Source: an uncultured cyanobacterium
GTDB taxonomy: Bacteria > Cyanobacteriota > Cyanobacteriia > Thermosynechococcales > Thermosynechococcaceae
Reading direction: 5' to 3'
Assembly: GCA_937951315.1 (NCBI GenBank)
Contig: CALFCG010000128.1
Span: forward strand, 1 to 45,988
Length of the DNA stretch: 45,988 nt
The notes under the pieces were generated by a model that worked only from the letters and a program-made list of their open reading frames with translations, made no database searches and was not told where the DNA came from. Positions 1-45,988 of this stretch are shown one piece after another (the stretch's first letter is position 1; every line of letters begins with the position of its first letter). Made by a program: the position numbers and the translations under genes.

Positions 1-97
1 ACTGATTACCGATCAGCAACCGTTGAAGAACCTAGAGCAAGCCTTTTTTGACATGCGTGATCGCAAAACGATCAAAGCTGCGATCTCTCCGCATTGA
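1..97 (+). CDS. C-terminal end of a medium-chain (zinc-type) dehydrogenase-like protein, partial
   Basis: The window opens inside a reading frame (codons from base 2) that ends at TGA 95-97 and gives 31 residues. The stretch PLKNLEQAFFDMRDRKTIKA resembles the end of alcohol/threonine-dehydrogenase-like MDR proteins, where the last helix is followed by a strand containing a K-A-I/V-x-P pattern. The catalytic and nucleotide-binding regions lie outside the window, so substrate and cofactor cannot be judged. The assignment rests only on this tail and is tentative. Confidence 0.4.
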   Translation, partial: LITDQQPLKNLEQAFFDMRDRKTIKAAISPH

Positions 98-552
98 AGG
101 GCAATGAAGACGGATATACGTCAATGAGGCAAGCTGGCAAGTGAGACTCTGCCAATCACTCAACACTTTGCGAAATGATGTAGCGATGCCATATATCAAT
201 GCTGCTGGCCAACATTCTTGTTGGCTAAATTAGAGCCGCATCACTCTTGAAAATCAATCCTGTGAACAAAAGATGTTAACTGAGCGAGGTGCATCAGAGT
301 AAATGTGAAGTGAGATTACCCGATACTGCCCAAGATCAGTATTGTGGCGTTATAAACTTGGCTTGGCCTCAAAGCTAGGACCAAAGACCCCATTGAAGCT
401 GGCTACAATAATGAAGATTTTCCATCGTGCAGGTATTGTCCTTCTCAAAGGGTTGATAAACAATGCGGAATGCACTTTATACCAGACGGAAGTTAGAGGT
501 ATCCATAGGAGATGATTGAAAAAAGAGTGAATAGTTTCTATCAATGAAAAAA
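98..552. other. gene-poor stretch
   Basis: I see no convincing gene here. A 64-codon minus-strand frame at 350-544 lacks recognisable motifs and a ribosome binding site. The stretch could hold the 3' untranslated part of the dehydrogenase gene and the terminator of the small-protein pair on the minus strand, but no clear hairpin with a T-run is visible. Confidence 0.4.
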
Positions 553-726
553 CTATGCACTTTCAAAATTCTCATGAAGGGCATGTGTTCCGATGAGATC
601 ATCAACCAAATCAGATAGTTCTAGAGACTCAATGTCACCAGCCAAGAAACGCTGATAGAGACGAGAGATATTACGGTTGAGTTGATCTTGGAGAGAGGCA
701 GGAGGGTTGATATTGCTGTTAGCCAT
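553..726 (-). CDS. small conserved-looking protein, tandem paralogue A (57 aa)
   Basis: This short frame starts at an ATG (complement of 724-726) preceded by an AAGGAA ribosome binding site and ends at TAG (complement of 553-555). The product is acidic and probably helical. It shares LYQxFLAGDI, then LVDDL, then HAL, in the same order and spacing, with the product of the neighbouring gene at 793-969, so the two are tandem duplicates. It has no signal peptide, Cys pair or membrane segment. I do not recognise the family. Conservation between the copies at protein level is the main argument that it is translated. Both genes point the same way and could share one transcript. Confidence 0.65.
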   Translation of the reverse strand: MANSNINPPASLQDQLNRNISRLYQRFLAGDIESLELSDLVDDLIGTHALHENFESA

Positions 727-792
727 GAGTTTATGGTTCCTTGGAAAAAGTATAAATATATTGCTAAATCAATTGGAACAGGCCATGGAGAA

Positions 793-969
793 CTAGGCGT
801 GGCAGAGCTGGACCTCATCGACCATGTCGATTAAGGCATGAATGCCAACAAGATCATCAACCAGTTCAGAGAACTCTAGGGTGCCAATATCGCCTGCCAA
901 GAAATGTTGATAAAGGCTAGAAATTTCAAGGCTTAGTTCATTTTGTGGTGTGGTGTTTATGCTTGCCAT
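793..969 (-). CDS. small conserved-looking protein, tandem paralogue B (58 aa)
   Basis: The frame starts at ATG (complement of 967-969), has AAAGGA upstream and ends at TAG (complement of 793-795), 66 bases before the start of paralogue A. The core LYQHFLAGDIGTLEFSELVDDL aligns without gaps with LYQRFLAGDIESLELSDLVDDL of paralogue A. The ends diverge more: this copy finishes with a hydrophobic and acidic stretch ending in CHA. Function is unknown. The acidic, helix-compatible composition would suit a small adaptor or an antitoxin-like partner, but no partner gene is adjacent, so this stays open. Confidence 0.65.
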   Translation of the reverse strand: MASINTTPQNELSLEISSLYQHFLAGDIGTLEFSELVDDLVGIHALIDMVDEVQLCHA

Positions 970-1182
970 AACGGAGACATTCCTTTGTTATTTAAAAGGG
1001 TTGAAAGCCAACGACGTTTGTCGATATCAATACAATATCTAGATGCCCAAACTATTGGATCAGGAGAAGTACTGATTCTTACCCATCAGAAATCAAGACA
1101 AAGAGCGTAAAATTACCGATATCAGAAAAACTACGTAGACAGACACGCAGAACTCTCTTGACTAGCCTCCGTATATTTACGT

Positions 1183-1210
1183 AAAAGGCCCGTATAGTTA
1201 CGGACCTTTT
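1183..1210. terminator. inverted repeat, possible bidirectional terminator
   Basis: Arms AAAAGGCCCGTA (1183-1194) and TACGGACCTTTT (1199-1210) pair along 12 positions with one G-T or A-C type mismatch, depending on strand, around a TAGT loop. A-runs and T-runs flank the stem on both sides. It lies between the small-protein pair and the exported protein gene. Part of it (CGTATAGTTACGG) also repeats a nearby CGTATATTTACG at 1170-1181, so it may be a protein-binding site instead. Confidence 0.45.
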
Positions 1211-1301
1211 ATCTCAAGCAGAAGAGATTCGGCTCTTTGTATAGTTTCGTTTCGCTAAGAATCTAAATATAAAGAGAAACTAAATTCTTTTTGACTCCTT
1301 T

Positions 1302-1682
1302 CTATTTAATTAGAAAGGGCAGGAGGGGTCTGAGTAGCTTCCTAATTCGAAGGAGGCTGATCAGCGTTTGGAGCCGGGGCGTGACACGTCCTGGAACATC
1401 TTCTGCAGCAATTCGAAGTTGGGCCTGCAGCTCAGCATATTCTGCGGCTGTGAGCGGCTCGCCATCAATGGGAGACCGTGCATCCATAATAATTTCCGTT
1501 TGCAGGATTTCTTCTGGAATATCTTCCGGTGGTGGCAGAGTCTGAGCATGAATCGGTGGGCTGAGCAGGAGAGCAGACAATGCAAGAATTGCTCTCTTCC
1601 TATGCTTGATTTGAAACCAGAGTGACGTCTGAACCTTAATTTGTCGAAAGTCTATCTTCATCATTTTCTGAGATGGAGCCAT
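1302..1682 (-). CDS. small exported protein, conserved cyanobacterial type (126 aa)
   Basis: The N-terminus has a basic stretch (KHRKR), a hydrophobic core (AILALSALLLS) and an A-x-A-like cleavage region ending IHAQ, which is a Sec signal peptide. The mature part is Pro/Glu-rich, then IDGEPLTAAEYAELQAQL, and ends in a basic hydrophobic tail (LRIRKLLRPLLPF). I believe this layout recurs in cyanobacterial hypothetical proteins, but I know no function. ATG codons occur at residues 1, 7 and 8; the double ATG at 1664/1661 is an equally good start. It probably acts at the periplasmic face or thylakoid lumen, with the basic tail near a membrane. Confidence 0.7.
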   Translation of the reverse strand: MAPSQKMMKIDFRQIKVQTSLWFQIKHRKRAILALSALLLSPPIHAQTLPPPEDIPEEILQTEIIMDARSPIDGEPLTAAEYAELQAQLRIAAEDVPGRVTPRLQTLISLLRIRKLLRPLLPFLIK

Positions 1683-1709
1683 TGGCTTTGATTTGTCTGA
1701 TTATTCCTT

Positions 1710-2150
1710 CTATCGCTCGCCAATTTGGGCAAACTCCTGTTGGCCGAAGATAGCTGATTCATACCGATAGAACTTGAATTCCATGAGGTTATGAAAGGGA
1801 TCTTCAAGAAAGAAAGTACGATGTTCCAGTTGTTGATCAGGGAACCGGACTTTCGGCGGTATATAGAGGGATATTTGCTTGTCCTCAATCCGCTGCAGTA
1901 TTGCTTTCCAATCCGCTTCAGCTGTAAACACTAAACCAAAGTGCCGAGGGTAGATGCTTTTTTGGACTTGCAAAGGTTCCTGCGTTTTGTGGGCTACAAG
2001 TTGATGACCATAGAGATTCAGAATGACGGCCTGCTCACTCTCACGACCAATGGTACAGCCGAGCCCGTCGCCATAGTAAGACTTGGTCTGAGCAATGTCG
2101 GTGACAGGAAATGCCAAGTGAAATAGGATTGAACCTGTAGGCTGAGACAT
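1710..2150 (-). CDS. VOC-superfamily (glyoxalase/bleomycin-resistance-like) protein
   Basis: The 146-residue product begins with a typical VOC strand and helix (FHLAFPVTDIAQTKSYYGDGLGC) and ends with a strand of the type FFLEDPFHNLMEFKFYR. The N-terminal His (HLAF) and the Glu of LMEFKFY fit the metal-ligand positions of the family, and a further His lies in PRHFGLVF. Members include glyoxalase I, dioxygenases and antibiotic-binding proteins, so the substrate is not predictable. Its ATG lies 17 bases from the ATG of the divergent DUF92 gene, so any promoters must overlap the coding sequences. Confidence 0.85.
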   Translation of the reverse strand: MSQPTGSILFHLAFPVTDIAQTKSYYGDGLGCTIGRESEQAVILNLYGHQLVAHKTQEPLQVQKSIYPRHFGLVFTAEADWKAILQRIEDKQISLYIPPKVRFPDQQLEHRTFFLEDPFHNLMEFKFYRYESAIFGQQEFAQIGER

Positions 2151-2167
2151 TGGGTGGCCCTTTAAAT

Positions 2168-2932
2168 ATGTCGTTTCTCTATGATATTGCGGCTTGGAAC
2201 CCCTGGCTGGTAGCAGTGCTGCTCAACCTTTCTCTCGGACTTGTGGGCTGGAAGTTGGTGAGTAAACTGCTGACCCCTGTAGGGCTAGTCCATGCCTTTA
2301 TTTTGGGCGTTCTTGTTTGGGGAACGCTGGGATGGGCCGGGTATATCGTTGTCCTTTTTTACTTTCTGGTGGGTTCAGGTGTAACCCGTATTGGTAAAGC
2401 CAAGAAAGAAGCTGAGGGCATTGCTGAGAAGCGTGGGGGAGCCAGGGGGCCAGAAAATGTTTGGGGATCGGCTGCGGCTGGAACGGTATGTGCGATCGCA
2501 ACCCTTGTTACCCCTCCTCTCTATCACCCACTCTTGTTGCTAGGCTATGTCGCGAGTTTCAGCACAAAGCTTTCAGATACCACGGCGAGCGAAGTGGGCA
2601 AAGCCTATGGAAAAAGGACATTCTTGATTACAACCCTCAGGCCTGTTCCCAGAGGAACGGAGGGAGCCGTGAGTTTAGAGGGAACCGTCGCTGGCTTAAT
2701 CGCCTCCATTGTTTTGGCGCTAATCGGTTGGGCCGTGGGACTCATTGCCCCCCTGGGCATTGTTTGGTGTGCGATCGCAGCCTTCATTGCCACTAATATC
2801 GAAAGCTTAATCGGCGCAACGCTCCAATCGCGGTTCGCTTGGTTAACCAACGAAGTCGTCAATGGCATCAATACAACGATCGGAGCGATCGCAGCCATTG
2901 GTCTTGCATTTCTAGGTCAACAATTAATCTAG
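2168..2932 (+). CDS. DUF92/TIGR00297 integral membrane protein, VTE6-like phytyl-phosphate kinase candidate
   Basis: The 254-residue protein is almost entirely hydrophobic helices, with a cytosolic-type segment carrying KAKKEAEGIAEKRGGARGPENVWG and then DTTASEVGKAYGKRTFLITTLRPVPRGTEGAVSLEGT. The D-T-x-x-S-E-x-G and G-T-E-G-A-V-S-x-E-G-T motifs are hallmarks of DUF92. The plant member VTE6 phosphorylates phytyl phosphate in the chlorophyll-phytol salvage route to tocopherol, and cyanobacterial homologues are thought to act likewise. I chose ATG 2168 because the TTG at 2150 has no ribosome binding site and would overlap the divergent gene's start. The family call is firm; the exact substrate is inferred. 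Confidence 0.85.
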   Translation: MSFLYDIAAWNPWLVAVLLNLSLGLVGWKLVSKLLTPVGLVHAFILGVLVWGTLGWAGYIVVLFYFLVGSGVTRIGKAKKEAEGIAEKRGGARGPENVWGSAAAGTVCAIATLVTPPLYHPLLLLGYVASFSTKLSDTTASEVGKAYGKRTFLITTLRPVPRGTEGAVSLEGTVAGLIASIVLALIGWAVGLIAPLGIVWCAIAAFIATNIESLIGATLQSRFAWLTNEVVNGINTTIGAIAAIGLAFLGQQLI

Positions 2933-2947
2933 CCCCCAAAGAAGCCC

Positions 2948-3283
2948 TTAATTTTTATCTGAAGACTGATAAAGGTGGGACGGTAGCATGTCAGCAAACC
3001 GGCGATATTCTGCAAGGTATTGCTCTAGAACAACAAACTGAGGCAGGTTAAGACTGTAATAGATCCATCGGCCTTCATGGCGGTTGTGGACTAGCTCAGC
3101 ATCTTTGAGCACCTTGAGATGGAAAGAGAGCTTGGATTGGCTGGTATCTAAGGATTCACAAAGCTCGCCGACACACAATTCCTGTTGGCGAAGCAGTTCG
3201 AGAACATGCATTCTTAGCGGGTCAGCAAGGGCGCGGAATCCGTTGGAGATCAGGGTGGAAGGCGGGGCGTAGGCTTGTGGCAT
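2948..3283 (-). CDS. ArsR/SmtB-family metalloregulator
   Basis: A 111-residue winged-helix protein. The helix-turn-helix lies about residues 20-75 (ALADPLRMHVLELL, then ESLDTSQSKLSFHLKVLKDAELV) and is followed by the wing RHEGRWIYYSL. The segment ELCVGELC holds two Cys on the helix where ArsR proteins carry C-V-C-x-L-C for As(III)/Sb(III); the middle Cys is Gly here. That suggests a thiol-sensing repressor, possibly with altered metal selectivity. It is convergent with the DUF92 gene and no arsenite pump or reductase lies nearby, so the target is unknown. The 164 bases upstream show no clear palindrome. Confidence 0.88.
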   Translation of the reverse strand: MPQAYAPPSTLISNGFRALADPLRMHVLELLRQQELCVGELCESLDTSQSKLSFHLKVLKDAELVHNRHEGRWIYYSLNLPQFVVLEQYLAEYRRFADMLPSHLYQSSDKN

Positions 3284-3447
3284 CAGGACGTCGATTGGAG
3301 TGCTAAGAATAAGTTGCTTTAGATCAATGGTGGCCCGACATGCCGTTTAATGGGGTCCGCCGGATCTCGATGCTGGGTAGCACTACCTCGCAAACTGCTT
3401 GATCAGGATAACTAGTGATAATTACTCATCAAAGGCTACCCACTCTG

Positions 3448-4263
3448 TTATACACCCTTATCCATGTGATCTAACAACTGATTGATCAAAGATTTATCTT
3501 CTGCTGAAGGATAGGTTCCTAAATAATCCGTTAAATCGTGCTGAGCAGCGGCCCAATAACCCAGCTTAAAATAAAGGATTCCTCGATCTCGTAATTCTTC
3601 ACTGTGAGGATTAATTAAGAGAATACGCTCAGAAACAGCTAAGCATTTAGGCAGTTCTTTTAAGTGCAAATAGATTTGCTTAAGATTCATTAGCATGCGA
3701 GTCAAGAACTGTTGTGGGGTTACAGGACTCAAAAAGCTTGACTGCATTTCTATGGGCTGACCATAAAGTTGTGTCAGCCTCTCTTGACAATCTTGGGCAA
3801 ACAGAATCTCCCCCCCATGAAACGGGTCAACATGGAAATCAACATCATCCTGTTCAGGACGAATTAGAAAATGTCCAGGAAAGTTAACCCCCACCATTGG
3901 AAAGTCGATGCGTCGCGCAATTTCAAGGTAAACCAAAGAAATAGTCAGTGGGATGCCCGTGCGCCGATTAATCACCTCATTTAAGAAGCTGTTGCGAGGG
4001 TCATAGTAATCTTCCTGATTCCCAACGTAGCCAAGATCTTCGAAAAGATAGTGATTGAGAGTTTGAATAACACGCAAGGGGTAAGCCACATCAGGTAAAT
4101 GTGCTTGAACCTCAGTCGCCATTGCATCTAATGCAGCTATATAGTCGTCAACCTTCAGGTCTGGATATTCTTCTTGGGCAATACAGAGAGCTGCCTCTGC
4201 CAGATTAAAGTTAGGGGTCTGTAAAAGCTGATGTAGGCGCTGACGAGCACGGGGAAATTCCAT
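3448..4263 (-). CDS. SirB1-family protein (transglutaminase-like N-domain, TPR-like C-domain)
   Basis: The 271-residue protein contains the SirB1 signature: LFEDLGYVGNQEDYYDPRNSFLNEVINRRTGIPLTISLVYLEIARR, then FPMVGVNFPGHFLIR and a downstream FHVDPFHGGE. The His of GHFLIR and Asp of HVDPF match the transglutaminase-like His/Asp positions, while the usual Cys is absent from RRTGIPLTIS, as is common in SirB1 proteins. The last ~80 residues (MNLKQIYLHLKELPKCLAVSERILLINPHSEELRDRGILYFKLGYWAAAQHDLTDYL) are tetratricopeptide-like. Function in cyanobacteria is unknown. The start ATG is followed by an uninterrupted match to the family's N-terminus. Confidence 0.85.
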   Translation of the reverse strand: MEFPRARQRLHQLLQTPNFNLAEAALCIAQEEYPDLKVDDYIAALDAMATEVQAHLPDVAYPLRVIQTLNHYLFEDLGYVGNQEDYYDPRNSFLNEVINRRTGIPLTISLVYLEIARRIDFPMVGVNFPGHFLIRPEQDDVDFHVDPFHGGEILFAQDCQERLTQLYGQPIEMQSSFLSPVTPQQFLTRMLMNLKQIYLHLKELPKCLAVSERILLINPHSEELRDRGILYFKLGYWAAAQHDLTDYLGTYPSAEDKSLINQLLDHMDKGV

Positions 4264-4674
4264 AGGGGCAGTATTGTGCCGTAGCTAAGAGGATGGTTTA
4301 AGCGCAGGGTTAGTTCAAAGCGTTATTGATATTGGGATTAAATCCTACCTTATCTGTTCGAGTATTTATAGATCCACTCAATATCTTCTACCAGTGGTGT
4401 GCCCCATTCTTTGCTGTGAGTATATCTCCGCTCAGCTCGAAGCCAAACGCTGCGCGAGCGAACTACGTATACTCTTTCCTCCAGTCCCATGGTTTTCTTG
4501 GGCAGTCACCTAATAAAACCTAATTTTGGGGATGAGCACTCTAGAAGTGACGTTTTCAACCCCCCATTTTGTCCCATTGAGGTTTTTTGTTAGTTCAACG
4601 AAGATTGAAATTGTCAAGGGAATACAGCAATTTAACTCCCGTAATCAATACGCATAACTGCTAGGAGAAACACT
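4264..4674. other. intergenic region between divergent genes
   Basis: The 411 bases between the SirB1-type gene (minus) and the exported protein (plus) contain no supportable gene; the plus-strand frame at 4326-4523 has no start signal or recognisable motif. The end of the stretch holds a good ribosome binding site, AGGAGAA at about 4662-4668, for the gene at 4675. Promoters for both genes should lie here. Confidence 0.5.
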
Positions 4675-5172
4675 ATGAAAACTGCACAGAACATGACTCG
4701 AATTCAGAAGCTTGCTCGGAAGGGAATGTTATTGACTGCAACAACAGCTTTGAGTTTGGCATCCGTTGCAACCTTTAATCAAACGCCAGCCCATGCATTG
4801 TGTATCGATCTCCCAGGGATCAAAATCGGCTGTAATGGAGATACAAAAACACCCAAAAAACCAGCTCCAGTCAAGCAATATTCTGTCATCCAGAAGAATC
4901 CCCATACAAATAGCATTGTCCAAAGCTTTGGTCCCGTTGATCATGAGAGTGCCACCCAAAAGCAGCGTGAATTCCAACAGGTTCACTATGCTATCTTTCG
5001 ATACTTAGGCATTGGTGAGCAGGTTCATACGCGAGCCTTTCCGAATAGTTTTCAAGCGCAAAACTATTTATCCTCCAAAGGTCCTTGTCGTGATGCGAAC
5101 GCCTTTGGTATCTGTGCTCTAGACCTCCAGCAGGTGAGACCTGCTGTTGTAGAAATCACTCAAGTTAACTAG
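4675..5172 (+). CDS. exported protein of unknown function (165 aa)
   Basis: An AGGAGAA ribosome binding site precedes the ATG by about six bases. Residues 10-42 form a Sec signal peptide: basic RIQKLARKG, hydrophobic LLTATTALSLASVATF, and cleavage after AHA. The mature part has four Cys in two pairs (C43 in ALCIDLPG with IGCNG; GPCRDAN with GICALD), consistent with disulfides outside the cytoplasm. A central segment with many Gln/His and RAFPNSFQAQNYLSSKGPC has no family match I know. It is the first of three exported-protein genes in a row on this strand. Confidence 0.8.
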   Translation: MKTAQNMTRIQKLARKGMLLTATTALSLASVATFNQTPAHALCIDLPGIKIGCNGDTKTPKKPAPVKQYSVIQKNPHTNSIVQSFGPVDHESATQKQREFQQVHYAIFRYLGIGEQVHTRAFPNSFQAQNYLSSKGPCRDANAFGICALDLQQVRPAVVEITQVN

Positions 5173-5293
5173 ATCCTGTAAGTGTTCCTCTGACTTGGCA
5201 GTGCCCTAATTCATTTCAGGTGACTGCTGAGGCGAGGGGAACTCATCGGGCCACAGGCTTTGTTGTTGTCAAATATTGGATCATCGGTGAATC

Positions 5294-6193
5294 ATGATTA
5301 ACGCAAAACGGGGTATTGCCAAGGTTTGCTTGGCAGGTGGGGTTGTGCTGTCCATGATGGGAGTGCTTCGCAGTCCTTCAGTGGCGAGTCAAGAAGTCTG
5401 TGAAGGGACAGATTTTGAGGCTCCCGCAGCAACCTCTAGAACCATCAAATTTCAAGAATATGGGCTTCAAGTCAAGATTCCGAGTAATTTTCGCCCCTTA
5501 GAACGGGATAGCGGGACTTGGATTCTCGATCCAGGCACTTTTAACCTTTTGCAATGTACAGATCAAGGCATCCCTGGTCCTGGAAGAGGTATTGAGTCAT
5601 TTGAGATCATTAGACGACGGCCTAATCCCCAGAAACTATCGGCAAAAGAATTTGCTCTCCAGGTTGATGATTCTCACCTATCACCCGAGGTGATGAGCCA
5701 TCGCATTGGAGATCTCGAAATCTATTCACGTGCACATGACAGAGGTGGCATAGAGATTTCATACGCTTGGTTTCAAGGTTCTGGGGGTAATGAAATCATC
5801 GAACTTTCTACTCAAGGCACACAAGTCGATTTACTGGCTTTACTCAATCGAGTGGAAAGCATGCCCATAGCTGATGGGACGCTATCCAATGTTCATCAAT
5901 CAAACGATCCGATTGAGATTGCGATCAAGGCCCTTCGCGAGGGCGGAGGTTCCTTTGGATGGGGACGCCGTCGCGAAATTATAGCTGAGCATGAATCCCT
6001 CGAAAATCCACAAAGGTCCGTTGTCACCATTACTGAAGAAGGATTTATGGATGACTCCGTTAAAGGTCACCGATATATTCTCCAATTGCAGAAAGACCCG
6101 GAAGGGAAATGGGCCGTTACGGATATTCAGAAGTCATGGGTGTGCCGCTTGGGCCGAGGATCTCAGGTTTACGCTCAAAAACTGTGTCATTAA
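5294..6193 (+). CDS. exported protein of unknown function (299 aa)
   Basis: The N-terminus (INAKRGIAKVCLAGGVVLSMMGVLRSPSVASQ) is a Sec signal peptide with predicted cleavage after VAS. The mature region begins with a strand-rich part (KFQEYGLQVKIPSNFRPLERDSGTWILDPGTFNLLQC) that looks like a beta-sandwich or surface domain. The last ~85 residues (RREIIAEHESLENPQRSVVTITEEGFMDDSVKGHRYILQLQKDPEGKWAVTDIQKSWVCRLGRGSQVYAQKLC) resemble periplasmic domains ending in ...W-x-x-C-R-x-G-R-G...C seen in cyanobacterial secreted proteins. Four Cys could form two disulfides. Function is unknown. Confidence 0.82.
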   Translation: MINAKRGIAKVCLAGGVVLSMMGVLRSPSVASQEVCEGTDFEAPAATSRTIKFQEYGLQVKIPSNFRPLERDSGTWILDPGTFNLLQCTDQGIPGPGRGIESFEIIRRRPNPQKLSAKEFALQVDDSHLSPEVMSHRIGDLEIYSRAHDRGGIEISYAWFQGSGGNEIIELSTQGTQVDLLALLNRVESMPIADGTLSNVHQSNDPIEIAIKALREGGGSFGWGRRREIIAEHESLENPQRSVVTITEEGFMDDSVKGHRYILQLQKDPEGKWAVTDIQKSWVCRLGRGSQVYAQKLCH

Positions 6194-6258
6194 ATCTCTG
6201 CTCACAGACTTCCAGGTCTATGAGTCAGTTATACCCATCCCATCATTAGGTCTATCTC

Positions 6259-7434
6259 ATGAAAAAAAATCAGTTGAGGATTCTCGGGGCTTTGATCCTC
6301 TGCACCAGTCTTTTGTCTTGTAAATCCATTGGGGCAAAGCCAGCGTCCCAAACGCAATCATTGACGACGGCATCAGAGACAGCCCCACCTCTGGAAGATA
6401 GTGCTGAAGTTTCTCCCGTACCCTCGTCAGGTGAGCCCATCACACGGCGAGTTGAGGATTCCCTGGCCTCGGAAATTATGAATCAAGTTCTGAAGCAGAA
6501 ACAAAAGTTGGGGCTTTGTCAGGATAGTGTTGAGACTTCAGAACCCGAGGTCTCTGAGGTCTATACCAATGGGCAAGGGCAATACTTGGTTAATGTCCTG
6601 TGCTTTATGGCCGCATATCAGGGTGCCCATGAGTTTGTACTGGTAGAGAGTCTCGATAATCAGTTTGAGATGGAACATTCCGGTCTCTCACTGGCGGGGT
6701 ATCCAACGTTGGATGCAAAGACAAATATTCTGTACAACGATTACAAACTCAATGGGGCAGGGAGCTGCATTCAGTCTTCGCAATATCACTGGTCTGGCCC
6801 TCACCTTCGCCTGGTCTCCTCAATGTATGAAGATGGTGTTGCCAATGGTTGCGAAGATTTAGGGGTGAGATCGCCTTCTTCTGATCAGCTGATCACCTCT
6901 ACCCGTATTGGCTCTGCAAAACTGGAGATGACATTGGGAGAGTTAAAGCAGCTTTTGCCGCCAGAGGCTGAGCTTCAGGCGACTCAATTGGGGGTTGATC
7001 TGCCACCGGGGATGCGCGTTAGCTTTGGCCCAGAGGTCCAGTACGATCTTGCTTTCGATTCTGTGAATCTTGAGACTCAACTCATTTCAGATCAGTCGAA
7101 GATTGCATGGATCATTGCACGCAATCCAAATTACAGAACAGCAGAAGGCGTTGGCCCCGGTACACCGCTCAAAGAAGCGGTCTCACAATACAGTACGGCA
7201 ACTTTGGGCTACAGCCATGAGAATGAAAGTCGAGAATCGATCCAATTTGCCAAGGGACCTTTTTCTAATACCCCAGGAACCCAAGTCTGGATTCGCTCTA
7301 ACCAATGGACATTGACTGATTTTGCGGGTCTCTACCCTAAGCCAGAACAGCGGACGAACTATCAACAAACGCAAAACTATCGAGATCATGCGGCGATTGG
7401 ATCGATTGCGATTTATCAGCGGCCTGATCGTTGA
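6259..7434 (+). CDS. lipoprotein of unknown function, two-domain (391 aa)
   Basis: A type II signal peptide is clear: KKNQLRILGALILCTSLLSC with a lipobox LLSC, so Cys21 should be lipidated. After a Ser/Pro/Glu-rich linker, a first domain (about residues 75-205) carries YLVNVLCFMAAYQGAHEFVLVE and SCIQSSQYHWSGPHLRLVSSMYEDGVANGCEDL, reminiscent of DUF1176-type secreted domains. The second domain (about 210-385) begins TRIGSAKLEMTLGELKQLLP and resembles beta-rich domains of secreted cyanobacterial proteins. Both comparisons are by eye. It follows the previous exported protein by 65 bases and may be co-transcribed. Confidence 0.82.
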   Translation: MKKNQLRILGALILCTSLLSCKSIGAKPASQTQSLTTASETAPPLEDSAEVSPVPSSGEPITRRVEDSLASEIMNQVLKQKQKLGLCQDSVETSEPEVSEVYTNGQGQYLVNVLCFMAAYQGAHEFVLVESLDNQFEMEHSGLSLAGYPTLDAKTNILYNDYKLNGAGSCIQSSQYHWSGPHLRLVSSMYEDGVANGCEDLGVRSPSSDQLITSTRIGSAKLEMTLGELKQLLPPEAELQATQLGVDLPPGMRVSFGPEVQYDLAFDSVNLETQLISDQSKIAWIIARNPNYRTAEGVGPGTPLKEAVSQYSTATLGYSHENESRESIQFAKGPFSNTPGTQVWIRSNQWTLTDFAGLYPKPEQRTNYQQTQNYRDHAAIGSIAIYQRPDR

Positions 7435-7465
7435 GAATTCAAAAGGGGGCTGCTGGGTCTTCTTA

Positions 7466-7484
7466 GGAGAATTAAGGCTTCTCC
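7466..7484 (+). terminator. small hairpin after the lipoprotein gene
   Basis: GGAGAA (7466-7471) pairs perfectly with TTCTCC (7479-7484) around a 7-base loop, 30 bases after the lipoprotein stop. There is no T-run behind it, so it may stabilise the 3' end of the transcript rather than terminate it. Confidence 0.25.
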
Positions 7485-7681
7485 AATGTATCTCTCCTCA
7501 GGGTGGAGAGTCGGTGAGATTGCATGACTGTAGACAGATGAGAGTCTTCTTCACTATTTACATGTGTATGAGTTGTCCACTGAATCTAGTCGAGAGATGA
7601 TTGAAACATTGATGCGGTATAAGATTTTCGAGATGTATACACGATTCACCTTCTTGTACTTGATCTATGAAGTAGAACAGT

Positions 7682-8011
7682 TTGGAAGAGAATCTTCTCA
7701 TTGAGGTTTTAGAAACCTTTGAGCTGTCTCATCCCACGAGAGTGGTAATTGCTCCTCTATTCATGATTCCAGATGGGTTTCAACCGCAAGAATGGATGGT
7801 TAGTGTTGAAACCCCATGTAAAAAAAGAACAAGGCAGATCTGTCAGTTAATGCGCATCCGCTTTCGCCTAAAGGATGGAACTCATCTATATCGGTTACAA
7901 ATTAACTTTCCAACTGCGACCAAGGAAACACTGCCAATCGGGAGCAAAATCTTTTCTAATTCAGAATTGTTGTTGAACCTGCAGGTTGATCCCTCGCGGG
8001 TGATTCTCTAA
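7682..8011 (+). CDS. hypothetical protein (109 aa)
   Basis: The frame opens at a TTG codon directly after an in-frame TAG at 7673-7675 and runs 109 codons to TAA. The sequence is balanced, with mixed strands and helices (TRVVIAPLFMIPDGFQPQEWMVSVE, RQICQLMRIRFRLKDGTHLYRLQINFPT), which looks like a real small protein rather than a shadow frame. It has no signal peptide or known motif. The lack of an ATG near the N-terminus means it could also be the surviving end of a longer, damaged gene. Confidence 0.5.
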   Translation: MEENLLIEVLETFELSHPTRVVIAPLFMIPDGFQPQEWMVSVETPCKKRTRQICQLMRIRFRLKDGTHLYRLQINFPTATKETLPIGSKIFSNSELLLNLQVDPSRVIL

Positions 8012-8032
8012 TGTCTTTGACTTTGAGACGCA

Positions 8033-8242
8033 CTAGGCTATCGGCATTGGAGTAGAGGTCTCCAGCCAGTCAAAAATTTGGGCCATTTGCTCTAGCGTGA
8101 TCAGCCCATGCTGCCAAAGGATCATTTGCAGAGGACTGGCTAAGCTCGATTGCTGGCGGAGAGCTAGTTCAACCGATCTTGATGGGATAGCAAGTTCGGT
8201 TTGCAGATAGTGGATCAGTTGAGCTTGCTGGGAACTAGACAT
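8033..8242 (-). CDS. DUF2949-family small protein (69 aa)
   Basis: The product SSSQQAQLIHYLQTELAIPSRSVELALRQ...LASPLQMILWQHGLITLEQMAQIFDWL fits DUF2949, a family of roughly 60-70 residue proteins largely confined to cyanobacteria. The layout is two helix pairs: the first with Ile-Pro-x-x-x-V-x-L-A-L-R, the second with LPMILWQ.GLI.LeqL..IfdWLe. No function is established. It is convergent with the hypothetical gene ending at 8011, leaving only 21 bases between their stops. Confidence 0.85.
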   Translation of the reverse strand: MSSSQQAQLIHYLQTELAIPSRSVELALRQQSSLASPLQMILWQHGLITLEQMAQIFDWLETSTPMPIA

Positions 8243-8498
8243 TATTGCTGAAGGCTGGGATTGGATACAAGCGGTCAGATCAAATCATTGTATGGGGAAT
8301 CAATGCTACTCACCTGAAGCTTTAATAACTTTTAGTGAGTGAAAAATCTCATCTCCCGCAGCATTGAAGTGATGTTCGTTGGTTCTGTGATAATTGTCGA
8401 TGCCTTGCAAGGAATCTTTGCAATATCTCGTGAATGTTTTAATAACATTACTTAAAGCGCTTGTTAAATTTGAGATTGTTATAGTTGCGGCTCTGCCT

Positions 8499-8780
8499 AT
8501 GTCAAACTGCCAACTTTGTGATCGTGATTGTTTAAAACTGACGGTTCACCATCTGATTCCTCGCCAGCAGGTTAAACGCAAGAAATTGGATGAGAGTCCG
8601 ACGGCAAATCTATGTGCAGCATGTCATCGACAAATTCATGCACTGTTTTCTAATCAATCGTTAGCGACAGAATTCAACACAATAAATCTGTTGCAAGAGC
8701 ACCCTCAGATGCAGACCTTCCTCATTTGGATTCGCAAACAAGATCCCGATCGAAAAATTCGTACTCGTAAAGCAAAATAA
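8499..8780 (+). CDS. HNH-nuclease-like protein adjoining rtcB (93 aa)
   Basis: I chose ATG 8499 because the protein then begins directly with the metal-binding module: CQLC, then VHHLIPR, then LCAACHRQIHALF. This C-x2-C...HH...N...C-x2-C-H-x3-H arrangement is the HNH fold with a structural zinc site and the catalytic His pair. The rest is a basic helical tail (IRKQDPDRKIRTRKAK). An upstream in-frame ATG at 8394 would add an unusual hydrophobic leader, which I reject. Its TAA (8778-8780) touches the ATG of rtcB (8781), so translation is probably coupled. Function may be RNA or DNA cleavage; the pairing with an RNA ligase is discussed in the findings. Confidence 0.82.
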   Translation: MSNCQLCDRDCLKLTVHHLIPRQQVKRKKLDESPTANLCAACHRQIHALFSNQSLATEFNTINLLQEHPQMQTFLIWIRKQDPDRKIRTRKAK

Positions 8781-9962
8781 ATGACTGCCCAGCCACTCTC
8801 TTTAAATACGTCTAAGCCTATTCTCTCTTGGGCTAATCATGATCTGGGTGCTCGTGAAACCCAAATGGCCAAAAATGTGGCTTCACTCCCTTTTGTCTAC
8901 AAGCATGTGGCATTAATGCCCGATGTCCACTTGGGTAAGGGAGCATTGGTGGGATCTGTGATTGCGACCCAGGATGCCATTATTCCTGCAGCCGTGGGCG
9001 TAGATATTGGTTGTGGCATGTGTGCGATCCAAACGCCCTACGTGGGTCATCAATTAGAGGGAAAGCTGAAGAAAATTCGCAAAGAGATCGAAGCTGTTAT
9101 CCCTGTGGGTTTTGAGGCCAGCAAGGATATTGATAAGACAGTATACAACTGGCAAGGGTGGCATTCATTTAAGGATCTGCATCAAGGTGTGCAGCACCTT
9201 GAGAGAAAGGCCCTCAAGCAAATGGGATCGCTTGGAGGTGGGAATCATTTTATTGAGGTGTGTATTGATACTGAAGACCACGTTTGGTTAATGCTGCATT
9301 CGGGGTCACGCAATATCGGCAACATGCTGGCCCAGAATCATATCCGCTCCGCCAAAGATCTGGCTAAGTTAGCGGCTCAGAAACTACCCGATCCAGATTT
9401 GTCTGCTTTTGTTGCGGGTACGGACGCTTTTAAGCAGTACTGGCACGATTTACAGTGGGCGCAGGATTATGCCCGATTTAATCGAGAGGTGATGATGAGC
9501 CGGTTTAAGAAAATCCTCGAATTGAATCTTGGAGGTGGAAAGCCTTTTAAGCCAACACTCTCAGTCAATTGCCATCATAATTATGCTGAGCGAGAATCAC
9601 ATTTTGGTGAAGAGGTGTATGTGACCCGTAAGGGGGCAGTCCGGGCCCGCACAACAGATTACGGCATTATTCCGGGATCAATGGGAGCGCAGTCTTTCAT
9701 CGTTAAGGGCAAAGGAAATCACGATAGCTATTGTTCTTTTAGTCACGGGGCAGGACGATTGATGTCCCGTACAAAGGCAAAACATGCTTTTACCCTGGAT
9801 GACTTGATTGAACAAACCAAAGGCATAGAGTGTCGTAAAGATGCAGGAATCTTAGATGAGATTCCTGCTGCCTATAAGCCAATTCAAGAGGTGATGGCCA
9901 ATCAAGAGGATTTGGTTGAGGTGGTTGCAACATTGCGACAGGTGGTATGTGTTAAAGGATAG
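8781..9962 (+). CDS. rtcB: RtcB-family RNA-splicing ligase
   Basis: RtcB joins 2',3'-cyclic phosphate or 3'-phosphate RNA ends to 5'-OH ends using GTP and Mn2+. The 393 residues carry the family's landmarks: VDIGCGM with Asp75/Cys78, LGGGNHFIEV (Asn154, His155, Glu158), LHSGSRNIG (His172), NCHHNYAE (His264/His265), VTRKGAVRA, PGSMGAQSFIVKGKGN and FSHGAGRLMSRTKA with the guanylylated His321. Length matches the short bacterial form (about 400 residues). It is the second gene of an apparent two-gene unit with the HNH-like protein. No RtcA cyclase or RtcR activator is nearby, in contrast to the enterobacterial rtcBA locus. Confidence 0.95.
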   Translation: MTAQPLSLNTSKPILSWANHDLGARETQMAKNVASLPFVYKHVALMPDVHLGKGALVGSVIATQDAIIPAAVGVDIGCGMCAIQTPYVGHQLEGKLKKIRKEIEAVIPVGFEASKDIDKTVYNWQGWHSFKDLHQGVQHLERKALKQMGSLGGGNHFIEVCIDTEDHVWLMLHSGSRNIGNMLAQNHIRSAKDLAKLAAQKLPDPDLSAFVAGTDAFKQYWHDLQWAQDYARFNREVMMSRFKKILELNLGGGKPFKPTLSVNCHHNYAERESHFGEEVYVTRKGAVRARTTDYGIIPGSMGAQSFIVKGKGNHDSYCSFSHGAGRLMSRTKAKHAFTLDDLIEQTKGIECRKDAGILDEIPAAYKPIQEVMANQEDLVEVVATLRQVVCVKG

Positions 9963-10004
9963 CTCTCTCGACTAGAAACGAGATTGTGCTATTCACTTCA
10001 ATCT

Positions 10005-10025
10005 GGGGATTGGGTGTCCCCTTTT
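10005..10025 (+). terminator. candidate rho-independent terminator after rtcB
   Basis: GGGGA (10005-10009) pairs with TCCCC (10017-10021) around a 7-base loop, followed by TTTT. It lies 43 bases after the rtcB stop and before the AAA gene, matching an operon end. The stem is short, so confidence is moderate. Confidence 0.5.
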
Positions 10026-10126
10026 GAAAACATTTCTCTTTGCTTTTGTGAGGCGGCTGGATGGAACTTAAGCCTTAGAGAGAGGGGCTATGATAGGTCC
10101 AGAGGTTTCGGATTTCAGCATTTTTG

Positions 10127-11437
10127 ATGGACTCAACATCTGAATTGACGTGGGCGATCGCAAAGCAGATTGCAGATCAACTCATGTTTGATAGCACGGG
10201 TAGATACCTAAGTGATGTTGAGATCTTAGTTTTACAAGGCTCCTGGGAGGGTAGGAGCTACAGCGATATCGCCGAACAGAATGGTTATTCCACGGAATAC
10301 ATCAATAGTGATGTTGGATTCACGCTTTGGAGCAAACTCTCTCAGGCCAGTGGTGAAAAAGTCACCAAACGAAACTTCCGGGGCGCACTGGAACGAAAGT
10401 GGTTAGAGTCAGCTTCACGCTCTCTATCTCTCGTTTCTGGAACGCCTCGACCACAGACTGAAACCCCTTATCTTGAACGCCCGCCAACAGAGGCTCAATG
10501 TTTTGATGCCATCGTAAAGCCGGGTGCCTTGATTCGGATTAAAGCCCCGAAAAAGATGGGGAAGACTTGGCTGTTGGAGCATCTTCTCCACTATGCTCAA
10601 CAACAGGATTACTACACGGTGCCCATTAATCTGATGCGGATTGAGGAAGCGGTGCTGCAGGATCTGGACCGTTTTCTGAAGTTTTTCAGCAGTCGTGTCA
10701 CCCGGCGGCTGAAGCTGGAAAACCAAATTGATGAATATTGGGATGAGGGATTAGGTAGCAACACAAGCTGCACTGAATATTTTGAAGAATGTATTTTAGA
10801 ACAATGCGATCGCCCCATTGTTCTGGCTCTCGACAATGCAGATCGTCTCTTCCCATACGGAGAGGTTGCTTCAAACTTCTTTAGTTTATTGAGAGCTTGG
10901 TATGAAGATGCCCGCATTATTGAAGATTGGCAGAAGCTGCGATTGGTGATTGCCCATTCCACCGATGTCTATCCCACGCTAAATGTGAATCGTTCTCCTT
11001 TTAATGTGGGGCTGGCCATCGAGTTAGCTGAGTTCTCTGGCGAGCAAGTCACAGAGCTGGTTCAAGACCAGATCACGGGTGCAGAGTTGAAGATCTTGAC
11101 GGAAATGGTGGGGGGACATCCCTATCTGATTCAGCAGGCCATTGAATATCTCAGGGTGCAACCCGATGTCAGTCTTGATGACTTGATAGTGATGGCTCCC
11201 ACTGAGAGTGGTCCCTATGCCCAACATCTACGGGATTTGTGGGCACATCTGCAACAGCATCCTGACTTAGCGATCGCAATGAAAACTGTTGCCCAAGCCT
11301 CAGCCCCCGTCCGGATCAAGCCAGAGCAAGGGTTCATGCTCCATAGCTTGGGGCTGGTCCGTTTGCAGGGGAATGAAGTACAAGTGCGATGTACGTTGTA
11401 TAAAAAATACTTTTGCGATCGCCTTGAAGATCTTTAG
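10127..11437 (+). CDS. vMAP-type HTH + AAA-like (AAA_35) ATPase
   Basis: Residues ~25-90 (LSDVEILVLQGSWEGRSYSDIAEQNGYSTEYINSDVGFTLWSKLSQASGEKVTKRNFRGAL) match the N-terminal helix-turn-helix domain of vWA-MoxR-associated proteins (vMAP) common in cyanobacteria. After a Pro-rich linker comes an AAA-like NTPase module with Walker A APKKMGKT (about residues 140-147), Walker B-like IVLALDNADRLF, and GGHPYLIQQAIEYL further on, the usual layout of the AAA-like proteins paired with this HTH. These proteins are discussed as sensors or switches in multi-domain cyanobacterial conflict or signalling systems. Here no WD40, TPR, caspase or kinase domain is fused. ATG 10127 is preferred to the TTG at 10124. 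Confidence 0.85.
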   Translation: MDSTSELTWAIAKQIADQLMFDSTGRYLSDVEILVLQGSWEGRSYSDIAEQNGYSTEYINSDVGFTLWSKLSQASGEKVTKRNFRGALERKWLESASRSLSLVSGTPRPQTETPYLERPPTEAQCFDAIVKPGALIRIKAPKKMGKTWLLEHLLHYAQQQDYYTVPINLMRIEEAVLQDLDRFLKFFSSRVTRRLKLENQIDEYWDEGLGSNTSCTEYFEECILEQCDRPIVLALDNADRLFPYGEVASNFFSLLRAWYEDARIIEDWQKLRLVIAHSTDVYPTLNVNRSPFNVGLAIELAEFSGEQVTELVQDQITGAELKILTEMVGGHPYLIQQAIEYLRVQPDVSLDDLIVMAPTESGPYAQHLRDLWAHLQQHPDLAIAMKTVAQASAPVRIKPEQGFMLHSLGLVRLQGNEVQVRCTLYKKYFCDRLEDL

Positions 11438-11531
11438 ATGAAATCAGAACCTTCTGAAACACTCCCACCCAGGTGGATTGAAGAAGCAAGTTGCAGACTT
11501 TATATACACAGGACTTACAAATTGACACAAA

Positions 11532-11900
11532 TTGTCCTCAGTCTTGAAGAGGGCCCAATATTTCCCATCACTCATTGCCGATCTACAAACCACGTTCTTG
11601 CCGATGGCGGCACTGACAGTTGAACTAAAATACATCACAAATCAACAGGTTGTCGCGTCTGCTTTCCCACTTCTTCATAATTTATTGGAGTCATTTGCAG
11701 CTGTTGATTGGTCACGTCCAGAACGGTATCTCGAACCGGAGATTCGGCATGGCATTTCAACATTCACAAAAATAAGCCGGGAGGCACTATCAGAAGGTTT
11801 GGCAAACGTATCTAGAGATATAGAAAATGGTACTAGGGACAAAAGGTCTGGGCATTTACGCTCATACAGTCAACAGGATGTTGGCTACCGTTTTGTATAG
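11532..11900 (+). CDS. hypothetical frame, possible gene remnant
   Basis: A 122-codon frame follows the AAA gene. Its middle part (ITNQQVVASAFPLLHNLLESFAAVDWSRPERYLEPEIRHGISTFTKISREALSEGLANVSRDI) is plausibly protein-like and helical, but its start (a TTG) lacks a ribosome binding site and the tail is low quality. A second frame at 11438-11623 overlaps its beginning in another phase and directly follows the AAA gene, so an ancestral downstream gene may have been frameshifted. I recognise no family. Confidence 0.3.
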   Translation: MSSVLKRAQYFPSLIADLQTTFLPMAALTVELKYITNQQVVASAFPLLHNLLESFAAVDWSRPERYLEPEIRHGISTFTKISREALSEGLANVSRDIENGTRDKRSGHLRSYSQQDVGYRFV

Positions 11901-12552
11901 ACTTTGCACAATCCTTCAGTCACAGCTCATCCGAAGAAGGACAGCGGACTAAGCCGACACTGAGTAACCGAAGCTTTTTCAAGTCCATCAATTATCATTT
12001 CAAAATCCCACCCCCAAAGGATCAAGGAAATGACAGGGTCTTAGAAATCATAAGCCCAGAACAAAAACTTTTTATCTGGCTTAAAGGATTCCGATACAGT
12101 GATTCTTGGAAATCCTTTAAGCCGTTCACTAGTAAGCCAGAGAATCTCCATTCGCAAAGACCCTGGAGTCAACCAGACCTAACAGGGGAGCTACTTTGGG
12201 TTCGTTCTAGGGTATAATAGATAGGCCTATTAGCGGTGAAAATAAATCTTCAACACATTCTTCTAAAGAGACCTAAAAGAAAAATATTTTTGATTTAATT
12301 AATCATCAGCCTTGTATTTTTCTTGAGCAAGTGCATTACAGTGATCTCATTAGAATTTAAGACTTCCTGCCTATAGACCCACCTCCCTCCCAGATTAAAA
12401 TCATTCACTGGTTTAGCTTTGGGAGAAAATCCCATTTGTATTTCCGTTGACTAGATTGGCTTTGACGTTAAGTATCCAAAGGTTTTATCTTGCTTCTTCT
12501 ATCAGGTTTAATCACTAATAACTATTTATTAGTTTGTCTGGGGTCATAATTT
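11901..12552. other. gene-poor AT-rich stretch
   Basis: The 650 bases between the AAA gene region and the oxygenase gene hold no supportable frame. They contain one strong inverted repeat (12078-12123) and become AT-rich towards the oxygenase gene, where its promoter should lie. A GGGGT run about eight bases before the GTG at 12553 may serve as a ribosome binding site. Confidence 0.5.
12078..12123. repeat. long near-perfect hairpin
   Basis: GGCTTAAAGGATTCC (12078-12092) is complementary to GGAAATCCTTTAAGCC (12108-12123) except for one extra A, around a 15-base loop. It is not followed by a T-run on either strand, so it is not a typical terminator. It could be the core of a MITE-like element or an operator. 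Confidence 0.6.
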
Positions 12553-13461
12553 GTGCGGAAATTCGCAGAATATAAACAGGCAGAAATCAACGGGTTGCTT
12601 CAATTCAAATCAAAGCAGTTTCGGCACCGGCAGAACCTTCCTATTCTGGAGGGCAATGATCAGGCCCTCTCGCAGCGCGTTTGTCACACAGGTGCAGCTC
12701 AAACCTCCCTTTCCGAGTTAGCTTTCCCCTACAATCCTGAATTTCTAAAGGCCCTAAAGCGTCTCTCTCCTCAACTTCAGGCCTTACCCTCCTCTGCTAT
12801 TTGCCCAGAAGATGTCAAAACGGTACAAGGCCACATCACGTTTGTCGATCCAGAAATAATCATTAAAGACTTCCCTGAGATTTTACTTTGGGGATTGCAA
12901 GACAGAGTGCTCGACATTCTTGAGAATATCGTGGGTTTGCCTGTCAATCTGATTGAGTTGATCATCCGCAAAGAGATACCAAACGGTCGCCAAACTGGAA
13001 CACGGCTATGGCATCGAGATGGTGAAGATATATCGGTCGGGAAAATTCTGATTTATCTGACTGATGTCGATATTGATGGAGGACCCTTTGAATATATTCC
13101 TCGATCGGACTTTCCCCGGTTAAATCCCCGTCGATCTCTGCCCAAAAGATTAACAGATCCAGTGATGGAAACTGTCGTTCCGAGAGAAAAGTGGAATTTA
13201 TGTATTGGGCCAGCCCAGTCAGCCATCTTCGTAGATACCGCGAAAGTCTACCATCGGGGTCGGATTCCGAAGCGAGAAAGAATAGCGCTCATATATTCTT
13301 ATACGTCAGCCAATCCTCTCCGCCCACACGAGTGCCAGGAGAAACTCTTACAACAGGGTTTACCTTACCTCACTCATCCTCTCACTAAGCGCCAAGCGAA
13401 TAGTCTCTATCGCCTCCCGAAGGATGCTTCAACAGATGATTTGGATCAAACATCTCCGTAA
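12553..13461 (+). CDS. Fe(II)/2-oxoglutarate-dependent oxygenase-like protein
   Basis: The 302-residue protein has an HxD...H facial triad: RLWHRDGED (His154, Asp156) and KVYHRGRIPKRERIALIY (His234), with Arg residues after the distal His in position to bind 2-oxoglutarate, as in phytanoyl-CoA-hydroxylase-like enzymes. Between them lies the jelly-roll core (GKILIYLTDVDIDGGPFEYIPRSD). The substrate is not predictable. It uses a GTG start (12553); no in-frame ATG lies near. It sits upstream of the glutamine-synthetase/ABC/Rieske cluster and converges with the first GS-like gene, so membership in that pathway is only suggested by position. Confidence 0.78.
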   Translation: MRKFAEYKQAEINGLLQFKSKQFRHRQNLPILEGNDQALSQRVCHTGAAQTSLSELAFPYNPEFLKALKRLSPQLQALPSSAICPEDVKTVQGHITFVDPEIIIKDFPEILLWGLQDRVLDILENIVGLPVNLIELIIRKEIPNGRQTGTRLWHRDGEDISVGKILIYLTDVDIDGGPFEYIPRSDFPRLNPRRSLPKRLTDPVMETVVPREKWNLCIGPAQSAIFVDTAKVYHRGRIPKRERIALIYSYTSANPLRPHECQEKLLQQGLPYLTHPLTKRQANSLYRLPKDASTDDLDQTSP

Positions 13462-13592
13462 CGCAACTGCATCGCAATAACCTGGAGCTGGTCTACTGTC
13501 ACACAATGATTGGCTGCGAAGACTGGCAACAACCCCAATACGAAGTGGATCGCCACCACCAAGAAGTGAACGGTGCCAAGATTTCTCCCATT

Positions 13593-14918
13593 TTAGATAT
13601 TGATGTAATGTTCCATTTCCCAGTCCGTAACCTGAGTGCAAAAGGCGTTCCACTCTTTCTCTTTGAATTCAAAGAAGGTTTTTGCACCCAACTCTCCTAG
13701 CATTTTCATCAGCAACTTGTCGTGTTTGAGTTCATTGAGTGCCTCATATAGACTGGTGGGCAGCATTGGTAAGCCTGGGAACTCAGAGCCACGCGTGAAC
13801 AGATTTTCGTCAATACGTTCTCCAGGAAAAACTCGATTCTTGATGCCGTCTACGCCTGCGGTCAGCATTCCTGCTAGGGCAAGATACAGATTTGCAGAGC
13901 CATCAACGAGACGGCACTCAAAGCGACCTGCTTCAGGAATGCGCAGCATATGGGTGCGATTGTTGCCACCGTAGGAAATATAGCGTGGTGACCAGGTACT
14001 GCCCGAGGCTGTGATGCTAGCTCCCAAGCGACGGTAAGAATTGACTGTGGGTGCAAACAGGGCGGTTAGGCCTTTGGCATGCTTGAGAACCCCCCCCAAA
14101 AAGTGATAGCCGACAGGGGATAAACCACCCTCATCCGCACCCTCGGAAAAGCTATTGGTCTCGCCCTGCCAGAGACTATTGTGAACGTGACCGCCGCTGC
14201 CGGTAATATGGCTGAAGGGTTTCGGCATAAAGGTGGCGGTCAAACCACGTCTCTCAGCTAGGGTTTTGACCATATACTTGAAAAAGACGTGGCGATCGCA
14301 AGTTGTCTTTGCATCACTAAAGGTCCAGTTCAACTCAAACTGACCGTTGGCATCTTCGTGATCACATTGGTAAGGCTCCCAGCCCAGTAATTCCATATAC
14401 TCAACGAGTGTGGAAATCAGATCGAACTGACGCATCAGATTGATCTGGTCGTAGCAGGGCTTCTCAGCGGTATCGCGCTCATCGGCCACTGCGAAACCCG
14501 CTTCGGTTTTCTTGAGTAAAAAGAATTCTGCTTCAACCCCTGCTTTGTAGGTATAGCCCAACTCAGCACACTGGTCTAACACTCGATTGAGAACCATGCG
14601 GGGTGCGGCCAGAAATGGCTTGCCTTCAAAATAAACATCACTTGCCACCCAGCCTACGGTGGGTTCCCAGGGAAGCTGGATCAAAGAGGTGGGGTCAGGG
14701 ATGGCGGCAATTTCTGGGGCATCTGGCCCTAATCCTAGATTGGAAGCAAAGGAGCAAAAGAACGCTCCATCCTGCTCCACTGATGCAATTTTTGCAGCGG
14801 GCACCAGCTTCGCTCTGGTTCCACCCAGGAGGTCAGTATAGGACACTAAAAAGAACTTAATGCCAAGAGATTTGGCTTGTTCTGCCAGAGGCTTAGGCTG
14901 CGTGAGGGTTCCTACCAT
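13593..14918 (-). CDS. GlnT/type III-like glutamine synthetase (gamma-glutamyl amide ligase candidate), copy 1
   Basis: Glutamine-synthetase fold of 441 residues, the size of the GlnT-type group. Visible active-site strands are GVEAEFFLL (metal Glu pair), CDHEDANGQFELNW, TGSGGHVHNSL (ATP-site His), APTVNSYRRLG, GGNNRTHMLRIP and FECRLVDGSANLYLALAGML. This group includes enzymes that ligate glutamate to ammonia and others that use methylamine or other amines (gamma-glutamylmethylamide synthetase and relatives), so it need not be an ammonia-assimilating GS. ATG 14918 is chosen because GGAG lies nine bases upstream; the TTG at 14951 has no such signal. It is transcribed divergently from the TIM-barrel gene. 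Confidence 0.9.
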   Translation of the reverse strand: MVGTLTQPKPLAEQAKSLGIKFFLVSYTDLLGGTRAKLVPAAKIASVEQDGAFFCSFASNLGLGPDAPEIAAIPDPTSLIQLPWEPTVGWVASDVYFEGKPFLAAPRMVLNRVLDQCAELGYTYKAGVEAEFFLLKKTEAGFAVADERDTAEKPCYDQINLMRQFDLISTLVEYMELLGWEPYQCDHEDANGQFELNWTFSDAKTTCDRHVFFKYMVKTLAERRGLTATFMPKPFSHITGSGGHVHNSLWQGETNSFSEGADEGGLSPVGYHFLGGVLKHAKGLTALFAPTVNSYRRLGASITASGSTWSPRYISYGGNNRTHMLRIPEAGRFECRLVDGSANLYLALAGMLTAGVDGIKNRVFPGERIDENLFTRGSEFPGLPMLPTSLYEALNELKHDKLLMKMLGELGAKTFFEFKEKEWNAFCTQVTDWEMEHYINI

Positions 14919-15067
14919 TCCAGAGAGCTCCGTGCATTTAGTTCTAGTCAATCAGGCCCGCATGGATGTGTTTGTAGCTGCGGTTACTATTGTCAAGGCA
15001 ACATCCCGAGATGATGGGCCTCAAAGTCCTAAATACTTCGACCAGAGAGAATACTGTGGATTTATTG

Positions 15068-15910
15068 ATGTTGCGATCGCAATGGACAGGTCCCACGGCT
15101 CTAGATGAACTGATGTCCCAAACCATTAATGACGGTTTCGATGGCATTGAAGGCCCCATCCCCCAAAGTGAGTTTGATCAACGTCGCTACAAAAAACGCC
15201 TCGATGATCATGGACTTGTTTTTATTGCGGAATCAACAACAGGCGGTGACATGAGTAGTCCCTCAGATTGGTGGGTTCCTCGCCCAGATCAAAGCATTGC
15301 GGATCATCTATCGGATTTGAAATGGACCGTTGACCACGCTGCAGAGATGGGAGCACTTTTCGTTTCGACAATGTGTGGGTACGATGCCTGGTCCTGGTCA
15401 CAAAATGTTGATTTTTTTGGTCAAGCACTGGAGCTAGAACAACAGTCTGGCATCACGATTAGCTTTGAGACCCATCGAGGGCGATCGCTTTTTAATCCCT
15501 GGATCACAAGGGATCTCTTGCATGAATTTCCGCAGATGAAGCTTACCTGCGATTTCAGCCATTGGTGTGTCGTCTGTGAAAGACTCATTGACTCAGAATG
15601 GTCAATTCTGCAACTTTGTGCCGAACGAGCCATGCATGTTCAGTGTCGCGTGGGCTATGCCCAGCATGCTCAAGTATCAGATCCGCGAGCACCAGAATGT
15701 TTAGAAGCACTAACGGCTCACGAACGATGGTGGAATCTCATTTGGAAGACGCAAGCCAAACGAGGAATGAAACAGGTCACGATGATGCCGGAGTTCCTAT
15801 GGGATGGCTATATGCAAACTTTGCCCTACAGCGATATGCCCGTCGCTGATGTTTGGGAGATTACCTGCTGGATGGCAGAGCGGCAGCGTAGTCAATTTGC
15901 AAAAATCTGA
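15068..15910 (+). CDS. xylose-isomerase-like TIM-barrel (sugar phosphate isomerase/epimerase family) protein
   Basis: About 280 residues with the AP-endonuclease-2/xylose-isomerase barrel pattern: an N-terminal DGFDGIEGP strand with a metal Glu candidate, then SIADHLSDLKWTVDHAAEMGALFVSTMCG, SGITISFETHRGRSLFNPW (a second Glu-x-His-R-G motif), MKLTCDFSHWCVV (Asp and His) and a C-terminal VTMMPEFLWDGYMQTLP. These Glu/Asp/His positions fit a divalent-metal isomerase or epimerase. ATG 15068 (LRSQWTG...) is preferred over 14990 because the domain begins there. It heads the plus-strand cluster and is separated from the ABC genes by a small hairpin. Confidence 0.78.
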   Translation: MLRSQWTGPTALDELMSQTINDGFDGIEGPIPQSEFDQRRYKKRLDDHGLVFIAESTTGGDMSSPSDWWVPRPDQSIADHLSDLKWTVDHAAEMGALFVSTMCGYDAWSWSQNVDFFGQALELEQQSGITISFETHRGRSLFNPWITRDLLHEFPQMKLTCDFSHWCVVCERLIDSEWSILQLCAERAMHVQCRVGYAQHAQVSDPRAPECLEALTAHERWWNLIWKTQAKRGMKQVTMMPEFLWDGYMQTLPYSDMPVADVWEITCWMAERQRSQFAKI

Positions 15911-15969
15911 AGTCCGTATCCATTGAGACAGTTTTATTCATTAACTCAACAAATAATAAGTAGTCATAG

Positions 15970-15988
15970 AAAGAGCTGGAAGCTCTTT
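15970..15988 (+). promoter_or_regulatory. perfect 8-bp inverted repeat before the ABC genes
   Basis: AAAGAGCT (15970-15977) and AGCTCTTT (15981-15988) form a perfect stem with a 3-base loop. It is followed a little later by a CTTTTT run (16000-16005). It could end the TIM-barrel transcript or serve as an operator for the ABC transporter genes. Confidence 0.4.
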
Positions 15989-16036
15989 AATACAGGCTTT
16001 TTCGAGAAGCAATATCTCCCTTTTTCATATTCCTAA

Positions 16037-16966
16037 ATGTCATTTCTCTTGCTTTTTGATTGCGGTCAAAAAGTCATTTTTCTTATAAATAAAGTAGGAG
16101 GTTTTCCTCTGGCCAGTCCATCAACCACTGCCTTTAACAGACCTCATTTTCACGAGACTGACCCCACCCGCCCAGCCACTGAAAAACTCAGTGTTGATAA
16201 CGTCTGCAAAATCTTCCCACTGAAAGGTCGAAAACATCTCTGTGCTGTTGACTCTGTCTCCTTTGACGTTCAACAGAGCGAAATTTGCATTCTGCTTGGC
16301 CCCTCCGGATGCGGCAAGTCTACAATTTTGCGGATGGTTGCCGGCCTCGATTCCATCTAGGCAGGCAGAATTTTGTTGTCTGGTCACCCGGTTATGGGGC
16401 CGGGACGCGATCGCGGCATGGTCTTTCAAAGCTATACCTCCTTTGCTTGGCTGACGGTAAAAGAGAATGTCGAGTATGGCCTTAAGGTGAATGGCTACAA
16501 CCGGGCTGAACGCCGAGATATTGCTCATCATTTTATTGACCGGGTCCGGCTGACAAAATTCAAGGATGCCTATCCCGATCAGCTCTCCGGCGGCATGCGA
16601 CAGCGCGTTGCGATAGCACGTGCCCTCGCCAACGGTCCTGAAATCCTACTGATGGATGAACCCTTCGGGGCACTGGACCCCGAAACCCGATGGCAAATGC
16701 AGGAGCTGCTGCTAGATATCGTCTGCGAAGAGAATATGACCGTGCTGATGGTCACCCACGATGTTGATGAAGCGCTTTTCCTAGCCGACAACATAGTTTT
16801 CCTATCCAGTCATCCAGGCACCGTTCGAGAGATCATCCCCACACCGCGCCAAGGGAAGGCCAAGCCAGTCACCAAGGAAGACATGTATGAAATCCCTGAA
16901 TACATTGACCTGCAAAAGAGAATTATGCATTTGATGCGGGAAGTTGCCCATGATCCAGCTTGCTGA
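16037..16966 (+). pseudogene. TauB/SsuB-type ABC importer ATPase with an in-frame amber stop
   Basis: Read through one TAG (16358-16360), this frame encodes a complete nucleotide-binding subunit: Walker A GPSGCGKS and VAGLD before the stop, then AGRILLSGHPVMGPGRDRGMVFQSYTSFAWLTVKENV (Q-loop), LSGGMRQRVAIARAL (signature), LLMDEPFGALD (Walker B/D-loop) and VTHDVDEA (H-switch) after it, all in the same phase. A CAG-to-TAG change explains it. Translated as two pieces, neither could hydrolyse ATP. The ATG at 16037 has no ribosome binding site; AGGAGG at 16096-16101 instead points to a CTG at 16109 in frame. The downstream permease overlaps its 3' end by 17 bases. A base-call error cannot be excluded. 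Confidence 0.85.
16096..16111 (+). promoter_or_regulatory. strong Shine-Dalgarno facing a CTG codon
   Basis: AGGAGG at 16096-16101 lies seven bases before CTG 16109-16111, which is in frame with the ABC ATPase and directly precedes A-S-P-S-T-T. This is ideal spacing for a start codon, but CTG is a very poor start. The start may have mutated from ATG, TTG or GTG. Confidence 0.5.
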
Positions 16967-17768
16967 TCCAGCCGTTCTGTCAGGCTTCAATATTAAGAAG
17001 CCAGTTTCTAAAAGGATTCAGGTCCTTCTAGGGATATCGAGCTGGGGCTTGTTTCTCGTTGGCTGGCATCTGTTAGCCACCAGTGGCCAGATCAATGACA
17101 AATTATTCCCGCCGCCTCTGCAGGTGTTTACGGCCCTATGGGTTTTGTTCGCCGAGCAAAACTTCCTGGCCGATGTGCTGCAAAGTGTCTTTCGCATTTT
17201 GGCCAGTTATGGAATTGCGATCGCAATTGCTCTGCCCCTCGGACTCTTAATGGGAACCTTCCCTATCGTCGAAGCCTTTCTCAATCCTCTGGTTTCCCCC
17301 TTTCGTTACTTACCCGCTCCCTCCTTCATTCCGCTCCTACTCATGTGGCTCGGCACCGGAGATGAACAGAAAATAGCATTGCTGGTCCTGGGTGTCGTCT
17401 GGTTCCTGATCACACTGATTATGGACAACACCCAAGCCGTCCGTATGGAGCTGATAGAGACCGCTGCAACACTGGGTGCAAGCAAACGCACGATTCTTAA
17501 GACTGTCATCTTTCAAGCCGCACTGCCCAATATTGTCGATACATTCCGTCAGATGCTGGCGGTGAGCTGGACCTATTTAGTCATTGCCGAAATTGTGGCA
17601 GCAACCAATGGCATTGGTGCAGTCATGATGCGAGCGAAGCGGTTTGTCCATGTCGATGAAATCATGGCCGGCATTCTGGTGATTGGCATTTTGGGTCTGT
17701 TGTTTGATTCAGCCTTGCGATTGCTGCACTGGCAACTTTTTCCGTACTTACATCGAGCAAAAACCTAA
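16950..17768 (+). CDS. TauC/SsuC-type ABC importer permease
   Basis: A 272-residue integral membrane protein of the binding-protein-dependent permease family used for nitrate, taurine, sulfonates, cyanate and pyrimidine precursors. It begins with a cytosolic stretch and about six hydrophobic helices (WGLFLVGWHLLAT, ILASYGIAIAIALPLGLLMG, FIPLLLMWLG, IALLVLGVVWFLITLIM). The EAA loop ETAATLGASKRTILKTVIF and the following ALPNIVDTFRQMLAVSWTYLVIAEIVAATNGIG are diagnostic. ATG 16950 overlaps the end of the ATPase frame, a usual operon arrangement, and the binding protein follows after 16 bases. The gene itself appears intact. Confidence 0.92.
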   Translation: MIQLADPAVLSGFNIKKPVSKRIQVLLGISSWGLFLVGWHLLATSGQINDKLFPPPLQVFTALWVLFAEQNFLADVLQSVFRILASYGIAIAIALPLGLLMGTFPIVEAFLNPLVSPFRYLPAPSFIPLLLMWLGTGDEQKIALLVLGVVWFLITLIMDNTQAVRMELIETAATLGASKRTILKTVIFQAALPNIVDTFRQMLAVSWTYLVIAEIVAATNGIGAVMMRAKRFVHVDEIMAGILVIGILGLLFDSALRLLHWQLFPYLHRAKT

Positions 17769-17784
17769 CTGCGTGGAGTGATTC

Positions 17785-18864
17785 ATGAAAAGAAGAAGAC
17801 TGTTCGGATTCGTTTGCCTGATGGCCGCTACCTTTACGGTCGTTGCCTGTAGCTCCCAACCCTCCGGTGAGTCGGGACCGTCAGGAGGCGCTGAGATCAA
17901 AGAAACCGTTAAGGTCTCACTATTCTCCTGGCCGGGGTATGGCTTCTGGTTCATTGCGAAAGAGAAGAACTTGGTCCCTGAGCTTGATCTCGAAATCAGC
18001 ATCATTGAAGATCCCTACGAAAGCTTTAACCTCATGAGTTCGGGCCAGCTCGATGCGACCTCCAGTACCGTAGAGTATGGTCCCATTGCCGTGGACAAAG
18101 ACGTTCCCGTCAAATTGGTGAGTTACACCAATCCCTCCTACGGAACCGATCGAATCATCCTGAGCCCTCAAATCAAAGATCCTTCAGAACTGAAGGGAAA
18201 AAAAGTAGCGGTTCTTGAAGGGGGCCTAACTCAGATCTATATGGGCATTTGGCTAGAAGAGAATGGTGTCAACTTCAAGGATGTTGAGTTCACCAACGTG
18301 ATTATGGATGATGCCGTTGCTGCGATGCTCTCTGGGGAAGTTGCAGCCGGTGAATTCTGGGAGCCCTTTGGTACTCAAGTCATGGATGGGTTAGAAGGGG
18401 CTCGGGCCGTGACCAGCTCCAGCGAGGATTTCTGGATTAAAACAGCTTTGCTGGGAGATGGCATGTACATGAGCGAGTCGCTGTTGGCCAATCGCCCAGA
18501 GACGGCCAAGTTGCTGATGAAAGCCTATTTTGAAGCCGTTTCATTCTGGAAAGAGAACCCAGAAGAGGGCAATAAAATCATTGCTGAGGGCTTAAAGTTC
18601 GACGTCAAAGATGTGGAAAATGTAATAGGTGCCGATGGCAAGATTTATAAGGGTGGTATTGCCGTCTTTGATTTCGATGAAGCCTCAAAGTTCATGGGGT
18701 TGGCCGAAGGAGAACCTCCGCTGGGCATGAAGAATGGCCAAATTAGAGACCATTGGGATCTCACCAGTGAATGGTGGATGAAGTTTGGCTTGGTATCAAA
18801 AAAAGCCGAGCCTGAAGCGGGTATCGCTTTTGAACCCATGAAAAGTCTCCTTGCAGAGGAGTAA
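17785..18864 (+). CDS. ABC importer substrate-binding lipoprotein (NMT1/TauA/SsuA-like)
   Basis: The N-terminus KRRRLFGFVCLMAATFTVVACSS is a lipoprotein signal peptide with lipobox VVAC. The mature domain follows the periplasmic-binding-protein type II pattern of the NMT1/SsuA group: KVSLFSWPGYGFWFIAKEKNLV, a helix with SSGQLDATSSTVEYGPIA, then DPSELKGKKVAVLEGGLTQIYMGIWLEENG and VAAMLSGEVAAGEFWEPF. The ligand cannot be read from sequence, but this group binds small organic N- or S-compounds. It lies between the permease and the Rieske oxygenase with short gaps, so the substrate is likely processed by the next gene products. Confidence 0.92.
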   Translation: MKRRRLFGFVCLMAATFTVVACSSQPSGESGPSGGAEIKETVKVSLFSWPGYGFWFIAKEKNLVPELDLEISIIEDPYESFNLMSSGQLDATSSTVEYGPIAVDKDVPVKLVSYTNPSYGTDRIILSPQIKDPSELKGKKVAVLEGGLTQIYMGIWLEENGVNFKDVEFTNVIMDDAVAAMLSGEVAAGEFWEPFGTQVMDGLEGARAVTSSSEDFWIKTALLGDGMYMSESLLANRPETAKLLMKAYFEAVSFWKENPEEGNKIIAEGLKFDVKDVENVIGADGKIYKGGIAVFDFDEASKFMGLAEGEPPLGMKNGQIRDHWDLTSEWWMKFGLVSKKAEPEAGIAFEPMKSLLAEE

Positions 18865-18875
18865 AGCCGTAACAG

Positions 18876-20087
18876 ATGAATCGAACTGTCTCGAATCCAG
18901 AAAAATTAACCGCGATCCAAGAGGGCATATTAGAAGCTGCTGATCGGCCTTTAGCAGAGGCGATCGCGCTGCCTGCAGAAGCCTACACCGATGCCGATTT
19001 TTACGATTGGGAACTGGAGCATATCTTCAAAAAACAATGGCTGTGTCTCGGTCATATCTCACAGATCCCGAATATTGGCGACTACATCAATCTAGATCTG
19101 CTGGGGGAGCGCCTCGTCATTTCCCGAGATCAGGAGAACCAGATCAACGTCCTTTCCCGCGTGTGTATGCACCGTGGCATGGATCTTATGCCAGATGCCT
19201 TTGGTCACAGTCAGCACGGAAATCGGCGCAGCTTTATTTGTCCCTATCATCACTGGACCTATGCCTTAGATGGGACCCTGATGGGTGCCCCAGAGATGGA
19301 CAATAATGTGGGATTTGAGCCACAGAAATGTCGCCTCCCTGCCTTCCGCTCTGAAGTCTGGGAGGGGTTTATTCTTCTGACGTTTGACCCTGAACTAGAA
19401 TCTGTCACAACCCTCTATTCAGGCTTATTACCGTTCGTGGGGCATCGTCAAATGGCAAGGATGGAGATGGTCGCCAATGTGCAGTGGGATTGTCAATTTA
19501 ACTGGAAGATCTTGGTTGAGAACTTTATGGAACCCTATCACCACATGGGGGCTCACCATAAAACCTTTGAACCCCTAATGCCTGCCGCTGGTACTTGGAC
19601 AGAATCTGAAACGGCTCATTCAATTACCTGTCATTTACCCTTGGCAAAACGGATCGTAGAAGATACCGCTGCATATCAAAAACTGATTGAGTTCTATCTC
19701 AGTCCAGAACTCAAGCCAGAAGATCGACAGGAATATGCGGTTTATTTGGGTGAGCCCACCTTCTTACTGTTTATTGGCCCTGATCGGGTCTATTGGTATC
19801 GACTGCAGCCGGATGGCCCTGACCACATGACATTGAACACTACGCTGCTTGTCTTGCCTGAAAGTAAACAGGCAGAAAATTATGAGCAATGTTTGAAAGA
19901 TGCCACCGAGAGCTTACAACGTTTCCATCTAGAAGATATGGAAGTGTGTACTGCAGTGCAGGCGGGCTTACACACCTCTCGGTATCAATCAGGTCCCCTC
20001 AGTCATTTAGAAATGCCGATCTGGTTATTTCAGCGCTACTTGGCGAAGCGAATCCGAGCAGCATGTCCTAGCTCATTTTCCCCCTAG
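18876..20087 (+). CDS. Rieske non-haem iron oxygenase, alpha subunit (CntA/GbcA-like group candidate)
   Basis: The 403-residue protein has a Rieske [2Fe-2S] domain, CMHRG (Cys97, His99) and CPYHHW (Cys122, His125), and a catalytic domain with NWKILVENFMEPYHHMGAHH, giving the ExxHxxxxH mononuclear-iron motif (Glu219, His222, His227). The position bridging the two metal centres is Asp in most ring-hydroxylating dioxygenases but Glu here, as in carnitine monooxygenase CntA. No beta subunit, ferredoxin or reductase gene is adjacent, fitting a homotrimeric alpha-only enzyme served by a reductase elsewhere. It starts 11 bases after the binding-protein gene and ends 10 bases before the second GS-like gene, so it is firmly within the cluster. 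Confidence 0.9.
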   Translation: MNRTVSNPEKLTAIQEGILEAADRPLAEAIALPAEAYTDADFYDWELEHIFKKQWLCLGHISQIPNIGDYINLDLLGERLVISRDQENQINVLSRVCMHRGMDLMPDAFGHSQHGNRRSFICPYHHWTYALDGTLMGAPEMDNNVGFEPQKCRLPAFRSEVWEGFILLTFDPELESVTTLYSGLLPFVGHRQMARMEMVANVQWDCQFNWKILVENFMEPYHHMGAHHKTFEPLMPAAGTWTESETAHSITCHLPLAKRIVEDTAAYQKLIEFYLSPELKPEDRQEYAVYLGEPTFLLFIGPDRVYWYRLQPDGPDHMTLNTTLLVLPESKQAENYEQCLKDATESLQRFHLEDMEVCTAVQAGLHTSRYQSGPLSHLEMPIWLFQRYLAKRIRAACPSSFSP

Positions 20088-20097
20088 CAATTTGCAT

Positions 20098-21462
20098 ATG
20101 TCTTACCCAAATATTCAGCCCCTATCTCCTGAGCTTGTGGCACTTCAAAAGACGCTTCAAGAGAAAGGAGTCAAGTATGCGATGGCCAGCTTTGTGGATA
20201 TTCACGGCATGTGTAAAGGCAAAGTGGTCCCCATGAGTCACTTTGACCGCATGATGCAAGGATCTGAGCTGTTTACGGGTGCAGCACTTGATGGTGTTCC
20301 GCAAGAAATCAACGATGATGAAGTGGGGACAATGCCTGACCCAGATAGCGTTACGGTTCTGCCTTGGAACCACGAGATTGCCTGGTTCGCTAGCGATTTA
20401 CATCTGGTGGGTCAACCCTTTGAAGCTTGCTGTCGAACCATCTTCAAACGGGTTCTGCAGCAGGCAGCAGACATGGGCTATCGCTTTAATTTAGGAATAG
20501 AAACGGAGTTCTTCATTTTTAAGGAATCAGAAAACGGTTTTAGCCCCGTCAGCGATCGCGATACTCTGGCCAAGGCGGCCTATGCCCTCCCAACCGTTTT
20601 AGATAACTACAAAATCATTGATCGCATCGTCAGTGCCATGAACGATTTGGGCTGGGATGTTTATTCCTTTGATCACGAAGATGCTCAAGGGCAGTTTGAA
20701 ACCGATTTCACTTACTGCGATGGCCTCAAGATGGCTGATCGGCTGACTTTCTTTCGCTTTATGGTCAAAGAACTGGCGCGGGAGGAAGGCTACTTTGCCA
20801 GCTTTATGCCCAAACCGTTTGCCAATCAAACCGGCAGCGGTGCCCATTACAATATGTCCCTGGCAGATCCTGACACCGGAAAAAATCTATTTGAGAACCC
20901 GCAGGACACCTGTGGTCTCTCAAAGTTGGGTTACCAGTTTATTGCTGGAATCTTGAAGCATGCTAGAGCCATTGTTTCCGTGACCTGTCCAACGGTGAAC
21001 AGCTACAAGCGACTGGTCCGTCAGGGCAGTATGTCTGGTTTTACCTGGGCGCCGGTCTATGTATGTTACGGCAACAATAACCGGACGAATATGCTTCGTA
21101 TTCCGATGGGGGGCGGACGGGTGGAATGTCGCGCTGCAGATATTTCGACCAATCTTTATTTAGGGGCCGCAATGATTTTGGCGGCTGGATTAGAGGGAAT
21201 TCGAGAGGGGTTAGATCCAGGAGAACCCCATACCGAAAATATGTACGAATACACGCTTGAGGAGCTGAAGGCGATGGGGATTGAGACTTTGCCAAAAACA
21301 CTGGGAGATGCGATCGCAAGTTTCGCAGCCGATCCACTCAGCAAAGAAGTGATGGGACCATTGATGTATAAAACCTACATTGACCTCAAAACCCAAGAAT
21401 GGGAAGAGTACCATTGCCACATCTCCGATTGGGAAATTCAGCGGTACCTGAAATTCTTCTAA
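20098..21462 (+). CDS. GlnT/type III-like glutamine synthetase (gamma-glutamyl amide ligase candidate), copy 2
   Basis: A second full-length glutamine-synthetase-fold protein (454 residues), paralogous to the one at 13593-14918. Matching strands: GIETEFFIFK, FDHEDAQGQFETDF, GSGAHYNMSL, CPTVNSYKRLVRQGSMSGFTWAPVYVCYGNNNRTNMLRIP and VECRAADISTNLYLGAAMILAAGLEGI. The His of the ATP loop is followed by Tyr-Asn instead of the Val-His of copy 1, so the pockets differ. It probably ligates glutamate to ammonia or an amine released by the Rieske enzyme; this is inferred from context. ATG 20098 is preferred to the TTG two codons earlier. It is the last gene of the plus-strand cluster and converges with the HEAT-repeat gene. 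Confidence 0.9.
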   Translation: MSYPNIQPLSPELVALQKTLQEKGVKYAMASFVDIHGMCKGKVVPMSHFDRMMQGSELFTGAALDGVPQEINDDEVGTMPDPDSVTVLPWNHEIAWFASDLHLVGQPFEACCRTIFKRVLQQAADMGYRFNLGIETEFFIFKESENGFSPVSDRDTLAKAAYALPTVLDNYKIIDRIVSAMNDLGWDVYSFDHEDAQGQFETDFTYCDGLKMADRLTFFRFMVKELAREEGYFASFMPKPFANQTGSGAHYNMSLADPDTGKNLFENPQDTCGLSKLGYQFIAGILKHARAIVSVTCPTVNSYKRLVRQGSMSGFTWAPVYVCYGNNNRTNMLRIPMGGGRVECRAADISTNLYLGAAMILAAGLEGIREGLDPGEPHTENMYEYTLEELKAMGIETLPKTLGDAIASFAADPLSKEVMGPLMYKTYIDLKTQEWEEYHCHISDWEIQRYLKFF

Positions 21463-21501
21463 TTCCAGCAATAACTGTCCTCAGGTTAGGTAGAACTTGT
21501 G

Positions 21502-22158
21502 CTAAAGAAGTCCCTCAAGGACGGCTTTAACCACTCGATAGTCAGGATCTTGACTCAATTCTCTAAGTACAGCTTCAGCCTCATGACCACCAAAAAGTCT
21601 CAAGAAACCCACCGCCTGTGCTCGAACAAAAGCATCAGTATCTTTCGCGGCCTGCAGACAGATCTCAAAGGCCGCCGACTCATGAGGTGTGTCTTTCAAT
21701 TGACTCAGACTTGATAGGGAAGTTAGTCGAACGGTCTGATTATCACCATTAAAACCAAGAAGGCAAAATTCCAAAAGAGTCGCAGGAACATCGAAGTCTT
21801 CCATTGCAGCCAAAATACTCAGCCTCACAAGCCAGTGGGAGTTACTCTCAAATATTGCCTGCAGATGCGGAATGCTCTGTAGACCGTATTTTGCTAGTGA
21901 ATTGGCTGCTTCTGAAATAACATTGTGATCCGTTTCTCGGTCGATCATATCGAGGAGAGCGCTGAATGCTTCGTCATTGCGCTTATAGCCAAGTCCTTGG
22001 GCGACAAAGGACCGAATGGCAAACTGCTCATCATACATTCGACGCTTGAGCAATGGAACCGCCACCTCCGGATCATAATGTCGTAGTTCAGCAATAGCCT
22101 GCATTTGAAGCTTTGGGTTGGGATGATCAAGGAAAGCTTCAAGCTCTTGCAACTTCAT
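21502..22158 (-). CDS. HEAT-repeat protein
   Basis: The 218-residue product is a chain of ~31-residue helical pairs: HPNPKLQMQAIAELRHYDPEVAVPLLKRRMYDEQFAIRSFVAQGLGYKRNDEAFSALLDMIDRETDHNVISEAANSLAKYGLQSIPHLQAIF, then two or three further units. The P-x-V/L-R-x-x-A-x-x-A-L pattern is that of PBS-lyase-type HEAT repeats, found in cyanobacteria in phycobilin lyases (CpcE/F), NblB and many scaffold proteins. No catalytic feature is visible and no phycobiliprotein gene is nearby, so a binding or scaffolding role is more likely. ATG 22158 begins the first repeat. Confidence 0.85.
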   Translation of the reverse strand: MKLQELEAFLDHPNPKLQMQAIAELRHYDPEVAVPLLKRRMYDEQFAIRSFVAQGLGYKRNDEAFSALLDMIDRETDHNVISEAANSLAKYGLQSIPHLQAIFESNSHWLVRLSILAAMEDFDVPATLLEFCLLGFNGDNQTVRLTSLSSLSQLKDTPHESAAFEICLQAAKDTDAFVRAQAVGFLRLFGGHEAEAVLRELSQDPDYRVVKAVLEGLL

Positions 22159-22292
22159 TGCAACTCTCACTGGATATTAGGTGTGACTACATTATTACAT
22201 TTCTTTACAATCCTGACAGAGGGGGATCAAGCCGTTCGATATTGGTTGCTGAGACTACCTTCCTCGGGGAGTTGTCTCAGCACATAGATCAT

Positions 22293-23003
22293 TTATCGCT
22301 GTGTATTAAGGACATAACAAAAGCGATCGCCCCTAGAAATGGTCTCTCCATGCAAAATGGGTCGATGATGACTGGAGTAAGCCGTATAGCGATAGACCAT
22401 CAATGGATGCCCCAGTGGTACTTCTAGATAGTTACTCATCTCATAATCGGCTTGAGTGCATTCAATCAGGGCACTGATATGCTCAATGGGAATATTGTTC
22501 TTCTCCAAAATAGGAAAAGTCATGTTGTTTGGCAGCTGAGCTGCAAATCTTTGCCCCAGCTCAGACAACAGATAACTAATATCTACTGCACCTGCGGCCC
22601 CATCCATCTGTAAAAGTTTTTTCTGGACATAGATATTGGCCTGCCCTGTGAGCTGCAGAATCGCGCAGGTCTGCTTCGATGGTATTTCCTCACGAAACAT
22701 CAGATTTTCAAAGCTTAAGTGAACGCCTTTTTGCGCAAGATCCTGTTCCAAAAAGACGAGCGGGCTCGAAAGAGAATATGCCACCTTTTGCTTGGACGTT
22801 ACGAATGCACCCTTGCCACGTTGAGTATGAGCCAAACCTTGATGAACAAGGTTTGCGATCGCACGTCTAGCGGTAATTCGACTCACATCAAAAGTCGCCA
22901 TCAACTGATGCTCGCTGGGGAGCTTTTCGCCCGGTGAATAATCACCCGCCTCAATCTGGCTGCGCAACGTCTCGGAGATAGTGGTGTGAAGAGGAATTGA
23001 CAT
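22293..23003 (-). CDS. GntR/HutC-family transcriptional regulator with UTRA ligand domain
   Basis: Residues ~5-70 form the GntR winged helix (LRSQIEAGDYSPGEKLPSEHQLMATFDVSRITARRAIANLVHQGLAHTQRGKGAFV). The remaining ~160 residues are a UTRA (chorismate-lyase-fold) effector domain, ending with the usual EVPLGHPLMVYRYTAYSSHHRPILHGETISRGDRFCYVL. HutC-type regulators normally repress neighbouring transport or catabolic genes and release DNA on binding a small ligand. Two palindromes lie between this gene and the divergent desaturase, so autoregulation and control of the desaturase are likely. I did not find the palindrome in front of the ABC/Rieske cluster. Confidence 0.9.
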   Translation of the reverse strand: MSIPLHTTISETLRSQIEAGDYSPGEKLPSEHQLMATFDVSRITARRAIANLVHQGLAHTQRGKGAFVTSKQKVAYSLSSPLVFLEQDLAQKGVHLSFENLMFREEIPSKQTCAILQLTGQANIYVQKKLLQMDGAAGAVDISYLLSELGQRFAAQLPNNMTFPILEKNNIPIEHISALIECTQADYEMSNYLEVPLGHPLMVYRYTAYSSHHRPILHGETISRGDRFCYVLNTQR

Positions 23004-23048
23004 CAAAAAAAGAAGGAATGAGACCTGTAGGACTGACTTACCGTCAAT

Positions 23049-23062
23049 CTTGATATAACAAG
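23049..23062. promoter_or_regulatory. operator candidate 1 for the GntR-family regulator
   Basis: CTTGATATAACAAG is palindromic except for one position pair. It covers a possible -35 element (TTGATA, 23050-23055) for the desaturase; TAGATT at 23074-23079 after an 18-base spacer would be its -10. A repressor here would block RNA polymerase binding. Confidence 0.65.
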
Positions 23063-23081
23063 ATTAACTATGCTAGATTCG

Positions 23082-23097
23082 ACTTGTTATAACAAGT
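23082..23097. promoter_or_regulatory. operator candidate 2 for the GntR-family regulator
   Basis: ACTTGTTATAACAAGT is a perfect 16-base palindrome sharing CTTGwTATAACAAG with operator candidate 1. The two centres are 34 bases apart, close to three helical turns. It lies at the likely transcription start of the desaturase and also upstream of the regulator gene. Confidence 0.75.
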
Positions 23098-23139
23098 AAG
23101 TCATAGCGATTGTTTTTCTCTAGTCCTAACCCATACGAC

Positions 23140-24081
23140 ATGATTTCAGACAGTAGTCAGACAACTGACCCTGTGGGTGTCCCCTCGGCAAATCCAAACC
23201 AAATTTTAGCGCCCCATCAGTTGACTGTGTTGAATCAGCGTTCTGATTTTTCAGGGAGCCTTAGGTTGATAGCACACCTGACCATTATGGGTTTGAGTGG
23301 ATATCTATGGGCCACAACAGCATCGATCGGGATAGCACTGCCAGCCTTATTTCTCTATGGAATCAGTTTGGCGTTTATGTTCTGCCCCACACATGAATGC
23401 GTGCATCGCACTGCCTTTAAAAGCCAGTGGATGAATGATGCCGTGGCTTGGCTTACCGGATTACTATCTTTCTATAACAGCACCTTCTACCGCCGTTATC
23501 ACAAATGGCACCACCGCTATACCAAAATTGATGGGAAAGACCCTGAATTAAGCGACATAACACCCGAAAATTGGGGTCAGTACCTCTGGCATTTGAGCGG
23601 CATCCCATGGTGGCGGAGCAAAATTTCTGGACATTTGAATATTGCACTCAAACGGTTAGAGGATTATTACTATTTGCCCGAAAGTTCCTATGCAGAAGTG
23701 GTGCGTTCGACTCGTCTACAGCTTGGAACATATGTTGCGATCTCGCTTCTCTCTCTATTGCTCGGACATCCCTGGTTTCTCTTTACCTATTGGGTCATCC
23801 CGTTGGCTGTGGGGCAGCCTTTCCTGCGTTTCGTGCTCTTAGCAGAACATACCGGCTGTAGTAGTGACAACAATTCTCTCACCAACACCCGTTCAACATT
23901 GACCCTCTGGCCCCTGCAATTTTTGATGTGGAATATGCCGTTCCATGCCGAACACCATTTATATCCCTCTATCCCCTTTCACGCCTTACCTAAAGCCCAT
24001 CCGCAGCTTAAAGATAATTTTGCTCATATTGATGCGGGATATTTAACGGTCAATCAGAAGATTGTGGGAGCGTTTCAATGA
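23140..24081 (+). CDS. membrane fatty acid desaturase
   Basis: The 313-residue membrane protein has the three histidine boxes of the acyl-lipid/acyl-CoA desaturase superfamily: HECVH, HKWHH and HAEHH, with hydrophobic segments before and between them (LIAHLTIMGLSGYLWATT, IALPALFLYGISLAFMF, YVAISLLSLLLG, FLFTYWVIPLAVG). These bind a di-iron centre at the cytosolic membrane face. The position of the double bond introduced cannot be told, and related enzymes hydroxylate other lipids. ATG 23140 is preferred; the TTG at 23110 lies only 13 bases from the operator. It is divergent from the GntR-family gene and shares its regulatory region. Confidence 0.88.
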   Translation: MISDSSQTTDPVGVPSANPNQILAPHQLTVLNQRSDFSGSLRLIAHLTIMGLSGYLWATTASIGIALPALFLYGISLAFMFCPTHECVHRTAFKSQWMNDAVAWLTGLLSFYNSTFYRRYHKWHHRYTKIDGKDPELSDITPENWGQYLWHLSGIPWWRSKISGHLNIALKRLEDYYYLPESSYAEVVRSTRLQLGTYVAISLLSLLLGHPWFLFTYWVIPLAVGQPFLRFVLLAEHTGCSSDNNSLTNTRSTLTLWPLQFLMWNMPFHAEHHLYPSIPFHALPKAHPQLKDNFAHIDAGYLTVNQKIVGAFQ

Positions 24082-24271
24082 TTTGGGAAAGGGGCCATCA
24101 GTAGTAGGTGCTCAGGTATATTCAAGAGTGCTTGATTTTCACCGGCAGAGAAAACACGGTTAAGTTGGACTTACAGAGTGCCTTTATCGAAAGCAGCAGG
24201 CGCTTGGCAATGAGAGGCCGAACTTTATGAAATACCTTGAGGAAGGGATCATTAGGGTAGGGTGAGAAAAG

Positions 24272-24883
24272 TTACGACGCTTTCTCGCCCCATAGCTTTT
24301 CAAGTCGTTGATCTCGACCACAGGTAAACCTGTAAAAGTGATACCAAGTGGAATTTGTCTTGTAGTAGTTCTGGTGATAGTCTTCAGCAGGGTAAAACTC
24401 ACTAGCCTCAACAATTCTGGTCTTAATCGGCTTGGGGAGTTGACCTGACTGATCTAAAGCTTGTTTAGATTTTTCTGCCAGAGCCTTTTGCTCATCTGAA
24501 CGATAGAAAATACTGGGCCGATACTGACTGCCGCGATCGCAAAATTGTCCGCCTCCATCAACAGGGTCAACATTCCGCCAATATACATCGAGCAATTGTG
24601 TATAACTCACCTGCTTCGGGTCATAGACCACTTCCACCGATTCTGCATGCCCCGTATTACCCGATGAGACCTCTTCATAGGTTGGATTCTCCTTCGTGCC
24701 GCCGGTATAGCCAGAAGTTGTCGAAATAACGCCCGGTAGGTCATCGAAAGGCTTTTCCATACACCAAAAACAGCCCCCGGCAAATATAGCCTTGGATGTG
24801 TCTTGGGCGTATACCGCAGGCATCCATGTATAAAGAGCAAGGAAGAGGGTTAAGGTTGCGATCGCAAACCAGCGCTTGAGCAT
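24272..24883 (-). CDS. msrA: exported peptide methionine sulfoxide reductase A
   Basis: MsrA reduces the S-epimer of methionine sulfoxide in proteins. The core contains FAGGCFWCMEKPFDDLPGVISTTSGYTGG with the catalytic Cys of GCFWC, GHAESVEVVYDP, FFRDPVDGGGQFCDRGSQYRP-like region (NVDPVDGGGQFCDRGSQYRPSIF here) and a C-terminal FTCGRDQRLEKL whose Cys can act as resolving residue. The start LKRWFAIATLTLFLALYTWMPAVYAQ is a clear signal peptide, so this copy works in the periplasm or lumen. ATG 24883 gives the neatest signal peptide; ATG 24895 is possible. No msrB is adjacent. Confidence 0.93.
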   Translation of the reverse strand: MLKRWFAIATLTLFLALYTWMPAVYAQDTSKAIFAGGCFWCMEKPFDDLPGVISTTSGYTGGTKENPTYEEVSSGNTGHAESVEVVYDPKQVSYTQLLDVYWRNVDPVDGGGQFCDRGSQYRPSIFYRSDEQKALAEKSKQALDQSGQLPKPIKTRIVEASEFYPAEDYHQNYYKTNSTWYHFYRFTCGRDQRLEKLWGEKAS

Positions 24884-25048
24884 ATCGGCAGTCATACATA
24901 AGTACAGCACCTCCATCCTAGAACCTTACCGGGGTGACTTCCTGGCTCAGTCATTGCTGGATGCAGCTTCAAGTCGCGCATTCAAACGGATTCAGGGAAC
25001 CTCTCATTCGGAACCTTCATGACACGATCGAGGGAAGACCTACCGAGC

Positions 25049-26242
25049 CTATTGACGCTTGACGGGTGCTCTTCGTCGGGGTGAACGGGAGCTGCTATTG
25101 ACGACTCGTCGCTGTATTCGCCGATTGGGAGCTGTCCGGCTGGTCGAAGGGGTTAAGGTGCGACGCTGCTCTGGTCTTAACCGGCGCATTTGCTGTCGCC
25201 GACTGACTGGCCGCCGAGAAGAGCGTTGTGTCGCTTCTGTGCGCTTTCGGGGTGTTATCACCGATTGGCGACGCCTGACGGGGACACTCTTGGTCTTTAG
25301 TTCTCGTTGTTTTAGTGAACGTGAAGGGGCTTTCTCCCTGGGTTGGGTGACCTTGCGAGGTGTCTTGACGTGCTGTGGAGAAGTTGATCCTCCTTCGGGT
25401 CGACGAGGCATTTGAGGTTTAGAATTCACCTTCTTCTGTGCTGAAGGTCGCTCAATAGTGTGACGAGGTTGAAGAGGGACTTTTTGAAGCTTTTGAGACT
25501 GCTTGGCCTGGATGGGTTTCTGATGGATTAACTGATGCTCTTTCAGGTCAGTTTGATGATGTAGTTTGTGCTTCTGATGATCATGATGCAAATGCTTGTG
25601 CTTTAAGCGCTTGCCATACCGCCGCCGAAGGGAGGGATGATAGCGATGGGGATAATAGCGAACGAAACCATTGCATCGTGAATAACCATGACCATAAAGA
25701 CTGTGTGGCCAAAGGATGGAATCACAATGATGCAAGGAATGACTATAGAGACTATCGCAAAGGTGATCCGAACGCCATTGGGCATGACGATAGCGGGTGA
25801 CCTGGGATGTGATCACGGTGTAGACAAACGTGCCTTTTTCGACCAACTGATCCGTCTGCTTATCAAAAATCTGGTATTCAATCTCGTGGTCACCCTCGCC
25901 CTCACCCAGTTTTTGGAGCGAAAAATCAGACGATCCTTTCCCTTCTTTTTCGTAGGCTTTCTCTAAACTTTCGCCCGTCGTCAAGCTCTGGAGCTGTACT
26001 CTCAAATTCTCAGCCGGGGGAGTGGAGCGGGAAACAAACCGAATATTATTGCTGGCGGCAGGACCCGACCAGTCACTGACATCACAACCACCCACGTACT
26101 GGGTCAGATATCCGCGAAACGTAGTGGTAATTTCGTCTGTTTTGAGCCGAAGACCCACCTGTTCAGGAACTGAGCTATTTGCCGCAGCACCCGTCGCAAT
26201 CAAAAAGGGCAACGTGATAGCAGCAACGATTGAGCCTTTCAT
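25049..26242 (-). CDS. exported protein with His-rich and very Arg/Lys-rich C-terminal tail (397 aa)
   Basis: A signal peptide (KGSIVAAITLPFLIATGAAANSS) is followed by a folded-looking domain to about residue 150 (GLRLKTDEITTTFRGYLTQYVGGCDVSDWSGPAASNNIRFVSRS...GDHEIEYQIFDKQTDQLVEKGTFVYTV). From there the protein changes character: residues ~150-215 are rich in His, Tyr, Ser and Cys (RYRHAQWRSDHLCDS, SLHHCDS), ~210-240 are His/Lys-rich (KHKHLHHDHQKHKLHHQ), and the last ~150 residues are an Arg/Lys/Pro/Ser/Gln polycation without predicted structure. AGGA precedes the ATG. The tail could bind metals, nucleic acid or anionic polysaccharide outside the cytoplasm. I recognise no family. Confidence 0.78.
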   Translation of the reverse strand: MKGSIVAAITLPFLIATGAAANSSVPEQVGLRLKTDEITTTFRGYLTQYVGGCDVSDWSGPAASNNIRFVSRSTPPAENLRVQLQSLTTGESLEKAYEKEGKGSSDFSLQKLGEGEGDHEIEYQIFDKQTDQLVEKGTFVYTVITSQVTRYRHAQWRSDHLCDSLYSHSLHHCDSILWPHSLYGHGYSRCNGFVRYYPHRYHPSLRRRYGKRLKHKHLHHDHQKHKLHHQTDLKEHQLIHQKPIQAKQSQKLQKVPLQPRHTIERPSAQKKVNSKPQMPRRPEGGSTSPQHVKTPRKVTQPREKAPSRSLKQRELKTKSVPVRRRQSVITPRKRTEATQRSSRRPVSRRQQMRRLRPEQRRTLTPSTSRTAPNRRIQRRVVNSSSRSPRRRAPVKRQ

Positions 26243-26565
26243 TTTTCAGTCCTCGTGAGGGATGACAGTCAGATCAATCAATAGATCTGGCTTGCATAGA
26301 CACCCCCGCCTATTCCAATGACCTAGATTCAATTGAAGCTCGACCTCGCCGTATCCCGTTGTGTGCCCTGATTTGGATACCCAAAGAACTTAACGTTATA
26401 CCTGCCCGATCCAGATGAACTAAATCAGTCGATTACCGCTCAATAAGCCGGAATGGACGACTCAGAACCTTACCTTTAGGCCTTGGATAACCTAATTATA
26501 TGCCACGGGAGAAATACGATGCAGCCAATGTTACTGTTTATGACCTCTCGTCAAGCTGTCAAGCT
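26243..26565. other. intergenic region
   Basis: The 323 bases between the polycationic protein gene and the SDR gene contain no supportable frame. They should include the promoter of the polycationic protein (minus strand) and the 3' end of the SDR transcript; I see no strong hairpin. Confidence 0.4.
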
Positions 26566-27354
26566 CTACCTTGCTTTAGAAGGCTGCATCACCTTGGCAA
26601 CGCCCGTTACTAGAGACTGACGCGGCCAAACCCGAGGCAAATTACTCAACAACCAGTTTCCTAAGCCACCGGTCACAACGTTGGATTGTTTCGCCGCTAA
26701 TGCCTGCAATGCTTCCTTAACAACCTCTTCTGCAGCGGTTGGCTTCTGGCTGCTGCCTGCAAAGGCAGTCGGGAATTCTGCCGCTTCAAAAAACTGTGAT
26801 TCGGTGGGGCCAGGACAAACAGCCAACACACAGACCTTATGTTTCCGGTTTTCTTCCCAAAGAGCTTCACTAAAGTTGAGGACAAAGGCCTTTGTGGCGG
26901 CATAAACCGAAAGATAGGGCAGAGGCTGAAATGCCGCAATAGAGGCAACGTTGATAATGCTTCCGGCTTGGCGTTTTATCATTGGGGCTAAAAACTGATG
27001 GGTCAAATCCACCAGAGCCATGATGTTGAGCTGAATCATATTGAGTTGCTTCTGGCGAGGGCGCTCGCTAAACACACCATAATCTCCAAAACCAGCATTA
27101 TTGATCAGCAGATCAATGGACCAACCCAGCGTTTGAACCGCTTCATACACAGATGTCGCCGCATCCGGTAGGGTCAAATCCTGGACAATCACCTCGACTT
27201 GAATGGAATGCCTTGTCTTCAGAGACTCCGCCAGTTGCTCAAGTTTGGCCTGAGAGCGGGCCACAAGAATCAGATTCATACCCTGCTGTGCAAGCTCCAC
27301 AGCAAACGCCTCACCGATTCCTGAAGAGGCCCCTGTAATTAAGGCTGCTACCAT
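26566..27354 (-). CDS. short-chain dehydrogenase/reductase (SDR)
   Basis: A classical SDR of 262 residues: the cofactor motif TGASSGIGEAF lies at the very N-terminus, followed by LLINNAGFGDYG, the catalytic Ser in INVASIAAFQPLP and the catalytic YAATK pair. ARSQAKLEQL after the second strand suggests NADP(H) preference through the Arg-Ser. The C-terminus (GNWLLSNLPRVWPRQSLVTGVAKVM) resembles the DltE/YqjQ-type membrane-associated SDRs. ATG 27354 puts the Rossmann motif at the expected place; the longer start at 27405 adds residues not usual in the family. The substrate is unknown. Confidence 0.9.
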   Translation of the reverse strand: MVAALITGASSGIGEAFAVELAQQGMNLILVARSQAKLEQLAESLKTRHSIQVEVIVQDLTLPDAATSVYEAVQTLGWSIDLLINNAGFGDYGVFSERPRQKQLNMIQLNIMALVDLTHQFLAPMIKRQAGSIINVASIAAFQPLPYLSVYAATKAFVLNFSEALWEENRKHKVCVLAVCPGPTESQFFEAAEFPTAFAGSSQKPTAAEEVVKEALQALAAKQSNVVTGGLGNWLLSNLPRVWPRQSLVTGVAKVMQPSKAR

Positions 27355-27795
27355 GTCGTTCCTATATTGCTGCAATGACTCTGCATCAATATAACCCCAC
27401 TCCAAAGTTCATGATTGACCCGAATAAGGTTGGAGAAAGAGAACTGAGCTGATCGTGCTGAACGAGACTCGGCTCGAATCTTTGAACAATCATTTAGCCA
27501 CTCAGCCGATCATTCCTCACCCAGCGTTGAGCCATTCGGAGATTTGAATTGCGGACATTCTCAACTCGCACAGTCCGATAAGTAGGTGACACGAGTTCAT
27601 TCCGCTGAAACAGAGCGTCATGCCTAGGAAGAAGAGCATTCATCCAAACAGAACGGTTACAGCTAGCCGCCAGGATTTGTTTATCACAGCAAAGGACCAA
27701 ACCTGCACGACGAGGAGAAGTCAATTGAATTATGACTCCACAGTGTCTCCGAGAGCTGCTTCAATAGAACTAATCAACTATCCGCAAGAGCAACA
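27355..27795. other. intergenic region upstream of hisA
   Basis: The 441 bases contain only weak frames. A minus-strand frame at 27494-27724 lacks a ribosome binding site and motif. The promoters of the SDR gene (minus) and hisA (plus) should lie here. Confidence 0.4.
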
Positions 27796-28563
27796 ATGGA
27801 AATTCTCCCCGCCATCGACCTGCTGGAAGGACGCTGCGTTCGCCTGTACCAAGGCGACTATGAACAATCGCAGGTTTTTTCAGAAGATCCCGTTGAGGTT
27901 GCCAAAGGCTGGGTTGAACAGGGGGCAAACTGGTTGCATCTGGTAGATCTTGATGGTGCTAAAACAGGTGAACCCGTCAATTTAGATCCCATTAGCCGCA
28001 TTGTGAACGCCATTGATGTGCCGGTTCAAGTGGGCGGTGGCATTCGAGATCGCAACCGTGTGACCCAACTCCTCGAGCTGGGGGTCAGGCGCGTCATTGT
28101 CGGCACCGTCGCCATCGAGAACCCCGACTTGGTGAGCCAGCTCTGCCAGGAATTTCCAGAACAGATTGTGATCGGTATCGATGCCCGAGACGGCAAAGTT
28201 GCGACCCGAGGCTGGCTAGAAACCTCAGAAATTGAGGCCATTGACCTGGCTCAACGCATGCCGGATGCTGCGGCCATTGTCTACACGGATATTCACCGAG
28301 ATGGCACCCTAGAAGGCCCAAACATTCCGATGCTACGAGAAATGGCCGAGGCCATTGAGGTACCTGTGATCGCCTCTGGTGGCGTCAGTTCTGTTACCGA
28401 TTTGCTCAGTCTGTTGACCTTAGAACCGGCGGGTGTCAACAGTGTGATTGTGGGACGCGCACTCTATACAGGGGATGTCTCTCTAAAGGAAGCCATTCAA
28501 GCTGTCGGCCAAGGTCGCTGGCAGGATGTGCCACCAGATTTAGGCTCCTCAGCCTTGGCATAA
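27796..28563 (+). CDS. hisA: HisA, phosphoribosylformimino-5-aminoimidazole carboxamide ribotide isomerase
   Basis: HisA catalyses the Amadori rearrangement of ProFAR to PRFAR in histidine synthesis. The 255-residue TIM barrel has the conserved N-terminus [22 protein letters not shown] (catalytic Asp8), [46 protein letters not shown] (Asp in DARDG), [14 protein letters not shown] and VIASGGVSS, with the phosphate-binding GRALYTG near the end. As usual in cyanobacteria it is not in a his operon. The start ATG fits the family's N-terminus exactly. Confidence 0.97.
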
Positions 28564-28698
28564 AGCACTCAATCGTAGGGAAGAAGAATATACAGGGTAT
28601 ACAAATACCTCGGTGCTTTAAAAACGGATGTTATGAAACAAAGACTTTTGCTCATTTTGTAAGGGTATGGGGAACTATACGGCAATGTATCGAAAGTG

Positions 28699-30144
28699 AT
28701 GTTTCCCTCTGTGTCCGCAATTGATTCAGCTTTAACACAAGAGTTCTTAGATCTGATTTGGGGTCAAACGGGTTTAAAGGTCCGAACACAAGACTGGGAG
28801 ACCCTAGCGACAAATATCATGGGTCGGGTAAAGTCCCTTCAATTCCCGAACCCTCAGGCTTATTATCAGCATCTGGTGACTGAATCGAGCTTGGGGGCAG
28901 AACAGCAGCAAGAATGGAAGCATTTTCTCAATCTGATCACAATCGGAGAAAGCTACTTTTTTCGAGATCAGGATCAGTTTCAGGTTTTAAGAGAGCATAT
29001 TCTGCCAGACCTGATTGCACGAAGAAGAGCGGAGTATAGCAAAGGGTCTATTCCCAACCTGACTCTGCGACTCTGGAGTGCGGGATGCTCCACTGGCGAG
29101 GAACCCTATTCATTAGCCATGCTGCTGCAGGAACTGATTCCGGATATAGCTGAGTGGGATATTTCGATTTTCGGCACGGATCTCAATCCAGCATCCTTAG
29201 AGAAAGCCCGCCAGGGCATTTATCGGGACTGGTCTTTTCGCCATACAGAACCAACCCTGAAGTCCCGCTTCTTTTGCCCTGTGGCATCAGGATGGAAGAT
29301 TCATAACCGCATTCAGCAGTCCGTTATTTTCCGCGAAGGAAATCTGGTCAAGGATCTGTTTCCCAATGCTGCGTTCAACACCTTGGATTTAATCGTCTGT
29401 CGGAATGTCTTTATCTATTTCGATGCGCCGACCATTGGCAATATTCTAGAGAAGTTTAATGCAGCCCTCAGTCCTGACGGCTATCTGATCACAGGACATG
29501 CAGAACTATATGCCCAAAACCTGAATCAGTTTGCGGTGCAGAGCTTCTCAGGCTCAATGGCCTACCAACGCCAGGCAAAAAGTAGGGGCCATAGACACCC
29601 ACACAAGAAAGGGATGCGGCCCCCCGTTCAGCCATCGACACGCCCTACCCAAAAATCGGTTACACCTCAGACATCGAGTCCCCGAAAACTTTCACCGAGG
29701 CAAAATCCCCTTCAAAAGCCATTCCCAAAGGCACAACCCAAGACTCAACTGACAGCCCAGTTCTTACTGGCTCAATCCCATTGGCAACGAAAAGAATTAG
29801 AACAGGCAATGCATCATTGTGATGCAGCCTTGCAGATGGATGGAGAAGCCCTTGAGCCGCTCTATCTTAAAGCTCAGATCGCGCATGCCAATTGCGATCG
29901 CAAACAGGCTAAAACCCTCCTTAAAAAGCTCCTCTATCTCCACCCCTTCTTTATTCCAGCTTATCTAGAGCTAGGGTCCATTTATGCTCAGAATGCCCAA
30001 AACCTAAGAGCGAATAAGATGTATCGTACGGCCCAGGATTTGCTCGCAGAACTTCCCCCAGAAACCTGGATCAACTATCAAGGCAAAATCACCGCCCGGG
30101 ACTTATCTCGACAACTCAACCACAAAATACCCCAGACTGCCTAA
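28699..30144 (+). CDS. cheR: CheR-type MCP methyltransferase with C-terminal TPR region
   Basis: CheR methylates receptor glutamates using S-adenosylmethionine. Residues ~15-290 form the CheR domain: helical N-part, ITIGESYFFRDQDQF, the SAM motif LWSAGCSTGEEPYSLAMLL, IFGTDLNPASLEKARQGIY, and LDLIVCRNVFIYFD followed by GYLITGHAELY. After a Pro/Ser/Lys-rich linker (~290-350) come about three TPR-like units (AQFLLAQSHWQRKELEQAMHHCDAALQMD, AQIAHANCDRKQAKTLLKKLLYLHP, YLELGSIYAQNAQNLRANKMYRTAQDLL). CheR-TPR fusions are common in non-enteric chemosensory systems. It opens the signalling locus, 530 bases before the next gene. ATG 28699 directly follows a GTG codon. Confidence 0.92.
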   Translation: MFPSVSAIDSALTQEFLDLIWGQTGLKVRTQDWETLATNIMGRVKSLQFPNPQAYYQHLVTESSLGAEQQQEWKHFLNLITIGESYFFRDQDQFQVLREHILPDLIARRRAEYSKGSIPNLTLRLWSAGCSTGEEPYSLAMLLQELIPDIAEWDISIFGTDLNPASLEKARQGIYRDWSFRHTEPTLKSRFFCPVASGWKIHNRIQQSVIFREGNLVKDLFPNAAFNTLDLIVCRNVFIYFDAPTIGNILEKFNAALSPDGYLITGHAELYAQNLNQFAVQSFSGSMAYQRQAKSRGHRHPHKKGMRPPVQPSTRPTQKSVTPQTSSPRKLSPRQNPLQKPFPKAQPKTQLTAQFLLAQSHWQRKELEQAMHHCDAALQMDGEALEPLYLKAQIAHANCDRKQAKTLLKKLLYLHPFFIPAYLELGSIYAQNAQNLRANKMYRTAQDLLAELPPETWINYQGKITARDLSRQLNHKIPQTA

Positions 30145-30677
30145 AATCAGGGGCATTACCATCAAGCCAAGAACCGAAGGTGCCCGGTTACCTCAGCACA
30201 GGGCAAGCAAACAATCAAATGGCCGCGGATAACCTGAAAGAAGAGTATTGAGCGATATTCTCAATTAATGCAGATCGTTTTGGGCAAAATCAACGTAATT
30301 GCAAGAGATTTGCAGCCTCATGCGCCTGAAAAAGGAAATTCTAACAAAGAAGGCATTAGAATAAGATACAGTTTATGCAATTTGTGTCTAAGGTCAGGGC
30401 ACAATACGTATGTGCTACCAGTACGAGGTTCTGGCCAATATAGCAGAACAATAACTAGGGCATACATGGAACTGCATTAACGGTGGGAGGTTAAGTAGAA
30501 AAGGGTGTTTGTAGTGCTATAGAGTATTTCTCCAGGCGAAAATCGACTGAGATAGCTCTTAATCAACTGAGCAAGAGCTGAATTTAAATATTAAATGTGT
30601 TCGAAGATTGAGTGATCAATGCAAAAGGCATCTTTTCCTCAGTCTATCTATTGATGGCTCAGTAGGAGATAGTTTAG
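30145..30677. other. intergenic region before the PatA-like gene
   Basis: The 533 bases between cheR and the PatA-like gene contain no supportable frame; 30268-30480 is open but has no start signal or motif. The end includes a ribosome binding site (AGGAGA, 30664-30669) for the GTG at 30678. Its length suggests a separate promoter for the downstream signalling genes. Confidence 0.45.
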
Positions 30678-31799
30678 GTGCAGCAGTTTAAGTCCAGGCA
30701 ACTACCGTATTTTATAGAAAGTTTCAAAGGACAAAAATTTAGTGGGGTTGTATCTGTTCAAGTAAACTCTCCGGAATGGGATCAGCCCCGAAAGCGCATC
30801 ATTGTTTTCCATAAGGGATGGATGACCTATGCCGGCAAAAAGATCATCTCAGCCCAAGAACTGGCCAAGCAACTGGGTCGCAAACTCAAGCTCAAAGTCA
30901 TTGATTCTGCCATTCAGTTAGCCAACAAAAAGGTTAAAGAAAATCCTTCAATTCATGATTATTTGGAGCTGCTTGTTCGGCTTGAGCTTTTTCAATGGAA
31001 AGATGTTGAAGCCTGTGTTCGGACCAATATACTCAGCACCCTAGAGCAATTAATCCCCTACGACGGCGTCATCAGCCAGGAGCCGGAGACCGTTCTCGAT
31101 CTCTATTACAGTGATTCAAACCCTGGGTTTAACTGGGCTGATTTACGCCCGATTTACGAGCAACGACAACAAAAGTGGGCAGAACTCGCACCTGCAATCC
31201 CTTCTATTGAAGCGATTCCCCGAGTACTCAGCATAGACAAAGCAGATGCGACGGTTGCTAGGCACCTAAAGAAATGGGTCAATAGTCAACGTTCTTTGAT
31301 TAACATCGCCATCGCCCTAGAAGAAGATCCTTTGGCTTTAGCCAAGCTCTACTATCGGTGGATTCAAGACGAGGTCTTAACGTGCCAAGAGTCGGGTACA
31401 ACCCAAGTTGTGAATATTTTAGATGTTCAACCGATTGTTCTCAGTGTAGATGACAGTAGTGTTGTTCAGACTCTGATCAAACGGGCCTTGACCGATCGCT
31501 ACCAAGTCTTACTGGCGGGGAATGCGGTGGATGCACTCAATATGCTCAATAACAACCCAGTTTCGATTATCTTGCTTGACGTGACCATGCCTGACATTGA
31601 TGGTTTAGAGCTTTGTCGAACCATTCGCAGCATTGGTAAATTTCGAGATTTGCCAGTCGTCATGTTAACCGCTAAAGATGGCATGTTCAATAAGCTCAAA
31701 GGGCAAATGGCAGGTGCCACACATTACCTCACCAAGCCCGTGACCCGCGAAAAGCTTTTAGAGGTCCTGGAAAAATATGTTCCTATTGTGCAGATCTGA
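30678..31799 (+). CDS. PatA/PixG-like response regulator (PATAN-type N-terminus + receiver)
   Basis: The N-terminal ~245 residues (LPYFIESFKGQKFSGVVSVQV...KRIIVFHKGWMTYAGKKIISAQELAKQLGRKL) match the DUF4388/PATAN-containing half of cyanobacterial PatA-family regulators. The C-terminal receiver (about 255-370) has all phosphorylation residues: VDD, the acceptor Asp in ILLDVTMPDIDG, Thr in MLTAKD and Lys in YLTKPV. In Synechocystis, PixG and PilG of this type are first genes of phototaxis/motility loci, as here. A GTG start follows AGGAGA at suitable distance. It is likely a CheA output or early phospho-relay protein. Confidence 0.9.
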   Translation: MQQFKSRQLPYFIESFKGQKFSGVVSVQVNSPEWDQPRKRIIVFHKGWMTYAGKKIISAQELAKQLGRKLKLKVIDSAIQLANKKVKENPSIHDYLELLVRLELFQWKDVEACVRTNILSTLEQLIPYDGVISQEPETVLDLYYSDSNPGFNWADLRPIYEQRQQKWAELAPAIPSIEAIPRVLSIDKADATVARHLKKWVNSQRSLINIAIALEEDPLALAKLYYRWIQDEVLTCQESGTTQVVNILDVQPIVLSVDDSSVVQTLIKRALTDRYQVLLAGNAVDALNMLNNNPVSIILLDVTMPDIDGLELCRTIRSIGKFRDLPVVMLTAKDGMFNKLKGQMAGATHYLTKPVTREKLLEVLEKYVPIVQI

Positions 31800-31877
31800 T
31801 TCTGGATAGCGGCTTGATTTTGATCTAGAAAATTCTGTTTTTCATCTATGAGCTTTTCATAAATTCTCTAGTTCCCT

Positions 31878-32975
31878 ATGAATAAAAATAATCAATCCTA
31901 TTTGATGTTTCGCCACGCTGATTCTCTCTACGGAATCGAAGCGCCGCGTGTTCGCGAAATCTTTCAACTTCCTGAACTGACGCTGGTGGCAGATGCCCCC
32001 AAAGATATTATTGGCAGTTTAAATTGGCGCGGAAAGCTACTACCGATCATGCACCTTGATTTGCGTCTGGGGCAACCTCTACAGTCCTGTCGACTCAGTG
32101 ACAGCATCATTGTCCTTGATTGGCAGGGTATTCAAGTCGGTCTAGTGGTGAATCAAGTCCTTGATGTCCAAGTCATTGCAGCCGTTGATCAAGAAGACTC
32201 ACCGGACTATGGAAGAGAGCAGCAAATTAACACCGCCTTCGTTGCTGGCTTGGCCAAGGTAGACAGCGATGTCGTGGTTTTACTCAATCCAGAGACCTTG
32301 ATTCGTCAAGCCGATGATGTAGCCACCCTAATCTGGGAATCTGAACTCGCCCCAGAGCATGACAGCTCAGAAGAAGACAGGTCACCAGAAGCCGAGTGGC
32401 AAGCCCTTGTCACTGCGGAGCAAATCGGCTCCGACTTCTACGAGCGCTATTGTGCGAATACCTCAGCTGAGGAACGCATCATCTTTCGACAACGTGCAGA
32501 GGAACTTCGTCCCCCTCTCGAAGGGTCTGAGAACACCACCGACTTGTTATCCTTGGCCGTCATCGGTTTAGGGGAAGACTACTTTGCACTGGAGCTAGGC
32601 ATGGTGCGTGAGTTTATTAATGTACCTCCAGTGACCACAATTCCCTGCTGTCCCCCGCACATTATGGGCAATATCAACCTGCGGGGAGAAGTCATGACCC
32701 TGGTTGATATCCGCACAGTGATTGACCAACCCGCCACTCCCACCACCGCAAAAGCCGTCGTGGTGGAGGTGAATGATATCGTCGCCACCATTCCCGTGGA
32801 TGAGGTTTTTGATGTGATGTACCTTGCCCAAACAGAGATGAGTGAAGTTCCCCTCGCCTCTGGTCAGCAGGGCTATTTTCAGGGTTCCACAACCTATCAA
32901 GATAAACACCTTCGCGTTCTAGACCTCCCCACTCTGTTCTCACGGGGAGAGTTGATTGTCAATCAAGGGGGGTAA
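31878..32975 (+). CDS. coupling protein with two CheW domains
   Basis: The 365 residues contain two CheW-like domains. The first (about 5-150) shows YLMFRHADSLYGIEAPRVREIFQLPELTLVADAPKDIIGSLNWRGKLLPIMHLDLRLG; the second (about 215-360) shows LSLAVIGLGEDYFALELGMVREFINVPPVTTIPCCPPHIMGNINLRGEVMTLVDIRTVI. Both keep the G-x-x-N/L-x-R-G-x-x-x-P/T-x-x-D/H-L pattern. They are joined by an acidic linker (SELAPEHDSSEEDRSPEAEW). CheW couples receptors to CheA; a double CheW could bridge two receptor trimers or two kinases. It lies between the PatA-like gene and the MCP gene. Confidence 0.93.
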   Translation: MNKNNQSYLMFRHADSLYGIEAPRVREIFQLPELTLVADAPKDIIGSLNWRGKLLPIMHLDLRLGQPLQSCRLSDSIIVLDWQGIQVGLVVNQVLDVQVIAAVDQEDSPDYGREQQINTAFVAGLAKVDSDVVVLLNPETLIRQADDVATLIWESELAPEHDSSEEDRSPEAEWQALVTAEQIGSDFYERYCANTSAEERIIFRQRAEELRPPLEGSENTTDLLSLAVIGLGEDYFALELGMVREFINVPPVTTIPCCPPHIMGNINLRGEVMTLVDIRTVIDQPATPTTAKAVVVEVNDIVATIPVDEVFDVMYLAQTEMSEVPLASGQQGYFQGSTTYQDKHLRVLDLPTLFSRGELIVNQGG

Positions 32976-33020
32976 GCCTTCAATGATCTATGTCGAAAAA
33001 TCTTTCAGATAAAGCTTTGC

Positions 33021-33040
33021 AACCAGAAGTTTCTGGTTTT
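33021..33040 (+). terminator. hairpin between the CheW and MCP genes
   Basis: AACCAGA (33021-33027) pairs with TCTGGTT (33032-33038) around AGTT and runs into TTTT, 45 bases after the CheW stop and before the AGGAG site of the MCP gene. It could reduce read-through into the receptor gene. Confidence 0.5.
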
Positions 33041-33123
33041 GTCCTCTCCATCCCGTTTCGCCCTCCTGGACGATCTCAACCTTAATCAACACTTCGCCCC
33101 ATTCTTAAACAAGGAGCCATTCG

Positions 33124-34500
33124 ATGAAAATTACCCAACAAATTCGCATAGCTGTAGCCGCTCTCGCAGTCGTCGGTGTAGGATTTTCACTTTTTGAAAT
33201 CACCCGTGTGCAAGGGCCCGCGAAAAACGCCCAGGTACTAAACCAAACCGGTCTAGTACGGGGGGGAACTCAGCGATTGGTAAAGCTAGAGCTAGCGGGT
33301 CAAAAAAATGATGATCTGATCAAAGGGATTGAAACGAAAATCGATGTTCTCATCAACGGTGGCACAGTCACCACACTGGATGGAGAAGTTAATATAGCGG
33401 CGGCAAAAGAAGGGCCATTTAAGACCGAAATGCTCAATGTTCAAGAGTTGTGGAAGCAGCTCAAGAACGATCTGATACAGCGGCGTCAAAACCCTAATCT
33501 CGCCGCAAAAGTAGTTCAGGATAGTGAAAGTTATTTCGACGCCACAAACAAGGCTGCTTTCGCAGCGGAAGACATTTTCGCAGCGGGCATCGGAACGGAA
33601 CGGAACCTCATTCTTTTAGCGATTCTGGTTCAGATCATTCTGGCGGCGGTGGTACTAGTGACCGTTGAACAGGTTTCCAAAACACTACAGAAAGCGGTCT
33701 CGGGTGTGTCCGGTAGTTCATCTCAAATTGCAGCCACAGTGGAAGAGCAGGGCCGGATTGTCTCTGACCAAACTGCTTCTGTAAACGAAACCACGACCAC
33801 CATTGAGGAATTGGGTGCCTCTTCCTTCCAGGCTGCTCAACAAGCCGACGCATCAGCTTCTAGCGCCCAGCAAGCTCTGGACTTATCTGACAGTGGTCAA
33901 AAAACGGTACAAGAAACGCTGGATGGAATTGCGAACCTACGATCGAAGGTCGGTGACATCGCAGAGAAAATTATGCAGTTGAGTGAGCAAACCGACCAGA
34001 TTTCCACCGTATCGAAACTGGTGGCAGATGTAGCCGACCAAACAAACATGCTGGCCCTTAACGCAGCGGTTGAGGCGGCCCGAGCCGGTGAACAGGGCAA
34101 AGGTTTTGCGGTGGTTGCCGGTGAAATTAGAAAGCTGGCGGACCAAAGTCGTAACTCTGCCGACAAAATTGGTACCTTGGTTGGCACCATTCAAAGTTCG
34201 ATTAACAGCACCGTGATGGTAACGGATGAGGGGAATAAAACCGCAGATTCAGGTATTAAACTCGCTCAAGATACGCTGAACGTGTTCCAAGAAATTGCCA
34301 CCGCGATTAATGAGGTTTCCATCGCCAGTCAACAGATTGCCCTCAGTTCGAAGCAACAGGCCGTCGGCGTACAGCAGGCTGTTTCAGCGATGAACGCCAT
34401 TAACTTGGGTGCCAAGGAGACAGCAACGGTGGTAAGCCAGGTCAAGTCCTCCACTGAAGAACTAACAGAAGTAGCCGAGAAGCTACAGGTCACGGTTTAA
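33124..34500 (+). CDS. methyl-accepting chemotaxis protein, PilJ-like
   Basis: AGGAG precedes the ATG. TM1 is about residues 8-25 and TM2 about 161-181 ([21 protein letters not shown]), enclosing a ~130-residue helical sensor that begins [21 protein letters not shown], similar to the PilJ-type/type IV pili sensor helices. HAMP is not obvious. The long cytoplasmic coiled coil contains the hairpin signalling tip, [14 protein letters not shown]... to [54 protein letters not shown], the core of MCP signalling domains that contact CheA/CheW. Gln/Glu pairs are available for CheR/CheB modification. It is the only receptor in the locus. Confidence 0.95.
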
Positions 34501-34507
34501 AAAGGAA

Positions 34508-34540
34508 CCGGGGTTGGGCTCACTGACCCCGGCAGCTTTT
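34508..34540 (+). terminator. hairpin between the MCP and CheA genes
   Basis: CCGGGGT (34508-34514) pairs with ACCCCGG (34526-34532), loop of 11 bases, followed by CAGCTTTT. This is a good GC-rich terminator stem eight bases after the MCP stop; partial termination would make receptor more abundant than kinase. Confidence 0.65.
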
Positions 34541-34583
34541 GCCTCCTTCATTTGCCCATTGCCCTAAGCACAAGATTAATGCC

Positions 34584-37031
34584 ATGTTCATCGAAGATGA
34601 CGAACTGCGCACACTCTATCGAGATGCCAGTCAAGAACATTTAGACAAACTGGAAGCGGGTCTGCTCAACCTCGAGAAACAGCCCGATGATGCTGGTTTT
34701 CTTAAAGAGCTACTGCGTGAAGCCCATTCCCTTAAAGGGGATTCGCGAATGCTGGGGGTGCTCGATGCTGAAACCCTCACCCACCACATCGAAGATCTCC
34801 TAATTGAGGTGGACAACGGTGAGCAAAAGGTAACCGCAGAACTTTGCGATCGCATCTACCAAGGTCTTGATGCTGTCCGCAAAGTGGCCAATGAAGCCGT
34901 CACCGGTCAGCCATCAGGGGTATCCCTCTTCTCGGTTGTAGCTCAATTGTCCGGTTCCGATGTTGCAGCAGAAGCAACCCAGTCAGACCCAGACTCTATT
35001 TCCGAGCTGTCAGACCTGGCCGAGTTGCCAGATATTGCCGAACTATCACAGCTCGAAGACAGCGATCCGCCCCTCTCTGAACTGGAGTCCTTGACCCAGG
35101 AGTCTTTGAACCAGGAGTCCTTGACCCAGGAGCCCTATGTTCCTGCAGGGCTGGATCTATCCATGCTAGACCCAGAGTTAGTCACCGCGCTCCAAGGGGC
35201 ATCTCCCCCTGCCTCAAACGGACATGTTGAATCTGTGCCCTCAGAAACACCTGAACCCACAACACATCAGGAGCAGGGCGAAGACACGGGTGCCTACCAA
35301 ATTGATACTGTTCGGGTTGCAGCCCCGAAACTAGACCAACTCATGACTCAGGCGGGTGAACTCGCCGTGACAAAGCTGCGGATCACGCGTCGACTGGACG
35401 ACATCACCGAGATCCTCAACCTCTGGGAAGCTTGGTCCAAAGAAAATATCCTCCAGCGCACAGCTCTTGAAAATCTTACCCAGCATGTTGACCCAACACT
35501 ACTGGCCCCGCTCAGAAAAGCCCAGCGATACCAAAACCGCCACCTCGATCAGTTTGGAGAACTCATCCGCCAACTCCGAGGAACGGCTTTTGCTGATACG
35601 GCCCGTTTAGAGACCGTCGCCACCAGCTTAGAATCGGGCATCCTCAAATTGCGGATGCTCCCCCTCTCAAGTCTCTTCAACCTCTTTCCTCGCCTCGTTA
35701 GAGATTTATCACGAGATCAAAATAAAGAGATTGATTTTATTATTGAGGGCGGCGACACGCTTGCTGACAAGCGGATTCTCGAAGAGATGAAGGATCCACT
35801 GACGCACTTGATTCGCAATGCCATCGACCATGGGATTGAACCCCTAGCCGACCGATTAGCTGCCCATAAACCGGCAAAAGCGACCCTTGGCATCAAAGGC
35901 TATCAAACCGGAAGCAGCATTTGCATCGAGCTCATTGATGATGGTCGGGGCTTGGATTTAGACAAAATTAAAAACACGGCCCTTCAGCGAAATTTACACA
36001 GCGAAGCGGAACTAGAGCGAATGTCCCCGGATCAAATTCGCGCTCTCATTTTTGAACCTGGATTTTCTACCCGCACCACTGTCACAGAACTCTCGGGCCG
36101 GGGCGTCGGCCTTGATGTGGTCCGAGCCAATGTCGATCGTCTGAAAGGATCGATTCAGGTCTCTTCTGAACCTGGCCAAGGTTGTATCTTCCGGTTAACC
36201 TTAGGCGCTAGTTTGGCAACCACCTACGCCCTCATTGTCACCATCGGGTCAACCCCCTATGCTATCCCGGTCGAATCTGTTGAAACCCTCATTCGCATCC
36301 AGCCTGAAGATGTCTTCATTGTAGATGGGCATCCCACCGTCACCTTTCAAGGACAGCCCCTATCCCTTACCTGGCTATCAGACTTGCTCGATTTACCCAC
36401 CCCCTCCTCGGAGGGAGCAAACTATCTCTCCTGCGTCGTGCTCACGGCGGGCCAGGAACGCTTAGGGGTCCTGGTGGAAGCTCTACTCGATCAGCAAGAT
36501 ATTGTAATCAAACCCCAAAGCAAACTGCTGCAGAGAGTCAGGAATATTTCTGGAGCCACCATTCTGGGCAATGGTGAAATCTGCATGGTGCTCAACCCTC
36601 AAGACTTAGTCCAATCCGTTCAGGGGAACCGAGCCATACCCGAAAAGCTGATGGAGGCCCCTCAAACGAAACCCAAGGTGCTACTCGTCGAGGACTCACT
36701 GCCCATTCGGACTCAGGTTCTCCGTATTTTAGTGGGCGCCGGATATGAAGTCACCGCCGCCGTAGATGGTCTGGATGGGTTTGAAAAGTTGGGAGTGGAC
36801 TCCTTTGATGCAGTAGTATCTGACATTGAGATGCCAAATCTCACTGGCCTTGAGCTAACCAGCCGTATTCGGGCGCAAGACGAATACGAAGAGCTGCCCA
36901 TTATCCTTGTCTCTACATTGGCCAAGGATGAGGACCGGCAGCGTGGAGCCGATGCTGGGGCGAATGCCTACATCAGCAAAGGTGATTTTGACCAGACATT
37001 ACTATTAGATACCCTCAGGAGATTGATTTAG
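34584..37031 (+). CDS. CheA-type hybrid histidine kinase with C-terminal receiver
   Basis: Domains in order in the 815-residue protein: Hpt (REAHSLKGDSRML, phospho-acceptor His48); a long acidic linker with three 15-base repeats; dimerisation region (TVRVAAPKLDQLMTQAGELAVTKLRI); a long insertion before the kinase core (about LNLWEAWSKENILQRTALENLTQHVDPTLLAPLRKAQRYQNRHLDQF); ATPase with N-box HLIRNAIDHGIE, G1 DDGRGLD and FEPGFSTRTTVTELSGRGVGLDVV; a CheW-like domain; and a receiver with VED, acceptor Asp in VVSDIEMPNLTG and Lys in AYISKGD. The CheA-REC form is that of PixL/PilL of cyanobacterial motility loci. ATG 34584 is preferred to a TTG 45 bases upstream. Its stop is two bases before the next gene. 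Confidence 0.95.
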   Translation: MFIEDDELRTLYRDASQEHLDKLEAGLLNLEKQPDDAGFLKELLREAHSLKGDSRMLGVLDAETLTHHIEDLLIEVDNGEQKVTAELCDRIYQGLDAVRKVANEAVTGQPSGVSLFSVVAQLSGSDVAAEATQSDPDSISELSDLAELPDIAELSQLEDSDPPLSELESLTQESLNQESLTQEPYVPAGLDLSMLDPELVTALQGASPPASNGHVESVPSETPEPTTHQEQGEDTGAYQIDTVRVAAPKLDQLMTQAGELAVTKLRITRRLDDITEILNLWEAWSKENILQRTALENLTQHVDPTLLAPLRKAQRYQNRHLDQFGELIRQLRGTAFADTARLETVATSLESGILKLRMLPLSSLFNLFPRLVRDLSRDQNKEIDFIIEGGDTLADKRILEEMKDPLTHLIRNAIDHGIEPLADRLAAHKPAKATLGIKGYQTGSSICIELIDDGRGLDLDKIKNTALQRNLHSEAELERMSPDQIRALIFEPGFSTRTTVTELSGRGVGLDVVRANVDRLKGSIQVSSEPGQGCIFRLTLGASLATTYALIVTIGSTPYAIPVESVETLIRIQPEDVFIVDGHPTVTFQGQPLSLTWLSDLLDLPTPSSEGANYLSCVVLTAGQERLGVLVEALLDQQDIVIKPQSKLLQRVRNISGATILGNGEICMVLNPQDLVQSVQGNRAIPEKLMEAPQTKPKVLLVEDSLPIRTQVLRILVGAGYEVTAAVDGLDGFEKLGVDSFDAVVSDIEMPNLTGLELTSRIRAQDEYEELPIILVSTLAKDEDRQRGADAGANAYISKGDFDQTLLLDTLRRLI
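35085..35129 (+). repeat. three 15-base tandem repeats in the CheA linker
   Basis: Units of GAGTCCTTGACCCAG repeat three times (the middle one GAGTCTTTGAACCAG), in frame, encoding E-S-L-T/N-Q. They sit in the flexible acidic linker between Hpt and dimerisation domain, so length change there is tolerated. Confidence 0.8.
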
Positions 37032-37033
37032 CC

Positions 37034-37438
37034 ATGGCCATTAAAGTTGTCTTAATTGAAGACTCTGCTGTTGCCCTAGAAATTTTGAAGAGACTGCTGG
37101 ACTCTTCACCCGAAGTAGAAGTCGTCGGCACGGCCCAAGACGGCGAGCAAGGACTAGCCGTTATTGCTCAAAGCATGCCAGACGTGATCTGTACTGATTT
37201 ACAGATGCCCAAAATGGATGGCCTAGAATTCACCAAACGGGTGATGTCGGACTTTCCTCGCCCCATTCTAGTGATCAGCAACACAGTCCACCCCAGCGAT
37301 GTCGATAACATCTTTAATCTGATGTCTGCCGGTGCCTTGGACTTTTTCCCCAAGCCTACCTCGGGTACAGCAATGGACTATGAAAAGCTAAAAAGTGCCT
37401 TGGTAACAAAGATTAAGGTCTTGGCAAGCAAAAAATAA
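37034..37438 (+). CDS. single-domain response regulator (CheB-receiver-like)
   Basis: A 134-residue receiver with the full phosphorylation set: Glu9-Asp10, acceptor Asp55 in ICTDLQMPKMDG, Ser in LVISNT, and Lys107 in FFPKPTSG. The pattern PDVICTDLQMPKMDGLEFTKRVMSDFPRPILVIS...AGALDFFPKP is that of CheB N-domains rather than of CheY proper, and it aligns closely with the receiver of the next gene product. It starts two bases after the cheA stop and is translationally close-coupled to it. It probably takes phosphate from the kinase. Confidence 0.9.
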   Translation: MAIKVVLIEDSAVALEILKRLLDSSPEVEVVGTAQDGEQGLAVIAQSMPDVICTDLQMPKMDGLEFTKRVMSDFPRPILVISNTVHPSDVDNIFNLMSAGALDFFPKPTSGTAMDYEKLKSALVTKIKVLASKK

Positions 37439-37476
37439 GTCTATCGACTCCGTGGCTCTCCCACAGTCTTTCTGAT

Positions 37477-37515
37477 GCAGGGGTTAGGTCTCGTATCTGA
37501 CCCCTGCCTTCTTTT
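37477..37515 (+). terminator. hairpin between the receiver and CheB genes
   Basis: GCAGGGGT (37477-37484) pairs with ACCCCTGC (37500-37507), extended inward by further pairs, and is followed by CTTCTTTT. Its arms resemble those of the hairpin at 34508-34532 (GGGGTT ... CTGACCCC in both). Confidence 0.7.
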
Positions 37516-37552
37516 CAAATGTTCTTTTAGCTGCTGATGGGTTGGTAGAGGC

Positions 37553-38614
37553 ATGCTCTCGGCAATCACCGTTTTTATTGTAGAAAGTGTTGCGATCGCA
37601 CAAAAAAGGCTGACAGATATCCTGGAAAAAGTGCCAGAGATTCAAGTGATCGGCTCAGCCAACAACGGATTAATGGCCCTAGAAAAAATCCCAAAGCTTC
37701 AGCCTGACGTTGTATGCACCAATCTCCAAATGCCCCACATGGATGGCCTAGAGCTCATCCGTCAGCTTTTGGCAATCAGCCCACGCCCCATCCTCGTAGT
37801 CAGTCCTAAGGTTCAGCCCACTGAAACACAAACCATTACCCAAGTTCTGCAGGCGGGGGCAATTGATGTTTTTCCGCAACCTGTTACGGGAAGATGGCAA
37901 CACCTTGATCAGCAAGCGCTCACAGCAAAAATAAAGGTACTGGCGGGTGTCAAGGTCTTCACGAAACCGCTGGGTCAACTTGTACCCGTTCCGGCTCCTC
38001 TCCCTAAGCGCAGTCCCATAAAACTCAACAACAATGCTCCCCAGGTTCTAGCTATTGGTGCGTCCACGGGTGGCCCCCGTGCCATTCACCAAATTCTGAA
38101 GCGTCTCCCGGTGGATTTCCCCTTACCCATTCTTTGTACACAACACATCACGGCAGGGTTTTCGGAAGGGCTCGTGAGTTGGCAAGCTTCAGCCTGTAAT
38201 CTTCCAGTCAAAATTGCAGCTCTGGGGGAAATACCGGTGCCGGGAACCGTTTATTTTGCTCCCGACCAGTATCACCTCACGCTAGACACCAAAGGCCGCT
38301 GCTATTATTCCGTCGCCCCTGCTGTCCACCGCCACCGCCCATCGATTTCTGTCATGTTTGAATCATTGGCTCAACATTACGGAGCCGGAGTCTTAGGTGT
38401 TCTTCTCACCGGCATGGGAGAAGATGGGGCCTTAGGGCTGCAAGCCATCGCCCAGGCAGGAGGCACAACGATTGTCCAGGACGAGGGCAGCAGCATCGTT
38501 TTTGGGATGCCGAAGGTTGCCATTGACCTAGGGGCAGCGCAAATGATTCTTCCCGTTGAGGAGATGGCCGATTGTATTCTGAAGCAGCTTGCTTATTTCC
38601 CTGGCGCCTCATAA
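37553..38614 (+). CDS. cheB: CheB-type protein-glutamate methylesterase with degenerate receiver
   Basis: CheB removes methyl groups from, or deamidates, receptor residues. The C-terminal esterase (about 165-350) keeps its catalytic triad: Ser171 (AIGASTGGPRA), His198 (CTQHITAGFSEGL) and Asp291 (GMGEDGALG). The N-terminal receiver does not keep its phosphorylation site: the acceptor Asp is Asn57 (VCTNLQMPHMDG), the conserved Lys is Gln109 (VFPQPVTG), and the first acidic-pair residue is Val. It cannot be phosphorylated in the usual way. TAGAGG precedes the ATG. The stop codon lies within the convergent phoH gene (22-base overlap). Confidence 0.93.
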   Translation: MLSAITVFIVESVAIAQKRLTDILEKVPEIQVIGSANNGLMALEKIPKLQPDVVCTNLQMPHMDGLELIRQLLAISPRPILVVSPKVQPTETQTITQVLQAGAIDVFPQPVTGRWQHLDQQALTAKIKVLAGVKVFTKPLGQLVPVPAPLPKRSPIKLNNNAPQVLAIGASTGGPRAIHQILKRLPVDFPLPILCTQHITAGFSEGLVSWQASACNLPVKIAALGEIPVPGTVYFAPDQYHLTLDTKGRCYYSVAPAVHRHRPSISVMFESLAQHYGAGVLGVLLTGMGEDGALGLQAIAQAGGTTIVQDEGSSIVFGMPKVAIDLGAAQMILPVEEMADCILKQLAYFPGAS

Positions 38615-39555
38615 CGCTCGTAAGCATCAATAATTTTTTCCACCAGGGGATGACGAACCACATCGGCCTTGGTCAAGTTACAGAAGGCAATCCCATCGAT
38701 ATTGGAAAGAATCTTTTGAGCCACGGCCAATCCTGACGACTGATGACTGGGCAAATCAGTTTGGGTGACGTCTCCCGTAACGACTAACCGTGATTTCTTC
38801 CCGAGCCGCGTCAACATCATTTTCATCTGGCTCGGCGTTGTATTTTGAGCTTCATCCAAAATCACAAATGCATGGCTGAGCGTCCGACCTCGCATATAGG
38901 CTAAGGGGGCCACCTCAATCACACCGCGCTCCATCAAGCTCGTAACACGCTCCGGCTCCACTAAAGCGTGGAGAGCGTCGTACAACGGCCTCAGGTAAGG
39001 ATTGACCTTTTCCTGTAGATCACCGGGCAAGAACCCCAATCGCTCTCCGGCTTCAATGGCCGGTCGAGTCAGAATGAGACGCTCATACTCATTGGACAAC
39101 AGCGCCTGCACCGCCAGGATTGCAGCTAAAAAAGTTTTGCCTGTGCCCGCCGGCCCAATGCCAAAGGTCAAAGAATGATTACGGATCGCTTTGACATACT
39201 GACGCTGACGGAAGGTTTTAGCCCGAATGTCTTCTCCACGTCGGGTCCGGGCCAGCACATCTTTCTGCAGATCCTGCCAGTTTTCCTGTTGATTTGTATT
39301 CAGTGCATGACGGGCTGTCAGGAGATCAACCTCCGTCACCTCTCGCTCAGCTTGCCACAAATCACTCAGCATAGAGATCAGTTGCTGGCAAATCTGGACC
39401 TGAGTTTCAGTGCCACTGATCAATAGCTCTTGTCCGCGCAAGACTAGCTGTGCACCCGTTTGGCGCGCCAGCACTTTAATATTGTGCTCCTTCTCACCGG
39501 CAAATGCCATCGCACTATCCGGCGTCGGGAACGAAATCGTAAGTGATTCAGCCAT
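38593..39555 (-). CDS. PhoH-family ATPase (PhoH-like)
   Basis: The 320-residue protein has a short KH-like N-terminal part, then the PhoH ATPase: FGIGPAGTGKTFLAA (Walker A), LTRPAIEAGERLGFLPGDLQEKVNPYLRPLYD, FVILDEAQNTTPSQMKMMLTRLG (Walker B, DEAQ) and LVVTGDVTQTDLP. PhoH proteins are RecA/SF1-like ATPases linked to RNA or ribosome metabolism. It is the last gene of the minus-strand run ffh - rpsP - KH - phoH. It converges with cheB, the two stop regions overlapping by 22 bases. Confidence 0.93.
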   Translation of the reverse strand: MAESLTISFPTPDSAMAFAGEKEHNIKVLARQTGAQLVLRGQELLISGTETQVQICQQLISMLSDLWQAEREVTEVDLLTARHALNTNQQENWQDLQKDVLARTRRGEDIRAKTFRQRQYVKAIRNHSLTFGIGPAGTGKTFLAAILAVQALLSNEYERLILTRPAIEAGERLGFLPGDLQEKVNPYLRPLYDALHALVEPERVTSLMERGVIEVAPLAYMRGRTLSHAFVILDEAQNTTPSQMKMMLTRLGKKSRLVVTGDVTQTDLPSHQSSGLAVAQKILSNIDGIAFCNLTKADVVRHPLVEKIIDAYERYEAPGK

Positions 39556-39632
39556 GACGGCACAAAAATAAATACAGCTATCGTCTACTCACAGCCGGTC
39601 TAGACTCACTGCAGTAATAAGCCGTTATGGCG

Positions 39633-40013
39633 CTAACCCTCTGAGCTTTGCTCGTTCCGCCTTACCGGCTTTGGAACCGGTTTTTTGGGGCCACTTCCAC
39701 TCCGTCGTCCACCGCCACGCCGTCCCCCACTCCGGGAACCCTGTGTATTTTGGCTGCCAAACACTTCAAGATGCACCGACTCGTCTGCAAGCTTGCCTGC
39801 AGCCTCGACTAAAGAGCGCATCGCCTGAATTGTTCGTCCATTGCGACCAAAAACGTGACCTTTATCTGCATCAGAAAAGGCTAAGCGGACCCAAATTTTT
39901 CCATTTGCATAGGTTTCACAGTGAATACTCAACTTATCCGGCTCTTCCAAAAACGGCGTCACCAAAAAGCGAACAAGCTCGGCATAGTCTGACTGTGGAC
40001 TCGTCACATGCAC
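39633..40013 (-). CDS. KH-domain RNA-binding protein with Arg/Gly-rich tail (KhpA-like)
   Basis: Residues 1-80 are a KhpA-like KH domain (YAELVRFLVTPFLEEPDKLSIHCETYANGKIWVRLAFSDADKGHVFGRNGRTIQAMRSLVEAAG) with the GRNG loop that contacts RNA. The last ~40 residues (SRSGGRRGGGRRSGSGPKKPVPKPVRR) form a basic Arg/Gly tail that is not part of standard KhpA (about 75-80 residues). It lies eight bases from rpsP, a widely conserved linkage, and probably acts in RNA handling or ribosome assembly. Confidence 0.9.
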   Translation of the reverse strand: MHVTSPQSDYAELVRFLVTPFLEEPDKLSIHCETYANGKIWVRLAFSDADKGHVFGRNGRTIQAMRSLVEAAGKLADESVHLEVFGSQNTQGSRSGGRRGGGRRSGSGPKKPVPKPVRRNEQSSEG

Positions 40014-40021
40014 TCCGGATA

Positions 40022-40273
40022 CTACTGGGCTTTCATTTGTTCGAAGACGTTGGCTTTTTCTAAAATCCTACGCACGGTATCAGTGGGCTGAGCTCCCTGC
40101 TGAAGCCGCTTAATAATCCCATCAACTCGGAGTCGAGTCTCATTAGCAATGGGATTGTAATAACCCAACTCTTCGAGAGGACGGCCATCACGGCGATTAC
40201 GACTATCAATGGCCACAATGCGATAGCTCGCAGAGCGCTTTTTACCGTATCGCTTAAGTCTGAGTTTGATCAT
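40022..40273 (-). CDS. rpsP: 30S ribosomal protein S16
   Basis: The 83-residue product [20 protein letters not shown]... continues with [21 protein letters not shown] and [22 protein letters not shown], the standard bacterial S16 sequence. S16 binds 16S rRNA early in 30S assembly. It is followed by the KH-protein gene and preceded by ffh, the common order in cyanobacteria. The start is unambiguous. Confidence 0.98.
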
Positions 40274-40437
40274 GCTTGAGGAAAAGGATTATTTTGGATG
40301 GCTATGGGTCAACTGCACCGCTGGTTCAAGAATCTGACAACAGTACAGTTAGTCATCATATCACTTCAATTAGCGCTATCGCTATCTAAAAGCAATTGAT
40401 TAGAAACACTGCCTTAACAACCTAAACATAAATTGCA

Positions 40438-41913
40438 CTACAGGGTACCAAAGCCCTTGCGTTTCTTATTTTTCTTTTTCTTTTTACCGCCCCCGCCAGC
40501 TTGCCCTCGCCAGCCGGGTTGGGGTGCCTGACCACCGCCACCCATCATGCCGCCAAAGGGGTTCATGCCTCCCATTCCACCGCCCATACCGGGCATCCCT
40601 CCCATACCGGGCATCTGACCTTGTCCCATCTGTTGCATCATCGTGCGCATTCTTTGGAAGTCAGTGACGAGCTTGCTGACATCATTGAGGGAGTAGCCTG
40701 ATCCCTTGGCAATTCGCCGTCGTCGGCTGGGGGAGCTTGAAAGCAAATCTGGATCTTTCCGCTCCGCCTGAGTCATAGAACCAATCATGGCTTCTGTTTG
40801 CTTGAGCTTGCCTTCACCTTCTTCAAGCTGTGAAGACGACAGTTTGTTCATGCCCGGAATCATTTTCATGACGCCGCCTAAAGACCCCATATTTTTTAGA
40901 AGCCGCATCTGTTTCAGAAAATCAGAGAAGTCGAACTGTGCTTCCATGATCTTCTGGGTCATTTTCTCGGCATCAGCAATATCAAACTCTTCCTGGGCTT
41001 TTTCAACCAGAGAGAGCACATCTCCCATACCCAGAATTCGAGACGCCATGCGGTCAGGATAAAACGGCTGTAGGGCTTCTACTTTTTCGCCCACACCAAT
41101 AAACTTGATCGGCTGGCCAGAAATCTGACGAATCGAGAGGGCCGCGCCCCCCCGTGTATCCCCATCCATCTTGGTCAGAATGGCACCGGTAATACCAATC
41201 TCGTCATGGAAGGTGCGGGTTAAATTCGCCGCTTCTTGGCCGGTCATGGCATCCACCACCAACAGAACCTCGTGGGGCTTCACGGTCTTCTTAATGGTGG
41301 CAAGTTCACCCATCATTTCAGGATCAATCTGGAGGCGGCCTGCGGTGTCGATGATGACGGTATCAACTTTCTGTTCGCGGGCAGCAGCTAGACCTTGACG
41401 GGCAATCTCAACCGGATTGGCATCTGCACCAATCTCAAAAACAGGGACATTAATTTGTTTACCTAACGTCACCAGTTGATCAATGGCGGCAGGACGATAG
41501 ACATCCGTCGCCACCAACAGAGCGGAGCGCTCTTGCTTACGCAGATGCAGAGCCAGTTTAGCGGTGGCAGTGGTTTTACCGGTTCCTTGCAAACCGGCCA
41601 TCAAGATAACCGTGGGCGCTTTGGTTGCATCAGCAAGGGGAGAGTTGGTCTCGCCCATAACCTTAATGAGTTCATCATTGACGATCTTGATGAACTGCTG
41701 ATCTGGGCTAACCCCTTTAATAACTTCAGCACCTAGAGCTGTTTCACGCACCTCTTCAATAAAGTCTTTCACCACCTGAAGATTGGCATCGGCTTCAAGG
41801 AGCGAACGCCTCACATCTCGCAACGCCTCCTGAATATTGGATTCGGAGATCTTGGCCTGACCTCGCAGGGACTTCCAGGCAGATTCTAGACTTTCAGAGA
41901 GGGCCTCAAACAT
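40438..41913 (-). CDS. ffh: signal recognition particle protein Ffh
   Basis: Ffh binds the SRP RNA and signal sequences and delivers ribosomes to FtsY. The 491 residues comprise the N domain, the G domain (GLQGTGKTT, DTAGRLQID, TKMDGDTRGGAALSI, GVGEKVEALQPFYPDRMASRILGMGD) and the Met-rich M domain (DFLKQMRLLKNMGSLGGVMKMIPGMN; SSPSRRRRIAKGSG). The C-terminus is extended by a Met/Gly-rich stretch (repeated G-M-G-G-M-P-G-M) and a Lys/Arg cluster (KKKKKNKKRKG). Similar tails occur in cyanobacterial Ffh. It leads the minus-strand block to rpsP; 164 bases separate them. Confidence 0.97.
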   Translation of the reverse strand: MFEALSESLESAWKSLRGQAKISESNIQEALRDVRRSLLEADANLQVVKDFIEEVRETALGAEVIKGVSPDQQFIKIVNDELIKVMGETNSPLADATKAPTVILMAGLQGTGKTTATAKLALHLRKQERSALLVATDVYRPAAIDQLVTLGKQINVPVFEIGADANPVEIARQGLAAAREQKVDTVIIDTAGRLQIDPEMMGELATIKKTVKPHEVLLVVDAMTGQEAANLTRTFHDEIGITGAILTKMDGDTRGGAALSIRQISGQPIKFIGVGEKVEALQPFYPDRMASRILGMGDVLSLVEKAQEEFDIADAEKMTQKIMEAQFDFSDFLKQMRLLKNMGSLGGVMKMIPGMNKLSSSQLEEGEGKLKQTEAMIGSMTQAERKDPDLLSSSPSRRRRIAKGSGYSLNDVSKLVTDFQRMRTMMQQMGQGQMPGMGGMPGMGGGMGGMNPFGGMMGGGGQAPQPGWRGQAGGGGKKKKKNKKRKGFGTL

Positions 41914-42029
41914 GGCAGTTTTATCAGTGAATAGGCGTCGTATATCTTAGCCTAGCGTACTCTCTTGCAAACACCTCAACCCTAGAGCTGTGTTACGGTT
42001 ACTCACAAACTCAAGCTTTTATATAGGTC

Positions 42030-43124
42030 ATGCAGACTCTTCCATTTCTACCTTTAGATTTGCCCTTTGCAGCCCCCTTAACCAAGCTGGCCTATCAAAC
42101 CTTCGGCCAAAGTAAAAACGTATTTGGCATTGCCCATAGAGAATGGAGTAATCGGGTTCGGCAGATCGTCGATCCACCCCAGCAGCAGAAAACGAGCAAC
42201 ATTGATGACCAGATGCTGGCGATGTTGCAAGCACGCTTCGATCAGCTGCTAGAGACGGACTGGGAAGATGCGCAGCAAGGCATTTATCCAACTTCTCTTT
42301 TATTTGATAATCCTTGGGATGAATTCTTCAGCTTCTATCCTGCTGTTTGGCTAGATGCGCCAAAGACTTGGCGGCGCTCCAACCAGCGACGGTATCAAGA
42401 GTTCTCAGAGTCTATCGATACGAACGGTTTCCCAAAATATTACTTGCAAAACTTCCATCATCAGTCTGATGGGTATCTGAGTGAGACCTCTGCCAACCTT
42501 TACGATCTTCAGGTAGAACTTCTGTTTGGGGGAACAGCTGATGCTATGCGCCGTCGAGTTCTAGCGCCTATTAAACAAGGATTACAGCGATTCAACGATA
42601 TATTGCCCCAACACACACGGATGGTGGATATTGCCTGTGGCACAGGTCGAACCTTAAAAATGCTCAGGGCTGCTTTCCCGCAGGCGTCACTACATGGCAC
42701 TGACCTCTCTCCGGCCTACTTGCGAAAGGCCAATCAACTCCTCTCTCAAAATCCGGGAGAACTGCCTCAGCTTTTGCAGGCCAATGCTGAGACTCTGCCC
42801 TATCAAGACAATCAATTTCATGCGGTGACGAGTGTCTTCCTTTTCCATGAGCTGCCGGCAGTTGTTCGACAAACAATCATCAATGAATGCTTCCGCATTG
42901 CGAAACCCAAGGGCGTCTTTGTTCTTTGTGATTCAGTGCAAGTCAGTGATTCTCCTGAGATGGAGGCATTCATGAAGAATTTCCCGGCAGTTTTTCATGA
43001 GCCTTACTACCGCCATTATTCAACCGATAATTTGGAAGAGCGTTTGCAACAGGCGGGCTTCACAGATATCCACACGGAGGTCCATTTTATGAGTAAGTAT
43101 TGGGTGGCACACAAGCCTGCCTAA
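42030..43124 (+). CDS. class I SAM-dependent methyltransferase
   Basis: After a ~190-residue N-terminal part (LDLPFAAPLTKLAYQTFGQ..., ...FPKYYLQNFHHQSDGYLSETSANLYDLQVELLFGGTADAMRRR) comes the Rossmann-fold methyltransferase: motif I MVDIACGTGRTLKMLRAAFPQASLHGTDLSP, motif II region ANAETLPYQDNQFHAVTSVFLFHELP and motif III with FRIAKPKGVFVLCDS. Family members methylate small molecules such as quinones or sterols; the long N-part with QNFHHQSDGYLS is seen in cyanobacterial UbiE-like proteins. The substrate is not deducible. It starts 116 bases from ffh, divergently. Confidence 0.9.
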   Translation: MQTLPFLPLDLPFAAPLTKLAYQTFGQSKNVFGIAHREWSNRVRQIVDPPQQQKTSNIDDQMLAMLQARFDQLLETDWEDAQQGIYPTSLLFDNPWDEFFSFYPAVWLDAPKTWRRSNQRRYQEFSESIDTNGFPKYYLQNFHHQSDGYLSETSANLYDLQVELLFGGTADAMRRRVLAPIKQGLQRFNDILPQHTRMVDIACGTGRTLKMLRAAFPQASLHGTDLSPAYLRKANQLLSQNPGELPQLLQANAETLPYQDNQFHAVTSVFLFHELPAVVRQTIINECFRIAKPKGVFVLCDSVQVSDSPEMEAFMKNFPAVFHEPYYRHYSTDNLEERLQQAGFTDIHTEVHFMSKYWVAHKPA

Positions 43125-43171
43125 CGCTGTCACTTAGACTCTTTCAAGATCTGTCGCGAGGGTCATAGCCC

Positions 43172-44053
43172 ATGACTGAATCCGAGCTAGACCATAATCA
43201 AGAGCATCAGTTCATTGTCAGTAATAATGTCAAACTGCATTATGTGACACAGGGGGAAGGGCCGTTGATGCTCATGCTGCACGGCTTTCCAGAGTTTTGG
43301 TATTCCTGGCGCTATCAAATCCCTGAATTTGCAAAGGATCATAAGGTCGTGGCTTTAGATCTACGCGGCTATAACCTTAGCGAGAAGCCGACAAAGGTCA
43401 GTGCCTACCACATATCTGAACTGATTAAGGATATAGAGGGCGTCATTCAGGGATTGGGCTACGACGACTGTATTTTGGTCGGTCATGATTGGGGCGGTTT
43501 CATTGCCTGGTGTTTTGCCTACGCTCATCCCCATAGGCTGCAAAAACTGATTGTGTTGAACTTGCCGCATCCGGCGAAGTTTGCCAAGGCACTGCGCACC
43601 AATCCACGGCAAATGTTGCGGAGCTGGTATATCGCATTCTTTCAGTTGCCAAGGCTGCCCGAGTGGATGTTTCAGCGCAACGATTATGGTGCGATCGCAT
43701 CTGCCTTTGCGGACAAAGCCACCCAAAAAAGCGCCTTTACTTCAGAAGATCTCAAAGCTTTCAAACAGGCTGCTGCCCATCAAGGGGCACTCACGGCGAT
43801 GATCAACTACTATCGCAGCAATACCCGCACATTTACCTCTCAGAACTGGGATATCCTTAACGTGCCGACATTGCTGCTATGGGGCGAAGATGATTTCGCC
43901 CTGGGGAAAGAACTCACCTACGGTACGGAAGAATTTGTAAAAGATCTACAGGTTCATTATCTGAGTGATTGCAACCACTGGATTCAGCAAGAACAACCAG
44001 AGCAAGTCAATCAATACATGCGAGGTTTTCTGGTCTCGGCGCAAGCGTTATAA
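43172..44053 (+). CDS. alpha/beta hydrolase, epoxide-hydrolase/haloalkane-dehalogenase-like
   Basis: The 293-residue protein has the epoxide hydrolase landmarks: oxyanion motif HGFPEFWYSWRYQIP, the nucleophile elbow VGHDWGGFIAW with Asp nucleophile, acid in LLLWGEDD, and the catalytic His in DCNHWIQQEQP. A lid region (MLRSWYIAFFQLPRLPEWMF) lies between. Such enzymes hydrolyse epoxides or carbon-halogen bonds via an Asp-ester; dehalogenase specificity would need two halide-binding residues that I cannot confirm. It follows the methyltransferase by 47 bases and may share its transcript. Confidence 0.9.
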   Translation: MTESELDHNQEHQFIVSNNVKLHYVTQGEGPLMLMLHGFPEFWYSWRYQIPEFAKDHKVVALDLRGYNLSEKPTKVSAYHISELIKDIEGVIQGLGYDDCILVGHDWGGFIAWCFAYAHPHRLQKLIVLNLPHPAKFAKALRTNPRQMLRSWYIAFFQLPRLPEWMFQRNDYGAIASAFADKATQKSAFTSEDLKAFKQAAAHQGALTAMINYYRSNTRTFTSQNWDILNVPTLLLWGEDDFALGKELTYGTEEFVKDLQVHYLSDCNHWIQQEQPEQVNQYMRGFLVSAQAL

Positions 44054-44290
44054 CTCATTACGACTTGCCGATCACGACACAATCGACAATGAACAGGTCA
44101 AAAACGACACTTGTTTCATTTTTTGTGTCACAAATACCCCACTTTTTTATCAATCTGGTGCTGAACCTTGCGATACACCAAATGGGCTTGAGTTGTCTGG
44201 GGTGCGGAAGAGCTGCAATCTTTAGGTGAAATTGGCAGCCATTTATTTAGTATGTGCTGATAAATTGTTGTCTTTCTGTTGCGGAGCAAG

Positions 44291-44324
44291 AAAAAAACCC
44301 CTAACCGTCGATTAGGGGCTTTTT
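44291..44324. terminator. strong bidirectional terminator
   Basis: CCCCTAA (44298-44304) pairs with TTAGGGG (44312-44318), loop CCGTCGA, preceded by a seven-A run and followed by CTTTTT. It is positioned to end the methyltransferase/hydrolase transcript, and the A-run would allow termination from the other side. Confidence 0.85.
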
Positions 44325-44509
44325 GGAAATATGGAAAGTCCCTTCGGAACCAACAGCATCCATACCCCAAAGATGGTTTTTAGGTCTGCTGGTTTGCGCC
44401 TTGTCCTTTCGGAACAAGTTGCCATTTCGGGGACTTAGAAGGGCTATATGTGGGGGGTATGACAGCCCAATAAATCTAGAATAATCCACGAAACACTTAA
44501 AAATAACCG

Positions 44510-44530
44510 AAGAAACACGGGTTTCTTTTT
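44510..44530 (+). terminator. weak hairpin with T-run
   Basis: AAGAAAC (44510-44516) pairs with GTTTCTT (44521-44527) around ACGG and continues into TTT. It lies between the strong terminator and the azoreductase gene; a small untranslated transcript could end here. Confidence 0.4.
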
Positions 44531-44896
44531 ATGTTATTCAGTTTCCTTATTCCCTTAGCTTAAAGATGTACCAGAGGACAAGAGTATTCATGGGGATTTC
44601 CCGAAAAGATCTTCGTCTTCGAGAGATTTCAAGTCAAAGATAAGTGTATATCTACTGTTCTCTTCAAGCAAAGCTGGGTCAATAGATATCATTTTCTACA
44701 GAAATATTGAAGTGATTTGCTTTAGGAAAAAAGTGATATTTTTTGCGCGAATCACTGTTACCCCCCATGTTAACCTTACCTGCAGACAGCAGTACTTATG
44801 TATTGATGAGAAAAGCCATTCACTTTAAACTAGAGTTGTTAGTTTGCTAAATTCAATCGGACGATTGCATTTCTTTGCTGTATCGATGAAATTACC

Positions 44897-45514
44897 ATGA
44901 CTCGTCTATTGCGAATTGATTCTAGCTCCAGAACCCAAGGCTCGCATTCTCGTGACCTTGCCGATTTCTTTGAGCAGGTTTGGCACCAGAAGTATCCTAC
45001 ACATGAGATCACGACTCGCGATGTGACACAGCCCGCTATTCCCCATATCGATGAAATCACCATCGCTGGTTTTCAGACACCCCCTGACCAACGGACAGAT
45101 GCAATGAAGGCGTCAGTGGCCTTATCTGATACGTTGATTTCAGAGCTTAAGCAGGCTGATATCCTTCTCATTTCTACACCCATGTATAACTTCTCCATTC
45201 CTTCGGCTCTGAAGGCATGGGTTGATCAAATTGTGCGAGCAGGCCAAACCTTTGCGATGGATGAGAACGGGTTTAGCGGCCTTCTCACCACTGAGAAAGC
45301 CTTTGTCGTTTCAGCCTATGGTGCGGGTGGATATCATCACGACGGTCCTTTTGCTGCCCTAAACTTTGTCGAACCTTATCTTCAGGGGTTGCTTAGCTTT
45401 TTAGGCGTACAAGAGATTCACCACTTTGCTGCAGAAGGTATGATGGATACCCCAGAAGCACAGTCTCTGGTTATTGAGAAAGTTCAATCGCAAATTCAAG
45501 CTGCAATTGGGTAA
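44897..45514 (+). CDS. azoR: FMN-dependent NADH azoreductase (AzoR)
   Basis: The 205-residue flavodoxin-like protein starts TRLLRIDSSSRTQGSHSRDLADFF (FMN phosphate loop), with the characteristic TPMYNFSIPSALKAWVDQIVRAGQTF motif and VVSAYGAGGY. AzoR-type enzymes reduce quinones and azo compounds with NAD(P)H and protect against thiol or quinone stress. It stands alone; its promoter should lie in the AT-rich stretch upstream. The length and ATG match the family. Confidence 0.95.
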   Translation: MTRLLRIDSSSRTQGSHSRDLADFFEQVWHQKYPTHEITTRDVTQPAIPHIDEITIAGFQTPPDQRTDAMKASVALSDTLISELKQADILLISTPMYNFSIPSALKAWVDQIVRAGQTFAMDENGFSGLLTTEKAFVVSAYGAGGYHHDGPFAALNFVEPYLQGLLSFLGVQEIHHFAAEGMMDTPEAQSLVIEKVQSQIQAAIG

Positions 45515-45988
45515 ACAGGCTGTGATGACTTATTTGCATTCCGCAGATTTGCAAAGTAAATCGGTCGAGATGCGATCGCAACCTTCCAGAATGAGTATCT
45601 AAGCTCGAGTCAGGAGACTTTGGAAGACCAAATCCTCGCGAAGGATATGTCGCGAAAGCTTTTGATGGGGAAACCATACGCTGATCCTCTTGGGGCTTGG
45701 GAGGGGCTCTGTCGATGTTGAGCTAAAACTGAATTCTGATGAGGGCTGCCCCATTCAACGGCCCCTTGTCTAAGCACTGTTCTGAAAATTCCTCTGAATT
45801 TGGGATTGAATTAAGAACACAACGTTGATTTCATCGGTCCTGGCAGGAAATTCATCCGTAATTAGCCGTTTATCCTCATAAGTTCCACATATTCTTTTTT
45901 TATATTGTAGTTGCGAGGTGCTGTTAACGACCTCATCAAGGATGCAACAGCACTTTGCGCAAGCAATTTTTTCTTGACATTGTCCAAG
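45515..45988. other. gene-poor end of the window
   Basis: No supportable gene is visible. A HIP1 octamer occurs near 45573. A frame at 45471-45677 on the minus strand overlaps the azoR end and has no motif. Any gene here must begin beyond the window. Confidence 0.45.

Follow-up and report, generated by a model that had tools for sequence, protein, structure and literature searches.

A Rieske oxygenase clade linked to guanidine gene sets in cyanobacteria and Verrucomicrobia-type genomes, with a possible role in guanidino-compound breakdown

The window analysed here, a 45,988-nucleotide stretch of DNA from an uncultured cyanobacterium, encodes on its + strand (18876..20087) a 403-aa alpha subunit of a Rieske non-heme iron oxygenase. 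Its architecture is that of the quaternary-amine type, but it belongs to a clade of its own, which groups with neither CntA nor GbcA, and members of this clade lie repeatedly beside genes of guanidine metabolism. Judging from its sequence and its gene neighbourhood, we give about even weight to the proposal that this is a distinct-clade Rieske monooxygenase acting in guanidino-compound breakdown, which would hydroxylate the carbon next to the guanidino nitrogen and thereby release guanidine.

The translation of 18876-20087 is complete, with no internal stop. In a Pfam search covering 30 of the window's 54 ORFs with 100 aa or more, it matched PF00355 with 59.8 bits (cut-off 20.3) and PF00848 with 96.8 bits (cut-off 24.9). 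Both metal centres and the fold of the family were found: the Rieske [2Fe-2S] ligands C97-x-H99 ... C122-x-x-H125 (19164..19250, +) and a 2-His-1-carboxylate iron site made of H222, H227 and D354, the third iron ligand (19935..19937, +). C97, H99, C122, H125, H222, H227 and D354 are kept in 37 of 37 aligned relatives. The ExxHxxxxH motif with Glu219, from which the original prediction started, is real; it comprises the bridging Glu and two iron-binding His as E219-x-x-H222-x4-H227 (19530..19556, +), within N216-F-M-E219-P-Y-H222-H-M-G-A-H227. A phmmer alignment places the Glu of CntA on E219, as had been claimed, and the further claim that Asp is usual here in ring-hydroxylating dioxygenases agrees with five of five aromatic references (n = 5 only). 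Across the 37 aligned Rieske proteins the bridging column holds Glu in 23 rows and Asp in 14, namely the five aromatic oxygenases, the seven rows L020-L026 and two Synechococcus-type rows.

To place the protein by fold, we used an AlphaFold2 model built from an alignment of 13 window and locus sequences, which reached a mean pLDDT of 82 with low confidence at residues 220-238, iron ligands included. Its best structural matches were 3vca (Z 39.6), 4quq (38.7), 3n0q (38.6) and CntA (36 to 37.4), where Z scores differing by 1 or less are counted as ties; 3vca we take to be the stachydrine demethylase Stc2. The best aromatic dioxygenase reached Z 33.7, lower than the stachydrine demethylase and CntA matches. 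The stachydrine demethylase entries (4quq, 4qup, 4qur and 3vca, Z 37.7 to 39.6) have the Rieske cluster and the mononuclear iron in common with the window protein, but are 23% identical to it in the structural alignments. Of the quaternary-amine interpretation, the architecture of quaternary-amine Rieske monooxygenases is supported and a quaternary-amine substrate is not.

In a maximum-likelihood tree of 37 Rieske rows, the window protein falls in an 11-row clade (support 100/99) with cyanobacterial and Verrucomicrobia-type members. The sister of this clade (96/94) consists of nine rows, including the Asp-type L020-L026 and the Glu-type L061 and L062. The latter two, 29% identical to the window protein, adjoin trimethylamine-methyltransferase-family genes. 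E. coli YeaW and GbcA-like rows form a separate ten-row group outside the clade, whose own support is only 83/79, while HcaE, PhtAa, AntA, BenA and NagG form an aromatic group (98/95) that excludes the window protein. The phylogeny therefore gave no clustering with the five aromatic references, which the original prediction had named among its refuting outcomes, and it also gave no affinity to CntA or GbcA. The best NCBIfam match of the window protein is the GbcA equivalog (NF058607), at 124.3 bits against a cut-off of 670; the tree row that we labelled GbcA, L114, scores 471 and is itself below this cut-off. The tree leaves out L015 (internal stop), the second Rieske of L021, L027-L030 (partial matches) and L060 (its ORF was missed by the ORF filter), and its L042 row is cut at an internal Met.

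Two family assignments were rejected on these data: membership in the aromatic ring-hydroxylating dioxygenases, by the tree and by Glu219 in place of Asp, and quaternary-amine membership as read from the Glu motif, by the tree and the GbcA score. Since Glu changes to Asp in neighbouring relatives, Glu alone is no predictor of a quaternary-amine substrate.

In the window, the Rieske gene lies in a tight + strand run of ABC ATPase, permease, binding protein, Rieske and GS1, with a TIM-barrel gene just upstream (absent from the original prediction). The permease (16944..17768, +; PF00528; 86% identity to L014 and 62% to L018) overlaps the ATPase, the NMT1/SsuA-like substrate-binding protein (17785..18864, +; PF09084), here called type A, ends 11 bases before the Rieske start, and GS1 (20092..21462, +) follows within 10 bases downstream. 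The ATPase (16037..16966, +) is split by an in-frame TAG at 16358-16360 into ORFs 16037-16360 and 16373-16966, with PF00005 on the second piece, and its L014 relative is a single uninterrupted ORF. If the stop is real and not an assembly error, it may mean that the importer, and possibly the entire route, is being lost in this strain.

GS1 is a GMAS-like type III glutamine-synthetase-like ligase (TIGR03105, 563.8 bits, cut-off 469.6). Its best solved relative is the glutamate--methylamine ligase 9qur with 392 bits, compared with 281 for the top-scoring plain glutamine synthetase. Where glutamine synthetase has the stretch FDGSS, whose Asp binds ammonium, GS1 reads FTGAA. Hence GS1 is probably an amine ligase and not an ammonia ligase. 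The TIM-barrel protein (AP_endonuc_2; 14990..15910, +; PF01261), whose gene links the locus to the guanidine clusters described below, is listed with a TTG start that is probably too far upstream, because the PF01261 match begins at 15053; its model was poor (mean pLDDT 59), and a search with the L044 copy found no solved relative. A second type III ligase, GS2 (13593..14951, -; TIGR03105, 571.7 bits), runs divergently from the TIM-barrel gene and is 40% identical to GS1; we are unsure whether it belongs to the gene set. No Rfam element was found near the operon, the sole match in the window being c-di-GMP-I at 44343-44433, and no tRNA gene was found in the window. NtcA-like GTAN8TAC sites are not above chance (3 in the window, 3.1 expected), one of them at 14974-14987, just before the TIM-barrel gene.

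Further gene sets come from five Verrucomicrobia-type genomes, in which cluster contents were determined by comparing each locus directly with the partner proteins. GS1, a creatininase-family gene, a UAAP1/UAAP2 (DUF1989) pair and a guanidine/urea carboxylase occur together in all five. In four of the five this cluster also contains the clade Rieske and the TIM-barrel gene, with the UAAP pair within about 7 kb of the Rieske gene, and these four further hold a SUMF1 protein and ABC genes. L019 (G416) carries on one strand the creatininase-family gene, GS1, SBP, permease, ATPase, deacetylase and Rieske, followed on the same strand by SUMF1, TIM, carboxylase, allophanate hydrolase, UAAP1-like and UAAP2-like genes. 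L046 (G631) has the order SBP, permease, ATPase, GS1, creatininase family, GFA, SUMF1, TIM, Rieske, and then NikR-like, UAAP1, UAAP2, carboxylase and allophanate hydrolase. In L042 (G415), TIM, SUMF1, GFA, Rieske, creatininase family, GS1 and ABC genes occupy one strand, and NikR-like, UAAP1, UAAP2 and a carboxylase cut by the stretch end occupy the other. L044 (G656) reads SBP, permease, ATPase, creatininase family, GS1, Rieske, SUMF1, and then 2-hydroxyacid dehydrogenase, TIM, NikR-like, UAAP1, UAAP2 and a carboxylase, again cut. The fifth genome, G547, has two contigs: L128 carries SBP, permease, ATPase, creatininase family, GS1, NikR-like, UAAP1, UAAP2 and carboxylase with no Rieske gene, and L045 carries TIM, SUMF1, Rieske and a type A importer. 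In G415 a second clade Rieske (L018) has just a type A importer beside it.

The DUF1989 proteins of G547 and G656, the two genomes scored, are above both the UAAP1 and the UAAP2 cut-offs. By the title of work by Schneider and colleagues from 2020, UAAP-type proteins annotated for urea metabolism are reportedly carboxyguanidine deiminases. The carboxylases of the clusters bear the NCBIfam name urea carboxylase. In the accessible text of PMC11410670, the mark of the guanidine type is Asp at TIGR02712 positions 701 and 956. We found Asp in FTGD and GLGD in four of four cluster carboxylases and equally in four of four plasmid comparisons, a comparison that includes no Asn control, maps the positions by neighbourhood only and so does not tell the two carboxylase types apart. 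Allophanate hydrolase is present in L019 and L046, L042 and L044 end inside the carboxylase, and none follows the carboxylase of L128. The creatininase-family proteins of L019 and L128 score 119 and 126 bits, under the creatininase equivalog cut-off of 235; the 2-hydroxyacid dehydrogenase of L044 is distantly like glyoxylate reductases; and a GFA-family (glutathione-dependent formaldehyde-activating) gene lies next to the Rieske gene in two of the five sets, L042 and L046.

The Rieske clade is rare and patchy. A pattern-based scan of 84,980 species genomes yielded 17 loci. Six of these are close (45-71% identity); four are cyanobacterial, with one species represented twice, and two are of the Verrucomicrobia type. 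At 1e-60 the window's own genome was the single one of 386 cyanobacterial genomes to have the protein. Within the phylum to which G416 belongs, 4 of 288 genomes have it; G006, from the same family as the window genome, was found by a search of 39 relatives. Among the cyanobacterial loci, L014 has its Rieske gene still accompanied by GS1, ATPase, permease and binding protein. In L016 and L017 other binding proteins adjoin it, and L017 also has an ABC set followed by a TIM-gene remnant. In G006 (L031) no partner gene lies within 20 kb of the Rieske gene. G006, G412 and G414 gave no TIM match (G414 has a TIM remnant), and L016, L017, L031 and L093 contain no GS1 relative.

A guanidinase is encoded by three of five clade-bearing cyanobacteria, G006, G412 and G413 (L015, from a fragment assembly, was left out); the three proteins are 84-85% identical to each other and 79-80% to a Synechococcus-type copy, and that of G413 lies behind a guanidine-I riboswitch. 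G414 has no guanidinase, its two arginase-family proteins being only 26-28% identical to it. The window genome, an 83% complete assembly, likewise shows neither guanidinase nor DUF1989 pair, and its lone arginase-family protein is 26-28% identical to guanidinase. It does contain a guanidine-I match, truncated and sub-threshold (34 bits against a gathering value of 63), that lies at the extreme end of contig C59 and reads off it, so any gene downstream of the match would be missing from that contig. In G413 the GS (L043) is away from the Rieske gene, among sarcosine-oxidase-like, amidotransferase and GXGXG proteins, a cluster which we read as an N-methylglutamate/methylamine cluster from its gene content, and no recognisable guanidine gene adjoins the TIM-barrel gene (L129).

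A further link between the TIM-barrel gene and guanidine comes from other cyanobacteria. A profile made from the window protein and four related sequences, of which one came from the Synechococcus-type genome G235, detected the TIM-barrel protein in 13 of 373 cyanobacterial genomes; besides that of the window, these are 12 genomes of a single family. All 12 encode guanidinase, compared with 56 of 373 overall; the hypergeometric value of 4.6e-11, uncorrected for kinship, overstates the case, since such a cluster supplied one of the profile rows and the genomes share one family. The physical linkage is the stronger point: in 10 of the 12 genomes a distance of 4.8 to 12.3 kb separates the TIM-barrel and guanidinase genes, the exceptions being G350 (164 kb apart) and G368 (different contigs). 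A Rieske gene lies beside the TIM-barrel gene in four of the five TIM loci read, and also in G207. The order in L093 is guanidinase, HypA, HypB, SBP, permease, ATPase, Rieske, TIM, and in L095 (G207) a GS1, 56% identical to the L019 copy, stands between guanidinase and the ABC genes. These Synechococcus-type Rieske proteins are distant from the window protein in the tree, are 21-22% identical to it and have Asp at the bridge. Thus two Rieske lineages occur in the same gene set, and the Synechococcus-type one supports the pathway link and not the reaction of the window enzyme. The accessible text of PMC10119275 had already remarked on a Rieske protein, CK_00002251, downstream of the guanidinase cluster of marine Synechococcus/Cyanobium, and from its position we read the L093/L095 Rieske as this gene. 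On this reading CK_00002251 has a matching setting, a guanidinase cluster in which the TIM-barrel partner is again present along with NMT1-type ABC genes, but as a protein it differs in the identity, bridging residue and tree position just given.

Two types of importer accompany these genes. The type A binding protein of the window forms a clade with those of L014, L018 and L045, apart from the guanidinase-cluster binding proteins, to which type A proteins are 22-26% identical. Type B binding proteins, those of the Verrucomicrobia-type UAAP clusters (27-35% identity), group with the guanidinase-cluster ones (82/81). This low identity and separate clade give no support to the type A importer as a carrier of guanidine itself; its separation fits import of the parent compound rather than of guanidine.

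The original prediction had noted that no reductase or ferredoxin gene is nearby, and none is recognisable beside the window gene or other clade members. We searched 14 Rieske neighbourhoods (12 of the clade, window included, and 2 Synechococcus-type) for the Fer2-type motif C-x4-C-x2-C-x26-38-C and found none in filtered ORFs of at least 70 aa. In unfiltered stop-to-stop frames of at least 60 aa it was absent from 12 of the 14, and the single matches in L016 and L095 were judged by eye to be chance frames. A search with YeaX, the CntA reductase, gave matches in 4 of 10 genomes, none on the Rieske contig stretch. Most likely, then, the enzyme uses a general ferredoxin and no dedicated reductase. 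Photosynthetic ferredoxin is a possible donor in the cyanobacteria; since Verrucomicrobia-type members also lack an adjoining reductase, general cell ferredoxin is the simpler statement.

Taken with the gene content of the clusters, the preferred reading would run as follows. The ABC importer would bring a guanidino compound into the cell, and the Rieske enzyme would take electrons from general ferredoxin, with E219 coupling the mononuclear iron to the Rieske cluster of the neighbouring subunit and O2 being activated at the mononuclear iron (H222, H227, D354). The carbon attached to the guanidino nitrogen would then be hydroxylated, and the resulting hemiaminal would break up, yielding a carbonyl compound together with free guanidine (or methylguanidine). 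The model for this reaction is CntA, which releases trimethylamine from carnitine by C-N cleaving hydroxylation chemistry. Guanidine would subsequently be used for nitrogen, in cyanobacteria through guanidinase and in Verrucomicrobia-type genomes through guanidine carboxylase, UAAP1/2 (CgdAB) and allophanate hydrolase, while the TIM-barrel enzyme, GS1 and the creatininase-family protein may handle other pieces of the same pathway. Points that weigh against this reading are the failure to find guanidinase or a DUF1989 pair in the window genome, the solitary Rieske gene of G006, the lack of guanidinase in G414 and of a TIM match in G006, G412 and G414, the NCBIfam name of the carboxylases and the stop in the window's ATPase gene. 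Because a creatininase-family gene is present in five of five sets, a GFA gene in two of five and a 2-hydroxyacid dehydrogenase in L044, our guess for the parent compound is creatinine, creatine or guanidinoacetate. In a creatinine-type route, the creatininase-family hydrolase would open the ring, the Rieske enzyme would split the guanidino C-N bond to give guanidine (or methylguanidine) and glyoxylate or formaldehyde, and in cyanobacteria photosynthetic ferredoxin could drive it. That the clade represents the first Rieske oxygenase making free guanidine, by such a creatinine-, creatine- or guanidinoacetate-type oxidative route with the guanidine used for nitrogen, is a bolder version which we hold doubtful.

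The same guanidine-pathway link would also be expected of an N-demethylase, in which the identical chemistry attacks a methyl carbon and turns creatine or methylguanidine into guanidinoacetate or guanidine plus formaldehyde. Such an enzyme would be a Rieske counterpart of the 2-oxoglutarate-dependent methylguanidine system, and the creatininase-family gene in all five Verrucomicrobia-type sets fits it, as does the GFA-family gene adjoining the Rieske gene in L042 and L046. The GFA family is broad, however, and its genes are present in only two of the five sets. In the accessible text of PMC12508155, methylguanidine is demethylated stepwise by a dioxygenase and a lyase encoded in an operon with guanidine carboxylase genes, which lends this alternative a precedent; yet it leaves the TIM-barrel partner unexplained, and we consider it unlikely. 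If instead the enzyme were a quaternary-amine monooxygenase of the betaine, carnitine or choline type, the guanidine genes would adjoin it only because both serve nitrogen supply. The closest solved folds (stachydrine demethylase and CntA), the Glu219 found also in CntA and GbcA, and the methyltransferase-family neighbours of L061 and L062 speak for this. Nevertheless, the position outside the CntA/GbcA group, the GbcA score of 124 of 670 bits, the change of Glu to Asp in the neighbouring group and the recurrence of UAAP1/2, TIM and GS1 as linked genes across distant genomes make such a substrate, as originally predicted, quite improbable.

Oxidation of a gamma-glutamyl amide, made by the GMAS-like GS1, has precedent in aniline or isopropylamine pathways. 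GS1 directly follows the Rieske gene, its FDGSS stretch is altered, its nearest solved relative is a methylamine ligase, and its relatives occur in all five Verrucomicrobia-type guanidine sets and in the G207 guanidinase cluster; but a GS1 relative is absent from L016, L017, L031 and L093, and no gamma-glutamyl hydrolase or aldehyde dehydrogenase was recognised in the clusters when the ORFs were read by eye, so that we rate this role as very unlikely. Hydroxylation of a purine or another heterocycle by an enzyme of the HpxD kind, fed by the NMT1-type importer, draws on the accessible text of PMC7373994, where xanthine riboswitches link NMT1-type transporters with Rieske hydroxylases. Near the operon no Rfam match was found (the NMT1 motif is covered only if it is in the library) and the partner genes are guanidine genes, which leaves hardly any weight on this explanation.

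Among known systems, CntA/YeaW resembles the window enzyme in the bridging Glu and the fold (Z 36 to 37.4), but YeaW is 26% identical, belongs to a separate tree group and has its reductase YeaX adjoining, whereas clade members have no recognisable reductase. GbcA (NF058607) is the best NCBIfam match and has the Glu motif, but lies in a separate group with 124 bits against 670. C-N bond-splitting Rieske oxygenases are already known. Oxygen-dependent guanidine release is described for ethylene-forming enzyme and homoarginine-6-hydroxylase (accessible text of PMC12186494), and demethylation by hydroxylation beside nitrogen for methylguanidine dioxygenase (accessible text of PMC12508155); these enzymes differ from the Rieske clade in superfamily and electron source. 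In a literature search for which most subscription journals lay outside the scope, the accessible texts described neither the clade, nor its link to UAAP clusters, nor a guanidine-releasing Rieske enzyme. Apart from the Synechococcus remark in PMC10119275, none of them joined the clade or the GS-like ligase with guanidine breakdown.

For the guanidine to which widespread riboswitches respond, the review PMC12186494 calls the natural origin a major gap, and the guanidine-producing enzymes that it lists include no Rieske oxygenase. For the family, our data suggest that Glu at the bridging position should not alone be used to predict quaternary-amine substrates. For the organisms, a Rieske clade inside guanidine gene sets, alongside a second Rieske lineage found in the same setting in Synechococcus-type genomes, offers a candidate, open to direct test, for an enzyme that makes free guanidine oxidatively and for a new nitrogen-scavenging route.

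In the operon that carries the Rieske gene (window 18876-20087, plus strand), the ABC ATPase gene is split by an in-frame TAG at window 16358-16360, whereas its relative in Paraprochloron terpiosi LD05 (locus L014) is a single open reading frame, and the TAG in the window reflects either a nonsense mutation or an assembly error. The Rieske gene of a second P. terpiosi assembly (L015 643-1839) has an internal stop codon, a group II intron match lies directly 5′ of the Rieske gene in P. terpiosi LD05 (L014 9854-9928), and a short remnant of the TIM-barrel gene is found 3′ of an ABC gene set in Tolypothrix (L017 18642-18890).

Near the operon, on the opposite strand, the window encodes a GntR/UTRA-type regulator (22293-23006); none of the loci compared with the window's neighbourhood yielded a relative. 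A fatty-acid-desaturase-family protein is encoded at 23110-24081; among NCBIfam families it scores best against the guanitoxin arginine hydroxylase GntB, but reaches only 51 of 380 bits, and the protein is probably an ordinary desaturase. Further away lie a chemotaxis-type run (28696-38614; CheR, response regulator, CheW, MCP and CheB) and a c-di-GMP-I riboswitch on the minus strand (44343-44433, 46 bits). Elsewhere in the same genome, a truncated guanidine-I riboswitch-like match occupies a contig end (C59, 1-56), scoring 34 bits against a gathering threshold of 63.

Genome G415 holds two Rieske paralogues that belong to the clade (loci L018 and L042), one with a type A (NMT1/SsuA-like) importer and the other inside a UAAP (carboxyguanidine deiminase) cluster. 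The record of this genome is labelled Akkermansia muciniphila; at 6.5 Mb the genome is too large for that species, and the label is therefore doubtful. In Synechococcus-type genomes, the guanidinase cluster pairs the same TIM-barrel protein with a second Rieske lineage, one of the Asp type (L093 5175-7033 and L095 8585-16912), and L095 additionally contains the GMAS-like ligase GS1. In two UAAP clusters, that of L042 and that of the Verrucomicrobia-type locus L046, a GFA-family (formaldehyde-activating) gene (at 7119-7517 and 7531-8037, respectively) adjoins the Rieske gene, an arrangement that would fit N-demethylation.
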